From NCBI RefSeq assembly GCF_900156785.1, contig NZ_FTOP01000001.1, positions 62,001-126,000 of the forward strand: 64,000 nt of DNA. The letters run 5' to 3'. The stretch's first letter is position 1. Every line of letters begins with the position of its first letter. The notes below the pieces were generated by a model. It made no database searches, was not told where the DNA came from, and was given only the letters and a program-made list of their open reading frames with translations. A program made the position numbers and the translations under genes. This DNA is from Belliella pelovolcani (GTDB lineage Bacteria; Bacteroidota; Bacteroidia; Cytophagales; Cyclobacteriaceae). Positions 1 to 64,000 of the stretch are shown one piece after another.

Positions 1-876
1 ATTGACTTTCGAAGGAATAAGCTTACAAAATTTGGCCAATGCCTTTGCGTGTGCTTCATCATCATTGATCCCATCCCATATGACATATTCATAAGTAACT
101 TTCCTTTTGGTCTTCTGATACCAATATTTGAGCGACTCAGCGAGGTCTTCTAGTGGGTTGACATCATTTATCGGCATCAAGCGACTTCTTGTTTCATTAA
201 TCGCTGAATGTAAAGAAATGGCCAAATTGAACTTCACTTCATCATCTGCCATTTTTTTGATCATCTTGGGAATCCCTACAGTGGAAAGCGTAATCCTCCT
301 AGGCGCCATTCCAAGTCCCTCTGGAGAAGTGATTTTATCAATCGCCTCTATCACATTATTGTAATTCAACAAAGGCTCACCCATACCCATAAACACTATA
401 TTGGTCAATGGCCTGCTAAAGTATGTCTCAGCTTCATCTTTGATCGCCACCACCTGATCGTAAATTTCGTCAGGGTTAAGATTACGCATGCGCTTTAACC
501 TGGCTGTTGCACAGAAATTACAATCCAGACTACATCCTACTTGAGAAGACACACAAGCTGTTATTCTTTTGGAGGTAGGTATCAATACGGATTCGACTAT
601 CTTATTGTCATATAATTTGACTGCATTCTTGATGGTGCCATCAGAAGAATGCTGCATTAAGTCTACTAAAATATGATTGATGGTGAAATTAGCTTTTAAC
701 ATCTCCCTAGTCTCCTTGGAAATATTACTCATGTCATCAAAATTCTTCAAGGACTTATTCCAAAGCCAATCATAAACCTGCTTGGCTCGAAATTTCTTGT
801 CCCCTTGATTGACAAAAAACTCTTCTAACTGTTCCAGTGAAAACTTTCTGATATCTTTTTTTAAGCTACTCTCCAT
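1..876 (-). CDS. rlmN: 23S rRNA (adenine-C2)-methyltransferase RlmN, C-terminus cut by window edge
   Basis: Radical-SAM enzyme that methylates C2 of A2503 in 23S rRNA and A37 in some tRNAs. The minus strand is open for 292 codons from ATG 874-876 to the window edge. I read the family's CxxxCxxC cluster motif as GCSLDCNFCATA, followed by VFMGMGEPLLN and RRITLSTVG, which are strong RlmN signatures. The N-terminal RlmN helical domain (SLEQLEEFFVNQG, KFRAKQVYDWLW) is complete. The C-terminal catalytic cysteine lies beyond the edge. A TAACTTTG (minus strand, 881-888) sits just before the start and could be a -7 element, though no good -33 is visible. Family assignment is very secure. Confidence 0.95.
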   Translation of the reverse strand, partial: MESSLKKDIRKFSLEQLEEFFVNQGDKKFRAKQVYDWLWNKSLKNFDDMSNISKETREMLKANFTINHILVDLMQHSSDGTIKNAVKLYDNKIVESVLIPTSKRITACVSSQVGCSLDCNFCATARLKRMRNLNPDEIYDQVVAIKDEAETYFSRPLTNIVFMGMGEPLLNYNNVIEAIDKITSPEGLGMAPRRITLSTVGIPKMIKKMADDEVKFNLAISLHSAINETRSRLMPINDVNPLEDLAESLKYWYQKTKRKVTYEYVIWDGINDDEAHAKALAKFCKLIPSKVN

Positions 877-973
877 TTTGCAAAGTTAATCAAAATCAAA
901 GAGCTTTGACTAATTCGAAATTTGGATAGCGTTACCAAATGATTTTTTTAACTTGAGGTGATAAATCTAATCC

Positions 974-2101
974 ATGATCAATAAAATACTTCTTGAAATT
1001 CTGTATCGCTTTAAGCTAACTTTTTCGAAAATCAAACTGAAATTCGGGATTAAAACAGGTTTTGTAAAATCCCTTATGATCGCTCCATACAAAGGGTTTG
1101 GCAGTAGAGAAAAAGTCTATTTGATAGGAAGGGTGCTAAAAGATCGCGGCATAGGGCTTTCTGAGATAAGTGATAGCCGATGGAAGAATTTCTCAAAGAT
1201 GTACAAGCGTTTTATGTCCTGGGAAATCCCAAATGTAAAAGTGAAGGCAACTATTAACGGAGATTCTTGGATAGCTGAAACAGATGACGAAGGCTATTTC
1301 GAGTTTTTCATCAATCCCAAGCAGCCCCTTCAAAATACCACACCTTGGGTTAGTTTGGAATTAGAACTTATTGATCAAATAGTACCCAACCAAGGTAAAG
1401 TAAATACTAAAGCTAGGGTGATTATCCCTACAAAGGATGTGGAATATGGCATCATCTCTGATATTGACGATACGATTGTCCCTACTGGTGCTACTAGAAT
1501 CTGGGAAATGCTCAAGACGACTTTTCTTGGTAATGCTCACAGAAGAATTCCTTTCCCTGGTGTAGCTGCATTTTATCAGGCTTTAGAAAAGGGAACCGAT
1601 GGAAAAGAAAACAACCCTTTATTTTATGTCTCGAGCAGTCCTTGGAACTTATATGATTTTCTGACTGAAATGATGTCTGTGCACGGCATTCCTTTGGGAC
1701 CATTAATGCTACGAGACTTAGGGTTATCCAGAGAGCAACTCATCGCTGGGAGTCATTTTGATCATAAGCTTTCCCAAGTAGAAAAAATTTTTGAACTGGT
1801 TCCTGACATACCTTTTATCTTGATAGGAGATTCTGGCCAATATGATCCTGAAATCTACCTCCAAGTGATCAAAGACTATCCTGGAAGGGTGAAGATGATC
1901 TATATCCGTCATGTTTCCGAAAAAAGAAAAGAAACTGTATTGCACGTCAAAAATAAAATGAAATCACTAGGCGTAGATATGCTGCTCATCGAAGATACCT
2001 TAAAAGCAGCCGAGGATGCGCTTTCAAAAGGTTGGATTAGAGAGGATGATATACAAGATATCATCAATGAAAAAATTCAGGATGGTCTCAATAACTCCTA
2101 A
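974..2101 (+). CDS. App1-like phosphatidate phosphatase domain protein (DUF2183)
   Basis: 375 aa. The C-terminal half carries the App1 catalytic domain of the HAD superfamily. DIDDTI (about residue 161) is the nucleophile motif I, YVSSSPWNLYDFL resembles motif II, and LIGDSGQYDPEIY carries the late acidic residues. The N-terminal part has a beta-rich segment (VKATINGDSWIAETDDEGYFEFFI) as in other bacterial DUF2183 proteins. Yeast App1 dephosphorylates phosphatidate and diacylglycerol pyrophosphate; the bacterial substrate is not established, so lipid phosphatase activity is inferred. There is no signal peptide. The gene is convergent with the downstream S51 peptidase and their 3' ends overlap by 14 bp. 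Confidence 0.8.
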   Translation: MINKILLEILYRFKLTFSKIKLKFGIKTGFVKSLMIAPYKGFGSREKVYLIGRVLKDRGIGLSEISDSRWKNFSKMYKRFMSWEIPNVKVKATINGDSWIAETDDEGYFEFFINPKQPLQNTTPWVSLELELIDQIVPNQGKVNTKARVIIPTKDVEYGIISDIDDTIVPTGATRIWEMLKTTFLGNAHRRIPFPGVAAFYQALEKGTDGKENNPLFYVSSSPWNLYDFLTEMMSVHGIPLGPLMLRDLGLSREQLIAGSHFDHKLSQVEKIFELVPDIPFILIGDSGQYDPEIYLQVIKDYPGRVKMIYIRHVSEKRKETVLHVKNKMKSLGVDMLLIEDTLKAAEDALSKGWIREDDIQDIINEKIQDGLNNS

Positions 2102-3122
2102 AACCAATCTCCCCTTGCTTAACAAACCAATATTGTGTCCAATCAAATGCCCAATTTGAAATCGAAGCTGAACCCTTAGTTGTCATTTTCGAAGCTTCAA
2201 ACATTTTTACCGCAGATTCATTCAAATCCCAAGTCAAGGGAACCCCCGAAGACATGACTTCTGGCGCTAAGCCTGATTGTTCCAAAAAATAAACTTCATT
2301 TTGACCTACTACCTGAATTTCTCCTTCTGAACCTATCAATAGAGCTGTTCTTTCATCCACTGCTATTCCTCTAATTGGTAATTCAGACTGAGAACTGAGT
2401 CTTGCGATAAAAGCGAAAAGACGTCCTTCTCTATTCCGTTGTGAAAAATGCTGATCTGTAATCACCCCTTGCAGCATTGGATGATTGATCAAAGTAGATT
2501 TTCTAACTGTCAGCCTTTCATCAAATGGATTGGCTAGTGCTTCTGTACTAATGATACTGCCATTCTCACCTGTGTAGACATACTCACCCATAATCGCACA
2601 ACCTGCACTTGTGCCTCCTATTGGGATTTGCTTTTCATGAATCAAGTAATGTAACGCTTCCTCAACCTTAGTTCCTTCCCAAAGCCTCAGATAATTGGAT
2701 TGATCTCCTCCAGCTATAAAAACAGCTTCTGCATTTCTTAACGTCTCAATTACTTTTGGGTCATTGGCAGCCTCCGGCGTATTGATTCTAAGCGTTTCCA
2801 CAGAATTAGCATTCCCAAGCCCAAGAATATAATTATTGTAAGCATCAGCTCCTGTCACACGAATAACAACAAAATCCCCTCCTCCTGACTTTTCTATCAT
2901 CCACTTGAATGCTTGATCCACATCGGTACTTCCCCCCATCAAAACCACTCCCGTGGATGATGAGGTCTGAATATCCTCAGAACTCCCAACTCTACCCAAA
3001 GAAAAGGGATTGCCATCTTGATTCGGGGGAATTGGAGATGAAATCTCATCTCCTCCACAAGCAAGCATCATGGAAAACACTAAGGGTAGTATTGTCATAA
3101 GGCTTTTATTAAAGCAATTCAC
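2088..3122 (-). CDS. Cyanophycinase-like peptidase S51 family lipoprotein
   Basis: Serine peptidase of family S51 (cyanophycinase, peptidase E). GGTSAGCAIMGE holds the nucleophilic serine; AVFIAGGDQSNYLRLW precedes it, and DQHFSQRNREGRL supplies the conserved histidine region. A hydrophobic stretch ending in MMLACGG is a lipobox, so the protein is probably an exported lipoprotein. I chose GTG 3120-3122, one base beyond the stop of the upstream porT gene; ATG 3096-3098 is an alternative that leaves a signal peptide without lysines. A longer reading from 3230 would run far into porT and is unlikely. Whether it degrades cyanophycin or another beta-aspartyl peptide is unknown. Confidence 0.82.
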   Translation of the reverse strand: MNCFNKSLMTILPLVFSMMLACGGDEISSPIPPNQDGNPFSLGRVGSSEDIQTSSSTGVVLMGGSTDVDQAFKWMIEKSGGGDFVVIRVTGADAYNNYILGLGNANSVETLRINTPEAANDPKVIETLRNAEAVFIAGGDQSNYLRLWEGTKVEEALHYLIHEKQIPIGGTSAGCAIMGEYVYTGENGSIISTEALANPFDERLTVRKSTLINHPMLQGVITDQHFSQRNREGRLFAFIARLSSQSELPIRGIAVDERTALLIGSEGEIQVVGQNEVYFLEQSGLAPEVMSSGVPLTWDLNESAVKMFEASKMTTKGSASISNWAFDWTQYWFVKQGEIGFRSY

Positions 3123-3123
3123 T

Positions 3124-3903
3124 TTATTGAAAATTGAGATAGACAGTAATGCTTTTTCTTCTAATTGATTGAATCGCATCCCTAAATGCTGGATCTGTGG
3201 CTTCAGGTCTATACATATCCAATAGTCCATGAGAAAATCTTACCTCTGGCGAAAACTTGAAATACTTGAAGTACATATCAAATCCAATCCCCAAATCCAC
3301 AGTAAAATCTCGACCCAAGGTACCAATACCCTCTATGTCTGCTTCTTCTTGGTCTTTGGTACGAAACATTGCTGATCCTCCTGCTGTGAAAAACATGCGA
3401 GAATTGTTGAACCTCTGCGCTTTATATTTAAAATGGAGCGGAAACTCCACCATAGTCGCCTCATTGATTGTAGTCCTCGTAGTAAAAAAATTATTTTCAT
3501 CAATAGTATTGGCATCGGGATTACTTACAAAGGTATTGATATCTGTCCTAAATTCGTAGAAACCAACTTTTGGCGTTAGAATTAAATTCAATTGATCATG
3601 TAGTCTGAAAGTAGCCAAAAAACCTAATGAAAAACCTGGAGTGTAGATCGGCATAATACTCTGAATATTAGCTAGCGCAGGATCAGTTATGAAAGCATCT
3701 GTATACTTCAGCCTCCAATAATTGGTATGAGATGCTAGAAAAAAGCCATAGGAAATAAGTTTATCATCTTGACCAGACTGACTAATCTCTTTGAATCGGG
3801 CCTGTGCTGTCACAGACCCGATTGAAAGGATCAATAAAAAATTGAAAACAATTATTTTTCTCCAATATAAATTGAGCTGATACCGAATGTCAGTGGTTTG
3901 CAT
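3124..3903 (-). CDS. porT: Type IX secretion system protein PorT (SprT), outer-membrane beta-barrel
   Basis: 259 aa with an N-terminal hydrophobic segment (VFNFLLILSIGSVTAQA) followed by alternating amphipathic strands typical of an eight-stranded outer-membrane barrel and ending in an aromatic-containing strand (ITVYLNFQ). PorT is required for T9SS secretion and gliding in Porphyromonas and Flavobacterium, and it often lies directly after ubiE in Bacteroidota, as here. The ATG at 3901-3903 overlaps the ubiE 3' end by 52 bp; no later ATG, GTG or TTG precedes the signal sequence, so the overlap appears real. The window also encodes a T9SS cargo protein (19980-22121). Confidence 0.75.
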   Translation of the reverse strand: MQTTDIRYQLNLYWRKIIVFNFLLILSIGSVTAQARFKEISQSGQDDKLISYGFFLASHTNYWRLKYTDAFITDPALANIQSIMPIYTPGFSLGFLATFRLHDQLNLILTPKVGFYEFRTDINTFVSNPDANTIDENNFFTTRTTINEATMVEFPLHFKYKAQRFNNSRMFFTAGGSAMFRTKDQEEADIEGIGTLGRDFTVDLGIGFDMYFKYFKFSPEVRFSHGLLDMYRPEATDPAFRDAIQSIRRKSITVYLNFQ

Positions 3904-4574
3904 TTTGTGTCTTTAAAGCCAACTTTTTCCAAAACTTTCAGAAAGTCGTTTCCATCTGGAAATGCCTGAACAGACTCAGGCAAATAGGTGTAAGCGGAGT
4001 TATCCTTGGAAACGAGTTTCCCTATTTGAGGTAAAATATATTTGAAATAAAAGTTATATCCTTGTTTCATCGGGAATTTTTTTGGCTTGGAGAATTCAAC
4101 GATGACTGTTTTCCCTCCAGGTCTCAGCACTCTGTACATATCAGCGAGTCCTTTTTCCAGATTTTCAAAGTTTCTAACTCCAAAGGAAACGATGACCGCA
4201 TCGAATTTATTATCCTCAAAAAGTAGCTTCTCAGAATCTCCCATTTGCATATCAATGATGTGATCTAGCTTTCGCTTTTTCATCTTCTTCTTACCCTCTT
4301 CTAGCATACCAGCTGAGATATCTACCCCAATGATCTTATCAGGATTCAAGGCTAAGGCTTCGATAGCGAAGTCACCAGTGCCAGTTGCAATATCCAAAAT
4401 CAATTTAGGCTGATCTGCTTTGAGCATTTTGATCGCCTTTTTTCTCCAGATGATGTCAATCCCTAAACTGAGCAGATGATTCAAAAAATCATATTTCTTA
4501 CTTATGTTATTAAACATCTCCGCAACTTGCTCCTTTTTCCCCGCGTCTTTCTCTTTGTATGGTACTACTGACAT
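3852..4574 (-). CDS. ubiE: Demethylmenaquinone methyltransferase UbiE/MenG
   Basis: 240 aa SAM-dependent C-methyltransferase catalysing the last step of menaquinone synthesis. Visible signatures are MFNNISKKYDFLNHLLSLGIDIIWR near the N-terminus (quoted in pieces by family convention: FNxISxxYDxxN), the SAM-binding LDIATGTGDFAIEA, GVDISAGMLEEGKKK, and the UbiE motif FGVRNFENLEKGL with YRVLRPGG. Length and start match the family. It is first of the minus-strand group ubiE-porT-S51 and faces engB divergently across about 180 bp. Confidence 0.95.
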   Translation of the reverse strand: MSVVPYKEKDAGKKEQVAEMFNNISKKYDFLNHLLSLGIDIIWRKKAIKMLKADQPKLILDIATGTGDFAIEALALNPDKIIGVDISAGMLEEGKKKMKKRKLDHIIDMQMGDSEKLLFEDNKFDAVIVSFGVRNFENLEKGLADMYRVLRPGGKTVIVEFSKPKKFPMKQGYNFYFKYILPQIGKLVSKDNSAYTYLPESVQAFPDGNDFLKVLEKVGFKDTKCKPLTFGISSIYIGEK

Positions 4575-4753
4575 GAATTCCTGTTCTAATGATTTGCAAT
4601 ATTACTAAGTAAACCCGAGCAATGGAAAAATGTTAAGAATTTATAGCTTCTGAAGAGTCTCAATGACCGGTATTTTCTTTGCATCGCAGGTATTAAGCTA
4701 GTCAAGATCGAATATTTCTTTGGAAAGGCTTAACTTTGTCAAAAATTAAGATC

Positions 4754-5362
4754 ATGATCAAAAAAGCAACCTTTTTAATCAGTAATACAGATTACAAAAA
4801 ATGCCCAAATCCTGATAAACCAGAATTTGCTTTCATCGGACGCTCCAATGTCGGCAAAAGCTCTTTGATCAATATGCTAGCTAATAATAAAAATCTAGCA
4901 AAGACTTCTGGAAGGCCAGGAAAAACCCAACTGATCAATCACTTTTTGATTGATGAAAAATGGTATATGGTCGATCTACCAGGCTATGGCTTTGCCAAGG
5001 TGAGCAAAAACATCAAGTCTGATTGGGAAAATATGATCCGTGCTTACCTGTCAAATCGTGAAAATCTTGTCGCCCTTTTTGTATTGATTGATAGCAGATT
5101 AGACCCTCAAAAAATCGATTTAGAATTCATCACTTGGTGTGGAGAAAACGGGATACCTATAGTTTTGGTATTTACAAAAGCAGATAAACAGTCTCTGCCA
5201 AAAACACAATCAGTTGTAGCCAAGTTTATAAAAGCGTCCAAAACCATCTTTGAAGAAGCCCCGCTTTACTTCATTACATCAGCAGAAAATGCTAAAGGAA
5301 AGGAAGAGTTAACTGGCTTTATCGAAGAACAGGTTGACGAATTTTATCAGGAAAAAAACTAG
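4754..5362 (+). CDS. engB: Ribosome biogenesis GTP-binding protein EngB/YsxC
   Basis: 202 aa TrmE-Era-EngA-EngB-Septin family GTPase involved in 50S assembly. G1 is GRSNVGKSS, the switch region has TSGRPGKTQLIN, G3 is DLPGYGFA, and G4 is TKAD. ATG 4754 is preferred because the family begins directly with the strand ATFLISN; the in-frame TTG at 4736 lies inside a TAACTTTG (4731-4738) that resembles a Bacteroidota -7 element. Confidence 0.95.
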   Translation: MIKKATFLISNTDYKKCPNPDKPEFAFIGRSNVGKSSLINMLANNKNLAKTSGRPGKTQLINHFLIDEKWYMVDLPGYGFAKVSKNIKSDWENMIRAYLSNRENLVALFVLIDSRLDPQKIDLEFITWCGENGIPIVLVFTKADKQSLPKTQSVVAKFIKASKTIFEEAPLYFITSAENAKGKEELTGFIEEQVDEFYQEKN

Positions 5363-5365
5363 CCC

Positions 5366-5395
5366 TTGGGCTTTTAATGTGAAAGTCTATATTTG
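5366..5395 (+). promoter_or_regulatory. Bacteroidota-type promoter for the DUF5606 gene
   Basis: TTG at 5366-5368, 19 nt spacer, TATATTTG at 5388-5395, matching the TTG-N19-TAnnTTTG form. It starts just after the engB stop and would place the transcript start about 15-20 nt before ATG 5420. Confidence 0.6.
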
Positions 5396-5419
5396 CATGC
5401 TCATTTAGAAAACGAAATC

Positions 5420-5851
5420 ATGAAATTTAACGAAATAGCTACCGTATCAGGCAAACCAGGACTTTACAAAATCTTGAAACCAACAAGAAGTGGGGTGATT
5501 TTGGAGTCTATGGATGAAAAAAAAGGTAAACTTGTCGTAGGTGCTAACCAAAGAGTTTCCGTGCTTAGCGAAATCTCTATGTACACCATGACAGAAGAAG
5601 GCGCGTCTCCTTTAGAAGATATTATGATCAAGATTGAAGCTGAATTCAAAGGAGACATTGGCTTAGACAGCACTGCTGATGCAGATGAATTGCAAGCTTT
5701 CCTGAAGCATGTATTACCTGATTATGATGAAGACAAAGTATATCCATCAGACATCAAAAAACTGGTAAGTTGGTACAAAATTATCAGAGCACATGCTCCA
5801 GAAGTATTGGAAGAGCAACCTGAAGAAAATTCAGAAAAAACAGAAGGATAA
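5420..5851 (+). CDS. DUF5606 family protein
   Basis: 143 aa conserved Bacteroidota protein without signal peptide or membrane segment. The N-terminal segment (MKFNEIATVSGKPGLYKIL) and the YPSDIKKLVSWYKII region are characteristic of DUF5606. The C-terminus is very acidic and probably disordered. The SH3-like N-terminal region suggests a binding role, but no function is known. I start at ATG 5420, where the conserved sequence begins, not at the upstream TTG which lies in the promoter. A strong terminator follows. Confidence 0.8.
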   Translation: MKFNEIATVSGKPGLYKILKPTRSGVILESMDEKKGKLVVGANQRVSVLSEISMYTMTEEGASPLEDIMIKIEAEFKGDIGLDSTADADELQAFLKHVLPDYDEDKVYPSDIKKLVSWYKIIRAHAPEVLEEQPEENSEKTEG

Positions 5852-5874
5852 AATAAATTACCTCAGAAAATATA

Positions 5875-5910
5875 AAACTCGCAGGACACAAAATTCCTGC
5901 GAGTTTTTTT
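5875..5910 (+). terminator. Rho-independent terminator after DUF5606 gene
   Basis: Perfect 12-bp stem AAACTCGCAGGA (5875-5886) with TCCTGCGAGTTT (5895-5906), an 8-nt loop, and a T run to 5910. Confidence 0.9.
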
Positions 5911-5935
5911 AATTGACAATCTATTCAGCCCTCAT

Positions 5936-6238
5936 ATGAACGCCTCTTTCATTCAAGACACTTTTCAATTGATCAAGAAGGATTTCCAAATCGAAACCAC
6001 TGAGTCTATCGAAGCTGAGGAGGCACTACTCCAATTCCTCAAACCAATTATTCATCACATGCTCAATAGGGATTTTGAGAGGCTTCTCCAAATCTGCTAC
6101 AGAATAGACCTTGGAGAAAATAGACTCAAGCAAATTCTCCATGAAACCGATCCAGAACTGATGGTGGACGAGCTGTGCATCGCCATCATCAAGAGGCAGA
6201 AACAGAAAATCGAGATTCGGAGAAAATATGCACAATGA
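5936..6238 (+). CDS. Small conserved helical protein of unknown function
   Basis: 100 aa, predicted almost entirely alpha-helical (IEAEEALLQFLKPIIHHML, ELCIAIIKRQKQKIEIRRKYAQ) with a basic C-terminal tail. No signal peptide, membrane segment or catalytic motif. It begins 26 bp after the terminator and ends one base before the convergent fbp stop. The coding pattern is regular and I take it as real; I do not recognise a named family. Confidence 0.65.
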   Translation: MNASFIQDTFQLIKKDFQIETTESIEAEEALLQFLKPIIHHMLNRDFERLLQICYRIDLGENRLKQILHETDPELMVDELCIAIIKRQKQKIEIRRKYAQ

Positions 6239-6239
6239 G

Positions 6240-7277
6240 CTATTTAGCAGCTACTACATTATCTTTTCCCACAAATGACATCGCTTCCTCCACCATCTTC
6301 TTTGAACCTATATACAATGGAGTTCTTTGATGGAGAGAAGTTGGCTGAATATCAAGAATCCTTTGGCTACCATCAGTGGCTGCGGCTCCCGCCTGTTCTG
6401 CTATAAAAGCCAAAGCATTGGCTTCATAAAGTAATCTAAGTTTCCCCTCAGGGTTTTTTGCCGTTTCAGGATAGATGTAGATGCCACCTTTTAGCAAATT
6501 TCTATGAAAGTCTGCGACCAAACTCCCTATATATCTTGCACTATACTCTCTGCTTTTACAGGTATCTAAATAGGCGTTAAGCCCTTTACTGAAAGTTTTA
6601 GACGCACCTTCGTTGACAGAGAAGATTTTCCCATCTTCAGGGGCTTTCATTTCTGGGTGAGAAAGGAAAAATTCACCAAGTGATTGTTCATAGGTAAATC
6701 CATTGACACCACATCCAGTGGTATATACGAGCATAGTAGATGACCCATAGAGTACGTATCCAGCAGCGACCTGCTTGCTACCAGGCTGCATGATATCTTC
6801 CAGTTGAATCGGGCTACCAACAGGTGTCACCCTTCTGTAAATAGAAAAAATCGTTCCAATGGAAATATTGACATCGATATTGGAGGATCCATCAAGAGGG
6901 TCAATCGCAACCACATATTTACCCGAGGAGTTTTGTAAATCAATAACTTCATCATCTTCTTCAGAAACAACAGCACAGACCTCACCTCCTTTGGTCAAAG
7001 CCCTGGTAAACCTGATGTTCGCAATCACATCCAGTTTCTGTTGCTCCTCTCCTTGGACGTTGGTTTGACCAAATGCTCCCCCGATATTTGCAAGACCAGC
7101 TCTATTGGTTTCGCGATTTACTATCTTTGTAGCAAGGGCAATATCTCTCAAGAGCTGTGACAGCTCCCCAGAAGCAAAAGGGAAATCGTCTTGTTTCTTT
7201 TTGATGAATCTGTCTAGGGTTACCCCAACCGAATAGGCCAAGGAAGAATCATTGGGAATATAGGGCTTAATTTTCAT
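6240..7277 (-). CDS. fbp: Fructose-1,6-bisphosphatase class I
   Basis: 345 aa gluconeogenic enzyme hydrolysing fructose-1,6-bisphosphate to fructose-6-phosphate. The metal site is clear: [10 protein letters not shown], then [22 protein letters not shown]. The C-terminal part contains the substrate-binding [23 protein letters not shown] region and [20 protein letters not shown]-like segment (here ending [10 protein letters not shown]). Length and start agree with the bacterial class I family. Divergent from the aspartate kinase gene across 57 bp. Confidence 0.96.
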
Positions 7278-7334
7278 ATATTAGAAAAGTACAAATTAAT
7301 AAATTGAACATTTGAAATTACAACTTAAATCCTG

Positions 7335-8606
7335 ATGTCAAAAGCAATTGTTTTCAAATTTGGAGGGGCTTCCGTGAAAGATGCCGAATCTATCAAAAAC
7401 CTATTCAATATTTTATTCAAACGATTGCAAACACCAATGATTCTGGTGATTTCTGCTATGGGGAAGACTACAAATGCCATAGAAGAAATTTTAAAGACAA
7501 AACTCAATCAAGAGGACTATTCTTTGAAATGTGCAATTATAAAAGACCAACACTTGAATGTTTGCGAATCTCTATTTCCAAAAGAGCACGAGATTTTTGA
7601 AAAAGTAGCATTTCAATTTGAAATGCTACTAAAAGAATTACATAAGCCCTTAGACAAAGAAAATTATGACGAATTTTATGACCAGGTCATCGTATTTGGT
7701 GAGCTTGTATCTACCCTCATTATTCAAGCTTACTTCAGTTATAGAGGGGTATCTTCCACTTGGCTAGACGCGCGAGATCTCATCAGTACCAATTCCGAAT
7801 TCAGATTTGCTAAAGTAAATTGGACTTCCACCCAAACTAAAATCAATGAAATATTAAAACCGATTGCTGAAAAATCACTGGTCGTAACACAAGGCTTCAT
7901 TGGTAAAGACACTTTAGGGAAAAGTACAACACTTGGAAGAGAAGGCTCAGATTTCACCGCTTCAATTCTTGCTTATTGCCTAGATGCCTCTGCAGTTACT
8001 ATTTGGAAAGACGTAGAAGGTGTGCTCAATGCAGATCCAAAAAAATTTAAAAAAACGACCAAATTTGAAGAATTAGACTACCATGAAGCAGCCGAATTGA
8101 CTTACTATGGAGCCTCTGTGATTCATCCCAAGACCATCAAACCTTTAGCAAACAAAAATATCCCACTTTTTGTAAAATCATTTTTGAGGCCTGATGGCTC
8201 AGGGACAAAAATCCATCAGGTAGCCAAAGCAAATACCGTCCCTTGTATCGTACTCAAAGAAGCACAAATATTGGTAACCTTCAAGGTTACGGACTTTACT
8301 TTTATCAATGAGCAACATATGCATCTAGTATACTCAGAATTGGAAAAACTCAAACTGAAGGTTAATCTGCTACAGACATCTGCTATAAGCATTTCAATTG
8401 TAATCGACGAACAGCTTTTCAAGCTAGAAAAACTTATTCTGAGTTTGAATTCAGCTTTTCAAATCAAATATAATACAGACCTTAATCTGATCACCATCAA
8501 AAACCCAACTTCCAAAATGATCAAAAAAATGATGCAGAATAAAGCTGTACTTATGGAGCAAATCACGAGAACTACCTTCCAGATAGTATACAAAACCTTA
8601 GGCTAG
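7335..8606 (+). CDS. Aspartate kinase (monofunctional)
   Basis: 423 aa. Phosphorylates aspartate, the first step of the Lys/Thr/Met pathway. KFGGASV at residues 8-14 is the family start motif; TLGREGSDFTASILA and WKDVEGVLNADPK are the ATP/aspartate site; YYGASVIHPKTIKPL follows. The C-terminal ~120 residues form the regulatory ACT region and are divergent. In Bacteroidota this stand-alone form co-exists with ThrA fusions, so I do not give a lysC/thrA symbol. The 3' end overlaps the convergent fructosamine kinase gene by 9 bp. Confidence 0.92.
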   Translation: MSKAIVFKFGGASVKDAESIKNLFNILFKRLQTPMILVISAMGKTTNAIEEILKTKLNQEDYSLKCAIIKDQHLNVCESLFPKEHEIFEKVAFQFEMLLKELHKPLDKENYDEFYDQVIVFGELVSTLIIQAYFSYRGVSSTWLDARDLISTNSEFRFAKVNWTSTQTKINEILKPIAEKSLVVTQGFIGKDTLGKSTTLGREGSDFTASILAYCLDASAVTIWKDVEGVLNADPKKFKKTTKFEELDYHEAAELTYYGASVIHPKTIKPLANKNIPLFVKSFLRPDGSGTKIHQVAKANTVPCIVLKEAQILVTFKVTDFTFINEQHMHLVYSELEKLKLKVNLLQTSAISISIVIDEQLFKLEKLILSLNSAFQIKYNTDLNLITIKNPTSKMIKKMMQNKAVLMEQITRTTFQIVYKTLG

Positions 8607-9473
8607 AATACGATCTACTGTTTTCTCGATTCCTGACAAATAACTCTCCCCAAACAACAAGAGGTGGACTAAGAGTGGGTAGAGATTATATACCTCCACG
8701 CGTTGTTCAAATCCACTTTCTAATGGGAATACTTCTTCATAGGCTTCATAGAATCGAGGATCAAACCCTCCAAACATCCTAGAAAAAGCCAAATCTACCT
8801 CCCTGTGTCCATAATAGATTGCAGGATCGACGATTAATGGACTACCGAATTGGTCTGGCAACACATTACCTGACCAAAAGTCTCCATGTAAAAGTGCTGG
8901 CTTTTCCTTTGGGAAGAAGTTATGCAATCTTGGATATATCTCTCGGAACTTATCTAAAAATTCAGCCCCGACAAGGTTTTCATAATAAGCCTTCCCAATC
9001 ATTGGCTCCAGCCTTTGGTTGATAAAAAACTCAGACCAGCTTTCATGAGGTTGATTAAATTGCTCTAGAGATGCAATATAGTTGTCACTATCCAGCCCAA
9101 ACTCTGATTGCGTAGCCATATGCATCTGAGCTAAGCCAAATCCCAATTGTTCCCAGTAGTCTTTATTAGCCGGAGTAGAAGCCACCCAGTCCATCAATAA
9201 AAAACAATAATCTTCAAGTTGCCCAAAATGATATACTTTTGGAATGTTAAGCGGGCAAAATTCACTCATCAAGGCTAATCCCTCGGCTTCTTTTTGAAAA
9301 ATGTCTTTCCTATGATCAAAATTTAACTTTAAAAAGAAATTACCTGCACTGGTAAGGAGCTGTACACCCTGATTAAAATTCCCTGCTGCTATCAACCGAG
9401 CCTGATGGACTTTGATATCTTCACCTAAACTTTGAAAAAGTATCTGCTCGTAAATTTGGGTTTGATCAAACAT
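8598..9473 (-). CDS. Fructosamine kinase family protein
   Basis: 291 aa. FN3K/ribulosamine kinase family, which phosphorylates sugar adducts on protein amines to destabilise glycation products. LLHGDFWSGNVLPD gives the HGDxWxxN catalytic loop and LIVDPAIYYGHREVDLAFSRMFGGF the DP metal motif and downstream helix. ATG 9471-9473 is chosen because conserved sequence begins there; it overlaps the upstream phosphatase stop by 8 bp, suggesting translational coupling. This linkage of LMW-PTP with fructosamine kinase also occurs elsewhere and suggests a protein repair unit. Confidence 0.9.
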   Translation of the reverse strand: MFDQTQIYEQILFQSLGEDIKVHQARLIAAGNFNQGVQLLTSAGNFFLKLNFDHRKDIFQKEAEGLALMSEFCPLNIPKVYHFGQLEDYCFLLMDWVASTPANKDYWEQLGFGLAQMHMATQSEFGLDSDNYIASLEQFNQPHESWSEFFINQRLEPMIGKAYYENLVGAEFLDKFREIYPRLHNFFPKEKPALLHGDFWSGNVLPDQFGSPLIVDPAIYYGHREVDLAFSRMFGGFDPRFYEAYEEVFPLESGFEQRVEVYNLYPLLVHLLLFGESYLSGIEKTVDRILA

Positions 9474-9951
9474 ACATCTGATGCTCCTGTTTGAGGAATT
9501 GCAGAAAATGACTGATCGATTCATCTAAGATTTCATATACTTCTTCAAACTTCTCCATTCCACCATAATAAGGGTCGGGTACCTCTAGTTCTTCTGCATT
9601 AGGCTGAAATTCTCTAATTAGATACACTTGATCATGATTGACACCATATTTGACAATCAAATTTTCAATATTTTTTTTGTTCGCCTTATCCATGGCAAGG
9701 ATGTAATCAAACTCACGGATATCAACTCTATTGATCTGCCTCCCTCGGTGATTGACAGCTACCCCTCTATCTGAGGCACACTGAAGCGTACGCTCATCAG
9801 GCAGCTCTCCAATATGGTAGTCTGATGTACCACAGCTGTCACTTTTAAACTTATCAGTTAATCCATTCTCCTTAAGTTTATGATTGAATATAGCCTCAGC
9901 AAGTGGAGAACGACAAATATTACCTAAACAAACAAATAAAACACTAATCAT
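9466..9951 (-). CDS. Low-molecular-weight protein tyrosine phosphatase
   Basis: 161 aa. The P-loop CLGNICRS (CX5RS) lies at residues 8-15, and VPDPYYGG near residue 130 provides the general-acid aspartate. Family members dephosphorylate phosphotyrosine proteins; here co-transcription with fructosamine kinase makes phosphosugar-adduct or arginine phosphate substrates possible as well. Full length. First gene of the two-gene minus-strand operon. Confidence 0.93.
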   Translation of the reverse strand: MISVLFVCLGNICRSPLAEAIFNHKLKENGLTDKFKSDSCGTSDYHIGELPDERTLQCASDRGVAVNHRGRQINRVDIREFDYILAMDKANKKNIENLIVKYGVNHDQVYLIREFQPNAEELEVPDPYYGGMEKFEEVYEILDESISHFLQFLKQEHQMYV

Positions 9952-10163
9952 TGAATCAAATATCTGAACTGGGATAATTTAAGCAGGTTACAAGATAAAT
10001 AATTTTTACTGAGGATTTCAAATGACTATTATATAAAACTTGAAAAAGTAAATAAGAAGCACAAAATATTATTTCACCTTTGATAAGGACATCAGTTGAA
10101 GGCTTTGCTCAAATTAATTTTACCAATATTTTTTTACCATAATCTAATTTTAAACAACGATTG

Positions 10164-10178
10164 CCAAATATTATTTGG
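10164..10178. promoter_or_regulatory. Palindrome upstream of the perR-like promoter
   Basis: CCAAAT-ATT-ATTTGG, a perfect 6-bp inverted repeat with 3-nt spacer, 8 bp before the -33 element of the promoter at 10186. It could be a second regulator site. The rest of 9952-10262 shows no gene. Confidence 0.4.
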
Positions 10179-10185
10179 TGATTTT

Positions 10186-10216
10186 TTTGAAAGATTTTCA
10201 ATGATCAGTACCTTTG
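10186..10216 (+). promoter_or_regulatory. Promoter of the Fur/PerR-peroxiredoxin operon
   Basis: TTTG at 10186-10189, 19 nt spacer, TACCTTTG at 10209-10216: a full match to the Bacteroidota -33/-7 consensus. Confidence 0.75.
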
Positions 10217-10229
10217 TATAACAATTCGC

Positions 10230-10250
10230 AAATAATAACTATTGTTATTT
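10230..10250. promoter_or_regulatory. Per/Fur-box-like operator
   Basis: Imperfect 21-bp inverted repeat with outer arms AAATAA...TTATTT and inner AA/TT matches, very AT-rich like Per boxes. It lies between the -7 element and ATG 10263, where binding would block transcription. Autoregulation is inferred. Confidence 0.55.
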
Positions 10251-10262
10251 AGAAATTATTCA

Positions 10263-10691
10263 ATGAACAGGATCGCTGTCAAAGACAAAATCACTAACAA
10301 AGGCTTGAAATTCACTCATCAAAGAATGGTCATTCTCAAGGCTCTGGAAGCATCCGTTGCTCATCCCACAGCTGAGCAAGTTTTTGATTTGATTTCCATT
10401 GACAATCCATCTATTTCCCTTGGAACTGTATATAAGACGCTTGATAGCTTTGTACATGCTGGAATATTAAGAAAATTCATTGATCAAAAAGGCGTCATGC
10501 GCTTCGATGCAATATTAGAAGCACATAGCCACCTTTATTGTAAGGATACGCATGAAATTAGAGATTATAGAAATGAAGCCTTTGAGCAATTGTTAAAGGA
10601 TTTCATTTCTAAAAACAACTTTGAAGATTTTGAGATTGATGAAATCTCTGTGGTGTTCAAAGGCTTCAAAAAAACAGAAACTATTATCTAA
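10263..10691 (+). CDS. Fur family transcriptional regulator, PerR-like
   Basis: 142 aa. Winged-helix DNA-binding domain (GLKFTHQRMVILKALEASVAHPTAEQVFDLI, with ISLGTVYKTLDSFVHAGIL as recognition region), then the dimerisation domain with metal-ligand candidates HSHLYCKDTHEIRDY. The second CxxC structural zinc site of many Fur proteins is absent at the C-terminus. ATG 10263 fits the family start; an upstream ATG at 10242 lies inside the operator. The downstream peroxiredoxin 17 bp away and the AT-rich operator argue for a peroxide sensor rather than iron-responsive Fur. Confidence 0.85.
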   Translation: MNRIAVKDKITNKGLKFTHQRMVILKALEASVAHPTAEQVFDLISIDNPSISLGTVYKTLDSFVHAGILRKFIDQKGVMRFDAILEAHSHLYCKDTHEIRDYRNEAFEQLLKDFISKNNFEDFEIDEISVVFKGFKKTETII

Positions 10692-10708
10692 TATTAAACA
10701 CAAAAATT

Positions 10709-11338
10709 ATGTCATTAGTAGGAAAAAAAGCCCCTATTTTCAGCACAGCAGCTGTAATCAATGGTGAAGAAATCGTTGAAAACTTCTCTTTGGAGCAATA
10801 CATTGGCAACAAAGAAGTTGTATTCTTCTTCTATCCAAAAGATTTCACATTCGTATGCCCAACTGAAATCTTGGCTTTCCAAGAAAAATTGGCTGAATTC
10901 GAGAAAAGAGGCGTAGCAGTAGTAGGTGCTTCTACAGATACTGAAGAAACTCACCTTGCATGGTTAGCTACTCCAAAAGCACAAGGAGGAATCGAAGGCG
11001 TTACCTACCCATTGGTGGCAGATACTGCAAAAACTATCGCTCACAATTTTGGTGTATTGGCTGGTGAGTGGAACTACAACGAAGAAGGCGAATTGACTTT
11101 CGAAGGAGCTCCTGTAGCTTTTAGAGGTACTTTCTTGATCGATAAAAATGGTGTTGTGAGACAAGAAACTATCAATGACCTTCCGCTAGGAAGAAACATT
11201 GACGAAATGATCAGATTGGTAGATGCACTTCAGCACGTAGAAAAATTCGGTGAAGTATGTCCAGCAAACTGGGAAGAAGGAAAAGAAGCAATGACTGCTA
11301 CTAAAGAAGGTGTTTCTGCTTATTTGAGCAAAAACTGA
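10709..11338 (+). CDS. Peroxiredoxin (2-Cys, AhpC/TSA family)
   Basis: 209 aa thiol peroxidase that reduces H2O2 and organic peroxides. The peroxidatic cysteine is in FTFVCPTEILAF, the resolving cysteine in EVCPANWEEGKEAM, and GTFLIDKNGVVRQ is the family strand motif. The gene follows the PerR-like regulator in one operon and ends at a terminator. Codon use is strongly biased and regular, as for a highly expressed protein. Confidence 0.93.
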   Translation: MSLVGKKAPIFSTAAVINGEEIVENFSLEQYIGNKEVVFFFYPKDFTFVCPTEILAFQEKLAEFEKRGVAVVGASTDTEETHLAWLATPKAQGGIEGVTYPLVADTAKTIAHNFGVLAGEWNYNEEGELTFEGAPVAFRGTFLIDKNGVVRQETINDLPLGRNIDEMIRLVDALQHVEKFGEVCPANWEEGKEAMTATKEGVSAYLSKN

Positions 11339-11358
11339 TTCTAATTGGTAAATATCTT

Positions 11359-11392
11359 AAAAGCCTCGATCCATTTGGATTGAGGCTTTTTC
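11359..11392 (+). terminator. Rho-independent terminator after peroxiredoxin
   Basis: 14-bp stem AAAAGCCTCGATCC / GGATTGAGGCTTTT (one G-T wobble), ATTT loop, T-rich tail. Confidence 0.88.
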
Positions 11393-11472
11393 ATTTCAAT
11401 TAATTTTTATTTCTTGCCTTATTATTTCAATATTCTCAACAAACCTACCAGATTTAAACAAATTTTTACGTG

Positions 11473-12714
11473 ATGAAATTACTATATGATTTTTCGATGA
11501 CATTGCTTTCTATTTTAGTAAAGCTACTACAAAATAGTCGGCCAAAAATCAGGGCATTTGTCGAAGGTAGAAAAAATACTTTTCGGGAAATTCAAACCTT
11601 CAAAGAAAACACCAAAAACCCGGTGGCTTGGTTCCATGTAGCTTCACTTGGGGAGTATGAACAGGCAAAACCCGTTATCAAACAACTTAAAGAAGAGAAA
11701 CCAGACCTCAGCATCGTACTTACATTCTACAGCCCTTCAGGCTATGAAAACGTTAAGAAAAAAAAGCAAGAGCACATTGATCTTATTATTTACCTTCCAA
11801 TAGATACTGCTAAGAACTCTGAAAAATTCATCAATCTGCTCCAGCCAAGTATGGTGTTTTTTGTAAAATATGACCTTTGGGCAAATTATATCTTAGAGGC
11901 GAAGAAACAGCGTATCCCTCTTTTTCTTTTCTCTGCTTCTATGCGAGAGGATCAAGTTTATTTCCAAATATTTGGCGGGTTTTTCAGAAAAACACTTCGC
12001 GCTTTCGATCATGTATTCACTCAAAACGAGCGAAGCATAGACTTACTTCGTCAGATCAAAATAACCAATTGCACCCAAACTGGAGATACCAGGTTCGATA
12101 GGGTAAGTGAAATCAGTGCTGACCCAAAATCATATCCAGAAATAGAGGCATTTTGTAAAGGTTCCAAGACCATAGTCATTGGCTCAGCATGGGAAGAAGA
12201 TATGAAAATCTGGATCCCTTGGATCAATCAAGCATCAAACTATAAATTCATCATCGCTCCACATGACATACACCCTGATCAAATAGATCTTTGGGCAAGT
12301 CAAATCGAGTTGCCTTCTATCAAATATTCATCTATCAGTGATTTACAAAATGAATCTGTACTTTTCATAGATAACATCGGCATGCTTTCATCATTGTATC
12401 AGTATGCATATACTGCTTACGTAGGTGGTGCTTTTGGGAAGGGGCTACACAATATCCTTGAACCTTTGGCATTTAAAATTCCGGTGCTCTTTGGAAATTT
12501 GAAAAAACCAAAAAAATTCCCAGAAGCAAAAATCAGCATAGATTATGGTGCTAGCGCTGCTGTTGCTAACTTTGAGGACTTAAAGTCCACCATGGAGGCA
12601 TTGGAGGATGCTACACTCTATCATACCACCTGCCAAGCGGCTGAGAAATTGGTGAAAGAAAATCGAGGTAGTGCTAAAAAAATCATTGAAGTGGTTTTAA
12701 AATATACCGCTTAA
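11473..12714 (+). CDS. waaA: 3-deoxy-D-manno-octulosonic acid (Kdo) transferase
   Basis: 413 aa inner-membrane GT30 glycosyltransferase that adds Kdo to lipid A precursor. Short N-terminal membrane anchor (MTLLSILVKLL), then WFHVASLGEYEQAKPVI (family motif with the catalytic Glu), FVKYDLWANYI, and the C-terminal YVGGAFGKGLHNILEPLAF nucleotide-sugar motif. Start ATG 11473; a GTG directly upstream at 11470 is in frame but less likely. Followed after 10 bp by rsgA, so probably co-transcribed. Confidence 0.95.
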   Translation: MKLLYDFSMTLLSILVKLLQNSRPKIRAFVEGRKNTFREIQTFKENTKNPVAWFHVASLGEYEQAKPVIKQLKEEKPDLSIVLTFYSPSGYENVKKKKQEHIDLIIYLPIDTAKNSEKFINLLQPSMVFFVKYDLWANYILEAKKQRIPLFLFSASMREDQVYFQIFGGFFRKTLRAFDHVFTQNERSIDLLRQIKITNCTQTGDTRFDRVSEISADPKSYPEIEAFCKGSKTIVIGSAWEEDMKIWIPWINQASNYKFIIAPHDIHPDQIDLWASQIELPSIKYSSISDLQNESVLFIDNIGMLSSLYQYAYTAYVGGAFGKGLHNILEPLAFKIPVLFGNLKKPKKFPEAKISIDYGASAAVANFEDLKSTMEALEDATLYHTTCQAAEKLVKENRGSAKKIIEVVLKYTA

Positions 12715-12724
12715 CACATCAATC

Positions 12725-13648
12725 ATGCAAGGAAGAGTCATCAAATCTACTGGGAGCTGGTACATGGTACAGACAGCATCTGGACTTGTCAAGTCTCGGC
12801 TACGTGGCAAATTCAAGCAAGATAACCTCAAACTCACCAACCCCATTGCTGTAGGAGATTATGTGGAAGTGGTGCAGGAGGCTGACTTACCTACTTGGAC
12901 CATAGACGAAATTCTTCCCAGAGAGAATTACATCATCAGGAAATCTACCAGAAAAATACATTTTTCTCATATCATTGCCTCTAATATTGATCAAGCTTAC
13001 CTGATCATTACTATCCGAAACCCCAGAACATCACTTGGTTTTATCGATAGGTTTTTAGTGAGTACAGAAAGTTTTAGGATCCCTGCTACCATAATTGTCA
13101 ATAAAATGGATTTGGTAGAAAAAGAGAAAGACTTAGAATACCTCCAAGATATCCATGAAATCTACGAACTACTAGGTTATCCTGTCATAGAAATATCTGC
13201 AACCACTGAATCAGGTCTAAAGGAAAAATTCCTCCCTCTTTTAAAAGGAAAAACTACCTTGATGTCAGGTCATAGTGGGGTTGGAAAATCTACCTTGCTG
13301 AATAAATTGATCCCTGAGGCTGCCCAAGAGACCAAAGAAATATCAAAATTCAGTGCTAAAGGAGTACACACGACTACATTTGCAGAAATGTTTGCGCTAG
13401 AGCAGGGTGGCTACTTGATAGATACCCCTGGGATCAAAGAATTTGGTATCCTCGACATCGATGACTTTGAGCTTTCCCACTATTTCCCAGAGATGAGACA
13501 ATACCTGGGTCAATGCAAATACAACAATTGTAGACACCTCAACGAGCCGGGCTGCATGGTGCTCGAAAAACTTGAAGAAGGTTACATCCACCCATACCGC
13601 TATGACTCCTATGTCAATATCCTTCATGAAGAAGATGATCATCGCTAA
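12725..13648 (+). CDS. rsgA: Small ribosomal subunit-dependent GTPase RsgA
   Basis: 307 aa circularly permuted GTPase acting in late 30S maturation. The N-terminal OB-fold is followed by G4 (NKMDLVEKEKD), then G1 (GHSGVGKSTLLN) and G3 (DTPGIKEFG), the permuted order typical of RsgA. The zinc-binding domain CKYNNCRHLNEPGC is intact. Confidence 0.96.
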   Translation: MQGRVIKSTGSWYMVQTASGLVKSRLRGKFKQDNLKLTNPIAVGDYVEVVQEADLPTWTIDEILPRENYIIRKSTRKIHFSHIIASNIDQAYLIITIRNPRTSLGFIDRFLVSTESFRIPATIIVNKMDLVEKEKDLEYLQDIHEIYELLGYPVIEISATTESGLKEKFLPLLKGKTTLMSGHSGVGKSTLLNKLIPEAAQETKEISKFSAKGVHTTTFAEMFALEQGGYLIDTPGIKEFGILDIDDFELSHYFPEMRQYLGQCKYNNCRHLNEPGCMVLEKLEEGYIHPYRYDSYVNILHEEDDHR

Positions 13649-13710
13649 AGATTTTTGATTCTAACTTCAATTGCCTTAATTTTCATCTTTGAAACTGGAT
13701 CAAAGCTAAC

Positions 13711-14214
13711 ATGAGCGAAAATCAATCTCTAGTACTCAATCACCGTCAAATCGGACAGAAAATCACCCGAATGGCCTATGAAATCTATGAAAGAAACTCC
13801 TCAGAAGAGGAAATTTTCTTCGCAGGAATATCAGGAATGGGCAAAGTTTTCGCCGATCTCTTGGCTGATAAGCTCCAATCAATCTCTCCATTAAGAGCAT
13901 CCGTAATGGAAGTCATTCTGGACAAAAATTCACTTGTACAAGGCGAGGTAAAACTTTCTGGGAATAGTAATCTGGAAAATAAATGTTTGATTCTGGTAGA
14001 CGATGTATTGAATACTGGAAAAACACTGGCTTATGCACTTAAACCTTTTCTAGAAATTCCCATTAAAAAAATGGAAATGGCGGTCTTGGTCAACCGAAGC
14101 CATAAACTTTTTCCAGTCTCAGCTGATTATACAGGCTTAGAGTTGTCCACTACCCTCAATGAACATATTGAGGTAAATTTGACCAAAGATAATTATACCG
14201 TACACCTTCACTAA
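13711..14214 (+). CDS. Phosphoribosyltransferase family protein (PyrR-like)
   Basis: 167 aa type I PRTase fold. The PRPP-binding loop is LILVDDVLNTGKTLAYAL, the spacing and hood resemble PyrR, and MEMAVLVNRSHKLFPVSADYTGLEL is typical of that group. The base substrate cannot be read from sequence; PyrR-like uracil PRTase/regulator is one option and no pyrimidine genes are nearby. Seven bp separate it from panB, so they are probably one operon. Confidence 0.85.
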   Translation: MSENQSLVLNHRQIGQKITRMAYEIYERNSSEEEIFFAGISGMGKVFADLLADKLQSISPLRASVMEVILDKNSLVQGEVKLSGNSNLENKCLILVDDVLNTGKTLAYALKPFLEIPIKKMEMAVLVNRSHKLFPVSADYTGLELSTTLNEHIEVNLTKDNYTVHLH

Positions 14215-14220
14215 GCGATC

Positions 14221-15042
14221 ATGTCTGTACATCAGTCTTCTAATATCAAGCGCATCACCACACATATTCTACAGGAAATGAAAAATCGTGGTGAAAAAAT
14301 ATCCATGCTTACAGCTTATGATTTCTCCATGGCAGGCATAGTTGATGCAGCTGGGATTGACATCATCTTGGTAGGTGACTCTGCTTCCAATGTCATGGCT
14401 GGACACGAGACCACCCTACCGATTACCATGGATCAGATGATCTATCATGCCACTTCGGTAGTCCGTGCTGTAAAACGTGCTTTTGTGGTAGTTGACATCC
14501 CTTTTGGTTCCTATCAAGGCAATAGCTCTGAAGCACTACGGTCTGCAATTAGAATCATGAAAGAATCTGGCGCACATGCTGTCAAAGTAGAAGGAGGATC
14601 CGAAATCAAAGAATCCATCACCAGAATACTGAGCGCTGGAGTACCAGTCATGGGACACTTAGGCCTGACACCCCAGTCTATCTATAAATTCGGCACATAT
14701 ACCGTTAGGGCAAAGGAAGAAGAAGAAGCCAATAAGCTAATCGCCGACGCCAAAATATTGGAGGAAGCAGGCTGTTTTGCGATTGTGCTTGAAAAAATAC
14801 CTGCCAAGCTTGCCAAGCAAGTAGCGGAAACTGTCAGCATACCAGTCATCGGTATCGGCGCAGGTGGTGATGTAGATGGCCAAGTGTTAGTTGTTCATGA
14901 TATGCTAGGCATCACTCAGGAGTTTAAGCCTAGATTCCTCAGGCAATATGCAGACTTGAGAACAACCATGACTGAAGCAGTCCAAAACTACATCACTGAT
15001 GTCAAAGCAAAAAACTTCCCCAATGAAAGTGAGAGTTATTAA
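14221..15042 (+). CDS. panB: 3-methyl-2-oxobutanoate hydroxymethyltransferase
   Basis: 273 aa ketopantoate hydroxymethyltransferase of pantothenate/CoA synthesis. [36 protein letters not shown] (metal ligands), [21 protein letters not shown] and [23 protein letters not shown] are all present. Full length for the family. Confidence 0.97.
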
Positions 15043-15072
15043 ATTTCACTTATACCTATTATTTTTATGTAT

Positions 15073-15209
15073 ATCCGCTTACTTGCACTGGCCGAACAAT
15101 TAATCATAGAATGTATGATTCCATTTTCGGTTGACTGTGTGCTGTTGTCTGTTGACGAGTATTCGCAAAATATAATGCCTCTTTTTTCATAACATGCAAC
15201 ATTGCGGAT
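15073..15209. repeat. ATCCGCTTACTT...GCGGAT bracketed element, copy 1
   Basis: ATCCGC (15073-15078) and GCGGAT (15204-15209) bracket 137 bp between panB and the histidine kinase gene. An almost identical arrangement with the same 138-bp span occurs at 22233-22370, with shared outer sequences (ATCCGCTTACTT at the left end; ATTGCGGATA at the right) but unlike interiors. Function unknown; regulator sites are possible. Nothing else is seen in 15043-15284. Confidence 0.45.
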
Positions 15210-15284
15210 ACTCATATTATTTTTTTTTCATAAAACTGTAATTATCAGCTATATTGTCTAGGTATTTCTACAAGCCACAAGACA

Positions 15285-17288
15285 ATGAAAAACCTCAGCT
15301 ATAAGATTAAGGCCTTATTTTTTTGCTTTTTTTTATTCAACTTTCTAGGCCATGCACAAAATCAGGCGATCCAAGATAGCTTGGGAAACCTAATACAAAC
15401 CTCATCGATAGACAGCATCAAAGCAGAAGCCCTGATGGATCTAGCTTGGCAAAAAATGTATGCTGAAAATACTGAAGCGTTAGACCTAGCACATCAAGGA
15501 ATCAAAACTTTGGAAAATGTCAGCAGCCTAAGGATCATCGGATATGCCTATACCGTGATCGGGGTAGTACATTGGGTAGGGTCCTCTTATGACTCGGCTG
15601 CTTACTATCTCAATAAGTCTGCCGAGGCCTATCAAGCAAAAAATGACCTTAGAGGACTTTCGGCAGTCTACAACAACCTCTCAATGGTCTATCAAAACAA
15701 AAGTGACTACACCAAGGCGCTCGACTATGCAACACTCGCATTAAAAACTTCTGAAGAAATTGGAGATGAAAAAATGATTGGAAACTCATTATTCTCTGTT
15801 GGAAATATTAATTATTTATTAGAAGACAACTCCAAAGCCCTTGGCTATTATCGCCGAGCCCTGACTACCAAAAACAAAGTCAACGACAAGCACAATCTCC
15901 AGAAAATCTACCTAAACCTTGGGTCTTCTTTTCATAATTTAAAAGAATTGGATTCTGCAGCTTTTTACTATTCCAAATGCGTGATGACATCCGAAGAACT
16001 GGGAGATTACAAAGCCTTGGCAATCGCATCTACTAACCTTGGAAACTTTGATATGGAACTCGGAAGACCCAATCAAGCATATAAGCATTATCTAAAATCA
16101 CTAGAAATCTATCAATCAAAACTCAATAATGATTATGATTATGCTGTGCTTCTTCAATCCATGGCCAAAGCTCAACTACAACTAGAGAATTTTCCCTTAG
16201 CGGAGGATTATGGAAAAAAATCATTGGCTTTATCAGAAAAAATTAAAGATAACAAAAGACTCTCTGCTGCACACACAGTACTAAGTGATATTTATGAAGA
16301 AAAAGGAGATTTCCAAAAAGCATTGTCTTCCTTCAAAATGGCTCAATCTTTTAGAGACAGTATTTTCAATTTGGATAAAGCTGCCTTGTTAGCAGACATC
16401 GAAACCAAGTATGAAACTGAAAAGAAAGAAAGCCAAATCATCCTTCAAGAGACCGAACTATCCAAACAAAAAGCTAGTAATCAAAGGAATCTAGTATTGA
16501 TCTTCTCTCTGTTGGTTATCCTTTTCTTGATAAGCATACTTTTTCTCCTCAATCAAAGCAGACAGAAAAAAGCCCGCCAACTTCTCCTTCAACAAAAAGA
16601 AATTGAAATCAAGGAAGCCTACATCAATGCAGCGCTTGAATCTCAAGAAGTCGAAAGAAAACGATTCGCACAAGACCTGCATGACGGATTTGGTCAATTG
16701 ATTTCAGCTCTGAGATTGAATATTTCCAACCTGAATGACAGAAATGGAGAAATGGAAGACCGAATTGCTATTGTGGACAAGAGTGAGTCAATCCTCAAGG
16801 AAATGCATACCGAAATCCGAAACATCGCCTTCAATTTAATGCCTGCCACATTGATCCAATTTGGATTGAAGGAAGCGCTGATGGAATTTGCCCAACGCAT
16901 GAATAGTTCTGGGAAAATCCAAATCATCACAGACACCCAAGAGATGACTGGGAGACTCAGTGAAATCCAAGAGATCTCACTCTATCGCGTGATTCAAGAA
17001 TGGGTCAATAATGTCATCAAATATGCCAATGCCTCCAAAATCACAATTCAGCTAGTCAGGCATGACATTGAGCTCAACTTATTAATTGAGGATGATGGAG
17101 CAGGCTTTGATGTCAATAGGCTTCAGAATAGTTCGGGAAATGGCTGGAGAAATATTCAATCAAGGCTTAAAAGAATCAATGCAGATTTTGAAATAGATAG
17201 CCATCCAGATAGAAAAGGAAGTAGCTTGATTATCGATCTTCCGATAGATAAGCTCACTATTGCCAAGGAAGCCGACATAATGGTATAA
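15285..17288 (+). CDS. TPR-repeat sensor histidine kinase (HisKA_3 family)
   Basis: 667 aa. Signal-anchor at the N-terminus (LFFCFFLFNFLGHAQ), then roughly residues 40-360 as tetratricopeptide repeats (for example YNNLSMVYQNKSDYTKALDYA, split here at repeat boundaries), a transmembrane helix near residues 404-422 (VLIFSLLVILFLISILFLL), a coiled-coil linker, the HisKA_3 phosphoacceptor DLHDGFGQL (His about 465), and an HATPase domain (EWVNNVIKYANA; DDGAGFD). It probably senses an envelope or periplasmic signal through the TPRs. The next gene is its likely partner response regulator. Confidence 0.92.
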   Translation: MKNLSYKIKALFFCFFLFNFLGHAQNQAIQDSLGNLIQTSSIDSIKAEALMDLAWQKMYAENTEALDLAHQGIKTLENVSSLRIIGYAYTVIGVVHWVGSSYDSAAYYLNKSAEAYQAKNDLRGLSAVYNNLSMVYQNKSDYTKALDYATLALKTSEEIGDEKMIGNSLFSVGNINYLLEDNSKALGYYRRALTTKNKVNDKHNLQKIYLNLGSSFHNLKELDSAAFYYSKCVMTSEELGDYKALAIASTNLGNFDMELGRPNQAYKHYLKSLEIYQSKLNNDYDYAVLLQSMAKAQLQLENFPLAEDYGKKSLALSEKIKDNKRLSAAHTVLSDIYEEKGDFQKALSSFKMAQSFRDSIFNLDKAALLADIETKYETEKKESQIILQETELSKQKASNQRNLVLIFSLLVILFLISILFLLNQSRQKKARQLLLQQKEIEIKEAYINAALESQEVERKRFAQDLHDGFGQLISALRLNISNLNDRNGEMEDRIAIVDKSESILKEMHTEIRNIAFNLMPATLIQFGLKEALMEFAQRMNSSGKIQIITDTQEMTGRLSEIQEISLYRVIQEWVNNVIKYANASKITIQLVRHDIELNLLIEDDGAGFDVNRLQNSSGNGWRNIQSRLKRINADFEIDSHPDRKGSSLIIDLPIDKLTIAKEADIMV

Positions 17289-17392
17289 TATACCCACTAC
17301 TACGGATTTTCTCACATTGAGATAGCTAGTAACTTGCAGGCATGTTTGCAATGTTGCGTCAGTTTCTGAAACTTAAAATAAAAACTCAGACC

Positions 17393-18010
17393 ATGAAAAT
17401 ATTTCTGGTGGACGACCACGCTATCCTATTGGATGGAATCAAAAGCATACTTGAAAAAGAACCCACTCTTAAAGTTATCGGCGAAGCCAATACCGCAGAA
17501 GTTGCATTAGAATTCATCAAACAGCATGAAGTTGATTTGTTGATCACAGACTTCAATTTACCTGAAATGGATGGGCTAGCCTTGGTGAGGCTGGTAAAAA
17601 AAATCAGTCCTATCACCAAAATCATCATGCTTAGCATGCATGATGAAGTACACTTGGTCAAAGAAATCCTCAAAGAAGGGATAAATGGATATATTCTCAA
17701 AAACGATAGCCACAAAGAATTGCTATCAGCTATAGCTGCTGTCGATGCCGGGAAAATTTACCTAAGCAATGATATCAATAAAATCATCATCAATAGCTTA
17801 CAATTCCCAGATGAAGAAAGAATGCTCACGGATAGAGAAAGAGAAATACTCAAACTCATTGCCAAGGAGTTTTCCAATCGGGATATCGCTGATCAACTTT
17901 TCATTTCAGAACGTACCGTAGAGACCCATAGAAAAAATATATTCCGAAAGACCAAGACAAACTCCCTCGTAGGCTTAATTAAGTTCGCTTACGCAAATAA
18001 CTTAATCTGA
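17393..18010 (+). CDS. LuxR/NarL-type response regulator
   Basis: 205 aa. Receiver domain starts MKIFLVDDHA with acidic DD at 7-8, phosphoacceptor D53 in LLITDFNLPEMDG, and K103-region ILKNDSH. C-terminal LuxR HTH: LTDREREILKLIAKEFSNRDIA and FISERTVETHRKNI. ATG 17393 is preferred because the receiver begins there; the longer reading from 17342 adds 17 atypical residues. It lies 104 bp after the histidine kinase gene, and direct phosphotransfer between them is inferred. Confidence 0.92.
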   Translation: MKIFLVDDHAILLDGIKSILEKEPTLKVIGEANTAEVALEFIKQHEVDLLITDFNLPEMDGLALVRLVKKISPITKIIMLSMHDEVHLVKEILKEGINGYILKNDSHKELLSAIAAVDAGKIYLSNDINKIIINSLQFPDEERMLTDREREILKLIAKEFSNRDIADQLFISERTVETHRKNIFRKTKTNSLVGLIKFAYANNLI

Positions 18011-18015
18011 TTTAC

Positions 18016-18768
18016 CTACTTCTTAAATCGGAAGCCTGCTTTCAGCTCTATCCGCTGTCCTCTAAATGGATCATCTCCTCGATTGAAAAAAGTAACGTAC
18101 TCCAAGCCTACAAATACCTTGGAATTGGTACGCAACTCCAGCATGGTATTGGAAATCAAAGGAGCAGGAAATGCACCAAAACCGTCTCCATCTGCCAAAT
18201 ATTGCCCGTAAGCTAGACTACTTTCAAAATGCACCACCATAGCACTAGGCAATAAGTAATCAACCATCACTACTGGCCCTATACCGGCATAGAAACCATG
18301 TGGATTGTAATATACATCTGGGGCAAGACTATAATCGAGGTAATAATCTCCTATATGACCTCCAACTGCAACGGCAAGTTCGTCGTTGATTTTGACATTT
18401 TTGGCGATATTCCACCAGCCTATGAAATTATGAATCCAAGTAGCATTAGGTCTATACGTGTAGTAAGGCATTTCTCCTGTAAACACCAGCTGAACTCCGG
18501 AACCTATAAAATCCCCCGGCAATTTATTCCTATAGGACCAGCTCCATGCACCTGCTGACAGATTCATTTTCACAAAATCAAATTCAGGAAAAAAGTAGGT
18601 AGTCCCGAGTTGGTTTGATTTATCTGCTGGATTGGTCAGGTTGAGATACTTGTAAGATATCCCCATGGTTCGCACACCATTATGTTTGACATTATCCCAG
18701 CTTCCCGATTGAGCAAGTCCAGTTAGGGTGGGAAGGGATATCATGATCGATAATAGAAGTTTCTTCAT
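18016..18768 (-). CDS. Predicted outer-membrane beta-barrel protein, unknown function
   Basis: 250 aa with a signal peptide (MKKLLLSIMISLPTLTGLAQ) and many short amphipathic aromatic strands (GAWSWSYRNK, FAVGLEYVTFF-like VFVGLEYVTFF), ending in a typical barrel C-terminus (ELKAGFRFKK). No named family recognised. Convergent with the response regulator gene (6 bp apart). Confidence 0.7.
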   Translation of the reverse strand: MKKLLLSIMISLPTLTGLAQSGSWDNVKHNGVRTMGISYKYLNLTNPADKSNQLGTTYFFPEFDFVKMNLSAGAWSWSYRNKLPGDFIGSGVQLVFTGEMPYYTYRPNATWIHNFIGWWNIAKNVKINDELAVAVGGHIGDYYLDYSLAPDVYYNPHGFYAGIGPVVMVDYLLPSAMVVHFESSLAYGQYLADGDGFGAFPAPLISNTMLELRTNSKVFVGLEYVTFFNRGDDPFRGQRIELKAGFRFKK

Positions 18769-18787
18769 AGCAAATTGAGCATTGGTT

Positions 18788-18820
18788 GAAAAAGAAAAGC
18801 CAAGGCGCTAACCTTGGCTC
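18788..18820 (-). terminator. Terminator of the 18836-19867 gene
   Basis: On the minus strand AGCCAAGG pairs with CCTTGGCT (18812-18819 with 18798-18805), followed by a T-rich run. Confidence 0.75.
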
Positions 18821-18835
18821 CGGTCAGTAAATGGA

Positions 18836-19867
18836 TTACTTCCCTTTGGCCCCAACGACCAAGGACTTGGCAAACTCTTTTGAGTATTGGGTAAAAAGGT
18901 CTTTAGAGGCAGCGATATAGTCTTCTTTGGACATCTCTATGATTCTCGGATCGAAGTTGACGTCTGGCTTAGCTTTCAATGAAAATAGTTTGCTCATAAG
19001 ACTCTCCGCTTTGGTCTTATCCTTTGAAATTACAGCTGAATACTCTTTATCAGAAATAAAATCTGCATTTAGCCTCGCTGGTGTACTGCCAGGCGATCCA
19101 TTTTTCGAAATAAAATCAAAAGTATTGTAAGTGATCCGCATCTTTGGAACCACTTTCATTTCTGCACTGGTAGTCTTCCCTCTTCTACCAGCATCCAAGT
19201 CCACATCCAGTTCTACAGTAGAAAAATCCACATCAATATTTTGTGTCATCAATATCGCATCACTCGCTTTATAGTAATTCTTGATGGCAACAGCCAGAGG
19301 AACCCCACCTACAGCAAAGCTCTTTTCATTAAACATAAAAATTCCTTGCTCTGGAAGCATCTGAACTTTGGCATTACCTATGTCAGACTCATCAACTTTC
19401 CCCTTCTTCTTGTCAGTTTTTCCTTCGAATCTATCTTTGACTTTCTGAAAGGCATCCTGCTGCATCAATTCCTCTACTGGAACTACTTTGAAGCCTGCGT
19501 TGGCGATTTCTCTTTCTAAGATCTTCTGAAAATCATTGGTTAGGGCTTGATAATCTTCCAAGGTCATGCCCGCATTGAGTATGGTGGTCACTTGTGCAGA
19601 ACCACTTTGTTGACCTGCATACTGCCCTCCTTTGCTATGTGCTTCGAAGACATTCTGCAACTTACTGAGCTTTCCTTCTTGTACCACCTGCTTGGTTTCT
19701 ACATAAGTTTCAAAACCCACACTCAGCTGAGGAATGGCAAAAGCAGTTGCTCCCTTGATGGTTTTGTTGTAATGCCCTTTGGTTCCTATACCAGTGAACA
19801 TTTCTTGAGCGAATAGCGATCCCGCTGACAATGTCAGTATCGCTACGGATAAGATGATCTTTTTCAT
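18836..19867 (-). CDS. Secreted protein of unknown function
   Basis: 343 aa with a clear signal peptide ending SLFAQE. The mature part is soluble and mixed alpha/beta, with a lysine-rich loop (GKTDKKKGKVDESD) and no cysteine or catalytic motif I recognise. It has its own terminator. The regular coding pattern and signal peptide support a real gene; function cannot be assigned. It lies upstream of the barrel protein gene in the same orientation but is separated by the terminator. Confidence 0.7.
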   Translation of the reverse strand: MKKIILSVAILTLSAGSLFAQEMFTGIGTKGHYNKTIKGATAFAIPQLSVGFETYVETKQVVQEGKLSKLQNVFEAHSKGGQYAGQQSGSAQVTTILNAGMTLEDYQALTNDFQKILEREIANAGFKVVPVEELMQQDAFQKVKDRFEGKTDKKKGKVDESDIGNAKVQMLPEQGIFMFNEKSFAVGGVPLAVAIKNYYKASDAILMTQNIDVDFSTVELDVDLDAGRRGKTTSAEMKVVPKMRITYNTFDFISKNGSPGSTPARLNADFISDKEYSAVISKDKTKAESLMSKLFSLKAKPDVNFDPRIIEMSKEDYIAASKDLFTQYSKEFAKSLVVGAKGK

Positions 19868-19979
19868 GATTGAATTGGTTTTCGTTGGGACTAAAATCTA
19901 TACCCAAAGCTCCGAAAACACCCTCCATCAAAACATACCCTACAGCTTGTAAATTCGACTACCCACTAGCACGGATAAG

Positions 19980-22121
19980 CTATGGTCGCACTATCAGCTT
20001 CCTACTGTGACTTTGCCCATTGCCTAAACTGAAATTCAAAATATACAGCCCTGGAGCCAAGTTACCAGGCTGAAGGAATATTTCCCTATTGGCTTCCAGC
20101 ATAAGCTGCTCAACTAAAATCTGACCCAGGCTATTTACCAACCTTACTTCCGCAGCCTGATTGGCAAGTATACTTACAGGCCCTGTAGTAGGGTTTGGAT
20201 ACACTTTCACCAAAAATCCCTCACCTTCAGGATTGGAAACCTCAGATATAGACTTGAGATACAACAATCCTCCCGCAGTAGTCCCCAAAAGCAAGTCATA
20301 GCTAGACCCAAAAGCGTCTGCCACCCTACTTATCCAAGTATTCCGACCCAATCGAGCAGGTCTCAACTCCTCACCAATCCTGACCAGTACTTCTTCTCTA
20401 TCCTTTTTATTCATAAAATCATCGATCCAAAAAAGCTGCCCACGCTGATCAGCAGCATACAGGCTAGGTCTCTGTCCAGGCACCACATGTATAGTCAAAT
20501 TCCTGGAAGCAGGATTATCTTGGAAACCGAGAAAATTCCGCTCAAGCAAATTCAAAGTGGGAATTTCCTCGCCAAAACTTACTTCATAAAGTAGCAACTC
20601 ACCTGTCTGCCGAGCCAAGAGCAAGTAGTCTCGATTCTGAAAAGCAAATAACTCAAAATGGTCCAATGGCCTTGGTGTCAAGCCTGGCACATTGACTTCA
20701 TTCTTCACAGTAAAATCCTCGAATGCGGTATGGAACAGTCGCTTCACCAAGGCAAAATTGACTGTATCCGTGCCAGCAAGCCAATAGCTATTCTGCCCAG
20801 TGGCACTGCGATAGGTTTGATATTGGAGGTCTGTCAAGTCTAGCTCTGACAAACTCAAATGATCCTCCTCAGTCAAGCGCCAATCTTCCGCTGTCACTTC
20901 AATGATCCTGAGGCTACCGACCACTCGACTACCTTTCAATGTGTTAGCTGACAAGTAAAGTTTGCCGTTCAACTTATTTCCTTGAAAACTAGGCCGCGTA
21001 TTCTCTCCAAGGTCAAGCATCTGATCTTGTAAAAAAGGAGTAATTCCACCACCTTGCAATGGTATAGAAAAGAAATTCCTGCTGTAATCTGCCCTGAAGG
21101 AGCCTGCTATCGAAGAAGAATTGGTGGTAATCAGTAGCTGATCATGCCACAACTGCGCTGCATGGAAAATCGGAAACTCCGGCAAGACTCCAATGCTCGG
21201 CAGCGATGTCGAAAATTCATCAAATATAGGATTGGCATTAGTCCCCTTATTGGGTAAATAATAAAGTTGATTGCATTCATCCTGTCCCATCAATAAATCC
21301 ATGACTCCATCGCCATTGAAATCTGCATAGAGAATGGAATGACCTCCTGCATGCTCGATCCGCTTGTTGTCATCTTCGATAACTCTGCCCATCGGCATCC
21401 CCGAGCAGGTGATCCCAAAGCTAAACTGACCACAGTCACAAAACTCAAAGCCACCCCACCTAGCCTCGGGAAAAGCAAAACCATCAATATCTGGAACTCC
21501 TTTTCGTTCTACGGAAGTATTTCTGTAAAATTCCAAGAAATCTCCCGAAGCAAAATTGAACGTAGCAATATCCAAATCACCATCCCCATCGATATCCATG
21601 ATCAAAGGAATATCTAGGTTATTGGCTTGCAGGTTGCTATTATTATCCAATCTAAGAAAATTCTGAGCCAGCTCCCAGCTAGGGAAAGTAGCGCCTGGGG
21701 GACTGACATTTCTATACGCTCTGATCCCAAATGGACTGGAAGTAAACAAGTCCTTTTTCCCATCCCCATCATAATCTGCAAGTACTAGAAAGCCATTGAC
21801 ATCCGAAGGAAAGTAATAAGAAAGTTGAGGCAAATGTATAAAAAACACATCCTCTTCTTTAAAAACAGAAACTTGTCTGGCATTGATATCCCATATCACC
21901 AACTCCTCTTCCCCATCTCCATTGACATCCATGGTCTGAACTTGCGCGGCATTGAGCCCACCAGAAAAAGCCAATGGAAGCATCTCTCCTTCTTTGAGTA
22001 AACTGACAGGACTTGCAAATTCAAAAGCTGTTTGCCCATAACTCAGCAACGAAAACTGACAAGCAATCAGTAGACTGAAGTAAGCTTTTTTCAAAAAAGA
22101 AGGACTAATTTTAAATGACAT
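19980..22121 (-). CDS. FG-GAP/VCBS repeat protein with T9SS C-terminal sorting domain
   Basis: 713 aa secreted protein. Signal peptide at the N-terminus (FSLLIACQFSLLSYGQ region). Several calcium-binding propeller repeats of the form DxNGDG: DVNGDGEEELVIWD, DYDGDGKKDLFTSS, DIDGDGDLDIATF and DFNGDGVMDLLMGQ. The C-terminal ~75 residues (VYPNPTTGPVSI ... LVNSLGQIL ... LAPGLYILNF ... SRKLIVRP) are a type A T9SS sorting domain, so it should be exported through the T9SS and attached to the surface or released. Ligand unknown. Confidence 0.88.
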   Translation of the reverse strand: MSFKISPSFLKKAYFSLLIACQFSLLSYGQTAFEFASPVSLLKEGEMLPLAFSGGLNAAQVQTMDVNGDGEEELVIWDINARQVSVFKEEDVFFIHLPQLSYYFPSDVNGFLVLADYDGDGKKDLFTSSPFGIRAYRNVSPPGATFPSWELAQNFLRLDNNSNLQANNLDIPLIMDIDGDGDLDIATFNFASGDFLEFYRNTSVERKGVPDIDGFAFPEARWGGFEFCDCGQFSFGITCSGMPMGRVIEDDNKRIEHAGGHSILYADFNGDGVMDLLMGQDECNQLYYLPNKGTNANPIFDEFSTSLPSIGVLPEFPIFHAAQLWHDQLLITTNSSSIAGSFRADYSRNFFSIPLQGGGITPFLQDQMLDLGENTRPSFQGNKLNGKLYLSANTLKGSRVVGSLRIIEVTAEDWRLTEEDHLSLSELDLTDLQYQTYRSATGQNSYWLAGTDTVNFALVKRLFHTAFEDFTVKNEVNVPGLTPRPLDHFELFAFQNRDYLLLARQTGELLLYEVSFGEEIPTLNLLERNFLGFQDNPASRNLTIHVVPGQRPSLYAADQRGQLFWIDDFMNKKDREEVLVRIGEELRPARLGRNTWISRVADAFGSSYDLLLGTTAGGLLYLKSISEVSNPEGEGFLVKVYPNPTTGPVSILANQAAEVRLVNSLGQILVEQLMLEANREIFLQPGNLAPGLYILNFSLGNGQSHSRKLIVRP

Positions 22122-22232
22122 ATTTACTCGTACAACTTATTCTAGAACAGCATGTTGAAAATTAATGATCAATACCAGTATCATAAAGGCTAACTCTTCC
22201 AAAGTTCAAATTTTTAATTTTAGTTCATGATT

Positions 22233-22370
22233 ATCCGCTTACTTACAAGTAGAATCTAAATAATGGAACAAACCTATGATTTCTAGCCAATATCAATGAA
22301 TATCCAATATCTATAAGTATCGGATTGATCTAAGCCCGCATTTAAATTGGTTATAGGTATAATTGCGGAT
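22233..22370. repeat. ATCCGCTTACTT...GCGGAT bracketed element, copy 2
   Basis: Second copy of the arrangement at 15073, with ATCCGC 22233-22238 and GCGGAT 22365-22370. It occupies most of the gene-free 22122-22533 stretch between the T9SS cargo and murF. Its interior also contains an AATATCAATGAATATC motif that recurs at about 24762. No ORF or RNA fold is evident. Confidence 0.45.
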
Positions 22371-22533
22371 ATACATATTTGAGTTTGCTCCTACTTTTTA
22401 CACAACTTTGGAAAAGTTGAATCTCAACCTATAATCATTTATAGATGACATTGCTATCAATGCTCAAATTAACGATCAATTCTTGATAATGATGCCACGA
22501 ATAGCTTAATTTTAGGATTCAAATTGAGTTCTT

Positions 22534-23835
22534 ATGTCCGATATCCAATCACTCTACACTCATTTCCTACAATCCACAGGAGTCAGCACTGATACACGTA
22601 AAATCGATCAAGGCAATATTTTCTTTGCCCTGAAAGGACCAAACTTCAATGCCAACAGCTTTGCTGCACAGGCTTTGGAAATGGGGGCCTCACTCGTCGT
22701 CGTCGATGATCCTGCAGTGGTGATTGCGGGAGATTTGAGGTACTTCTTATGTGAGGATGTATTGAGCACGCTCCAAGCGCTTGCACTACACCATCGAAGA
22801 CAACTGAACATCCCCATCATAGGACTGACTGGAAGCAATGGTAAGACGACCTCCAAAGAACTCCTGCATGCTGTATTGAAGCAAAAATTCAAGACTTCAG
22901 CTACAGTTGGCAACCTGAACAACCATATCGGCGTGCCTTTGACACTTTTGGCAATCGAAGAAGAAACGGAGATCGCAATCGTGGAAATGGGCGCCAACAA
23001 ACAAGGCGATATCAAGGAACTCTGTGATATTGCAGAACCTACACACGGGTTTATCACCAATATCGGAAAGGCTCACCTCGAAGGTATGGGAGGGCCAGAA
23101 GGAGTCTTGAAAACCAAAACTGAGTTATTTCAGCACTTAAGAGCACACAAAGGCACTGTCTTTATCAATTCCCAAGACCCTATCCTTTCCAATATGGCCA
23201 AGCGCTTTGAAAACCCTGTCCTCTACCCAGCCAAAGGTGATTATTGCGAAGTGGAGTTTGTGGATGCCAATCCCTTTGTAAGATTCAAAGTAGAAGGAAG
23301 CGAAGATTCATATCTCAGTTCCATGATAGGAGCATATAACTTTGGGAATATTGCCACCGCCATTACTTTAGGGAAGTTTTTCGGTGTTTCTATAGAAAAG
23401 GCAGTTCAGGCTATCGTCAATTACAAGCCTTCCAATATGCGTTCTCAACTCGTAGAAAAACGAAGCAACTTGATCATCTTAGATGCATACAACGCCAATC
23501 CATCCAGTATGGAAGTGGCGATCAAGACTTTTGGCGAGATGACTGGGAAAAAACACAAAATGATCATCTTGGGGGACATGTATGAACTTGGTGATAGCAC
23601 CCAAGCCGAACACGAGAAATTGGGTGAATTGGTCAGCCAATATGATTTTGATAAAATTTGTTTTGCCGGAAAGCATACCCAAGCGGCTTTGGCAAAGGCT
23701 CCGATGAAAGCACTCTATTTTCCTGATCCTTTTTCCTTCAGAAACTGGCTACAGGATTCCAAATTAGAAGATCATCTGATTTTGATCAAAGGAAGTAGGG
23801 GAATGAAATTGGAGGGCTTGGTGGATTTTATATAA
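22534..23835 (+). CDS. murF: UDP-N-acetylmuramoyl-tripeptide--D-alanyl-D-alanine ligase
   Basis: 433 aa cytoplasmic Mur ligase that adds D-Ala-D-Ala to the UDP-MurNAc-tripeptide. STDTRKIDQGNIFFALKG at the N-terminus is the MurF/MurE substrate domain, GLTGSNGKTTSKELLH the ATP loop, IVEMGANKQGDIKELC the central signature, and LILDAYNANPSSMEVAI the C-terminal motif. It stands alone here rather than in a dcw cluster. Confidence 0.96.
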   Translation: MSDIQSLYTHFLQSTGVSTDTRKIDQGNIFFALKGPNFNANSFAAQALEMGASLVVVDDPAVVIAGDLRYFLCEDVLSTLQALALHHRRQLNIPIIGLTGSNGKTTSKELLHAVLKQKFKTSATVGNLNNHIGVPLTLLAIEEETEIAIVEMGANKQGDIKELCDIAEPTHGFITNIGKAHLEGMGGPEGVLKTKTELFQHLRAHKGTVFINSQDPILSNMAKRFENPVLYPAKGDYCEVEFVDANPFVRFKVEGSEDSYLSSMIGAYNFGNIATAITLGKFFGVSIEKAVQAIVNYKPSNMRSQLVEKRSNLIILDAYNANPSSMEVAIKTFGEMTGKKHKMIILGDMYELGDSTQAEHEKLGELVSQYDFDKICFAGKHTQAALAKAPMKALYFPDPFSFRNWLQDSKLEDHLILIKGSRGMKLEGLVDFI

Positions 23836-23975
23836 AAAGTTGCTTTGGCAAATAATACCCCTGTTAAATTTGAAGTTGATATTAGTTGAGATTTTGTTAC
23901 TCAAATTGACAATTATGCTTAACTATTTCACTTTACAGTAGTTTTAATCGGTGAATCACGAATTAATCCAAAAAA

Positions 23976-24656
23976 ATGCCTACTCCATACCTTAACTTCC
24001 TAAAAGAACTCGCCAACAACAACTCCAAAGAATGGATGGATACTAATAGGGATTGGTATCAAGAGGTGAGGGCTGTGTTTTTGGAGGATGTGGCTGAGTT
24101 ACTGGAAGGAGTTAGTTCTTGGGAACCAGCTCTTGCCGGATTTAAGGCCAAAGATTGTGTTTTCAGGCAAAATAGAGACATCCGTTTTTCTGCAAACAAA
24201 GCCCCTTACAAAACCAATTTAGCAGCATATTTTTCCGTAGGAGGCAAAAAATCCAATGGCCCTGGCTATTATTTGCACATACAACCTGGTGAGAGCTTCA
24301 TCGCTGGAGGAATATGGATGCCTCCCGCTGATATTTTGAAAAAAATCCGTCAAGAAATCGACTACTCTGGGGAAGAACTGCTTAAGATACTCAATGAACC
24401 CAATTTCAAGAAACATTTTTCCAGCTTAGAAGGCGAGCAACTTAAAACAAGCCCAAGAGATTATGATACCGAGCATCCACATATCGATTTGCTCAGATAC
24501 AAGAGTTTTATCGTATCTACGCCTCTGGCCGACAAAGATATTTCTTCTGGTAATTTCAAAACCAAAACACTCGATGCTTTCAGACTGATGAAACCCTTTC
24601 ACGATTTTCTGCATCAAGCGGTGGATGAAGCTGAAAGTGGAGAGGGGTTGTTGTGA
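23976..24656 (+). CDS. DUF2461 domain-containing protein
   Basis: 226 aa. N-terminal YLNFLKELANNNSKEWMDTNR and the central FRQNRDIRFSANKAPYKTN, followed by GYYLHIQPGESFIAGGIWMP, are the signatures of the DUF2461/TIGR02453 family. Cytoplasmic, no membrane segment. The family's biochemical role is not established. Single gene, 140 bp after murF. Confidence 0.9.
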   Translation: MPTPYLNFLKELANNNSKEWMDTNRDWYQEVRAVFLEDVAELLEGVSSWEPALAGFKAKDCVFRQNRDIRFSANKAPYKTNLAAYFSVGGKKSNGPGYYLHIQPGESFIAGGIWMPPADILKKIRQEIDYSGEELLKILNEPNFKKHFSSLEGEQLKTSPRDYDTEHPHIDLLRYKSFIVSTPLADKDISSGNFKTKTLDAFRLMKPFHDFLHQAVDEAESGEGLL

Positions 24657-24839
24657 GGAAAGGATCCTTAAAAGTAGTTCCGGGAATGCTTCTTTACAAG
24701 AAAATGCAATTCATTCGATTTAACGAATGTTATTGGGAAAATATCATTTAGTATCTAATATCAATGAATATCAAAGCTAAACTAAATCGGTTTTTTCTAC
24801 CGTTACAGACAAAGTACTATATATGCATGTAAAATATCC

Positions 24840-25655
24840 CTACCCCAGCAAAACCTCCTCTATCATCACCGCCACCCCATCTTCTTTATTGCTCAAAGTC
24901 ACTCGATCTGAAATTGCCTTGACTTCCGCCCGGGCATTGCCTACCGCAACTCCCATCCCTACGGCTTGAAGCATTTCTATATCATTATAATTGTCCCCAA
25001 AAGCCATCACTTCATCCATCGCAATGTCATACTTACGCGCTAGAAGGAGTTGTAGCGCCGAGGCTTTTGAAATAGACTTGGGAGCAATTTCTATATAGGT
25101 ATCCTTGGAGCGGTAGAGGTGCAAGTCCTCACCAAGGTGTTGCTGTGCATTTTGAAAGAAAAAATCTATCTCTTCGGCAGGACCCATACACATGACTTTG
25201 TGCGCTCCTTTTCTTCTGGCTTTCCACATGGCCAATACTTGATCTGCGGGCTGAATGGTGGGGTCTACCCTTGTATTGCTAGCCTCCCGCTCCGCCCAGT
25301 AATCAAAAGCAGGCTCGTACCATTCCTCCCCTTGATACAGACTGACATGGACTTGTGTGCCTTTGGCTATCTTCACCAAGGCTTCACAATGATCAAGCCC
25401 TATCGCTACATCATCCAAAACCTCTTGATAGCTGTCGTGAATCACAAATCCCCCATTGTAGCAAATCAATGGTTCGCCCAAGCGTCCCATATCTTGCTGT
25501 AAATGTCGCATGGCATCAGGCATACGAGAGGAAGCAAGTATGATAGGGAAATCCTTGGGTAATCGCGCAATCGCTTGAAGTAATCTTGGGGACAGCACCC
25601 TGTCCCCATTCAATAATGTACCATCTATATCAGTACAAATCGCTTTAATCTGCAT
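24840..25655 (-). CDS. Cof-type HAD-IIB family sugar phosphatase
   Basis: 271 aa. Motif I DIDGTLLNG with nucleophile Asp, motif II LASSR, type IIB cap, motif III lysine (SKASALQLLLARK), and motif IV GDNYNDIEML. Family members hydrolyse sugar phosphates or cofactors such as FMN or PLP; the substrate here is unknown. Directly abuts the small membrane protein gene upstream (shared base 25655), so the two are probably co-translated. Confidence 0.9.
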   Translation of the reverse strand: MQIKAICTDIDGTLLNGDRVLSPRLLQAIARLPKDFPIILASSRMPDAMRHLQQDMGRLGEPLICYNGGFVIHDSYQEVLDDVAIGLDHCEALVKIAKGTQVHVSLYQGEEWYEPAFDYWAEREASNTRVDPTIQPADQVLAMWKARRKGAHKVMCMGPAEEIDFFFQNAQQHLGEDLHLYRSKDTYIEIAPKSISKASALQLLLARKYDIAMDEVMAFGDNYNDIEMLQAVGMGVAVGNARAEVKAISDRVTLSNKEDGVAVMIEEVLLG

Positions 25656-25933
25656 CAGGCTATATCAAAATCATTCGGATCAAAGTTATCAAAAAACCCT
25701 GATATCGCTCCGAAACCTACGATAAAGAGGATCAATAAACCCAACCCTACTGCCAATGCAGTCCAAATTAGCTTGGCCTTGGCCCAATTGGCTTTACTCG
25801 GATTCCCGTTTTTGTCCAATGCCCATACGATCAGCATGATAAAACCTACTATAGGAATGTTAGCGATAAATACAGTCAAAAACCAGTCTGAAGTATTGAC
25901 TGGTGGATGTTGAAACTCTTGATTGATGTACAT
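25655..25933 (-). CDS. Small membrane protein, two transmembrane helices
   Basis: 92 aa. Helices at about 18-39 (FLTVFIANIPIVGFIMLIVW) and 55-78 (LIWTALAVGLGLLILFIVGF), with a charged KNGNPSKANWAKAK loop between them and an acidic C-terminus. Similar small two-helix proteins are common in Bacteroidota. Function unknown. Confidence 0.7.
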   Translation of the reverse strand: MYINQEFQHPPVNTSDWFLTVFIANIPIVGFIMLIVWALDKNGNPSKANWAKAKLIWTALAVGLGLLILFIVGFGAISGFFDNFDPNDFDIA

Positions 25934-26040
25934 AGTGAGTGGGGTTTTGGTATAAGTTTTTTAATCTATATTGAAAACAGCTTTATTCGCTTATTTCAGC
26001 GCATTTAATTTAAACTTAAATTTTTAAAAAGCCATAAAAT

Positions 26041-26075
26041 CAAAAAAACACTGATGCTGTTTCATCAGTGTTTTG
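26041..26075 (-). terminator. Terminator of the tRNA-Pro gene
   Basis: Perfect 12-bp inverted repeat AAAACACTGATG (26045-26056) / CATCAGTGTTTT (26063-26074), followed on the minus strand by a T run. Confidence 0.85.
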
Positions 26076-26082
26076 AAAATTG

Positions 26083-26156
<74 letters not shown>

Positions 26157-26302
26157 AATATTTTGCGAATTAAATGGATCAAAACTTTATTTCAAAATAG
26201 GATTGATCTCAATCATATCAATACAGCAATAGAGGACTAAGCGCAGTAAATCACATTTTCCTCCAGTTGATTTTGTGGCATAATTGCAGAATATCCTAAT
26301 CT

Positions 26303-27064
26303 TTATCTCAGAAAAGCCTTAACTGTATCAACCACCGCCTGAGGCTGCTCTGCATGAAGCCAATGCCCAGCATTTTTAATATAGATCAGGTGATTATTAG
26401 GAAAGAACCTGTCAATGTCTTTCTTGTCTTTTTCTTGGATATAATTCGAATTGGCACCGCCCATGAAAAGTGTCGGCTTATCGAAAGTACCTTCAGAATC
26501 GAGAGCCTCTCCTACGTTTTCGATTTTATCCATGATCACCGAAAGATTGATCTTCCAGATAAAGTCTCCAGCACTATTCCTACCCAAGCTTTTGAGCAAA
26601 AACTGTCTGATTCCAGCTTCAGGAACATACTTTGCCAATTGGTCATCAGCTTCCTTCCTCGATTTGATTTCGTGAAGATTGATGGAGGACAAACCCTCAA
26701 GTATGGTTTGGTGATGAATAGGATAGTATCTCGGAGCAATGTCTGCTACGATCAGCTTCTTGACTTTTTCAGGATACCGCAAAGCAAAATTCATCACAGT
26801 CTTGCCACCCATCGAATGTCCCATCAGGTATGCCGTTTCAATTCCTTCATCTTCCATCAATTCCGCAAGGTCCCCCGCCATGACTTTATAGTTCCACTCA
26901 TCACTATGTGGGGAGTCACCATGATTCCTTTGGTCTACCAAGTACAGTGTAAACTCCCGCTCCAACTCTTTGGCAATGCTAAACCAATTATCTGCCGATC
27001 CAAAAAGCCCGTGTAATATAATCAATGGCTCTCCTGAACCCTTTTTTCTAAAATTCAATTTCAT
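26303..27064 (-). CDS. Alpha/beta-fold hydrolase (YbfF-like esterase)
   Basis: 253 aa. Oxyanion strand LHGLFGSADNW, nucleophile elbow GHSMGGKTVMNFAL, acid in the late MGGANSNY region and catalytic His in NAGHWLHAEQPQAV. The pattern DQRNHGDSPHS and overall length match YbfF-type acyl esterases. Substrate unknown. Confidence 0.9.
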   Translation of the reverse strand: MKLNFRKKGSGEPLIILHGLFGSADNWFSIAKELEREFTLYLVDQRNHGDSPHSDEWNYKVMAGDLAELMEDEGIETAYLMGHSMGGKTVMNFALRYPEKVKKLIVADIAPRYYPIHHQTILEGLSSINLHEIKSRKEADDQLAKYVPEAGIRQFLLKSLGRNSAGDFIWKINLSVIMDKIENVGEALDSEGTFDKPTLFMGGANSNYIQEKDKKDIDRFFPNNHLIYIKNAGHWLHAEQPQAVVDTVKAFLR

Positions 27065-27180
27065 TTCCTTATCCTTTAAAATTCAACTTAAAGACTTCCC
27101 CACAATCAATCTATTATTTCCTAAACATTTCGCCACAGGCATATCCCCACCTCATCAATCCCCTATCTCCACCTTACCCA

Positions 27181-27626
27181 TCTATTTCTATTCTATTTCA
27201 ACTATATTTCCACTATATTTCAACCCCCCATCCATCACTTAAATCCAAATATCAATTAATATCTAAGTCTCCATCAATATCATTCAAACCTACCCCCTAT
27301 TTCCACTTTATTTCCACCATATTTCAACTTTATTTCACCCCACCACCCATCACTAAATTCCAAATATCAATTTATATCTAAGTATCCATCAATATCAATA
27401 CCCCCCTATTTCCACCTTATTTCCACCTTATTTCTACCTTATTTCTACCCTATTTCAACTTTATTCCACCCCCATCACTTAAATCCAAATATCAATTAAT
27501 ATCTAAGTATCCATCAATATCATTTACCCCCCCTATTTCCACCTTATTTCTACCTTATTTCAACTTTATTTCACCCCACCACTTAAACCCAAATATCAAT
27601 GAATAAAAAATATCCATCAATATCAT
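27181..27626. repeat. G-depleted tandem repeat region
   Basis: Four imperfect tandem copies beginning CATCACT/CACCACTT at 27233, 27348, 27473 and 27577 (periods 115, 125 and 104 bp). Each copy has an AT-rich half (AAATATCAATTAATATC, CCATCAATATCA) and a pyrimidine half built from 11-bp units of the type TTATTTCCACC, most regular around 27406-27470. The plus strand has only 3 G in 27181-27600. The region separates two minus-strand genes. No ORF on either strand is convincing. Confidence 0.8.
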
Positions 27627-28343
27627 TTAAACCTCCAACTGCCTTCTATACATCTGAATGGTGTTCTCCAATCCATAATAGAGTGCATCACAAATCAATG
27701 CATGACCAATGGATACTTCATCAAGGAACGGGATACTCTCTTTGAGGAATTTTAGATTGTGCAAATCCAAGTCATGTCCCGCATTCAAACCCAGTCCTAA
27801 TGCGCTAGCTAAGTTGGCTACCTCTACATAAGGCTTGACGGCGGCATGCTTGTCCTTATGGAATTGTACAGCGTATGGTTCTGTGTAGAGTTCCACACGA
27901 TCTGTTCCTGTAGTCTTGGCTGATTCAAAAAACTTTGCTTCAGGGTTGATGAAAATAGAAACCCTTGCACCATAGCTTTTCAATTCAGCGACTATATCTT
28001 TCAAAAATTCCTGGTGAGTAATGGTATCCCAGCCCGAATTGGAAGTAATGGCATTGGGTGGATCGGGCACCAATGTAGCTTGAGCAGGCTTGACGGTCTT
28101 GATCAACTCCATGAATCGCTGATCAGGATAGCCTTCTATATTGAACTCAGTGGTGACTACCTTGCTTAGATCAAGGGCGTCTTGGTATCTAATATGCCTT
28201 TCATCTGGCCTTGGGTGCACGGTGATCCCCTCAGCACCAAAGCGCTCAGCATCCAAAGCCACTTGCACCACATTGGGATTATTGGCTCCTCTGGCATTTC
28301 TCAGGGTAGCGATTTTGTTAATATTTACGCTTAACTTGGTCAT
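27627..28343 (-). CDS. pdxJ: Pyridoxine 5'-phosphate synthase
   Basis: 238 aa TIM barrel condensing 1-deoxyxylulose-5-phosphate with 3-amino-2-oxopropyl phosphate to [19 protein letters not shown] at the N-terminus, [31 protein letters not shown] (family PD-x motif) and [12 protein letters not shown] with EVSIGHAL at the end are diagnostic. Full length. Confidence 0.96.
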
Positions 28344-28404
28344 TTTCCTAGATTAAAAGATAATTTTGTGACAAATTTACACCTATAACACAAACAACAA
28401 GGGA

Positions 28405-28854
28405 ATGAGTTTAAAGCTAAGTGTAGAAAGTGAAATTAAAAAAGCCATGTTGGCTAAAGACAAGGATAGATTGCGTGCACTGAGATCTATCAAATCCTTG
28501 ATCATGCTGGAAGAAACCAAAGGTGGAGCAGCTGGTAGCATCTCCGAAGATGAGGAATTGAAACTCTTGACTAGAGCGGCAAAACAGCGTAAGGATTCAG
28601 CAGATATCTATCAGCAGCAAGGCAGAGAAGACCTCTATGCTGTTGAAATGGCTGAATTGGAGATCATCTCAGAGTTTTTGCCTAAGCAGCTTACAGAAGA
28701 AGAACTTGAGGCAGCTTTGAAAGCAATCATCGCCGAAGTAGGCGCCGAAGGTCCCAAAGATATGGGAAAAGTGATGGGAGCTGCTACCAAGTCGCTCGCT
28801 GGAAAAGCAGATGGCAAAGCCATTTCAGCCAAAGTTAAATCCTTACTTTCCTAA
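28405..28854 (+). CDS. GatB/YqeY domain-containing protein
   Basis: 149 aa. MLAKDKDRLRALRSIKSLI and the C-terminal tail domain (EFLPKQLTEEELEAALKAII ... DMGKVMGAATKSLAGKADGK) are the YqeY family hallmark, homologous to the tRNA-binding tail of GatB. Its exact role is unclear. It starts an apparent operon with cvpA and pabA/trpG. Confidence 0.92.
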   Translation: MSLKLSVESEIKKAMLAKDKDRLRALRSIKSLIMLEETKGGAAGSISEDEELKLLTRAAKQRKDSADIYQQQGREDLYAVEMAELEIISEFLPKQLTEEELEAALKAIIAEVGAEGPKDMGKVMGAATKSLAGKADGKAISAKVKSLLS

Positions 28855-28860
28855 TACAAT

Positions 28861-29406
28861 TTGGCCACTCTAGACATCATCATTCTGGCAATATTGACTA
28901 TCGGTACTTATAGCGGGTACAAGCAAGGTCTCTTTATCGGAATCATCTCTATAGTGGCCTTTTTTCTTGCCATTTTATTGGCTTTCCAGCTGATGGATTG
29001 GGGCGCAGAACTACTCTCCAATAAAGTAGAAAACCTCACTTTCATGTTGCCCTTTTTGGCATTCTTGATCATCTTCCTGATCGTCATCATCAGCATCAGG
29101 GCATTAGCATATTTGGTCAAAAAAACCATAGACCTTACCATGCTAGGATCCATGGACAATGTAGCTGGTGCAATTTTGGGCATATTGAAGACGGGTTTTA
29201 TCTTGAGTTTACTGCTTTGGGTAGCCAATTCCTTTGAATTTGAACTTTCAGAAACATGGATCTCTGAATCCAAGGTGTACCCATTCTTACAGCCCATAGC
29301 CCCATTTACCATCAACATACTTGATGCTTATACTCCCATCGTCAAAGAAGCAGTAGAATCTATTCAGACACTTGTAAACACGGCCAAGGATGCTGCTCTT
29401 GATTGA
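28861..29406 (+). CDS. CvpA family membrane protein
   Basis: 181 aa. Four predicted membrane helices (LDIIILAILTIGTYSGYKQG; IISIVAFFLAILLAF; LPFLAFLIIFLIVIISI; AGAILGILKTGFILSLLLW) match the CvpA colicin V production family. The start is TTG 28861, 6 bp after the yqeY stop; there is no ATG alternative before the first helix. Its 3' end overlaps the next gene by 17 bp. Confidence 0.85.
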   Translation: MATLDIIILAILTIGTYSGYKQGLFIGIISIVAFFLAILLAFQLMDWGAELLSNKVENLTFMLPFLAFLIIFLIVIISIRALAYLVKKTIDLTMLGSMDNVAGAILGILKTGFILSLLLWVANSFEFELSETWISESKVYPFLQPIAPFTINILDAYTPIVKEAVESIQTLVNTAKDAALD

Positions 29407-29956
29407 CAACTTCGACTCTTTTGCATACATCTTGGCGGATTACATCAGACAAACGGGAAAGGATCTGAAAATCGTCAGAAATGATGTCCCACTTGATGAA
29501 ATCATCAAAGAGGAATACCAAGCTATAATCCTCTCCCCTGGTCCCGAATCTCCTCAGAAGGCAGGTAATCTCATGCAGGTTTTGGATTACTATCATGACA
29601 AAATCCCTGTCCTCGGCGTTTGCTTGGGACACCAAGCCATAGGCGAATATTTTGGTGCCAAATTAGTCAAGGGGCTACACCCTGTGCACGGAAAAGTCCA
29701 CCAAGTAATAAAGGTTGCCGAACACCCTGTCTTGACTGATCTTCCAGACGCTTTTGAGGTAACACGTTATCATTCTCTGATTTTGGAGGATTTACCAGCC
29801 TCATTGGAATGTTTGCTAGAGACAGCTCAGGGTGAAATCATGGCCATAGCGCACAAAGATTTGCCCATCATAGGCATCCAATACCATCCAGAAGCCCACC
29901 TCACGGCATTCGGACTAGCCTTAATCAAAAATTGGGTCACCAATCTACAATCTTAA
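29390..29956 (+). CDS. Anthranilate/aminodeoxychorismate synthase glutaminase component II
   Basis: 188 aa class I glutamine amidotransferase. LLIDNFDSFAYILADY at the start, ILSPGPESP, GVCLGHQAIGEYFGAKL (nucleophilic Cys), and IQYHPEA for the His-Glu pair. TrpG and PabA cannot be told apart here, as no trpE/pabB is adjacent. It overlaps cvpA by 17 bp and is followed by a long C-rich tract. Confidence 0.93.
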   Translation: MLLLIDNFDSFAYILADYIRQTGKDLKIVRNDVPLDEIIKEEYQAIILSPGPESPQKAGNLMQVLDYYHDKIPVLGVCLGHQAIGEYFGAKLVKGLHPVHGKVHQVIKVAEHPVLTDLPDAFEVTRYHSLILEDLPASLECLLETAQGEIMAIAHKDLPIIGIQYHPEAHLTAFGLALIKNWVTNLQS

Positions 29957-29965
29957 ATTGTTCCT

Positions 29966-30300
29966 TTTCTTACTTTCAAACAATATAAGAAATCTACCCC
30001 CTCTCCTAATCTTCCAATTTTCAAATCTTACAATCTATTCATCCTTCAAATCTCAATCAACACCCTACTCTTTGCTATCACAAATCCCTAATCTTACAAT
30101 ATTTCAATTTTAAAATCTTCCAATCCTCCAATCCCCAATTCCCCCAATAACTCAATCAACTAGTCCCAAACTCCCCAACATTTAAACTTTTCAACTTCCC
30201 CAACTTTCAAACACATTGCTCCAATCTATTCCTCCTTCATCCTTCCCAACTCATCCTTCCCCCTCCCACTCATCCATCCAAAACACCTTTCAAAATACCG
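29966..30300 (+). other. C-rich, G-poor low-complexity intergenic tract
   Basis: The gene-free stretch 29957-30407 begins with about 330 nt almost without G on the plus strand: I count 4 G in 30001-30300. It is built of short variants of CAATCTTCCAAT, TTCAAATC and CCCAACT without a clear long period. It lies downstream of a plus-strand operon, so the transcript would be C-rich and unstructured, the composition Rho prefers. No ORF. Confidence 0.6.
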
Positions 30301-30344
30301 CTTTTTGTCCAAGGCACAGAGCATTTAATTATGCTAATTATTTT

Positions 30345-30373
30345 TTGTAACATAGATGCGCCAAGTACATTTT
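30345..30373 (+). promoter_or_regulatory. Probable promoter of the M14-like gene
   Basis: TTG at 30345-30347 in a T-rich run, 18 nt spacer, TACATTTT at 30366-30373, one base off the TAnnTTTG consensus; 34 bp before the ATG. Confidence 0.45.
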
Positions 30374-30407
30374 CATCTGGCAAATAATCTAAACCAAATT
30401 ATACTTT

Positions 30408-32024
30408 ATGAAGAAGATTTATCTGTCGTTGGTTGCTGGTGCGGGACTGTTATTTTCCCAAGCATCAACCACGCTGGCGCAGGGTGATTACCCAACTCTG
30501 AGTCAGGTCAATCAAAGGCTTCAGGCCCTTTCTGGCAGTGGAAGCCCTGCCAAACTCACTTCTCTGACCAAAACAGAGGGTGGAAAAGATATTTGGGTAC
30601 TCAAAGTGGGCCGTGGCGACATGGACAATAAACCAGGGATCGCCGTAGTAGGCGGGGTTGAAGGTTTCCATGTACTCAGCGTGGAGCTAGCATTGCAGTT
30701 TGCTGAAAAACTGGTCAAAGACCACGCTTCCAAACTTGATAATACCACTTTTTACATTTTCCCTAACATGTCTCCTGATGCATACGAGCAATACCATGCT
30801 TCATTGAAGTATGAAAGAAGGGGAAATGCTGCCAAAGTAGACCATGACAGAGATGGTCAAGTCAGTGAAGATGGATATGAAGACCTCAACAAGGATGGAT
30901 TCATTACCATGATGCGTGTTGAAAGTCCGATGGGTGATTACATGCCACTAGACAAAGACCCAAGAATCTTAGTCAAAGCAGATCGTAGCAAAGGACAAAA
31001 GGGAAGCTACATGATCTATCCAGAAAGTAGAGACAAGGATAAGGATGGACAATTTGGCGAAGACCTGACTGAAGGTATCGCTTTCAATAAATCATTGACT
31101 TACAAATTCCCAATTTTCCAGCCTCTAGCTGGTGACTTCGCTGCCTCTCAAGTTGAGACAAGAGCCATGTTGGATTATTTATTTGATCAGTGGAACATCT
31201 TTTCCATCGTGACTTTCAGCCCTGCAAACAACCTGTCATCACCTTTGAAATATAATCCAGCTGATGCCAGAAAACGAATCCTAACTTCCATGCTGGACAA
31301 AGATGTAGCCATCAATAGCATGGTGTCTGGCATATACAACGAGACTATTTCCCAAAAAGCATACAACCAAACCAACCAAGGTACAGATGGCGACTTCTTT
31401 CAGTGGGCATATTTCCACTTTGGGAGATTGAGCTTTGGTACCCCGGGATGGTGGGCACCTGAGGCAAAGGATGCGGATGGTAAGCCATTGGGTAATCCAG
31501 AAGCAAACTTCCTCGCTTGGGCAGAACAAGAAGGAATGAATGATGTCTTTGTCCCTTGGACAGCCATCGACCACCCAGACCTGCCAGGACAAAAAGTAGA
31601 AGTAGGAGGTATCAAACCTTTTGTAATGTACAACCCTCCTTTCAGCAAAGTAGCTGAAATCGCAGAAGAGCACACGAACTTTATACTCAAGCTAGCAGAT
31701 ATGCAGCCTAAGTTAGAGTTTCACAATGTGAAAACTGAAAAATTGAGCAATGGCTTAACAAGAATCACCGCTGATCTTTTCAATAATTCGCCTCTACCTA
31801 CGCACTCACAATTAGGCGAGCGCTCCAGATGGCTGAGAAAAATCAGGGTAGATATCTCCAAAGATCAAAAAGACCTAGTCGCAGGTGAAAAAATCCAATT
31901 GATCAGGAGCGTGGGTGCTTTTGAAAAAACAACCCTCAGCTGGGTAGTAAGAGGTAGCGGTAGTGTAGACATCAAGGCAGGTGCAGCACATGCCGGATTT
32001 GCAACCTTGAATGTAAAACTCTAA
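30408..32024 (+). CDS. M14 metallopeptidase homologue, probably inactive
   Basis: 538 aa secreted protein (signal peptide ending TTLAQG). Aligned by eye with the active-looking paralogue downstream, it keeps the fold landmarks (DIWVLKV, TFYIFPNMSPDAYE, the two EF-hand-like loops DHDRDG and DKDKDG, VEVGGIKPF). The zinc motif HxxE is replaced by E85-G-F-H88, the third ligand His by S271 (TFSPANN), the PNRDW substrate arginine by FNKSL, and the catalytic Glu by Pro in LSFGTPGWW. It is therefore probably a pseudo-peptidase with a binding or regulatory role. Co-directional with the paralogue, about 100 bp apart. Confidence 0.8.
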   Translation: MKKIYLSLVAGAGLLFSQASTTLAQGDYPTLSQVNQRLQALSGSGSPAKLTSLTKTEGGKDIWVLKVGRGDMDNKPGIAVVGGVEGFHVLSVELALQFAEKLVKDHASKLDNTTFYIFPNMSPDAYEQYHASLKYERRGNAAKVDHDRDGQVSEDGYEDLNKDGFITMMRVESPMGDYMPLDKDPRILVKADRSKGQKGSYMIYPESRDKDKDGQFGEDLTEGIAFNKSLTYKFPIFQPLAGDFAASQVETRAMLDYLFDQWNIFSIVTFSPANNLSSPLKYNPADARKRILTSMLDKDVAINSMVSGIYNETISQKAYNQTNQGTDGDFFQWAYFHFGRLSFGTPGWWAPEAKDADGKPLGNPEANFLAWAEQEGMNDVFVPWTAIDHPDLPGQKVEVGGIKPFVMYNPPFSKVAEIAEEHTNFILKLADMQPKLEFHNVKTEKLSNGLTRITADLFNNSPLPTHSQLGERSRWLRKIRVDISKDQKDLVAGEKIQLIRSVGAFEKTTLSWVVRGSGSVDIKAGAAHAGFATLNVKL

Positions 32025-32129
32025 TCATAGAAATTCTGCTAAATGAAATGCCTACACAAGTAAGTTCTCACAAATGGAACCCAATTCGAAAAGGCATTCC
32101 ATGTGACCTTTGAAAAAAATAACAAACAC

Positions 32130-33878
32130 ATGAAAATTAAAAACTGGATATATACAACCGCCCTTGGTGCAGCGATGTGCCTCGGAGCGACACAAGTCTC
32201 CGAAGCTCAGGTAGCTGATGGACGCTATTTCCGTGCTGCCGGTACACCGCACAATCCAAAAGTTCAGGTTTCCTGGAATAGATACCATACCAACAAAGCA
32301 CTTTTGGAAATCATGCGTGACATGGTAGCCAAGCACCCCAATTTGGTGAAGCTAGAAAGTATCGGAAAATCTTACGAAGGCAATGACATCTGGGTACTGA
32401 CAGTCACAGACTTCAAAGCTGGCAAAGCAGAAGATAAGCCTGCAATGTGGATCGATGGAAACATCCACTCCAATGAAATACAAGGTACTGAGTTCACACT
32501 ATACACGGCTTGGTACTTGATGGAAATGTATGGAGAATTAGACTTCATTACAGAATTATTGAAAGACAAGACATTCTATTTTGCCCCTACGATCAATCCT
32601 GACGCCCATGATTACTTCATGACAGGACCTAATACTGGAAGTTCACCAAGATCTGGGATGATGGTATTTGACAATGATGGTGATGGTGAATTTGGTGAAG
32701 ATCCAATGGATGACTTGGATGGTGATGGCAGCATCACACAAATGATCAGAAAGTCTCCTTATGGTAACTTGATCAAAGACCCAATGGATCCAAGAAAACT
32801 GATCAGAGTTGGAATCGATGAAAAGGGCGAATACGAAATGATCGGTCAAGAAGGTCTGGATAGAGATGGTGACGGTAGAGTCAATGACGATGGCATTGGT
32901 TACTATGATCCTAATAGAGATTGGGGCTGGAACTGGCAGCCAGATTATGTACAAAGTGGCGCTTTGAGGTACCCTTTCACAGTACCAGAAAATAGAGCAG
33001 TCATGGAATTCATCATGAAGCATCCAAATATCGCAGCAGCACAATCTTACCACAACTATGGCGGTATGATCCTAAGAGGCCCTGGTGCAGAAGAGGATTT
33101 AGGAACCTACAATGCCACTGATGTAAGAATCTATGATGCCATTGCCAAAAAAGGCGAAGAATTCATGCCTGGATATAGATACCTAGTAGTGTACAAAGAC
33201 TTGTACTCTGTATTTGGTGGGCAGCTGGATTGGTTCTACGGAGGTAGAGGAATCTTCACCTATTCCAATGAATTGATGACATCATACCTATACTTCCATG
33301 AAAATGCAGGTAGAGGAAATCAGGACGAGCAAATGAAAGTAGACAAATACCTTACTTTCGGTGATGCGTTTGTAGATTGGAAGGAATACGACCATCCGCA
33401 ATTTGGAAAAGTAGAGATCGGTGGATTCAAGAAAAATTTCGGAAGATTGCATCCTGGCTTCTTGCTAGAACAAGATGCACATAGAAATGCTGCTTTCTCC
33501 ATTCTTCATGCTTACCATACACCTAAGCTTAGTGTAACAGAGGTCAATGAAAAAGACCTTGGTGGTGGATTGAAAGAAATCACTGCAACCATATACAACG
33601 AAAGATTGATCCCTACACACTCTAGCCAAGATCTGAAATACAAAATCGAAAGACCTGATTATGTATCGATCTCTGGTGCAAAAGTAGTAGCTGGATTCAC
33701 CGTAGAAAATGAAGATTTCAATAGAGTGACCGAGCAAAAGGTCAGCCCCGAGAAACTCTCAGTAGCCAATATCCCAGGCATGGGCACTGTGAAAGTCAGA
33801 TGGATCATCAGCGGAGGCGGCAACTACAGCATCACAGTAGATTCAGCCAAAGGCGGAAAGGCGAGTTGGAAAAAGTGA
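32130..33878 (+). CDS. M14 family zinc carboxypeptidase, secreted
   Basis: 582 aa. Signal peptide MKIKNWIYTTALGAAM...VSEAQ. Zinc ligands H113 and E116 in DGNIHSNEIQG and H308 in QSYHNYGG; PNRDWGWNW carries the substrate arginine (R263); E381 in FTYSNELM is the catalytic Glu. Two acidic loops (DNDGDGEFGED and DRDGDGRVNDD) resemble calcium-binding EF-hand/dockerin loops. ATG 32130 is preferred over an upstream ATG that precedes no signal peptide. It probably degrades exogenous peptides in the periplasm or outside. Followed by a terminator. Confidence 0.9.
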   Translation: MKIKNWIYTTALGAAMCLGATQVSEAQVADGRYFRAAGTPHNPKVQVSWNRYHTNKALLEIMRDMVAKHPNLVKLESIGKSYEGNDIWVLTVTDFKAGKAEDKPAMWIDGNIHSNEIQGTEFTLYTAWYLMEMYGELDFITELLKDKTFYFAPTINPDAHDYFMTGPNTGSSPRSGMMVFDNDGDGEFGEDPMDDLDGDGSITQMIRKSPYGNLIKDPMDPRKLIRVGIDEKGEYEMIGQEGLDRDGDGRVNDDGIGYYDPNRDWGWNWQPDYVQSGALRYPFTVPENRAVMEFIMKHPNIAAAQSYHNYGGMILRGPGAEEDLGTYNATDVRIYDAIAKKGEEFMPGYRYLVVYKDLYSVFGGQLDWFYGGRGIFTYSNELMTSYLYFHENAGRGNQDEQMKVDKYLTFGDAFVDWKEYDHPQFGKVEIGGFKKNFGRLHPGFLLEQDAHRNAAFSILHAYHTPKLSVTEVNEKDLGGGLKEITATIYNERLIPTHSSQDLKYKIERPDYVSISGAKVVAGFTVENEDFNRVTEQKVSPEKLSVANIPGMGTVKVRWIISGGGNYSITVDSAKGGKASWKK

Positions 33879-33943
33879 GTTTAGTGAATTAGTTATTGGT
33901 TATTAGTTACTGGTTAACAAGAGCTAAATAGACTAATACCTTA

Positions 33944-33984
33944 TAAAAAAACCTCCTCTAAAGTGATTTAGGGGAGGTTTTTTC
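33944..33984 (+). terminator. Terminator after the M14 pair
   Basis: AAAAAACCTCC...TAAA pairs with TTTA...GGAGGTTTTTT around loop GTGA (33963-33966). Near-symmetrical, so it may also serve the minus strand. Confidence 0.85.
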
Positions 33985-34080
33985 ATACACCTAAGTACTA
34001 CCTAGCAGATATATATTCAAAAATTTTTATCCATTTCATCGAAAACTGTGGACTGCTGACTTTGGTATGTGGACTATACT

Positions 34081-34389
34081 TCATCCCACAAATCCCTTCA
34101 TCGCCTGCAATAAATCTCGCTTGGTCATGTAGCCCCCTTTTCTCCAAAGTATCTTCCCTCTTTTGAAAAGTATGTAATGCGGAATCGAGCGCACTGCAAA
34201 CTGCTGAGCTGCCTGTGGGTTCTTATCTACATTGAGTTTGTATAATTTCACTTTCCCGTCTAGCTCAGCCACTACTGCCTCAAGGATAGGATTCATGGTC
34301 TGACAAGGCCCACACCAATCCGCATAAAAATCCACCAACACTGCCTCCTCACTTTTCTGAATAACCTCTTTAAACTTCTTCTTTGCCAT
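34081..34389 (-). CDS. Thioredoxin family protein
   Basis: 102 aa thioredoxin fold with redox-active WCGPC (residues 25-29: VDFYADWCGPCQTM), cis-Pro in VRSIPHYILF and C-terminal helix. No signal peptide, so cytoplasmic disulphide reduction is likely. 52 bp downstream of the secreted-protein gene. Confidence 0.92.
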   Translation of the reverse strand: MAKKKFKEVIQKSEEAVLVDFYADWCGPCQTMNPILEAVVAELDGKVKLYKLNVDKNPQAAQQFAVRSIPHYILFKRGKILWRKGGYMTKRDLLQAMKGFVG

Positions 34390-34441
34390 GATTTTCTATT
34401 TCCAGCATGCTAACCAAAAAAGAATTCAATTAGTGCCATCA

Positions 34442-35029
34442 TTAATTCCTCGGTGGATTGATCATAATATGTGCACGATGAGTTCCTGGATCCATGATCC
34501 AAGGCATGGCTGGACCAGAAGGGCGAAGTGGTAGACCTGTACTTTCAGAAGTAGCCCATGGAATATAGACCACATAGCGGAGATAAGAATCCTTGACTTC
34601 ACCTGTTTTCGGATCAAAATCGGCCTCATCGGCAGTCAAAACAAATAATGTCGCCCCATCCTTTGGCATTTTCAATTTTCCACTCTTAGCCTCTGCTTCT
34701 CTGATATCAAAAATCTCTTTGGCATTTTTCCCTTCCTTTTTCAGTTGCCTACCTCGCTCCATGAAAATATCTAAATCCTTATGATAACAAGAAGCATTGA
34801 ATCCAGGAGTTTTGGGATCATCTGTCAAACAAATCAAATCATTGTTCCCTTTTCGCAAGACTACCAAATCTCCATTTTGATCATATCCATAAACCATTGC
34901 TCCTTCCTTCAACTCTTCAGGAGCAGCAAGCAAGGCAGTTTTGATTTGGATTTCCTTGCTGGGGATTTCCTGTGCACTTACAAAAGTGACAAATAGCATT
35001 ATACAGATAAAAGTAAGTTGATACTTCAT
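34442..35029 (-). CDS. Secreted protein of unknown function
   Basis: 195 aa. Signal peptide MKYQLTFICIMLFVTFVSAQ. The mature region has two cysteines (LICLTDD and NASCYH) and ends with WIMDPGTHRAHIMINPP, a histidine-containing motif that might bind metal. I do not recognise the family. It precedes the thioredoxin gene in the same direction. Confidence 0.7.
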   Translation of the reverse strand: MKYQLTFICIMLFVTFVSAQEIPSKEIQIKTALLAAPEELKEGAMVYGYDQNGDLVVLRKGNNDLICLTDDPKTPGFNASCYHKDLDIFMERGRQLKKEGKNAKEIFDIREAEAKSGKLKMPKDGATLFVLTADEADFDPKTGEVKDSYLRYVVYIPWATSESTGLPLRPSGPAMPWIMDPGTHRAHIMINPPRN

Positions 35030-35185
35030 AGCTTCTCAGAGTTTGGGGTTCTCTTAAAGTTAAGGAATATTCAGTAAAAAGGGAAATGGGGCGTCTCTTG
35101 GTTTCTCGCAAAGGTGAGCAAAGAGGCAAAGTTCGCCATTGAATCTTATGTCTTGTACCTTGCATCTCAAATCTCATTTTAAAAA

Positions 35186-35219
35186 CAAAAAAACCTGCCA
35201 CACATAAACCAGGCAGGTC
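35186..35219 (-). terminator. Terminator of the M28 peptidase gene
   Basis: On the minus strand ACCTGCC pairs with GGCAGGT (35193-35199 with 35212-35218), followed by a T7 run. Confidence 0.8.
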
Positions 35220-35227
35220 TTAACTTG

Positions 35228-35260
35228 AAAACCTTCGAGGTTTTGGAAACCTCAAAGGTT
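35228..35260. repeat. ACCTTTGAGGT-type dispersed palindrome, copy 1
   Basis: AACCTTCGAGGTTT (35230-35243) and AAACCTCAAAGGTT (35247-35260) form a hairpin. Same family as 39964, 44869 and, with core ACCTGTCAGGT, 59669. Confidence 0.65.
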
Positions 35261-35293
35261 AGTGTTCAAATCTAAAATCTGAATTCTAAAATC

Positions 35294-36790
35294 TTATCTA
35301 TCCGTTCTCGTATTCGTACCATCCACGGGGGTTCTTTCCTCTCTGTTGGCCAAGTCCCAAGAAGTGTGGAAGATCAATTTTGCCCTTTTGGTCATCAACG
35401 GGAATTCGATTTTGTCCACAGTATCTGTATGCTGATGGTAGTCATCATGCACACCATTGAAGAAGAAAATCACAGGGATGTTATGCTTTGCAAAGTTGTA
35501 GTGATCCGATCTGTAATAGAATCTGTTTGGATCATCTTCGGCATCGTATCTGTAATCGAGTTTCAAACCTGTATAGGTGATATTATTGTATTCATTGATC
35601 ACTTTCAAATGAGAAGAAAGCATCTCTGACCCGATCACGTACACATAATCCTGATCTTCGGCATCTTGATACTCATAATCAATTCTACCCACCATATCAA
35701 TGTTAATGTTATTCACAGTATTCTCTAGTGGGAAGATTGGGTTGTTCGCATAGTATTCAGAACCCAAAAGACCTTTTTCTTCACCAGTCACATTCAGGAA
35801 TAGAATGCTTCTTCTTGGCTTGATGCCGTCTTTGGCAGCAGCAGCAAATGCCTCAGCAATCTGCATGACAGATACAGTTCCAGAACCATCATCATCTGCT
35901 CCATTATTAATTCTCCCTTGGCTATCGATACCCGTATGGTCATAGTGAGATGAAATCACCAAAACTTCATCTTTCTTGTCCGTACCTTCCAAATAACCCA
36001 TCACATTTTCTGTAGGAACCAATTTGGTGTTTTTCTTGATCAAATAAGTAGCTTTCTGTGACTTGATCGATTGTGGGTTGTTTTTGGCAGCTTCTTTCAA
36101 AATCTCCACTGGCGTAGCAAAAAGAGAGGACATCTTTTCAGAACTTACCAAGAAAATCGGCTCTTGCTTGGAAGGCTGCTCGAAACCCAATCTACCTCTT
36201 CCGCTTAGGGATTTGTACCTGTTTGCCAGTCTGTCAAAATTGGCCTGGCCTTCCATGGTTACAATCACGATACCCGCAGCACCTGCATCCATCACATCTC
36301 TCACCACAGTCTGTGCACGTTCACCGATAGCCCAAAGTCCAACAAGCTTCCCTTTGACATCAACTTTGGCTAAGTTTTCCTCAGATGCTAGGCCCAAAAA
36401 TACCAAGTCAGCCTTCTCAGCCTTCTTCATGTCACCGTCTCCGATGAACACAAAGTCTTCATTATTCACCAGCTTCTGCTTACCTACAGTGAGATTTACA
36501 TCTGAGAAGGAAACTGATGCCAAATTGAATTTTTGAAGATACTCTCCATTCACTGGGCCAGCTAAGCCTAGGTTTTTATAATGATTTGCCAGATACTCAG
36601 CAGCCATTTTCTGACCTTTCTCGCCAGTATCTCTTCCTTCCATTTCATCAGAAGCTAGGTAAGTCAACTTCTCTTCCAAGCCAGCAGCAGTGATCTTTTC
36701 TGCATATTTCAAGGCTGTGGCGTCTTGTGCACTGACCTGTACTGTCAGACACAAAGATAGCAATCCAGCTATCCAGTAATTTCTCTTCAT
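35294..36790 (-). CDS. M28 family metallopeptidase with PA domain
   Basis: 498 aa secreted aminopeptidase-like enzyme. Signal peptide MKRNYWIAGLLSLCLTVQVSAQ; a PA insert domain at roughly 120-240. Di-zinc ligands: His and Asp in SHYDHTG and NGADDDGSG, Glu pair in TGEEKGLLGSEYY, Asp in NINIDMVGRID, and final His in QHTDTVDKIE. All metal ligands appear intact. Probably a periplasmic or outer-membrane peptidase acting with the nearby M14 enzyme in peptide use. Confidence 0.93.
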   Translation of the reverse strand: MKRNYWIAGLLSLCLTVQVSAQDATALKYAEKITAAGLEEKLTYLASDEMEGRDTGEKGQKMAAEYLANHYKNLGLAGPVNGEYLQKFNLASVSFSDVNLTVGKQKLVNNEDFVFIGDGDMKKAEKADLVFLGLASEENLAKVDVKGKLVGLWAIGERAQTVVRDVMDAGAAGIVIVTMEGQANFDRLANRYKSLSGRGRLGFEQPSKQEPIFLVSSEKMSSLFATPVEILKEAAKNNPQSIKSQKATYLIKKNTKLVPTENVMGYLEGTDKKDEVLVISSHYDHTGIDSQGRINNGADDDGSGTVSVMQIAEAFAAAAKDGIKPRRSILFLNVTGEEKGLLGSEYYANNPIFPLENTVNNINIDMVGRIDYEYQDAEDQDYVYVIGSEMLSSHLKVINEYNNITYTGLKLDYRYDAEDDPNRFYYRSDHYNFAKHNIPVIFFFNGVHDDYHQHTDTVDKIEFPLMTKRAKLIFHTSWDLANREERTPVDGTNTRTDR

Positions 36791-36907
36791 AAGTATATTC
36801 TAATGGTTAGACATTTTTAGATATCAAACTTAAAAATTATTCCTATCAGATTAAAACCGTTTATCAATTTGGACTGTTAAGCAGGTAGAAATCTTAGGTG
36901 TAGAAAC

Positions 36908-36936
36908 TTGTATTGAATCAATAATTTATACCTTTG
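36908..36936 (+). promoter_or_regulatory. Promoter of gcvP
   Basis: TTG 36908-36910, 18 nt spacer, TACCTTTG 36929-36936, a full match to TAnnTTTG. The leader to ATG 36994 is about 50 nt. Confidence 0.7.
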
Positions 36937-36993
36937 CACTACCCTAAATCAATGAGGATATAACCCGAATAATTTCCCTTTACAATATTGATT

Positions 36994-39888
36994 ATGAAGA
37001 TTAATCTTTCCCCTACTACAAAGTTTGAAAACAGGCATAATGGCCCTTCTCAAGAAGATATAGCCATGATGCTGGAAAAAATCGGTGCGTCATCAATGGA
37101 AGAATTGATCGACCAAACCATCCCAAAGTCCATCCAAATGAATCAGTCTTTGGATCTGCCGGCAGCAAAATCTGAGGCAGCATTCTTAAAGGAGTTCAAG
37201 ACTTTGGCTTCTAAGAATAAAATCTTCAAATCATTTATCGGTTTGGGATATTATGACACCATTGTCCCTGGAGTAATCTTGAGAAATGTCCTCGAGAATC
37301 CAGGATGGTACACTGCTTACACCCCATACCAAGCCGAAATCGCACAAGGTAGATTGGAAGCTTTGATCAATTACCAGACTACAGTCATGGAATTGACAGG
37401 TATGGAAATGGCCAATGCTTCGCTACTCGATGAAGCAACTGCTGCTGCTGAAGCCATGACCATGCTCCATGCTTCCAAGCCAAGAGAAAAGAAAAACGCT
37501 AACAAATTCTTTGTAGACGAAAAAATCTTTCCTCAAACCAAAGACTTACTGATCACCAGATCTACGCCGATTGGAATTGAATTGCAAATCGCTCCATTGT
37601 CTGAATTGGATCTGACTGATGCCGATCTTTTTGGGATTTTGATTCAATACCCAAATATTGATGGTGAAGCCATCGATCATGCTGCCTTGGTTGCTGCTGC
37701 GAAAGAAAATCATGTAATGACGGCTTTTGCAACCGACCTGTTGGCTTTGACGCTTTTGACACCTCCGGGTGAAATGGGCGCAGACGTGGTAGTAGGTACC
37801 AGCCAAAGATTCGGCGTACCAATGGGTTTTGGTGGACCTCACGCTGCATTTTTCGCTACCAAAGAAGCTTTCAAAAGACAAGTTCCAGGTAGAATCATCG
37901 GTGTATCCGTAGACCGAGACGGCAACAAAGCCTACAGAATGGCGCTTCAAACCCGTGAGCAACATATCAAAAGAGAGAAGGCTACTTCCAACATCTGTAC
38001 TGCACAAGTACTCTTAGCAGTGATGGCTGGATTCTATGCTGTCTATCACGGTCCAAAAGGATTGAAAGAAATCGCTTCAAGAACCCATGGATTGGCACAA
38101 TTGACTGCAAAGGCACTGGCGAAACTTGGTTTTGAGCAAGAAAATAAAAACTACTTTGATACCATCAAGGTCAAAGTAAATGATGTGGAGCAATCCAAAA
38201 TTAAAGCTTTTGCCCTCTCGGCAGAGATGAACTTCAGGTACGAACCAGGCGCTATCTTCTTGTCATTTGACGAAGCCAAAACATTGGAAGATGCCATGGC
38301 TGTTGTGGAAGTTTTCGCCATGTCTACCAATCAAAAAGTTGACTTGGACTGGAATGCATTGACCGCTGACTTGGATATCAACCTGCCTCAAGGCTTGGCT
38401 AGAACTTCAGATTTCCTGACACATCCAGTGTTCAATCAGTTCCATGCTGAGCACGAAATGTTGAGGTATATCAAAAGATTGGAAAACAAGGATCTTTCCT
38501 TGGTTCACTCCATGATCTCCTTGGGTTCTTGTACCATGAAGCTCAATGCTACCGCGGAAATGATCCCTGTGACTTGGCCAGAATTTGGTCAACTGCACCC
38601 ATTCTGTCCACAAGACCAAGCAGCGGGGTATTATGAAATGTTCCAAAACCTGAGAAACTGGCTGACAGAAATAACTGGTTTTGCTGATACTTCTTTGCAA
38701 CCTAACTCAGGTGCACAAGGTGAATATGCTGGCTTGATGGTCATAAGAGCATATCACCAAAGCAGAGGAGATCACCACAGAAATATTGCCCTAATTCCTA
38801 CATCTGCACACGGAACCAATCCTGCATCTGCTGTAATGGCCGGCATGAAGGTAGTCCTTGTCAAATGTGATGAAAAAGGAAACATCGATGTGGCTGACCT
38901 AAGAGAAAAAGCAGAAGCACATAGCCATGACTTGGCTTGCCTGATGGTAACTTATCCATCTACACACGGCGTATTTGAAGAAGCTATCCAAGAAATCTGT
39001 CAAATCATCCATGACAATGGAGGACAAGTATACATGGATGGGGCCAACATGAATGCGCAGGTAGGTTTGACCAGTCCTGGTTTGATCGGTGCGGATGTTT
39101 GCCATTTGAACTTACACAAGACTTTCTGTATTCCTCATGGTGGTGGTGGACCAGGTATGGGACCTATTTCTGTGGCTAAGCAGCTTGTCCCATTCTTACC
39201 AAGCAATCCTGTCGTGAAAACAGGTGGCACGCAAGCAATACACGCAATTTCTGCTGCACCATTTGGTAGCGCGAGTATTTTGCCAATCTCTTATGCTTAC
39301 ATCGCCATGATGGGTGCCGAAGGATTGACGAATGCAACCAAAATAGCCATTCTCAACGCCAACTATATCAAGCATAGATTAGAATCGCACTACCCTATCC
39401 TCTATACAGGAAAAGGTGGAAGAGCAGCACACGAAATGATCTTAGATTGCAGAGCGTTCAAAGAAGTAGGTATAGAAGTAGAAGATATTGCGAAGCGATT
39501 GATGGACTATGGGTTCCACGCACCAACTGTTTCATTCCCAGTAGCGGGAACACTGATGGTAGAACCTACAGAATCAGAAACTGTATCTGAATTGGATAGA
39601 TTCTGTGATGCGATGATCGCAATCAGAGCTGAGATTCAAGAAATCTATGATGGCGAAGCAGACAAAGAAAATAACGTGCTGAAAAATGCCCCTCACACGG
39701 CAGGACTGGCCTTGGCTGACACTTGGGAGTTCCCATATAGCAGAACCAAAGCTGTTTACCCACTTCCTTATGTGAAAGGTAACAAGTTCTGGCCAACTGT
39801 AAGAAGAATTGATTCTGCTTATGGAGACAGAAACTTGATCTGTAGCTGTATCCCTGTTGAGGAATATGCTTCAGAAGTAGCAGAGTAA
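36994..39888 (+). CDS. gcvP: Glycine dehydrogenase (decarboxylating), P-protein
   Basis: 964 aa single-chain PLP enzyme of the glycine cleavage system. N-terminal half: [16 protein letters not shown] and [20 protein letters not shown] (split). C-terminal half: [33 protein letters not shown], and the PLP lysine in [22 protein letters not shown] (Lys in the central LHKTF). Start at ATG 36994; a TTG six bases upstream is less likely. gcvT and gcvH are not nearby. A strong promoter and terminator bracket it as a single gene. Confidence 0.97.
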
Positions 39889-39892
39889 AACA

Positions 39893-39927
39893 AAAATCCC
39901 CTGTCAAAAGTGACAGGGGATTTTTTG
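39893..39927 (+). terminator. Terminator of gcvP
   Basis: Perfect 12-bp stem AATCCCCTGTCA / TGACAGGGGATT with AAAG loop and T6 tail. Confidence 0.92.
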
Positions 39928-39963
39928 CCTTTAATGGGGTTTGGTAGAATTGGACTACCATCT

Positions 39964-40001
39964 AAAACCTTTGAGGTCTTTTTTTAGACCTCGAAGGTTT
40001 T
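39964..40001. repeat. ACCTTTGAGGT-type dispersed palindrome, copy 2
   Basis: AAAACCTTTGAGGTCT (39964-39979) pairs with AGACCTCGAAGGTTTT (39986-40001) with a single G-T pair. Confidence 0.7.
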
Positions 40002-40075
40002 ATTTCCAGTTAATTGGCACGAGTAAGTTATTGGTAGATGGGTAGCGACAATGTGATTTTCGTGTCTTTTTGTTC

Positions 40076-40164
40076 GACCCCTTTGGGGTCGGGAGAGGGG
40101 ATTCTGGTCACTTTGCCCATGGGTTTCACCCATGGTTATTGAGAAGTTTGACCCTTTTAGGGTC
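40076..40164. repeat. Cluster of three short palindromes
   Basis: GACCCC-TTT-GGGGTC (40076-40090), CCATGGGT-TTC-ACCCATGG (40117-40135) and GACCC-TTTTA-GGGTC (40150-40164) lie in series in the gene-free 39928-40450 interval. They resemble remnants of dispersed intergenic repeats. No coding. Confidence 0.55.
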
Positions 40165-40249
40165 GCAAAAAAATGATCAATTTAGCATTGGTTTTTTTGG
40201 GTCTCAAAAAAATCTAAAGCGCATTTTTGTGATTGATTGAAGTGTATAT

Positions 40250-40344
40250 CTAGGGCTTGCTGAAAAAGAATCACTTGTTAAAGGGGGTGTTCTTCAGAAT
40301 TTAAAGAATTTATTCCCCAATTGGCGTTTTTCAGCACGCCCTAG
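40250..40344. mobile_element. MITE-like element with 18-bp terminal inverted repeats
   Basis: 95 bp. Left end CTAGGGCTTGCTGAAAAA (40250-40267) is inverted at the right as TTTTTCAGCACGCCCTAG (40327-40344), 17 of 18 matching. The outer CTAG on both sides may be a 4-bp target duplication. There is no room for a transposase, so it would be a non-autonomous derivative of an insertion sequence. Confidence 0.6.
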
Positions 40345-40450
40345 TTATAAGCGATATGATTACTTACTAGTGTCATTATGGATAATCATATTGATTAATT
40401 TATAAACAACTGTAAGTCCACAAATAATAGCTCTAAGATTCAATAATAGG

Positions 40451-41560
40451 TTATTTTAAATAATATAAAGCTACAGTAACACCACCTTCAGTAATGTGGT
40501 TTGACACATCTTCAGGAATTTTCCCTTTGCCCCAATCTACTTGATACAATTCATATTCAAGTATACTTGCCACAAATTTCTCTCCATCCGAAAAGTATGG
40601 AAAATTGACATTAAGATGGTTAAAGTTCAAAGGTTTAATATTGAATTCATCATGCATTCCACTTTTTTGATCATATAAAAACATTACTTTATTGTTACCT
40701 GAGTATCCTTGTGCAAGAATCGTATTACCTAAGATAACTGGAGGAGAACTCAAATATTTAAAGTCCTTTGTAGATCGCATTTCAGCCAAAATCTCGTAAT
40801 CATTTTTATACGACTCAAATTCATCTGGATTCTCCAAAATTATATCAATTTTTTTCAGATGATTTCCTTTTAAATCAAATTGTAAAACAAAATCTGTTAC
40901 GGGCTTGTGATAATAAATATGTTGCTTGGATTTGGTGAATAGACCTGTATGAAATTTAACATCCATAAAGCCTTCTGGATATTTTTCAAACTTGTCTAAA
41001 ATATTTAATTCACTGTCTGTTTTAATGACATGATAACCATTTATTTCAGGATACTCACTTTCTACAACAAGGCCGAACAAAAAGCCATCACCTAATGCCA
41101 CGAAACTATCTGCCCTAAAATCAAATTTTTTTATCTCCATCAATGCTCCAACTGTTGAATAAATAAACAACCGCTTCCTTTGTCTGTCTAAAAGGACAAC
41201 CTTACCATCGTCAGTCACATCAAAATCTCCTAACCTTCGATATTCGTTTGGCCCATCTCCAATGTTCCCAAGTCTTGAAATAAATTTACCATTCAAGTCG
41301 AAAACATAAACATGATTCGAGCCCGTCAAATCAAGCACAAAAATGAAATTGTCAGAAATAATCAACTTATCGACTTGTGTGAAAAAGTAATCACCTGATT
41401 GATCCAAGTTCACATATTCCGGTAAGCTGACAACCTCTCTTACATCAAGATCTCCTTTTCCGAAATAAAAACTTGAATTGGATTCGTCAAAATATGTCTT
41501 ATCTATCCTATTGCATGATAACAAGCTAAAGAAAACTAATACAGAATAAAATACTTTCAT
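40451..41560 (-). CDS. Six-bladed beta-propeller lipoprotein
   Basis: 369 aa. MKVFYSVLVFFSLLSCN gives a lipobox cysteine. Propeller-type repeats such as VYVFDLNGKFISRLG, DFDVTDDGKVVLLDRQRKRLFIY and GNTILAQGYSGNNKVMFLYD match the Bacteroidota six-bladed beta-propeller (NHL-like) family. ATG 41558-41560 is chosen for the lipoprotein signal, not the longer 41614 reading. These proteins typically lie beside a small NVEALA-type peptide gene, as here (41644-41859). Function not known. Confidence 0.78.
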   Translation of the reverse strand: MKVFYSVLVFFSLLSCNRIDKTYFDESNSSFYFGKGDLDVREVVSLPEYVNLDQSGDYFFTQVDKLIISDNFIFVLDLTGSNHVYVFDLNGKFISRLGNIGDGPNEYRRLGDFDVTDDGKVVLLDRQRKRLFIYSTVGALMEIKKFDFRADSFVALGDGFLFGLVVESEYPEINGYHVIKTDSELNILDKFEKYPEGFMDVKFHTGLFTKSKQHIYYHKPVTDFVLQFDLKGNHLKKIDIILENPDEFESYKNDYEILAEMRSTKDFKYLSSPPVILGNTILAQGYSGNNKVMFLYDQKSGMHDEFNIKPLNFNHLNVNFPYFSDGEKFVASILEYELYQVDWGKGKIPEDVSNHITEGGVTVALYYLK

Positions 41561-41643
41561 ATAAAATGTATGAGATAAAGGCTGAGTAAAAAATAAGGGA
41601 TGAGCATAAATCATCCCTTATCAAATTTAAGAGTTTTTGAAAT

Positions 41644-41859
41644 TTAGAAGCAATCTGATTCTGTACATGGGTTTGTATTCTCACTCATACATACCTTTTT
41701 GTTTCCAGTAAACCACCAAGCACAATCAACGATTTTAGCAGGCCCTGTATTTAAACCAGCACCAGGATCAACTGTAGCTTGACCAGATGAAGAAAAACTG
41801 ATAGAACAAAACATTAGTAATGCTCCGGAAAAAACGATTTGAATAATTTTGTTTTTCAT
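41644..41859 (-). CDS. Small secreted Cys-rich peptide, NVEALA-like
   Basis: 71 aa. Signal-like N-terminus (IIQIVFSGALLMFCSISFSSS) and a short mature part with four cysteines (DCAWW, VCMSE, PCTES, DCF) plus WW. Size, hydrophobic leader and position upstream of the propeller lipoprotein resemble NVEALA-domain peptides, but the NVEALA sequence itself is not visible. The first gene of a two-gene unit (84 bp gap to the propeller start). Function unknown. Confidence 0.6.
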   Translation of the reverse strand: MKNKIIQIVFSGALLMFCSISFSSSGQATVDPGAGLNTGPAKIVDCAWWFTGNKKVCMSENTNPCTESDCF

Positions 41860-41926
41860 TGCTTAATTAATTTAGTTGAAAATAAAATAAAATGGCTTTA
41901 AAAATGAATTCACTAATAAAGTCGAC

Positions 41927-41953
41927 GAAAGAAAGAAAGAAAGAAAGAAAAAA
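41927..41953. repeat. GAAA tetranucleotide microsatellite
   Basis: Six perfect GAAA units (41927-41950) followed by AAA, 68-91 bp upstream of the small peptide start on the minus strand, so within or next to its promoter. Length change could alter expression. Confidence 0.8.
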
Positions 41954-42002
41954 GCAAGAGTTTAGTTGGAATTATTGTTTAAAATTGCAGGTGATCACAA
42001 AA

Positions 42003-42029
42003 AAAGCCCCTGATTTCTCAGAGGCCTTT
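42003..42029 (-). terminator. Terminator of the acidic lipoprotein gene
   Basis: Minus strand AAAGGCCTCTGA / TCAGGGGCTTT with GAAA loop and a T7 tail. Confidence 0.8.
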
Positions 42030-42051
42030 ATTTTTTGGAAGAATGGGTTGA

Positions 42052-42249
42052 TTAACCTTCTACAGTTTCTTCAACTTCTTCAACGATTTCTTCTACTGCT
42101 TCTTCAGCACCTTCGATCGCCTCTTCAGTAGCTTCTTCAGTTTCTTCGATGATTACTTCGATTTCAGTTTCTTCAGAAACTTCTTTGTTACCGCAAGATG
42201 CAGTGAATAGCATACCAGCTACAGCGAATAATGCAAATACCTTTTTCAT
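42052..42249 (-). CDS. Small Glu-rich lipoprotein
   Basis: 65 aa. Signal peptide with lipobox MLFTASCGNKE; the mature 46 residues are almost only Glu, Val, Ile, Ala and Thr (EETEEATEEAIEGAEEAVEE), a repetitive, extremely acidic amphipathic helix. Probably anchored to a membrane and able to bind cations or basic partners; function unknown. Preceded by a near-perfect promoter and followed by a terminator, so it is a well-expressed single gene. Confidence 0.8.
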   Translation of the reverse strand: MKKVFALFAVAGMLFTASCGNKEVSEETEIEVIIEETEEATEEAIEGAEEAVEEIVEEVEETVEG

Positions 42250-42281
42250 TGTTTTTTTGTTTGTTTCTTAAATTAAGCACG

Positions 42282-42311
42282 CAAATGTACAACCGTTTAT
42301 GTAATTGTCAA
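42282..42311 (-). promoter_or_regulatory. Promoter of the acidic lipoprotein gene
   Basis: Minus strand TTG (42309-42311, within TTGACAA), 19 nt spacer, TACATTTG (42282-42289). Full match to the Bacteroidota consensus. Confidence 0.8.
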
Positions 42312-42333
42312 GCACTTGCACAAAATTTATTTT

Positions 42334-43647
42334 TTACTTCTTTTTATACACAATTTTGATCGGAACACCCTCAAATTCAAAGTTTTCCCTCAACCTGTTT
42401 TCTAGGTATCGAGTATATGGATTTTTGATATACTGAGGCAAATTACAGAAGAATGCAAACACTGGATTTTTGGTCGGAAGCTGTGTCACATACTTGATCT
42501 TGATGTACTTCCCTTTCCATGCTGGTGGTGGATACTTCTCGATCTCAGCAAGCATCACATCATTGATTTTGGAAGTGGCTACTTTTCTGTTTTTATTCTC
42601 GTAAACCTTCACCGCCAATTCAATTGCTTGGAAAATTCGCTGCTTGTTCATCACAGAAGTAAAGATCATCGGAATCCAACGGTTCTCTCCGAGCTTCTCC
42701 ATGATGTCTTTTTTGAATTTCTCCATGGTCTTATGATCCTTCTCTATCAAATCCCACTTATTCACCATGATCATGATGCCTTTATTATTTTTGATCCCCA
42801 AGGAAATCAAATTCATATCCTGAGCCTCAAAGCCTCTCGATGCATCTACCATCACGATAATGACATCAGATTCTTCAAGGGTCCTCAGAGAACGCATCAC
42901 AGAGTAAAACTCAATATCTTCTTTGACCTTAGCTTTTTTCCTGATCCCCGCAGTATCGGTAATGATAAAATCCTGTCCATAAAGCTTGTATCGGGTATGG
43001 ATAGCATCACGCGTAGTCCCAGCCTCATCAGTCACAATAGACCTTTCTTTTCCCAAAAGGGCATTCAAGAAAGAAGATTTCCCAACATTTGGTCTACCTA
43101 GGATAGATATCTTTGGAATACCTGCATCTGGATCTTCGATTCCCTCATCTGGGAAATTGGAAACCACAGCATCTAACAATTCACCTGTACCACTACCTGA
43201 AATGGCGGCAATAGGGAAAACCTCATTTTCCCCCAAGCCTAAAGCATAAAACTCCGTAGACATCAATACCTGAGATTGATTGTCTGCCTTGTTGGCTACA
43301 ATGTAAATAGGCTTCTTGGAAGTACGGAGTACGTTTGCAAACTCCTTGTCTAAGTCAGTCAGCCCATCATGGCAGTCCACTACAAAAAGAACCACACTCG
43401 CTTCTTCCAGTGCAAGTGTAACTTGTTTTCTGATCTCGGCTTCGAATACATCATCAGATCCAGTGACATAGCCACCTGTATCGATGACAGAAAAGAATTT
43501 GCCTCCCCACTGCGCATGGCCATAATGCCTGTCACGGGTCACCCCCGACATGTTATCTTCTATGGCCTTTCTCTCCTCAACCAATCGGTTGAAAAAGGTG
43601 GATTTACCTACATTAGGTCTCCCTACAATTGCTACTATATTTGACAT
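42334..43647 (-). CDS. der: Ribosome biogenesis GTPase Der (EngA)
   Basis: 437 aa with two tandem GTPase domains and a KH-like C-terminus. Domain 1: GRPNVGKSTFFN, DTGGYV, ANKAD. Domain 2: GRPNVGKSSFLNALLG, DTAGIRKKAKV, VNKWDL. Needed for 50S assembly. Twelve bp downstream of era, so the two are probably one operon. Confidence 0.97.
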   Translation of the reverse strand: MSNIVAIVGRPNVGKSTFFNRLVEERKAIEDNMSGVTRDRHYGHAQWGGKFFSVIDTGGYVTGSDDVFEAEIRKQVTLALEEASVVLFVVDCHDGLTDLDKEFANVLRTSKKPIYIVANKADNQSQVLMSTEFYALGLGENEVFPIAAISGSGTGELLDAVVSNFPDEGIEDPDAGIPKISILGRPNVGKSSFLNALLGKERSIVTDEAGTTRDAIHTRYKLYGQDFIITDTAGIRKKAKVKEDIEFYSVMRSLRTLEESDVIIVMVDASRGFEAQDMNLISLGIKNNKGIMIMVNKWDLIEKDHKTMEKFKKDIMEKLGENRWIPMIFTSVMNKQRIFQAIELAVKVYENKNRKVATSKINDVMLAEIEKYPPPAWKGKYIKIKYVTQLPTKNPVFAFFCNLPQYIKNPYTRYLENRLRENFEFEGVPIKIVYKKK

Positions 43648-43659
43648 TACTTTATTGGC

Positions 43660-44550
43660 TTATTGGTCGTAACCAAATTTCTTCAACTTATTTTTATTTT
43701 TTCTCCAATCTTCCTCCACCTTTACATAGGTTTCCAAGAAGATCTTCTTTCCAAAGAATTTTTCCATTTCTTCCCTGGACTGAATCCCGATACGCTTCAG
43801 TGCTTTGCCACCTTCCCCGATGATGATCCCTTTTTGACTGGATCGCTCTACGTAGATGATCGCTCTGATGCGGATGATTTTCTCCTCTTCATAAAAATCC
43901 TCTATAGCCACTTCTGTGCTGTAAGGGATTTCTTTTTTGTAATTGAGGAAGATTTTTTCTCTGATGATTTCAGAGGCAAAGAAACGTTCCGGCTTATCTG
44001 TAAGTTCCTCCTTATCATAGAAAGGGGGATGACTGGGTAAGCGGTCTAGGATTTCCTGAAGAATACGTTCGGTGTTGAAGCTTTCGGTAGCAGAGATCGG
44101 AATGATCGTCTCGGCCTTGATGCGTTGAGTCCAATAAACTGTCACTGCATCCAACTGACCTTCTTTGCTGAGGTCAATCTTGTTGATGACAAGTAGCACG
44201 GGTACACCCGATTGGTTGATCTTTTCTATTACGTCTTCTATTTCTTCGTCTGTTTCAAATAGATCGGTTACGAAAAGGATCACATCTGCATCCTCCAGAG
44301 ACATGTGCACAAAACTCATCATGTTTTTGTGTAACTCATATTTCGGCTTCAGCATACCTGGGGTATCAGAAAATACAATCTGATAGTTGTCATCATTGAT
44401 GATGCCCATGATGCGGTGACGAGTGGTCTGCGCCTTGGAGGAGATGATCGAAAGTCTTTCACCGATCAGCACATTCATCAAGGTCGACTTGCCAACATTA
44501 GGTTTCCCGATGATATTGACAAAGCCAGCTTTGTGTGTTTGTTCGGTCAT
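43660..44550 (-). CDS. era: GTPase Era
   Basis: 296 aa. GTPase domain: GKPNVGKSTLMNVLIG, SDTPGML, NKIDL; C-terminal KH domain with QKGIIIGEGGKALKRIG, which binds the 16S rRNA 3' end. Full length. TACCTTTG on the minus strand (44566-44573) is a good -7 element 16 bp upstream, though its -33 is weak. Last clear core gene before the accessory region. Confidence 0.96.
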   Translation of the reverse strand: MTEQTHKAGFVNIIGKPNVGKSTLMNVLIGERLSIISSKAQTTRHRIMGIINDDNYQIVFSDTPGMLKPKYELHKNMMSFVHMSLEDADVILFVTDLFETDEEIEDVIEKINQSGVPVLLVINKIDLSKEGQLDAVTVYWTQRIKAETIIPISATESFNTERILQEILDRLPSHPPFYDKEELTDKPERFFASEIIREKIFLNYKKEIPYSTEVAIEDFYEEEKIIRIRAIIYVERSSQKGIIIGEGGKALKRIGIQSREEMEKFFGKKIFLETYVKVEEDWRKNKNKLKKFGYDQ

Positions 44551-44868
44551 GACAATAATTTTTCACAAAGGTAGCTGAAATTTTCCGTGAAGACACACAT
44601 ACACAGGAATAAACCAAAGAAAGTTTGGAAGAAGGGCGGATGAGCGTGGAAGGATGTGCCAAGGACTTATGCGAAGCTTAGGGGATTAAATCAGGTGGAT
44701 GAAGTTATTGTGAAGTAGAAAAATAGAATTTAGGCATCATTTCTCCCCCTTTTTAATCGGTTTGACCCCATAATGTCCAATCTCCCCTGAAAAATCTAGC
44801 ATCTCTCCGATCCCTGGGAGCTAAAATCCAACCCCTGCGCTCCCCCGCGTCCTCTGCGGCAAAAAAAA

Positions 44869-44899
44869 GACCTTCGAGGAGAAAAAGACCTCAAAGGTC
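44869..44899. repeat. ACCTTTGAGGT-type dispersed palindrome, copy 3
   Basis: GACCTTCGAGG (44869-44879) and CCTCAAAGGTC (44889-44899). Lies in the gene-free 44551-45146 interval, which otherwise has no ORF until the tRNA remnant at 44984. Confidence 0.65.
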
Positions 44900-44953
44900 C
44901 ATCTGCCCTATCCACAAGCCACCAGACTACCCTACACCTCATTTTCAAGACAT

Positions 44954-44980
44954 AAAAAAACCAAGCATCTCTGCTTGGCT
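44954..44980 (-). terminator. Terminator adjoining the tRNA remnant
   Basis: Minus strand CCAAGCA-GAGA-TGCTTGG followed by T7 (plus strand 44954-44960 A run). It lies 5 bp after the tRNA 3' remnant on the same strand, the arrangement of an original tRNA terminator. Confidence 0.75.
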
Positions 44981-44983
44981 TCG

Positions 44984-45003
44984 TAGTAGCGGGAACAGGA
45001 CTT
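44984..45003 (-). other. tRNA 3'-end fragment, putative attachment site
   Basis: Minus strand AAGTCCTGTTCCCGCTACTA reads as T-loop 3' end (AGT), T-stem 3' strand CCTGT, acceptor 3' strand TCCCGCT, discriminator A. The 5' half of any tRNA is missing: DNA to its right is AT-rich. A complete tRNA would begin AGCGGGA; elongator tRNA-Met is my best guess. Nearby 45038-45058 has two GGGGG(A/C)-type runs that might be recombinase arm sites. Interpreted as one end of an integrated element. Confidence 0.55.
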
Positions 45004-45146
45004 ATTCAAATAAATTAAAATCAATAGATTACAGCTTTAGGGGGACAAAACAGGGGGCAATATCCAATGATTTTATGAATTCGAATTGATTTGAATCAAA
45101 TTGAAATAACTAGTTAGTATTAACCATTTTACATTTAATCCTTCTA

Positions 45147-45458
45147 TTACCAAAAACGCTTATGAAGAGATTCATGACATACTGAACATACAGAAACTAA
45201 CCACTTGATCGGTTCTTTACCAAGCTTTCTTTTTGCATACCGTTTATGATGAACTTCTGTCGCTTGAGCCCCACAATATACACATTGCCAATTATCTCGC
45301 CTTAATACAACATATCGTTTTCTCTGCCATTCATCTGACTTAAGATATACATTCCTGTAATAATCACGCCTGCGTTTCCTCTTGATTGTAAAAATCAATC
45401 TTTTAAATAACCAGGGTGCTACAAAGACAAAAATTAAAACAAGGAGCTGAAAATCCAT
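45147..45458 (-). CDS. Membrane-anchored HNH nuclease-like protein
   Basis: 103 aa. N-terminal hydrophobic helix (FQLLVLIFVFVAPWLFKRLIF), then a basic linker, then an HNH/zinc domain: CVYCGAQATEVHHKRY with CxxC and HH, and CSVCHESLHKRFW with a second CxxCH...H. The catalytic HH and terminal H are present. Last gene after the Qat operon in the same direction (46 bp after qatD). Whether it belongs to Qat or is separate is unclear. Confidence 0.8.
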   Translation of the reverse strand: MDFQLLVLIFVFVAPWLFKRLIFTIKRKRRRDYYRNVYLKSDEWQRKRYVVLRRDNWQCVYCGAQATEVHHKRYAKRKLGKEPIKWLVSVCSVCHESLHKRFW

Positions 45459-45504
45459 ATCTTAAGACAATTTTGGAACTATATAGTTTGAGGAGAAATA
45501 AATT

Positions 45505-46236
45505 TCATTTCAAATCACTTATTAAAGTGTAGAAATTAGTTTCAATTTGCTTTTCAACTTCACAAAAGTTAACCCCTTTCAAATGCGATATGTGACTAAA
45601 CATTTCTTTCAACTCCCAAGGATGAAGAGTTTTCTGATTATTTTTAATAAATGGCCCATCACTTTCTAGCAATAACTTATTGAGTGGGATTTTAGCAATT
45701 ATTTTTTTACCATTCAAAGATTTCACCATAGCAGGGTTGACAGAAAAATAATAACCTTCTCTAACTATCTGATCTATTAAATTTAAGCCACCTGAATACC
45801 AATGAAAAATAGCAGACTGTATATTGTTTTTGATTAATAGTTCTAAAACTTCTTTTTCCGCTTTTCTAGAATGGATACTTAATATTTTATTTTGCCCCGA
45901 AATACTATTAAGAATTTTAGAAAAGGTATCTATCTGTATCTCTTTTGTAGAGATACCCTCTTTGGAGAAGTCCAAACCAACTTCACCGATATATGATGTT
46001 TTATTAAGGTTCTTTAGAAATAAATCAAATTCCTTTTTGTGTGAATTAGCCATCAAGGGGTGCATTCCTAAAGCCAATCTTATTCTTTTTAATGATTGAA
46101 AATGAGAATATCCCATTTCAAAATGACTTGGAAGGTTAGTCATTGCTAAAACAGTTATATTAGCTTGTACAGAACCCTCAAGAACTTGTCTTGGATTAGG
46201 ATATAAATCTATGTGGCAGTGTGTATCAACAATCAT
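45505..46236 (-). CDS. qatD: QatD: TatD-family nuclease of the Qat defence system
   Basis: 243 aa amidohydrolase-fold metal-dependent DNase. HxH in VDTHCHID (H6, H8), Glu in YIGEVGLDFS, His in SIHSRKAE and FHWYSGG, Asp in LLLESDGPFI: all TatD metal ligands. It overlaps qatC by 4 bp (ATGA) as the last of four genes, and this context, not the sequence alone, makes it QatD rather than a housekeeping TatD. Confidence 0.88.
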   Translation of the reverse strand: MIVDTHCHIDLYPNPRQVLEGSVQANITVLAMTNLPSHFEMGYSHFQSLKRIRLALGMHPLMANSHKKEFDLFLKNLNKTSYIGEVGLDFSKEGISTKEIQIDTFSKILNSISGQNKILSIHSRKAEKEVLELLIKNNIQSAIFHWYSGGLNLIDQIVREGYYFSVNPAMVKSLNGKKIIAKIPLNKLLLESDGPFIKNNQKTLHPWELKEMFSHISHLKGVNFCEVEKQIETNFYTLISDLK

Positions 46237-47621
46237 TTAATCCCTAATTCAGTTTTTATAAATGTGTTTCCTTTATCGATAAACAACTGAAGAACTTCTT
46301 GTTTCGACCTTAACACCATTTTAGCATAATCTTCAAGTTTATCAATTTCAATATTTCCATTTACTAAAAGGTCTCTTTTCATTTTTTCTAGAGAAATATC
46401 CTTTCTCAAATAACTAATTAGCGCAGGTAAATCTTTGCTAGCCTCTCTATTTTTAGCATTTGTAATGAAGTTACCATATTGTTCATTTCTATCTAGACCT
46501 GCTTTATGTAATGCAGCTCTCCTATAAACACATGGCATACATCTACCACAATGATGCTTTTCATTAGAATTGTCCTTATGTTGATGCCTTCGCCCTCTTT
46601 TGCCACAAGAAACTGAATCTTGGAATATGCTCTTTATAAAAGGTGACCTTGTTGCGCAATCAATAAACATCTCTCCTTTTGTTTTAAATGTATATGGATT
46701 ATCTAGGAGTGTTGTTATTCCCACCTCTATAAGTAATTCTTGAGTGTTTTTTATGACATAGGGATGTGTTGTTCTAGTACTTAAAGAGCTCACCCTTGAT
46801 GGGGTCAATGGATAGTTGATTGAGATTGTCCCATTCTCAGGAATTATCAATTCATCAATTGGGGATAGGTAACAACCTAAACCAATAAAAAATAGAGATC
46901 GACTGCGGTAATTGTTTTCTACTGTAACTCTGTTACCATCAGTATCTTTTCTTGATAGTGCTAATTTTGATTGTATCCAATATATTTTATTTTGGTATTC
47001 TGCCTCCAAATGTCCAAAAAGTTTATTTTGGTCATCGTTGGGACCAGGAGATTTTGAGTCAAAATGAGAAATCAAGAGGATTCTTTCATCACTACTTAGC
47101 TTTTCTAGCTCATCTATGACACCAATTAAAGAATCTAATCCACCTGAAAATAAACTAGTAGATTTTATAGAATCTATTTTATAAGTTGGTGGAATTTCTC
47201 TTCTTCTTGATAAAGGACGTGGATAAAAAAGCGAATCCTGTGTGTTTTGTATGAAAGAAACTAGCCAATTATCGCCTGTTAAGAAATCTAATATCAATTT
47301 CAATTTGTCTTCCTTTCCTATCCAAATGCCTATGTTGTTCACCGGGAACACTACTTCTATATCTCTTGACCAACCATCATTTGAATAAATCGCCCTACTA
47401 AGTAAGTTATCTACGCCATAAACTATTGCCGTTATGAGAAAGAAATCAAATTTAACCGAAGAAAAGTCAATAAGAAAATCACTAACTTTTTCAAATGGAT
47501 ATTTAGAACCCATATTGAAACTTAACAAAACATTCCTATCAATACCTCTGTCATTATAATTAAGGTACAAATCTGAAAATTTGCCATATTCGGCTTCTTT
47601 AATTGCTACTGTTACTTTCAT
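46233..47621 (-). CDS. qatC: QatC: QueC-like PP-loop ATPase of the Qat system
   Basis: 462 aa. PP-loop SGGLDS at residues 159-164 and a zinc site in the C-terminal third (CGKRGRRHQHKDN then HHCGRCMPCVYRR), as in 7-cyano-7-deazaguanine synthase QueC. The protein is twice the size of QueC, with a ~150-residue N-terminal extension, and no queuosine biosynthesis gene is near. Probably modifies a protein or nucleic acid in defence. Overlaps qatD and is 2 bp from qatB. Confidence 0.9.
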   Translation of the reverse strand: MKVTVAIKEAEYGKFSDLYLNYNDRGIDRNVLLSFNMGSKYPFEKVSDFLIDFSSVKFDFFLITAIVYGVDNLLSRAIYSNDGWSRDIEVVFPVNNIGIWIGKEDKLKLILDFLTGDNWLVSFIQNTQDSLFYPRPLSRRREIPPTYKIDSIKSTSLFSGGLDSLIGVIDELEKLSSDERILLISHFDSKSPGPNDDQNKLFGHLEAEYQNKIYWIQSKLALSRKDTDGNRVTVENNYRSRSLFFIGLGCYLSPIDELIIPENGTISINYPLTPSRVSSLSTRTTHPYVIKNTQELLIEVGITTLLDNPYTFKTKGEMFIDCATRSPFIKSIFQDSVSCGKRGRRHQHKDNSNEKHHCGRCMPCVYRRAALHKAGLDRNEQYGNFITNAKNREASKDLPALISYLRKDISLEKMKRDLLVNGNIEIDKLEDYAKMVLRSKQEVLQLFIDKGNTFIKTELGIK

Positions 47622-47623
47622 AA

Positions 47624-48373
47624 TTATTCAAATACGTTAAAAACATTTTGTTGAATATTCTTTATTAGCCTATCTGCCTCCTCTGAACTCCAATCTAAAT
47701 TTTGAAGCGGGTAATTTTTGTTTTCATCATTAACTTGTTCAAAGACATAATTTCTAATTTCATTAAAAAGATTATTGACATCATTCTCTTTTTTACTTTT
47801 TATAAGGTTGTCATAAAACCATCTTGACAAAAGTGTATTAATATAATATCCAAAGTACCTTATAATGATATCTTCCAAATTACTGGTTGTAAAGGTTTGT
47901 TCCAATAAGGTTTGTAAGTCATTAATTGACTCAGCCTCTCCCATTAGTTCTTCCAATAATAATCGTGTAGCTTCTTTTGCTGCATCATCATCTATTGATG
48001 TTGCATTACTTGAGCAGTATTGAATTAAGTGATTAATTACATCATCAACTGATTTATTATCAATATCAATTAATCCAGTTGATTCAAGAGTCTCTCTTAT
48101 ATTATTGCCTGAACTGATAAACTTTGAAAAGACTCCTCCGATTTTTCTTGCAGTTCTAACACTGCTTCTTCCACCTGCTTTTGAACCACCACGTCCGCCA
48201 GTTGATGCTCCACCTAGCGCTGAAACAAAATGTCTCATAATATTTTGTAGTTTTTGAACTGGAATAACAGACGAATCACAATTTGAGGTAAGCGAAGAAC
48301 TTAGCGTACCCCAATTTGGAATCATTTTACTTTTTTTTACTGAACCATCAGAAAATGATTTAGATGTTCCCAT
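47624..48373 (-). CDS. qatB: QatB, Qat defence system component
   Basis: 249 aa. N-terminal MGTSKSFSDGS with a glycine/serine-rich stretch (GGASTGGRGGSKAGGRSS) and a conserved helical C-terminal part (RLLLEELMGEAESIND; VNDENKNYPLQNLDWSSEEA). The glycine-rich N-terminus is typical of QatB, a protein of unknown biochemical role. Two bp from both qatA and qatC. Confidence 0.85.
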   Translation of the reverse strand: MGTSKSFSDGSVKKSKMIPNWGTLSSSLTSNCDSSVIPVQKLQNIMRHFVSALGGASTGGRGGSKAGGRSSVRTARKIGGVFSKFISSGNNIRETLESTGLIDIDNKSVDDVINHLIQYCSSNATSIDDDAAKEATRLLLEELMGEAESINDLQTLLEQTFTTSNLEDIIIRYFGYYINTLLSRWFYDNLIKSKKENDVNNLFNEIRNYVFEQVNDENKNYPLQNLDWSSEEADRLIKNIQQNVFNVFE

Positions 48374-48375
48374 AA

Positions 48376-50274
48376 TTATTTTTTTATATTAAATGCTTTA
48401 CTCGCTTTTGACTTTCCATCTTTAAAGAAATTAATCAAAAACTCACCAAATTCAGGATCAGTCTTAAAGTCTGCTAATCTTAAAGCAACCGCAGGTTCAA
48501 TATCCGACACACTGATTATTTTAAGAGCTTCCATATAATGATAAACTGCATTTTCAATTTTCATCTCTGTCATTGTATTGAATATGTCATACAACCGTTT
48601 TTGTTTCGGGTTTCTTTTTAGATTTGAGGATAAAAGATTGAAAAATGCATCTTTTTCAATATCGCTAAATGGTTGAAATTTTTCAGAAAGTAGAGATTTT
48701 GTTACTGTTGCCGTCATATTATCAGGTAATAACTCATTAAACAAAGCCCTTACTATTGGCGGAATCATACTAGTCGCAGTGATTGAATTTTCCAATTTAT
48801 CACGAGCAATCCAATAATAATCTCGCAAATCAACTCCTGACAATAACGGTTCTATTTGAAACCATTTTATTATTTTAGGTTTACTCCATTCCTTGAATTC
48901 AGAATCTTTTATTTCTGAAATTACATCATCAATTACCTTTTCCTTAGACATAGCTTCGATATCGGTTATTTCTTTCGGTACTCCGTCTTGAGCAATTTGC
49001 CATTCAAATAACTTCTTGAACAATTTGGGTTCAGAGTATTCAAGTATCATCATTTTTGCAAGAACGGCATCATCAAAACTTTGTAAAGATGCCACTTCTG
49101 CAAGTCTTTTTCTGATAGTATAAGTGTTTAAAAAACGTTTAATCTGTCTTGGGTTTCCATACAAACTATTTGTGATTAAGGGTACTAATGAAGGAATTGT
49201 AATTACATTATCTTTAACTTTGCCAAACTCCCCTGCTTCTAAAATCTTCTCAAAATTCGATAATCCAAATGCAGAATACTTATTTGTAACCCTATACTTC
49301 CTAAATTCATCAAGTACTCTTTTAAACTTAGTATCTCCTATCTCCTTTTTACATATAAGCATTGATATATAAGTTTCGACTTCTGATTCAGAAAGTCTGG
49401 GTAAAGAATATGGAAGCTGAATTAATTTTTCTAAGTAATCAATCACAATCCGGTTGTTATCTTCCTCAATTTCTTTGTTGTTTTTATACTTGTGTTTAAT
49501 TGCATATTCCACAATCCGAGGGTCTGCTCCAATGATGAATGCTGTTTTGGGAACGTTAAGAAAAAGTTTAATTGCTTCAAGGTTTTCAATAATTCTTTCT
49601 GGGCTACATCTATCTAAATCATCTATTATAACTACTAATCTTTTAAAGTTTGTAGCTGCTAACAAGTCTGAAAAATCCTTTCTAAATTCAGATACTGCAT
49701 TTGTCAAATTTTTATCTTGTTCTTTTCCTTTTTTTACAAAGGCTTCAAATATCCTTTTCCCTTCTTCAGATTGAAGCTTTTTAATTATTTTATCTGGATT
49801 GTCTCCCCATTCTGCCATTTTCTGATATGCAAATGGCACTAAACTAAGCCCTCCTGTAAAATATGCCGAAACAGCAGGTAGGGCAACATTCTTCATAACC
49901 ATACCAGCGCCACGCATCCAATCAATAGATTTCCAAAGTTTCTTTGCTTTCTCCTTTATTGTATCTTTTAACTCAGCGGAAATTTTTCTATTGTCCTCTA
50001 ATTCTTTGAGAATCGAATTGAGCAATGCTGCTTTAGCATCATCATATCCCTCAAAAGTCCATCCATTAAAATAAATACAGAGTGAGTCCTTATCATCTTC
50101 TTTCTCAAATTCTTCTTTTACTATTTGTAAAATACTAGATTTTCCGCTTCCCCAATCACCAAAAACGCCAATTGTAATAGGCAATACAGATTCATCATTA
50201 AGAATGTTAATTAACAATTCTGCGTGTACTCTAAATCCTAAAAGGTCTTCTGATGTTTCATTATCTGCCCACAT
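48376..50274 (-). CDS. qatA: QatA: KAP-family P-loop ATPase of the Qat system
   Basis: 632 aa. Walker A GVFGDWGSGKSS (39-46 core), KAP insert with hydrophobic segments (AVSAYFTGGLSLVPFAY region), Walker B LVVIIDDLDRCSPE, and sensor region YGNPRQIKRFLNTY. KAP NTPases are membrane-associated STAND-like ATPases common in phage defence. First gene of the tight qatABCD operon; the upstream 440 bp contains a palindrome at 50493. Confidence 0.92.
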   Translation of the reverse strand: MWADNETSEDLLGFRVHAELLINILNDESVLPITIGVFGDWGSGKSSILQIVKEEFEKEDDKDSLCIYFNGWTFEGYDDAKAALLNSILKELEDNRKISAELKDTIKEKAKKLWKSIDWMRGAGMVMKNVALPAVSAYFTGGLSLVPFAYQKMAEWGDNPDKIIKKLQSEEGKRIFEAFVKKGKEQDKNLTNAVSEFRKDFSDLLAATNFKRLVVIIDDLDRCSPERIIENLEAIKLFLNVPKTAFIIGADPRIVEYAIKHKYKNNKEIEEDNNRIVIDYLEKLIQLPYSLPRLSESEVETYISMLICKKEIGDTKFKRVLDEFRKYRVTNKYSAFGLSNFEKILEAGEFGKVKDNVITIPSLVPLITNSLYGNPRQIKRFLNTYTIRKRLAEVASLQSFDDAVLAKMMILEYSEPKLFKKLFEWQIAQDGVPKEITDIEAMSKEKVIDDVISEIKDSEFKEWSKPKIIKWFQIEPLLSGVDLRDYYWIARDKLENSITATSMIPPIVRALFNELLPDNMTATVTKSLLSEKFQPFSDIEKDAFFNLLSSNLKRNPKQKRLYDIFNTMTEMKIENAVYHYMEALKIISVSDIEPAVALRLADFKTDPEFGEFLINFFKDGKSKASKAFNIKK

Positions 50275-50492
50275 TGTTTACAAAGTTATTTACAGTAATA
50301 TTCATAGTTATCTGCTTTAATCAAAATGGCCCTCTTCCTATTAGATGTATCTTTAATAGAAACATAAAACAAAATTTTTAATCAAAAATGTAACTGATTT
50401 TAACATTAAATATTTTCTAGTTAACACTATTGATATTATCAGAAGGTTATCTTAAATAAATTTTGATTAAATCTACCCCTTTCTTAACTCCT

Positions 50493-50521
50493 AAAATATA
50501 CCCATAACAGGGTATTTTTGA
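50493..50521. promoter_or_regulatory. TACCC-N6-GGGTA palindrome, copy 1
   Basis: TACCCATAACAGGGTATTTT within 50499-50518 is repeated almost exactly at 62469-62488 (TACCCACAACAGGGTATTTT). Both copies are upstream of minus-strand genes (here qatA, 220 bp away). Possible shared regulator site. Nothing else is evident in 50275-50713. Confidence 0.45.
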
Positions 50522-50713
50522 TAAATTAAGAGCAAAAAGAACAAAAAATTAACTTTCTCTTCCCCAAAAGCCTTTACTTCAGGGGAAAGAAAATTAAAAC
50601 CAGACTACTTTCTTGCATTCTTTGCACTTCTTGCACTATGTGGTCATACGGCTTGGAAATGCTGATTTTGAGGTCAATTTATTGCAAGGTTAATGCAAAG
50701 AGTGCAAAATAAA

Positions 50714-50838
50714 TTACTTCCCTTTCTTGGCATTCTCTAACTCTTCTATGAAAGAGAATACATTGGAGGAAGGGTTGTCAAAAAGTTTCGACTCTTTGGC
50801 TCTTTCGCACGGTCTCTTGGTTTGTTCCGTTTACTCAT
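50714..50838 (-). pseudogene. rloB remnant: N- and C-terminal fragments joined by deletion
   Basis: An ATG at 50836-50838 overlaps the rloA stop by 8 bp, the expected position for rloB. It reads MSKRNKPRDRAKEPKSRNF, a basic start typical of RloB, then runs to a stop at 50746. In another frame, FDNPSSNVFSFIEELENAKK ends at TAA 50714-50716 and resembles the RloB C-terminus (NPSxNV...EEL). The ~150-200 residue core is missing. I infer a single large internal, frame-changing deletion. Confidence 0.6.
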
Positions 50839-52087
50839 TAAAAATCCCCTTTAACATTTCCAATGAGTCACTAACGATAGGTACAGCATCAAACCTTCCT
50901 TGAAGGTATGCTTTCTCCAAGTCCATTGTATCTCTAAAATCACTGTAATCATACAATGAATATACTTCTGTTGAAGCATCCTCCTTTTTATTGACGAAGT
51001 ATATCTGATCTTTACGCAATTTCTTCAAGTCTAGAAACTTTGTATTGTGCGTAGTACAAAGCAATTGAGCACTTTTACTCGCTCTGAAAAAATTGAAAAT
51101 ATACTCAATGATCTTAGGATGAAGACTTTCTTCAATTTCATCTATCAAAAGTATCTTGTTGTTTTTCACGATATCCATGATCGTAAGCATAATAAAAAAC
51201 AACTTTATTGTACCCTGGGATTCTTCAGTCAAGAAGTCAAACCCTTTAAGAGGATCCCTTTTGTGAAAAGTGGTGATTTGCAGACGCTCCTGTACAACCT
51301 CTTCTACGGTAACCGTGAGCGTATCCAGATTAGCATTGAAATTTTTACCTGGTTGTTTCAGAGATCTAATCTTCACGTCTACAATATCACTATCGGCAAT
51401 TTTCAAAGCATCGATCAAAAGCTCTTTATTTTCCTTACTCAATCTTTCAATAGCCGACATACCAAAACCTAGGTATTGTAGAATAAATGTATTGTGGAAG
51501 TAATTGAAGATCTCTTTAGGAATCTCCCTATCCATTTGGCTTGCTCTACTGATATATAGGGTTTTGTTGGAGGTGTTTTCAGCTACATCCATTGGCCTCT
51601 TGATTACATCTCCAAAAGTATAAATATCACTCTTCTCTTTACCTCTTCTTTCATCTCGGGTAAAAACTTCTTTGATCCTTCCTTTTGGATAAAAATGTAA
51701 GCTTTCCGCAATGATCTGTGTATTGGTAAGACTGAAAGCATACTCATACTCAATCCCTTTGGATAAGAACCTTATAAAGTATTTGCTTGGCTTATTGGCA
51801 TACCCATCAAATTTGAATGGTTTGAAATTGAAAATGGTATTTTCATTATGCGTATGTGATCGAAATACCAAGGTATTGCAAAAACGAATGGCCTTGATGA
51901 CATTGCTTTTTCCAGAAGCATTGGCTCCATACATGACCATCGTTTTGAGAACATCAGTTTTATCATGGCGAAACACATTATCCACTAATGCTCTAGCATT
52001 GGCGGATTTAATGTTCGCTGCTCTAAAATCTAGACAAACTTCATCTTTGATGGAGAAAAAATTGCTAAGACGAATCTCTAATACCAT
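50831..52087 (-). CDS. RloA-like AAA ATPase (AAA_15/AAA_21)
   Basis: 418 aa. SMC/RecF-like ATPase: N-terminal LSNFFSIKDEVCLDF, Walker A GANASGKS (54-61), signature-like FLTEESQGTIKLFF, Walker B ILLIDEIEESLHP, and H-loop TTHNTKFLD. Such ATPases pair with RloB or other effector nucleases in abortive-infection loci, but here the rloB partner is reduced to a remnant. A TATATTTG on the minus strand (52116-52123) is a candidate -7 element. Confidence 0.85.
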   Translation of the reverse strand: MVLEIRLSNFFSIKDEVCLDFRAANIKSANARALVDNVFRHDKTDVLKTMVMYGANASGKSNVIKAIRFCNTLVFRSHTHNENTIFNFKPFKFDGYANKPSKYFIRFLSKGIEYEYAFSLTNTQIIAESLHFYPKGRIKEVFTRDERRGKEKSDIYTFGDVIKRPMDVAENTSNKTLYISRASQMDREIPKEIFNYFHNTFILQYLGFGMSAIERLSKENKELLIDALKIADSDIVDVKIRSLKQPGKNFNANLDTLTVTVEEVVQERLQITTFHKRDPLKGFDFLTEESQGTIKLFFIMLTIMDIVKNNKILLIDEIEESLHPKIIEYIFNFFRASKSAQLLCTTHNTKFLDLKKLRKDQIYFVNKKEDASTEVYSLYDYSDFRDTMDLEKAYLQGRFDAVPIVSDSLEMLKGIFNE

Positions 52088-52231
52088 TTTAATAGCTTAT
52101 TATGTAAATATTTTACAAATATAAACTTTAAAATGACATAAGTGTTTTTTTGTTTTGTTTTTCGACTAGCAATAAGTTTAATGAATATGGTTGCAGGTTT
52201 TTAGATCATCTTCTTTGGAATAAAACTACGC

Positions 52232-52303
52232 TGAGCCGATTAACCCTTTTAATCGGCTCAAATTATTGCTATATTTGAGCCGATTAGATAAAATAATTGG
52301 CTC
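52232..52303. promoter_or_regulatory. Double inverted-repeat operator with promoter of the fic gene
   Basis: Four GAGCCGATTA half-sites: 52233-52242 forward with 52250-52259 inverted (7-nt gap), then 52277-52286 forward with 52294-52303 inverted (one mismatch: TAATTGGCTC). TATATTTG at 52270-52277 is a good -7 element lying between the pairs, and the last half-site abuts ATG 52304. Binding would cover both promoter elements. Confidence 0.75.
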
Positions 52304-53419
52304 ATGACCTACAACTGGCAACATCAAAATTGGCCTAATTTCCAGTATGATATGGAGACATTACAGCCTTTATTTCTAGAATTTTCCTTGGAATGGGCTG
52401 AATTGAGCGGGATGGAAAAAGGACTCACTACAGATTTGGAGGAAGAAACGGTCATCAACATCATGGTTTCCGAAGCCATAAAATCCTCTGCCATTGAAGG
52501 TGAGTATTACAGCAGAGAGGATGTCATGTCTTCAATCAAGAATAAACTTGGACTAAACAAAATACCTGTTAGGATAAAAGATCGCTATTCGGCTGGGATT
52601 GCTGAGTTGATGGTAGAGGTAAGAACTAGCTTTAAAATGCCGCTAAGTACAGAAATGCTAAAAAATTGGCACAAAATCCTCTTTATTCATGTCAAGAATT
52701 TACTTGTGGGCGATTGGAGAACGGGGCAGGAACCCATGCAGGTGGTTTCTGGATCCATAGGAAGAGAAATAGTGCATTTTGAGGCTCCACCATCAGATCG
52801 GGTGGCCAAAGAAATGGAATTGATGGTTGATTGGTATAATCAAGCCAACTTCCCCCAAATCAATGTCATCGGTTCAGCTTTGTTAAAATCAGCCATTGTG
52901 CATTTATATTTTGAATCCATACATCCATTTGAAGATGGTAACGGAAGAATCGGCAGGGCGCTTGCAGAAAAAGCATTATCACAATATCTGGGAAAACCAG
53001 TCTTATTGAGTATTTCTAAAATCATTGAAACGGATAAAAATGCCTATTACCAGGCATTGAAAGATGCCCAAAAGAGCTTGGATATTACCAATTGGATAGC
53101 CTATTTCATCAAAGTGATCATCACTGCCCAACGAGACTCTAAAGCTTTTGTAGCATTTCTTCTGGGGAAGGTGAAGTACTTTGATAAGTATAAAAACTTC
53201 ATGGATGAAAGACAGACCAAAGTCATTGAAAGAATGTTTGAAGCAGGTCCAGAAGGCTTCCAAGGAGGCATGAGCGCTAAGAAGTACATGTCCATCACTC
53301 AGGTTTCCAAAGCCACAGCTACCAGAGACCTGCAATTCCTTCACGAAAATGGACTTTTGATCCAATCAGGAGCAGGTAGATCTGTGAGGTATGAGTTGAA
53401 TTTACTAAATATGAAATAA
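52304..53419 (+). CDS. Fic family protein (AMPylator) with winged-helix tail
   Basis: 371 aa. Catalytic motif HPFEDGNGRIGR around residue 207 matches HxFx(D/E)GNGRxxR. An N-terminal inhibitory motif S-SAI-EG (about 63-68) makes it a class II, self-inhibited Fic. The C-terminal ~70 residues (ITQVSKATATRDLQFLHENGLL ... VRYEL) form a winged-helix DNA-binding domain, so the protein probably represses its own promoter through the repeats upstream. Three bp separate it from the next gene. Confidence 0.93.
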   Translation: MTYNWQHQNWPNFQYDMETLQPLFLEFSLEWAELSGMEKGLTTDLEEETVINIMVSEAIKSSAIEGEYYSREDVMSSIKNKLGLNKIPVRIKDRYSAGIAELMVEVRTSFKMPLSTEMLKNWHKILFIHVKNLLVGDWRTGQEPMQVVSGSIGREIVHFEAPPSDRVAKEMELMVDWYNQANFPQINVIGSALLKSAIVHLYFESIHPFEDGNGRIGRALAEKALSQYLGKPVLLSISKIIETDKNAYYQALKDAQKSLDITNWIAYFIKVIITAQRDSKAFVAFLLGKVKYFDKYKNFMDERQTKVIERMFEAGPEGFQGGMSAKKYMSITQVSKATATRDLQFLHENGLLIQSGAGRSVRYELNLLNMK

Positions 53420-53421
53420 CC

Positions 53422-53772
53422 ATGATGGATCAAAAACGCGAAGAGGAGAAGGAAAGACGAAAAAGAAGAAATCAAAGATTGATTACGGCATTCTTTGTTG
53501 GATTATTTTTTATGAATATTCTGTTAATGATGATCTTGCCTCCATTTTCAAAGGAAGCTGAAATTAAAGGTAAAGTCATTTTTTATGTGCCAAATCGTGG
53601 ATCAGCATTAGTGTTTTTATCTAATAAAATATTTCCAGTATTTGAAGATAACTTTACAATATTCGATAAAAATGTAAATGTTGGAGACTTCATCCAAAAA
53701 GCAGCGGAATCCGATTCTCTTATTATTTACAGAAATAATATAAAGACTGTAATCAAGCTGGAGCCTGAATGA
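53422..53772 (+). CDS. Small membrane protein downstream of fic
   Basis: 116 aa. Highly basic/acidic N-terminus (DQKREEEKERRKRRNQR), one transmembrane helix (LITAFFVGLFFMNILLMMILP), then a ~75-residue external beta-rich domain. Start ATG 53422 or 53425. Co-transcribed with fic (3-bp gap). No known family recognised; a partner of Fic is possible but unproven. Confidence 0.6.
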   Translation: MMDQKREEEKERRKRRNQRLITAFFVGLFFMNILLMMILPPFSKEAEIKGKVIFYVPNRGSALVFLSNKIFPVFEDNFTIFDKNVNVGDFIQKAAESDSLIIYRNNIKTVIKLEPE

Positions 53773-53781
53773 TTTTGGGGT

Positions 53782-54477
53782 TTAAGTGGAATAATAAAAA
53801 TACCACCCATTTTTTAATTCAATAATTCGTCCGACAATAAAGCCGAATGGAGGTATTCCATCTCCTAACTTAATATCCCCTTTATAGGATTTGATGTATC
53901 CATATTCATTGTCGATAAAGCCATCAATTGTTAATACCAAAAATTCCTCATCTCTGTGAAGTGAAATGATATCAGCTTTAATCATATTTTGCTGAATGTT
54001 AAAAACATCATCTATTGATATATTATTTTCCTCCATATAATCCCCAAATGCTGCTTTAATTTGAGTTTTGGTTGAAAGCTTTTTACTGTCCCCTATATAA
54101 CTTTCATCAATCCTTTTTGAATATCTTAGAAAGTCAGACATTTCATGAATACCGCTCTCTAAGCTAAGGTTTTCTATTTTTTCTAATCTAGATTTATTCA
54201 GATTGTAATGGAGTTGGTGACTTAAACTGTTTTTTGGAAATAGGGAAAATGAAAATGAAATTAGTATGATAATGACAGGTGCATATGAAACTAATTTCTT
54301 AACCCCATTAAAAAAAATGAATACGGTTGAGAAAATCAATCCTAGAAATAAAACAACTAACAATGTCAGTACATCAAATAAAGGACCTAGGAGTAAAGAA
54401 TACTGTAATTCAAAAACTGTTGCTAAGAATATTAATATGCTAAATACAAACGCCAGAATTTTTATGATTGAATTCAT
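53782..54477 (-). CDS. Membrane protein of unknown function
   Basis: 231 aa. Three N-terminal transmembrane helices (IIKILAFVFSILIFLATVFE; FDVLTLLVVLFLGLIFSTVFIFF split region; LVSYAPVIIILISFSFSLF), then a soluble C-terminal ~140 residues. AT-rich, convergent with the preceding gene. No family recognised. Confidence 0.6.
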   Translation of the reverse strand: MNSIIKILAFVFSILIFLATVFELQYSLLLGPLFDVLTLLVVLFLGLIFSTVFIFFNGVKKLVSYAPVIIILISFSFSLFPKNSLSHQLHYNLNKSRLEKIENLSLESGIHEMSDFLRYSKRIDESYIGDSKKLSTKTQIKAAFGDYMEENNISIDDVFNIQQNMIKADIISLHRDEEFLVLTIDGFIDNEYGYIKSYKGDIKLGDGIPPFGFIVGRIIELKNGWYFYYST

Positions 54478-54553
54478 ATTTTAAAGTAATTGAAATTTAA
54501 ATAATTACAAAATTCAATAAAATATCAAATTCAAAGTCGAATCAAGATATAAA

Positions 54554-54943
54554 TTATTTCACCAACTCTTGACTACCATTCAATTCATAAGGCTGAATTA
54601 ATACCTCTACAGGCAAACCTAAGAGCTCGTGAAGGTTTCTGATCATATCTATAGTCAAAGCTCGCTTACGGTTGAGTACAAGGCTTACAGTGGTCTTACT
54701 GCCAATGGCAGTGATCAAGTCTTTATCTTTAAGCCCTTTCATTTCCATAGCTTCTTTGATGGCCGTGATAGGCTCGGGCAAAGCGATAGGATAATGCTCT
54801 TTTTCATACTTCTCTATCAGCGTCACCAATAGCTCTGCTTCCATTCCTTCAGGACTATCTGGATTGGCATCAAATATTGAAGAAAGCCTCTTTATCGCTT
54901 TTTCATATTCCTGCTCCGTGGTGATGATTTTATCCCATTTCAT
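54554..54943 (-). CDS. higA: HigA-type antitoxin (XRE HTH)
   Basis: 129 aa. N-terminal helical neutralising region, then HTH: IKEAMEMKGLKDKDLITAIGSKTTVSLVLNRKRALTIDMI (read in parts) and LHELLGLPVEVLIQPY. Lies 22 bp after the toxin gene, the toxin-first order typical of HigBA. Expected to bind the operator at 55303. Confidence 0.88.
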   Translation of the reverse strand: MKWDKIITTEQEYEKAIKRLSSIFDANPDSPEGMEAELLVTLIEKYEKEHYPIALPEPITAIKEAMEMKGLKDKDLITAIGSKTTVSLVLNRKRALTIDMIRNLHELLGLPVEVLIQPYELNGSQELVK

Positions 54944-54965
54944 ATCTACGATTTGATTTTACGAT

Positions 54966-55271
54966 TTAAAACTGGTCAACTGTATTGGCATCAACTTTAT
55001 CATATTCGGTATGTGTGCCAATAAATTTGATAAATACCCACTGCCTTACATAACTAACCTGAACGATAAGCCGATATTTATTTCTTGCGATATTAAATAC
55101 CACCCTATTATTTTTGACTGGATCAGCATCAGGAAAGTCTTTGACTACATCCATTGACTTTTGCCAATCAGCTCCTTTTGTAATGGATATCCATGTTTCA
55201 AGACTGGCCTTCGCATCGGGATGCTTTTCATAGAATTTTACCAGATTTCTTAAAGCAATGATGTTTTTCAA
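54966..55271 (-). CDS. higB: HigB-type toxin (mRNA interferase)
   Basis: 101 aa of the HigB toxin family. NLVKFYEKHPDAKASLETWI at the N-terminus, KNNRVVFNIARNKYRLIV and QWVFIKFIGTHTEYDKVD (terminal His/Tyr region) match the RelE-like ribosome-dependent RNase. Toxin gene first, antitoxin second. Confidence 0.9.
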   Translation of the reverse strand: MKNIIALRNLVKFYEKHPDAKASLETWISITKGADWQKSMDVVKDFPDADPVKNNRVVFNIARNKYRLIVQVSYVRQWVFIKFIGTHTEYDKVDANTVDQF

Positions 55272-55302
55272 TGATTTATACTTTTACAACGGTTGAAGAT
55301 AT

Positions 55303-55331
55303 ATAAAAGTTTTCAATATGAAAACTTTTAT
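55303..55331. promoter_or_regulatory. Perfect palindromic operator of higBA
   Basis: ATAAAAGTTTTC (55303-55314) and GAAAACTTTTAT (55320-55331), perfect 12-bp arms with 5-nt spacer, 32 bp upstream of the higB start. Position and symmetry suit a HigA autoregulatory site. Confidence 0.7.
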
Positions 55332-55454
55332 CTGATTTAGATATGAAATTTAAGAATTCAGAAGAAAACTTTTCTTTTCAATAGAAATTAGGTCAAACTT
55401 GATAAATATCCAAAATCAATAAGTATTTTTAGGTACATCAAATAATTTTAAATA

Positions 55455-56498
55455 ATGAGATCAGCAATTCTAGTTTCCTCAACTGAAAGACTTGAAGGTT
55501 ATGAAATTGAAAAGTATTTTGAATTGATTTCTACAAATGTTGTCTTAGGTACAAACTTCTTTTCAGATATAGGAGCATCATTTACTGACTTTTTTGGAGG
55601 GAACTCCGAAATATATCAAAGCAAACTCGAAAAAATTTACAAAGTGGCTATTGATAAGTTGAAGAATAAAGCAGCAACTTTTAATGCTAATGGAATCATT
55701 GGAGTAAGAATAGATTTTGATGAGATTTCAGGGGGTGGTAAATCGATGTTTATGATTTCTGTATGTGGTACTGCCGTGAAATTGAAACTTTTAAAGAAAG
55801 TTGATTTAATAAAGGAGAATAATTCGTCTTTTACATCAGATGAACTTGATGTTATGTCTAGAAAGATTGCCATCAAACTAAAAGTAGATCAAAATCAAAC
55901 TCTAAGTAGCAGTGACTGGGAATTTTTAATTGAGAATTCATTAGAAGATCTTATTCCAAATTTGGTGGAATCATATTTTAAACTGGTTAAGGATTATCCA
56001 TACTCAGACCAATTAAAAATTTATAAAGGTTATCTAACTGTATTGCTGAGACAGAGCACTCCAGAATTAGTTGAGAATACACTTTATGGAATGTATGCTT
56101 CAAACCCTGAAATTATTTCACAATTAATTGTTGAATGTGAGGTGTTTTCCCCTTCCTTAACGATAGATTTAATTGAATCAGGAAAAATACATTATGCTAT
56201 AGCAATTCTTGAAGCCAAAAAGAGTTTTTATACAGCTGATGATTATACTAAAATGGTAAATATTTTGAATCTACTAACCACTTTACCTGATACTGGCAAA
56301 ATTGATGCAGTAAAAGGAATGTTGGGTTCGAAAGAAAAATTCATTTGTGACAAAGGTCATCAAAGCCCACCGGATTTAGTTTATTGCACTGAATGCGGTC
56401 GTAACATAAAAGGTGTTACCAAAGGAGAAGAAATAGCCATAAATCAATTCTCAATGAAAATTGAGGCTTTAGAGGAGTTATTCAAAACTAAAACCTAG
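55455..56498 (+). CDS. YbjQ-domain protein with C-terminal zinc ribbon
   Basis: 347 aa. N-terminal ~115 residues are a YbjQ/DUF74 domain (TERLEGYEIEKYFELIS, NVVLGTNFFSDIGASF, NANGIIGVRIDF, SVCGTAVKL). A helical middle follows, then a single zinc ribbon near residues 299-318 (CDKGHQSPPDLVYCTECG) with one CxxC. The domain combination is unusual. AT-rich island gene. Function unknown. Confidence 0.78.
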   Translation: MRSAILVSSTERLEGYEIEKYFELISTNVVLGTNFFSDIGASFTDFFGGNSEIYQSKLEKIYKVAIDKLKNKAATFNANGIIGVRIDFDEISGGGKSMFMISVCGTAVKLKLLKKVDLIKENNSSFTSDELDVMSRKIAIKLKVDQNQTLSSSDWEFLIENSLEDLIPNLVESYFKLVKDYPYSDQLKIYKGYLTVLLRQSTPELVENTLYGMYASNPEIISQLIVECEVFSPSLTIDLIESGKIHYAIAILEAKKSFYTADDYTKMVNILNLLTTLPDTGKIDAVKGMLGSKEKFICDKGHQSPPDLVYCTECGRNIKGVTKGEEIAINQFSMKIEALEELFKTKT

Positions 56499-56585
56499 TG
56501 GTTATACTTTTACATGATTTTATTCATTTAATTGGATTGGATTGGATTTAATAATTCACATCAATATTACATAGTAATCATACGA

Positions 56586-57908
56586 TTATTTTACAGCCAA
56601 TTCTTTTGAAAGATTGAATATTGAAACTTGATTTTCAGCAGGATATGCAGAACCTTTAATTCTAGATCTAATTATTCCTTTGTAACCTATAATCCTGAGT
56701 AAAAGAACCTCTAAATAAAATATTCCAGTATTCAGTAAAGGCCATGTTTTACCTTTGAGTTTTTCCAAATCTTTCTTTTTAGATTCTGAATAATGAACAT
56801 ATGCATTTCTTATTAAAGGAAATACATAGGCAAAATCTTCAGACTTATTTAGATCGAATTCTTTGAAAGTTTTTCTGTATTCCTTAGGGAATTCTGTTGA
56901 TAAACTGAAATGAAAGAGAAGACTTCTAATTTTATTACTTGCGTAATTTTTTTCTTTGTCAGATTCACCAAAAGCTTTAATTTCTCCTTTCTCTAAAACT
57001 AGCCAACTATATAGAGTTTCAAAGCTGTTTTGTAAAAAAATGATCGAGCCGTTAGTGTAACCAGAGTTATTTAAAGCTTCTAAATACCAATGGATCACAA
57101 AATCCATTTTTTCAAAATCACTTTCAGTTTCCGTGACATTTAAAAATTTATTCCATAGTGAGCAAAATTCATCATCAAAGCGGAAAGGTAACCAGGATTG
57201 AACATATTTATGATGATCAGTAATGTATGGTGAATAGTCTTCCCAAATTATTTTTTCATCACTTGAATATGCTTTCAGAAATAGTGGTGCAACTCTCCTA
57301 CCATTTAAAAAAGATAAAAATATTTTAAGCCTCTTAACAATGAAATTGACTCTATTTAGTGGAGTGACTTTGTTGAACTTTATCCTGCAATTGTTAGAGA
57401 TAATATAACCTCCTTCGCTCTTAATTGCTTTTTTGCTTTTTTCATCAAGAATGTTTTGAATCTCTATTGAGTGATCAGTAGAAATAAAACTTATATGTCC
57501 TAACCTTGAACCTTTAGGACTTTTCTGGTATGATAACCCAAAATATTCTCTAAAATTAACTAGATTAAAGTCTATGTATTTTATCTTTTTCTTACTTTGA
57601 GTAAAAATTAATTTTTCATTAATGCTTCCTTTAATGTTAATAGTTTCGCCATAAAATTTATTTTCTATAAAAAATTTCACCTTTTTGTTTTGACTCCCAA
57701 TTGTAATTGATATTTCATTTTTATCAAATATTGCCTTCAAATCAGAGCAATCAAGGATTTCAAATCTTAATTGATGCCTTGGAACCCATTTGACAAAGAT
57801 TTTTCCATTAAAAAGATGAGTACCAAAATGAAATTCTCCTTGGTATATCAATATTTCTTGATTTGGGTATTCCATAATTATGGTAGAAACTATTCCTTTC
57901 TTTCTCAC
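56586..57908 (-). CDS. ApeA-like protein with C-terminal HEPN domain
   Basis: 440 aa. N-terminal ~170 residues are beta-rich, like the ApeA N-terminal domain; the C-terminal part is helical with FLQNSFETLYSWLVLE and R-NAYV-H near residue 365, fitting the HEPN RNase motif Rx4H. The overall architecture suits ApeA anti-phage proteins, which cleave RNA and abort infection. GTG 57906-57908 overlaps the IIG stop by 4 bp (GTGA), indicating translational coupling; ATG 57875 is the alternative start. Confidence 0.65.
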   Translation of the reverse strand: MRKKGIVSTIIMEYPNQEILIYQGEFHFGTHLFNGKIFVKWVPRHQLRFEILDCSDLKAIFDKNEISITIGSQNKKVKFFIENKFYGETINIKGSINEKLIFTQSKKKIKYIDFNLVNFREYFGLSYQKSPKGSRLGHISFISTDHSIEIQNILDEKSKKAIKSEGGYIISNNCRIKFNKVTPLNRVNFIVKRLKIFLSFLNGRRVAPLFLKAYSSDEKIIWEDYSPYITDHHKYVQSWLPFRFDDEFCSLWNKFLNVTETESDFEKMDFVIHWYLEALNNSGYTNGSIIFLQNSFETLYSWLVLEKGEIKAFGESDKEKNYASNKIRSLLFHFSLSTEFPKEYRKTFKEFDLNKSEDFAYVFPLIRNAYVHYSESKKKDLEKLKGKTWPLLNTGIFYLEVLLLRIIGYKGIIRSRIKGSAYPAENQVSIFNLSKELAVK

Positions 57909-60900
57909 CCATCACCCCCTTCCACAATCCTAATCTCCTCCTCCGTCAACCCATAAAGTTCATAAACCAATTGATCGATTTGGCTTTCTAGATATGTTGT
58001 ATTTAAAGAAGGCGCTTCTTTTTTATTTGATAGAATTGTATTTACTAGTTCAGTAATTTGTTCACGTATCGATTCATTTCCAGTAGCTATTGGGATTTGA
58101 CTGAAATACTTCCAAATAAGTTGATAACCATTTTGAATAGCTGTGCAATATTTTGAAATAAGCCACCAACCTATTCTTGAATTTAATATCCCTAGTAGTA
58201 CTTTGTCATTAGTAGGTAGAATCCACATTGAATTATTACAGTACAAATTTTCTTCATCATAAATGAAACATGGTTTTACTTGAAATACCTGATACATAAT
58301 TTTCGGCTTCTCAAACTCTTTCCAATAAGCAATCGAATCTTGTGTCTCAAACCATTTTCCAGATGTCTTTTTTCTTGAGCCCTTTAATCCACTTTGTTCT
58401 AGACGCTCAATCCCAAAGCCCTCTAAGTGTTTCTTAATTCCTTGAAATTCTTCAATGTCTATTTTTAAACTAGGAAATGTTCCGATTAAATATGAATTGT
58501 CAGACCTGGAATACCAAGGCTTGACATCTCTTCCTCGAAGTAATGGTTTTATGAGATCAATTGATCTTGGATCTAATTCAAAAATATACTGTTTCTTTAC
58601 TTCATCAATAAAAAATGCTTCTGATAGACCTGTTTTTATACCATAGTTCGCTTCACCGTTAAGAAATTCATATAATGGTTTGCTTACTTTTTTAATCTTT
58701 ACCAATAAGTTTTGGTCCTCAGCATTACTTATAACCCATGTTTCATCTGATAGTGTTTCTTGATTTATCTCTCCTTTTTTCGTAACCACATAACTTGCGA
58801 ATCCATCTGGGAAATCAAGAGTTGAAATCGGTACTGATGTAAAGGAACTGGCGGAAGCTGATTTTTTAGCCGTTAAAATGCAAGGGTAGGTAGTGGCTTC
58901 TTCAAATACTTGTAAATCTCCAAAGTCCAATATTTCTACCAAATCATTTTGAAGTAGAAAATTTCGTGCTGCTTTTCCGTATCCTGCTTGCATAAATTTA
59001 TTAGGCATGATATAGTTGATAAAACCATTTTCCTTTAAAATTGAAAAACCTCTCTCAATGAAGAAAACATAAATATCAGCAGTGCCTGAATAAGTTGAAA
59101 AAACTGATTTAAATAATGCTTTAAATTCTTTCAATTCCTCCTGCCTAATATACGGCGGATTCCCAATCACCACATCAAAGCCCACAAAATCCCCTGATTC
59201 ATTCAATACCTCCGGAAACTCAAACCTCCATTCAAAGGCATTTTCATAGATCTTGTTGTTTTTGATCTCCTCGATCTCGGTGGAGAGCTTTTCCAGCTCG
59301 GCTTCTATCTTTTCTACTTTCTTTTTCCTGTCCTTTTTCTCCTTAGCAGATACCTCAAATAGTCCAGTTTGCATGGTGAGGTTATAGAGCTCTCCACCAA
59401 GTTTAGCCTTACGCTTGATCTTGGGATCATTATTGGCTATCTCAGAGCGAAAGTCAGACTTGATCTCTGCGATCAGTCGCTCCATTTCTCGCTTTTCCTG
59501 TTTGTTTTGGGCATTTCGATAAGTAGTCACCGCCATGCGATAGCTGTCTATCGAGAACTTACTTTTCTTCAGTGCCTCACTCAGATCAGCATCGATAGCA
59601 AATCGGCTTACAAGGGAATTCCCACATTTGATATTGATATCGATGTTTGGCAGGGTTTCCAATGCTCTAAGACCTGTCAGGTTTTCAAAACCTGACAGGT
59701 CTTGCTTGTAGTAAGCATTCTTCAGCAACTCAATCCATAACCTCAATCGGCAAATCTTCACCGAATTGGGATTGATATCTACGCCAAATAGACAATTTTC
59801 GATGATCGTCTGCTTTTCATGAAACAGGGTTTCTTGGATACGTTGGCTTTCTTTATTGGATGGATTGTATTCAAAGAGTTCTCCCTCTTCGTCAGTCACG
59901 ATCAGTTCATCATTGACTACTTCTACTTGATACTCTTTCAACCGCTTGCCATCCCGATCTTGCAGAATTTTCAAGTCGTTTTTTACCGCAATCATTTCAT
60001 TGAGTGCAGATACTAAAAAGTGTCCAGAACCTACAGCAGGATCACAGATTTTGATGCTGTTGACGATTTCATTGGCTTGTTTCCGATCTTCTATTTGATC
60101 ATATATCTCGTCCAGACTTTGCGAAAGCTCTGAACTCTCGGATAGCTTAAATCCTGCTTCTTTGAACTTCTGTACCACAGCCCTTCGGATGGTCTCCCGA
60201 CACATGTACATGGTGATAAAACCAGGGGTGAAGAATGATCCATCTTTGTAGCCATTGATTTTCTCGAAGATCAGGCCAAGAACAGAAGCATTGATCAGGG
60301 TCTTGTTGTCCTCTTGAATATCTTCCGAACCTTCGGAACTGAAATCATAAGCATTCAAGAATTCAAACAGATACTCCAAGGTGGAGAGGTTCCCTGTTCT
60401 CTTTTTCCCCTGTTCGTTTTTCAGTACCGTGGAAGAAATGATTGGCACTGTCTTTTCATCTCTCAGATTGGAGATAAATAGCGTATCATGCTCCATATCT
60501 GTTGGCTCAAAGAGTGAGCTGTTCAGATAAGGCACATTTCCAAAAACCTTGATTATCTCCTCGGACCTGTCTTCATATTTTCTGGCCAAGACCTTAAAAA
60601 ACAAACTATTCAGGTCATCGTAATTTTTGATCTTATCCAGGTTCAGGAAGGAATAGGATTTATCACCCTTATGGTAAGTGATCAGCTGTGCTTCCAGTAG
60701 TTTCAGGAATAGTATTCTATTCACCCATGTGATGCTCAGCTCAAGGGCTACATTGAAGAGCCTTTCATCAATAGTATTGCCATATTGACTTGGTCTTTCC
60801 AGTCGGCTGATCTTATCCAAGCTATCCAGTTCTACAATGGCATTTTCCAAAATAGAACCCGCATGCCTTTCACCAGACTTGTTTCTTCCGATCAGCTTTT

Positions 60901-61726
60901 TACCACCTTCCTTGGTTTCACTCAGCCCTATGATGTGCAGGAGTTCGCTGTAGAATCGCTTATCAAGGCTGTTGCTATCATTGGTAAAAGGAAGCTTCAG
61001 CATATGCTCAGGAGAAAGCAACTTAAAGAGCGCTATCAGCTTGACATCATCCTTTTTATCTGCATTGCGAAGGGGTTTGTCGTATGTCCTAAGGTCAAAA
61101 TAAGTAAACGCCAGCTCCCCTTCCAGTTTATCGATCTCACGAGCTGCGATTTCTTTATAGAAAAAATCAGTAGTCGTTCCAGATAAACTTCCTGATTCAA
61201 AAGCCTTGAAATCTTTCACCAGGTTCTTATTTTGTGCAAAAGCCTTTTCAAATACCGATGCATCAAACACAAACCATTCATAGATATTGGTCACCACTAG
61301 GTGCTTAATTTCCAGATTGTTTTGAGTAATACGCTCTCTCAAGAAGTATAATACCAGTTCCTGAAAAGATTTGACATTGAGGCTTTTGATGGATTTGGCT
61401 TCTGGGGAAAGAGAAAGCATTTCAGCCTTATTTGAAGGCCTTTTGGTTTCTAATATTACCCCTACTGGGCTTTTTCCATCTTTTCCAATATGGATTACCA
61501 AATCATTTTCCTTTTTTGTGTTTATGAAATAATCTGGCTCATAAAATGTTCTCTTAAGAAAATCTGAAACTAAATTTTTTAAATGTTCTTCTCTCTCACT
61601 TTCATTGATCTGATCCAGCAATTGAACCAAATTATCCTTAAATACCTCAATCTGGGTTCTTACAGGTTTTACTTTTAAAAATGCCTTATTTAATGCCTGT
61701 CTTGGTTTAAGAAATTTGTGGTTCAT
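57905..61726 (-). CDS. Type IIG restriction-modification enzyme (Eco57I-like)
   Basis: 1273 aa. N-terminal PD-(D/E)xK nuclease region around residues 75-95 (DYFINTKKENDLVI...VILETKRP). Methylase motif I DPAVGSGHF near 562 and motif IV DVVIGNPPYIR near 856 make it an adenine N6-methyltransferase; the C-terminal ~400 residues form the TaqI-like specificity domain. ATG 61724-61726 is preferred because MNHKFLKPRQALNKAF matches the usual family start. Composition changes sharply near 59150: GC about 40-50% to the right (N-terminal part) and about 23-28% to the left, suggesting exchange of the specificity region. A perfect palindrome lies inside at 59669. Confidence 0.93.
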   Translation of the reverse strand: MNHKFLKPRQALNKAFLKVKPVRTQIEVFKDNLVQLLDQINESEREEHLKNLVSDFLKRTFYEPDYFINTKKENDLVIHIGKDGKSPVGVILETKRPSNKAEMLSLSPEAKSIKSLNVKSFQELVLYFLRERITQNNLEIKHLVVTNIYEWFVFDASVFEKAFAQNKNLVKDFKAFESGSLSGTTTDFFYKEIAAREIDKLEGELAFTYFDLRTYDKPLRNADKKDDVKLIALFKLLSPEHMLKLPFTNDSNSLDKRFYSELLHIIGLSETKEGGKKLIGRNKSGERHAGSILENAIVELDSLDKISRLERPSQYGNTIDERLFNVALELSITWVNRILFLKLLEAQLITYHKGDKSYSFLNLDKIKNYDDLNSLFFKVLARKYEDRSEEIIKVFGNVPYLNSSLFEPTDMEHDTLFISNLRDEKTVPIISSTVLKNEQGKKRTGNLSTLEYLFEFLNAYDFSSEGSEDIQEDNKTLINASVLGLIFEKINGYKDGSFFTPGFITMYMCRETIRRAVVQKFKEAGFKLSESSELSQSLDEIYDQIEDRKQANEIVNSIKICDPAVGSGHFLVSALNEMIAVKNDLKILQDRDGKRLKEYQVEVVNDELIVTDEEGELFEYNPSNKESQRIQETLFHEKQTIIENCLFGVDINPNSVKICRLRLWIELLKNAYYKQDLSGFENLTGLRALETLPNIDINIKCGNSLVSRFAIDADLSEALKKSKFSIDSYRMAVTTYRNAQNKQEKREMERLIAEIKSDFRSEIANNDPKIKRKAKLGGELYNLTMQTGLFEVSAKEKKDRKKKVEKIEAELEKLSTEIEEIKNNKIYENAFEWRFEFPEVLNESGDFVGFDVVIGNPPYIRQEELKEFKALFKSVFSTYSGTADIYVFFIERGFSILKENGFINYIMPNKFMQAGYGKAARNFLLQNDLVEILDFGDLQVFEEATTYPCILTAKKSASASSFTSVPISTLDFPDGFASYVVTKKGEINQETLSDETWVISNAEDQNLLVKIKKVSKPLYEFLNGEANYGIKTGLSEAFFIDEVKKQYIFELDPRSIDLIKPLLRGRDVKPWYSRSDNSYLIGTFPSLKIDIEEFQGIKKHLEGFGIERLEQSGLKGSRKKTSGKWFETQDSIAYWKEFEKPKIMYQVFQVKPCFIYDEENLYCNNSMWILPTNDKVLLGILNSRIGWWLISKYCTAIQNGYQLIWKYFSQIPIATGNESIREQITELVNTILSNKKEAPSLNTTYLESQIDQLVYELYGLTEEEIRIVEGGDG
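59669..59703. repeat. Perfect 35-bp palindrome inside the IIG methylase gene
   Basis: AAGACCTGTCAGGTTTT (59669-59685) and its exact inverse AAAACCTGACAGGTCTT (59687-59703) around one base. It is translated as QDLSGFENLTGLRAL between AYYK and LETLPNIDINIKCGNSL, where related enzymes have a short linker. Related to the intergenic ACCTTTGAGGT-type palindromes. Confidence 0.8.
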
Positions 61727-61917
61727 TCTCCCTGCTTTGTTATTGAAAAATTCCAACAACCAATTTGCTTGTTTTTAGTGGGATTTGCAATAAAACGAAC
61801 CCAGTACTTTAGTTTTTTGAGCTAATTTGACAGTTTTTGACTCAAATTAAAACTTGAGCTAATGTAAAATCCAATTAAAAACATTTAATAATTGAATTTT
61901 GGCAATTGGTAAAAATT

Positions 61918-62412
61918 TTAGTCTTCAATATTGATAGCCAAACCAATTACTTGAATTCCTGGAACACTTGATCTTCCATCGACACTGCTTTTGGAAATAT
62001 TTCTTATTTCAAGCTTGATAATGCTATTAGCATCAGAACCTTTTGCTTGATAGATAATTTCCTCAAATAGATCGTTGATCTCGCAACCTTTAAAATTAAA
62101 ATCTTTTATTTTATCAAATGAAGTACTTTTACTACCATAAAGATCATCATATCCTGAGTTGGAAGACTTGGACTTTTTTATTTTAACATCTTCTTTTGGT
62201 ACATAGCCTTGATAACAATCTACTATCACAATAGAAGCGGATTTGTAATTCCTAGAAATATCTCCCGTTGTGACGAACATACCCTCTTTTTCAAAAATAC
62301 TTAAATCTATTACTGCTGCGTCAAAAGAGTATTTATCTAAAATGGCACAACTATTAAAAAATAAGAATAACGACATTTTCGAAAGAATTTTGATTTGCTT
62401 TCTAAACTGCAT
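61918..62412 (-). CDS. Predicted lipoprotein of unknown function
   Basis: 164 aa from ATG 62410-62412, which gives MQFRKQIKILSKMSLFLFFNSC, a lipoprotein signal with lipobox cysteine. The C-terminal part (LFEEIIYQAKGSDANSIIKLEIRN...GIQVIGLAI) loosely resembles the YbjQ fold of the 55455 gene. A longer start at 62559 would run through the 62464 palindrome. Low similarity to anything I recognise. Confidence 0.6.
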   Translation of the reverse strand: MQFRKQIKILSKMSLFLFFNSCAILDKYSFDAAVIDLSIFEKEGMFVTTGDISRNYKSASIVIVDCYQGYVPKEDVKIKKSKSSNSGYDDLYGSKSTSFDKIKDFNFKGCEINDLFEEIIYQAKGSDANSIIKLEIRNISKSSVDGRSSVPGIQVIGLAINIED

Positions 62413-62463
62413 GGCTTTTTTGTTTATATGGAAATTTAAAACTAGGCACATTATAGTTTGAAT

Positions 62464-62490
62464 AAAATACCCACAACAGGGTATTTTTGA
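62464..62490. promoter_or_regulatory. TACCC-N6-GGGTA palindrome, copy 2
   Basis: TACCCACAACAGGGTATTTT at 62469-62488, about 55 bp upstream of the lipoprotein start on the minus strand; near-identical to copy 1 at 50499-50518. Confidence 0.5.
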
Positions 62491-62610
62491 GAGAGTAGAA
62501 GCCTTCATTGGATTAGTATTTAAATACTCATTGATTTTAATAAAATCTAATTTTGCCAATAAAAATATTTTGATGATATTATTAACTTATAAATGTTAAT
62601 AATATAGACA

Positions 62611-62868
62611 ATGGATGTTTTTGAGATTTTAGCAGAACTGGAAAGGAGAGAAGAGCAGATTGAAATAAAGCTTAAAAAGATTCTACAGGCTAATTTAAAC
62701 CCTTTTCCTGGTGATAGAATACAAAAGGCAAAGCTGTTACTAAAACTGATCTATGAATTCAAGAAGCATATTCAGGCAGACGAGTTTATCCAAGCTGGAA
62801 TGAAAATGAGGGATTTGGAAATTGAAGGTTTGATGATTCTTGTAGAAAAATCACCTTCTTTGAAATGA
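62611..62868 (+). CDS. Small helical protein of unknown function
   Basis: 85 aa, predicted alpha-helical and highly charged (AELERREEQIEIKLKKIL; AKLLLKLIYEFKKHIQ). ATG preceded by AT-rich DNA. No signal peptide. It may be a DNA- or protein-binding accessory factor of the island. Moderate support from regular coding pattern only. Confidence 0.5.
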   Translation: MDVFEILAELERREEQIEIKLKKILQANLNPFPGDRIQKAKLLLKLIYEFKKHIQADEFIQAGMKMRDLEIEGLMILVEKSPSLK

Positions 62869-63008
62869 TATTCATTAAAAAGAAAAAAGAGGTTCAGTTA
62901 TTTTTGATATAGAATCATAAAGTTTATCATAGACCAGAATCAATTGATCACAATTGGGCAATGTGCTTCTGAATATTACTAGTCAAATTAAAGTCCTTAA
63001 TTTACAAC

Positions 63009-63284
63009 TTAAATTTTATCTTCTTTTGATTCAATATAATTTTCCGCATAGATCGTTCTACTGTAGCTTCCAATATTATAGTTTATGCTTTCAGCAAGTT
63101 CTAATAAATGACTTGGATTGATTTCATATAGATCACCGAGCTTTGCAGCCTGTAAAATATCTAATTTCCTGATACCATTTTCTATCTCCAAATATTCTGA
63201 ATCAGTAAGGTCTGCTTTGGCAGCCACCAAGTCAATATCATACTTAAACTCTTCACGTAATTTTTTTAAAAGTGTATATTTCAT
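63009..63284 (-). CDS. Small HTH-like regulator with INYN motif
   Basis: 91 aa, degenerate XRE-type helices (LLKKLREEFKYDIDLVAAKADL; IENGIRKLDILQAAKL) and C-terminal INYNIGSYSRTI. It shares this INYN.G.YSR.I motif with the next gene. Overlaps that gene by 4 bp (ATGA), so the two are translationally coupled. Confidence 0.7.
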   Translation of the reverse strand: MKYTLLKKLREEFKYDIDLVAAKADLTDSEYLEIENGIRKLDILQAAKLGDLYEINPSHLLELAESINYNIGSYSRTIYAENYIESKEDKI

Positions 63285-63706
63285 TGTATTGGTTTATCAA
63301 TTCTATTCATATTTTTAATTATCAAAAATAGCTCTTCTTTGTCTTTTTTTAAAGATTCTAATTCTTTAATTAAATTACCAATTTGGATATCTTTCTCCTT
63401 AATTATTCTTTCGTAAAATTCAGAATTATCATTTTTGCCTTCGTGGTATTTATTTGTCGATATAATGGACCTACTGTATTCACCTGTATTATAATTTATT
63501 ATTGGTAAATCTTCTGATAAAAAGTAATCAGGTTTGACATGGTAAAACTCTGCTAATTGTTGTATTCTCTCTAAGGTCAACTTAGTTTTTCCTGACTCTA
63601 AATTAGAATATGTTTTCTGATTAATATCCAAAACATTGGCCACATATTCTTGAGAGAAGTCTCTTGACTCTCTTAATATTCGAATAATTTTCTGTGCTTT
63701 GACCAT
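63281..63706 (-). CDS. XRE family transcriptional regulator
   Basis: 141 aa. HTH_3 domain: IIRILRESRDFSQEYVANVL, NQKTYSNLESGKTKLTLERI and LAEFYHVKPDYFLSED. It continues with INYNTGEYSRSI, a motif also in the neighbour, and a C-terminal coiled coil (EFYERIIKEKDIQIGNLIKEL). Start ATG 63706 suits the HTH; an ATG at 63733 adds nine residues. Confidence 0.85.
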   Translation of the reverse strand: MVKAQKIIRILRESRDFSQEYVANVLDINQKTYSNLESGKTKLTLERIQQLAEFYHVKPDYFLSEDLPIINYNTGEYSRSIISTNKYHEGKNDNSEFYERIIKEKDIQIGNLIKELESLKKDKEELFLIIKNMNRIDKPIQ

Positions 63707-63733
63707 ATTAGAAATATTTCGACTAAAATTCAC

Positions 63734-63922
63734 TGTTAAATACTCAATTAGTAAAATACTTAACTCTCTCTATCCAATTTTTTTTAAAAATTTGTACAAC
63801 ACTCTTCTAAGTTAAATATACTAAGTATTCTTCAAAACTAAAGCATATCAGCAAGATTAGTGGGGCTTAATTTATGCGGCTTTAAAATAAATAGAGATGG
63901 AGAAAATTTATAGGTAAACTTT
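63734..63922. promoter_or_regulatory. Divergent regulator intergenic region with TACT/AGTA sites
   Basis: TACT-CAATT-AGTA (63741-63753), ATACT (63756-63760) and the palindrome ATACT-A-AGTAT (63818-63828) recur between divergent XRE genes, suggesting operator sites. No ORF. Confidence 0.4.
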
Positions 63923-64000
63923 ATGATCCTGGACAATCAAACAGTAGGAAAAAATATCTCTCTCTTCCGTAAATTGAGACAGAAAAAAGCCTTTGAAGTA
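63923..64000 (+). CDS. XRE-type HTH regulator, cut by right edge
   Basis: 26 codons visible: MILDNQTVGKNISLFRKLRQ and KKAFEV. The GKNISLFRKLRQKKAFEV pattern is a typical beginning of an HTH_3 protein. Divergent from the 63281 regulator. Confidence 0.6.
   Translation, partial: MILDNQTVGKNISLFRKLRQKKAFEV

Follow-up and report, generated by a model that had tools for sequence, protein, structure and literature searches.

Beside the era gene of the host genome (G000) stands a fragment of a tRNA 3' end with a terminator, and on its other side begins AT-rich DNA filled with defense genes. The locus raises the question of whether the fragment marks one boundary of an island integrated into a tRNA gene and, if so, what brought the island there and whether it can still move. 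We analyzed a window of 64,000 nucleotides, the whole stretch of DNA under study (C30:62001-126000 of a 4.1-Mb draft genome in 44 contigs), and followed the island beyond its right end.

The tRNA fragment and its complete counterpart

The boundary beside era comprises three features, given here in window coordinates.

43660..44550, minus strand: era (GTPase and KH domain), the chromosomal left flank beside the scar (domain search)
44957..44982, minus strand: intact rho-independent terminator in its chromosomal version, with C after CTA as in the related genome G007 (scan and fold)
44984..45002, minus strand: scar of the initiator tRNA 3' end, the distal att core (sequence, pattern search, repeat match)

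A sequence-only reading had taken the fragment for the last 20 nucleotides of a tRNA. The tRNA 3' end is real, but the length needs correction: the scar, AGTCCTGTTCCCGCTACTA (minus strand, 45002-44984), is 19 nucleotides long and consists of 16 nucleotides of tRNA body and a CTA trailer, the Rfam match stopping at the end of the body. The body part contains the end of the T loop, the 3' strands of the T stem and the acceptor stem, and the discriminator A. ARAGORN called no tRNA at the scar, and a 21-nt pattern of it with up to three mismatches occurred once in the window and not at all in 100 shuffles. Two further claims of the same reading, that AT-rich DNA has replaced the 5' part of the tRNA and that the terminator right after the fragment is intact, agreed with our results. 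The DNA 5' of the scar is AT-rich and unrelated to the tRNA, and the GC content falls across the scar from 44.5% (44001-45000) to 31.0% (45001-46000). A terminator scan reported a terminator-like structure with 11 pairs at 44982-44957, and the sequence 44981-44946 folds with 10 pairs at −13.1 kcal/mol (z −3.76), none of 200 shuffles being equally stable.

Searching the whole genome with a 26-nt pattern (at most three mismatches) gave a single match besides the scar, on the same strand at C30:128470-128495. The complete gene, a tRNA-Met(CAT), lies on the minus strand at C30:128479-128552, equivalent to window positions 66479-66552, and hence to the right of the window, as had been predicted; its 5' end, CGCGGGATGGAGCAG, is that of an initiator type. 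The two loci share a 49-bp direct repeat with 47 identical positions (E 5.6e-15), which includes the terminator and whose copies are 21.5 kb apart. No additional copy of this tRNA 3' end was found in the genome, another 90% match, on contig C39, being mostly a terminator behind a tRNA-Arg gene. At Rfam gathering scores, the stretches L011 and L012 gave only the tRNA and, further right, a fluoride riboswitch. One end carries the whole tRNA gene and the opposite end a repeat of the last bases of that gene in the same orientation; the arrangement is that of a tRNA-integrated island, and the fragment is a genuine tRNA 3'-end scar. The assembly is a 44-contig draft, which could raise the suspicion of an artefact; we consider this extremely improbable, as the scar and the tRNA both lie inside one 454-kb contig and the single-contig genome G003 has the same tRNA and scar, 23.4 kb apart.

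Initiator tRNA loci showed other peculiarities in the genomes compared. Degenerate tandem copies of the initiator tRNA are found upstream of the real gene in G000 (C30:128553-128704), G002, G003, G004 and G005; they are clear in these five of the eight genus genomes aligned, doubtful in G006 and absent from G001 and G007. In G017 (L020) and G055 (L132), tRNA-Glu genes and tRNA-Met genes of the initiator type form tandem arrays, with five and eight tRNA-Met copies, respectively, in the stretches examined. At four loci (L131 in G020, L133 in G069, L135 in G103 and L136 in G022), small GIY-YIG ORFs (Pfam 4e-14 to 2.7e-17) near the initiator tRNA are followed by a tRNA 3' half with an altered anticodon arm and a terminator. 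The two ORFs of G020 are identical, 95 aa long and spaced by 361 bp, G069 and G103 have one each of 83 aa, and in G022 the ORFs continue reading from the tRNA end. These units have the appearance of very small selfish elements copying the end of the tRNA, and nothing relevant to them was present among the literature matches. The upstream neighbor of the initiator tRNA also varies (G000/G007, G001/G003 and G004/G006), being a histidine kinase, a LytTR-type regulator or a 226-aa protein; given such differences between congeneric species, the initiator tRNA locus itself seems mobile.

Defense cargo and the tRNA-proximal end

The GC content of the island is 33.5%, compared with 40.1% in window positions 1-44982. 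The right side had been described as rich in defense genes, and profile matches bear this out: Qat, AbiLi-like, Fic, HigBA, HEPN-type and type IIG genes, several of them unrelated systems, stand next to each other, and QatA, B, C and D are adjacent, the match of QatB being weak. The features from the scar onwards are as follows.

45003..45146, minus strand: distal arm of the element, similar to arms in G003, G006, G051 and G008
45147..45458, minus strand: HNH endonuclease (Pfam), scar-adjacent in G006 too (86% aa)
45505..46236, minus strand: QatD, TatD-like nuclease (Pfam, PADLOC profiles)
46233..47621, minus strand: QatC, QueC-like (PADLOC profile)
47624..48373, minus strand: QatB, weak PADLOC profile match (E 2.5e-8) in the right position
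48376..50274, minus strand: QatA, KAP-family ATPase (Pfam, PADLOC profiles)
50468..50809, minus strand: noncoding repeat located 5' of qatA and found repeatedly in related islands; what is left of an RloB-type gene lies in its 5' part
50831..52087, minus strand: AbiLi-like AAA ATPase (profiles), 99% aa to a G004 protein with an intact RloB partner gene
52304..53419, plus strand: Fic protein, SoFic-like, DUF4172 (profiles)
53422..53772, plus strand: small protein without a match in Pfam or PHROGs at E<=0.01
53782..54477, minus strand: protein without convincing family, one sub-threshold Pfam match
54554..54943, minus strand: HTH protein, presumed HigA antitoxin from its position, also matching the PD-Lambda-2_B profile
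54966..55271, minus strand: HigB toxin (Pfam)
55455..56498, plus strand: YbjQ-domain protein (Pfam)
56586..57908, minus strand: ApeA-like HEPN protein, just below the Pfam cut-off, no PADLOC match
57905..61759, minus strand: type IIG restriction-methylation enzyme (profiles)
63009..63733, minus strand: pair of overlapping HTH regulators with identical proteins (100% aa) in G003
63923..64000, plus strand: start of an HTH regulator (profile) that continues beyond the window (L012:5923-6294)
L012:7360-8106, beyond the window: 248-aa protein, placed where G006 and G051 have their integrase (genome comparison)

One more protein, with no Pfam family, lies between the type IIG enzyme and the HTH regulators.

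The RloB-type partner of the AbiLi-like ATPase survives at 50740-50838 as its first codons fused to the tail, out of frame and with a stop after 30 residues; the gene is intact in G004 (184 aa, PF13707). The repeat at 50468-50809 is noncoding and combines a long imperfect palindrome (TTGCACTCTTTGCA...TGCAAAGAATGCAAG) with a CCCC...GGGG hairpin. Copies of it are located between or upstream of cargo genes in the islands of G006 (C84:1474-1627, 6160-6367, 6785-7133 and 9265-9480) and G003 (C1:532464-532622 and 536518-536671), with a few elsewhere. A repeat search within the island, run on its two halves separately and thus not comparing the scar with the tRNA, revealed only short, weak families.

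An integrase had also been expected beyond position 64000, and here the prediction was not supported. The Pfam scan of 19 island proteins gave no integrase and no relaxase or excisionase family, and none of the eight six-frame PF00589 matches in the genome fell between the two repeat copies. A serine recombinase was considered and rejected, the single six-frame PF00239 match in the genome being on another contig and interrupted by a stop. The integrase of the related G006 island had no match in the G000 genome at E<=0.001. The integrase of a typical tRNA-integrated island was thus not found, nor was the combination of own integrase and relaxase or mobilization genes that defines an IME; with no integration or transfer genes among the 19 proteins or in the PF00589 and PF00239 searches, the island corresponds in this respect to a CIME.

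Where G006 and G051 have the integrase, G000 and G003 both have the gene of the 248-aa protein and 1 kb of repeats. We considered two candidates in this region and rejected both. The noncoding 1-kb stretch by the tRNA might have held an integrase remnant, but tblastn of the G000 and G003 stretches with the integrases of G006, G051 and G004 and the presumed Xis proteins gave nothing below E 0.05; the stretch consists of repeats with many copies, at the least, elsewhere in the genus genomes. The 248-aa protein, for which neither Pfam nor PHROGs gave a match at E<=0.01, might have been a new recombination protein, but copies of its gene occur in G003, B. aquatica, Arthrospiribacter and Indibacter without a tRNA in the 13-21 kb inspected around them. 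The module of this gene and the repeats is also present at C1:613.5-615 kb of G003, where it shares 96% identity with the block of G000 along 1.4 kb, and, among the matches listed, in part at many other sites of the genus.

While the core repeat has been kept on both sides, the sequence after the tRNA differs from that of the integrase-bearing relatives. The terminator next to the complete tRNA of G000 is host-like, unlike those of G006 and G051, so what stands at the proximal end is not the attL arm that would be expected. Considering this terminator together with the occurrence of the module elsewhere in the genus, the mobility end has most likely been deleted, with chromosomal-type DNA now in its place, and excision of the present-day island may be impossible.

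Related islands and a site without the island

To place the island among its relatives, we compared one genome per species, with defense assignments made from profiles. In 7 of the 14 genomes searched for PF00589 (G000, G003, G004, G006, G027, G028 and G051), the tRNA and a displaced 3' end were found on the same strand of one contig. A PF00589 match lies between the two in four of these seven (G004, G006, G027 and G051) and is missing from G000, G003 and G028. The tRNA and the displaced end are on separate contigs in G008, and the copies in G025 are short and in tandem; the stretches fetched from G001, G002, G005, G007 and G033, some of them ending at contig borders, showed no displaced copy.

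The distal arm, just inside the scar, connects G000 with several of these islands. With 45003..45146 and 30 bases on each side as the query, and thus with up to 30 scar bases included in the figures, the arm of G000 is 88% identical to that of G003 over 198 bp, 86% to G006 over 193 bp, 77% to G051 over 125 bp and 71% to G008 over 125 bp. Two of these genomes show what a complete element may look like. G006 and G051 have a tyrosine integrase directly after the tRNA (64% identical to each other), then one further gene and a presumed Xis gene, the latter label coming from a sub-threshold HTH_17 match in G051, while its G006 counterpart matched no family. In G051, MobC and a relaxase complete the set of genes that define an IME; G006 has DUF5712 and DUF3987 proteins in addition and the integrase part of the definition, mobilization being suggested by DUF5712. 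The cargo is again defensive: Avs2, Gabija, a TIR protein and a type IIG enzyme among nine proteins scanned in G006, and a type IIG enzyme and NsnAB-like genes among seven in G051. Matches to the G006 integrase at E<=0.001 were found in 51 of 118 genomes, those of near full length and at least 64% identity being confined to G006 and G051. Although its arm is related, G008 has no match to this integrase in the 3.7 kb after its tRNA, so the link between arm and integrase rests on two genomes. G004 and G027 have a different arm and an integrase at the scar end, the two integrases being 66% identical to each other.

In G004, a further island-like stretch with an AbiLi-like/RloB pair and Fic genes (C3:107004-119000) follows the scar of the 6.5-kb integrase-bearing element, and a search for a second scar (13-nt pattern, at most one mismatch, 54 kb) found none. 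The far flank of the G003 island (C1:538712 onwards) is a dehydroquinase gene (PF01220) and not era, which is 1.1 Mb away; the chromosome has therefore probably been rearranged at the site.

The earlier reading called for a comparison with relatives lacking the island, and G007, of the same genus, is such a relative. Its tRNA is directly followed by CGAAGCCAAGCAGAAATGCTTGG and then by the sequence found between scar and era in the window, joining tRNA, terminator and era-side flank over two contig ends. The flank match breaks off close to the end of contig C13 and continues shortly after the start of contig C14, which leads into era; both contig ends carry GTAGTCTGG beside short mirror-image ends (GGATCAGTC / GACTGATCC region). 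The flank looks split by an inserted IS, while no transposase was seen at the two contig ends, and we infer that C13 and C14 adjoin; apart from this IS-like insert, the site is uninterrupted by an island. G007 also helps to locate the crossover. Immediately 3' of CTA, the scar and G007 both have a C; a T stands there beside the tRNA of G000 and in both G003 copies. The crossover most likely took place within the 19-bp core, and the terminator at the scar is the chromosomal one, in line with the earlier claim that it is the original.

These comparisons bear on the possibility that the scar goes back to a second tRNA gene, duplicated or decayed, or to tandem tRNA pseudo-copies, with the cargo arriving independently. 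Degenerate tRNA-like and tandem partial copies do occur beside this tRNA in the family. Yet nothing of the remaining tRNA can be traced at the scar, whose inner side is an arm with relatives in the islands of four other genomes, and G007 has tRNA and flank joined with no scar, which leaves such an origin very improbable.

The other boundary suggests a more recent event. Upstream of the tRNA, G000 resembles G007 up to CTTACTTTTGTACCACAATATCAGCA, which we take to be the tRNA promoter, and G003 beyond it. The 152-bp leader of the tRNA (window-equivalent 66553-66704, C30:128553-128704) is identical between G000 and G003 at 151 of 152 positions, while era is 82.9% identical (736 of 888); at the identity of era, the probability of at most one mismatch in 152 is 1.3e-11 if sites are taken as independent and equally constrained. 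Island blocks of 1.2-4.2 kb are 91-97% identical between the two genomes, and one 1-kb stretch 99.5-100%. The pattern points to a recent exchange with a G003-like lineage that included the tRNA. As the exchange extends past the tRNA, unlike site-specific recombination at a 3' end, homologous recombination is its simplest account and probably the process involved. For the tRNA-side module, the chromosomal copy of G003 is 96% identical to the G000 block, compared with 82% for the longest other copy in G000 among the matches listed, a hint that the composite arose in a G003-like lineage.

The whole island might then have arrived by homologous recombination and not by an integrase, a G003-like unit of leader, tRNA, island and scar replacing the resident tRNA through one crossover at its promoter and another in its 3' end or terminator. 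The switch at the presumed promoter, the leader and block identities and the lack of a PF00589 match in either island agree with this account. Weighing against it, homology at the proposed crossovers is limited to ~20-30 bp at the promoter and 19-50 bp at the scar or terminator, the comparison takes in one genome per species, and the islands are mosaics, with no relative of Qat in the G003 stretches fetched and type IIG gene blocks 74-83% identical, so a single clean swap cannot account for everything. Overall, we place its probability slightly below even. A bolder extension, to which we give only tentative credence, is that leader, initiator tRNA, island and scar form a portable defense cassette that needs no integrase and can be swapped into related genomes, with the essential tRNA as both anchor and guarantee of retention.

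Origin of the island and known systems

With no integrase found in the G000 island and one in the G006 and G051 islands with their related distal end, we consider it highly probable that the island is a decayed mobilizable island, an IME reduced to a CIME-like state, and that the scar is the distal attachment site of its site-specific integration. In this scenario, an IME would have recombined with the 19-bp core in the T loop and acceptor of the sole initiator tRNA gene found, supplied the tRNA with a new 3' end and displaced the old 3' end and its terminator to the far side, beside era. An integrase of the G006/G051 type is the candidate for the original integration. This integrase and the mobilization genes, which stand beside the tRNA in G051 and partly in G006, would have been lost later, chromosomal-type DNA taking their place and leaving 21.5 kb of defense cargo with two core sites.

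Alternatively, the island might still be a working CIME, excised and moved when a helper island with the cognate integrase integrates alongside by accretion. Both core sites are intact, G006 and G051 show that possible helpers exist in the family, and examples of CIMEs at tRNA/tmRNA genes or other att sites have been described (PMC5704250, PMC3146451). Against this, the tRNA-proximal arm of these possible helpers is missing, with host-type DNA in its stead, and the G000 genome contains no match to the helper integrase at the threshold used; we regard a working CIME as unlikely.

If decay of the carrier is accepted, the locus means that a cluster of defense genes can persist beside an essential tRNA even though the mobile element by which they came has decayed. 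The similarity to G003 suggests that an integrase-less island is still shareable between species, and the present one, without an integrase of its own, has probably been swapped in this way. The initiator tRNA is, with the exact junctions given here, a concrete defense hotspot in the genus and its relatives. No paper among the literature matches listed described an island at the Belliella initiator tRNA, and the island is of a familiar mobile type and not a new kind of system.

Among the closest known systems are the G006 and G051 islands themselves, which share with the G000 island the tRNA, the core (the G051 scar differing by one base), the related distal arm and the defense cargo, and differ by their integrase and further mobility-type genes. 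Within the cargo, the Qat genes agree with QatABCD in number, A-B-C-D order, single strand and PADLOC profile matches, and differ by the weak QatB match and a small HNH gene downstream. Integrase-less hitchers such as CALINs have been described (PMC11389934), in a text whose available part has no occurrence of "cis-mobilizable". CIMEs are described as decayed elements that keep two att cores and have lost their integration and transfer genes (PMC5704250). The G000 island likewise keeps both cores, with no such genes found; unlike a CIME, its tRNA-proximal end lacks the arm of the possible helpers, which makes cis-mobilization doubtful. A close parallel is provided by the ssrA islands of Dehalococcoides, as presented in PMC3146451. 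These islands target a single-copy tmRNA gene by insertion in the T loop with a serine recombinase, are bounded on the far side by a direct repeat of 20 bp from the 3' end of that gene, with a conserved motif just inside the repeat, and carry reductive dehalogenase genes; they occur with or without an integration module, and the authors suggest that those without might be cis-mobilizable elements. The single-copy RNA gene, the T-loop site, the 3'-end repeat, the motif inside the repeat and the existence of integrase-less forms are shared with our island, whereas here the target is an initiator tRNA, the related islands have a tyrosine integrase and the cargo is defensive.
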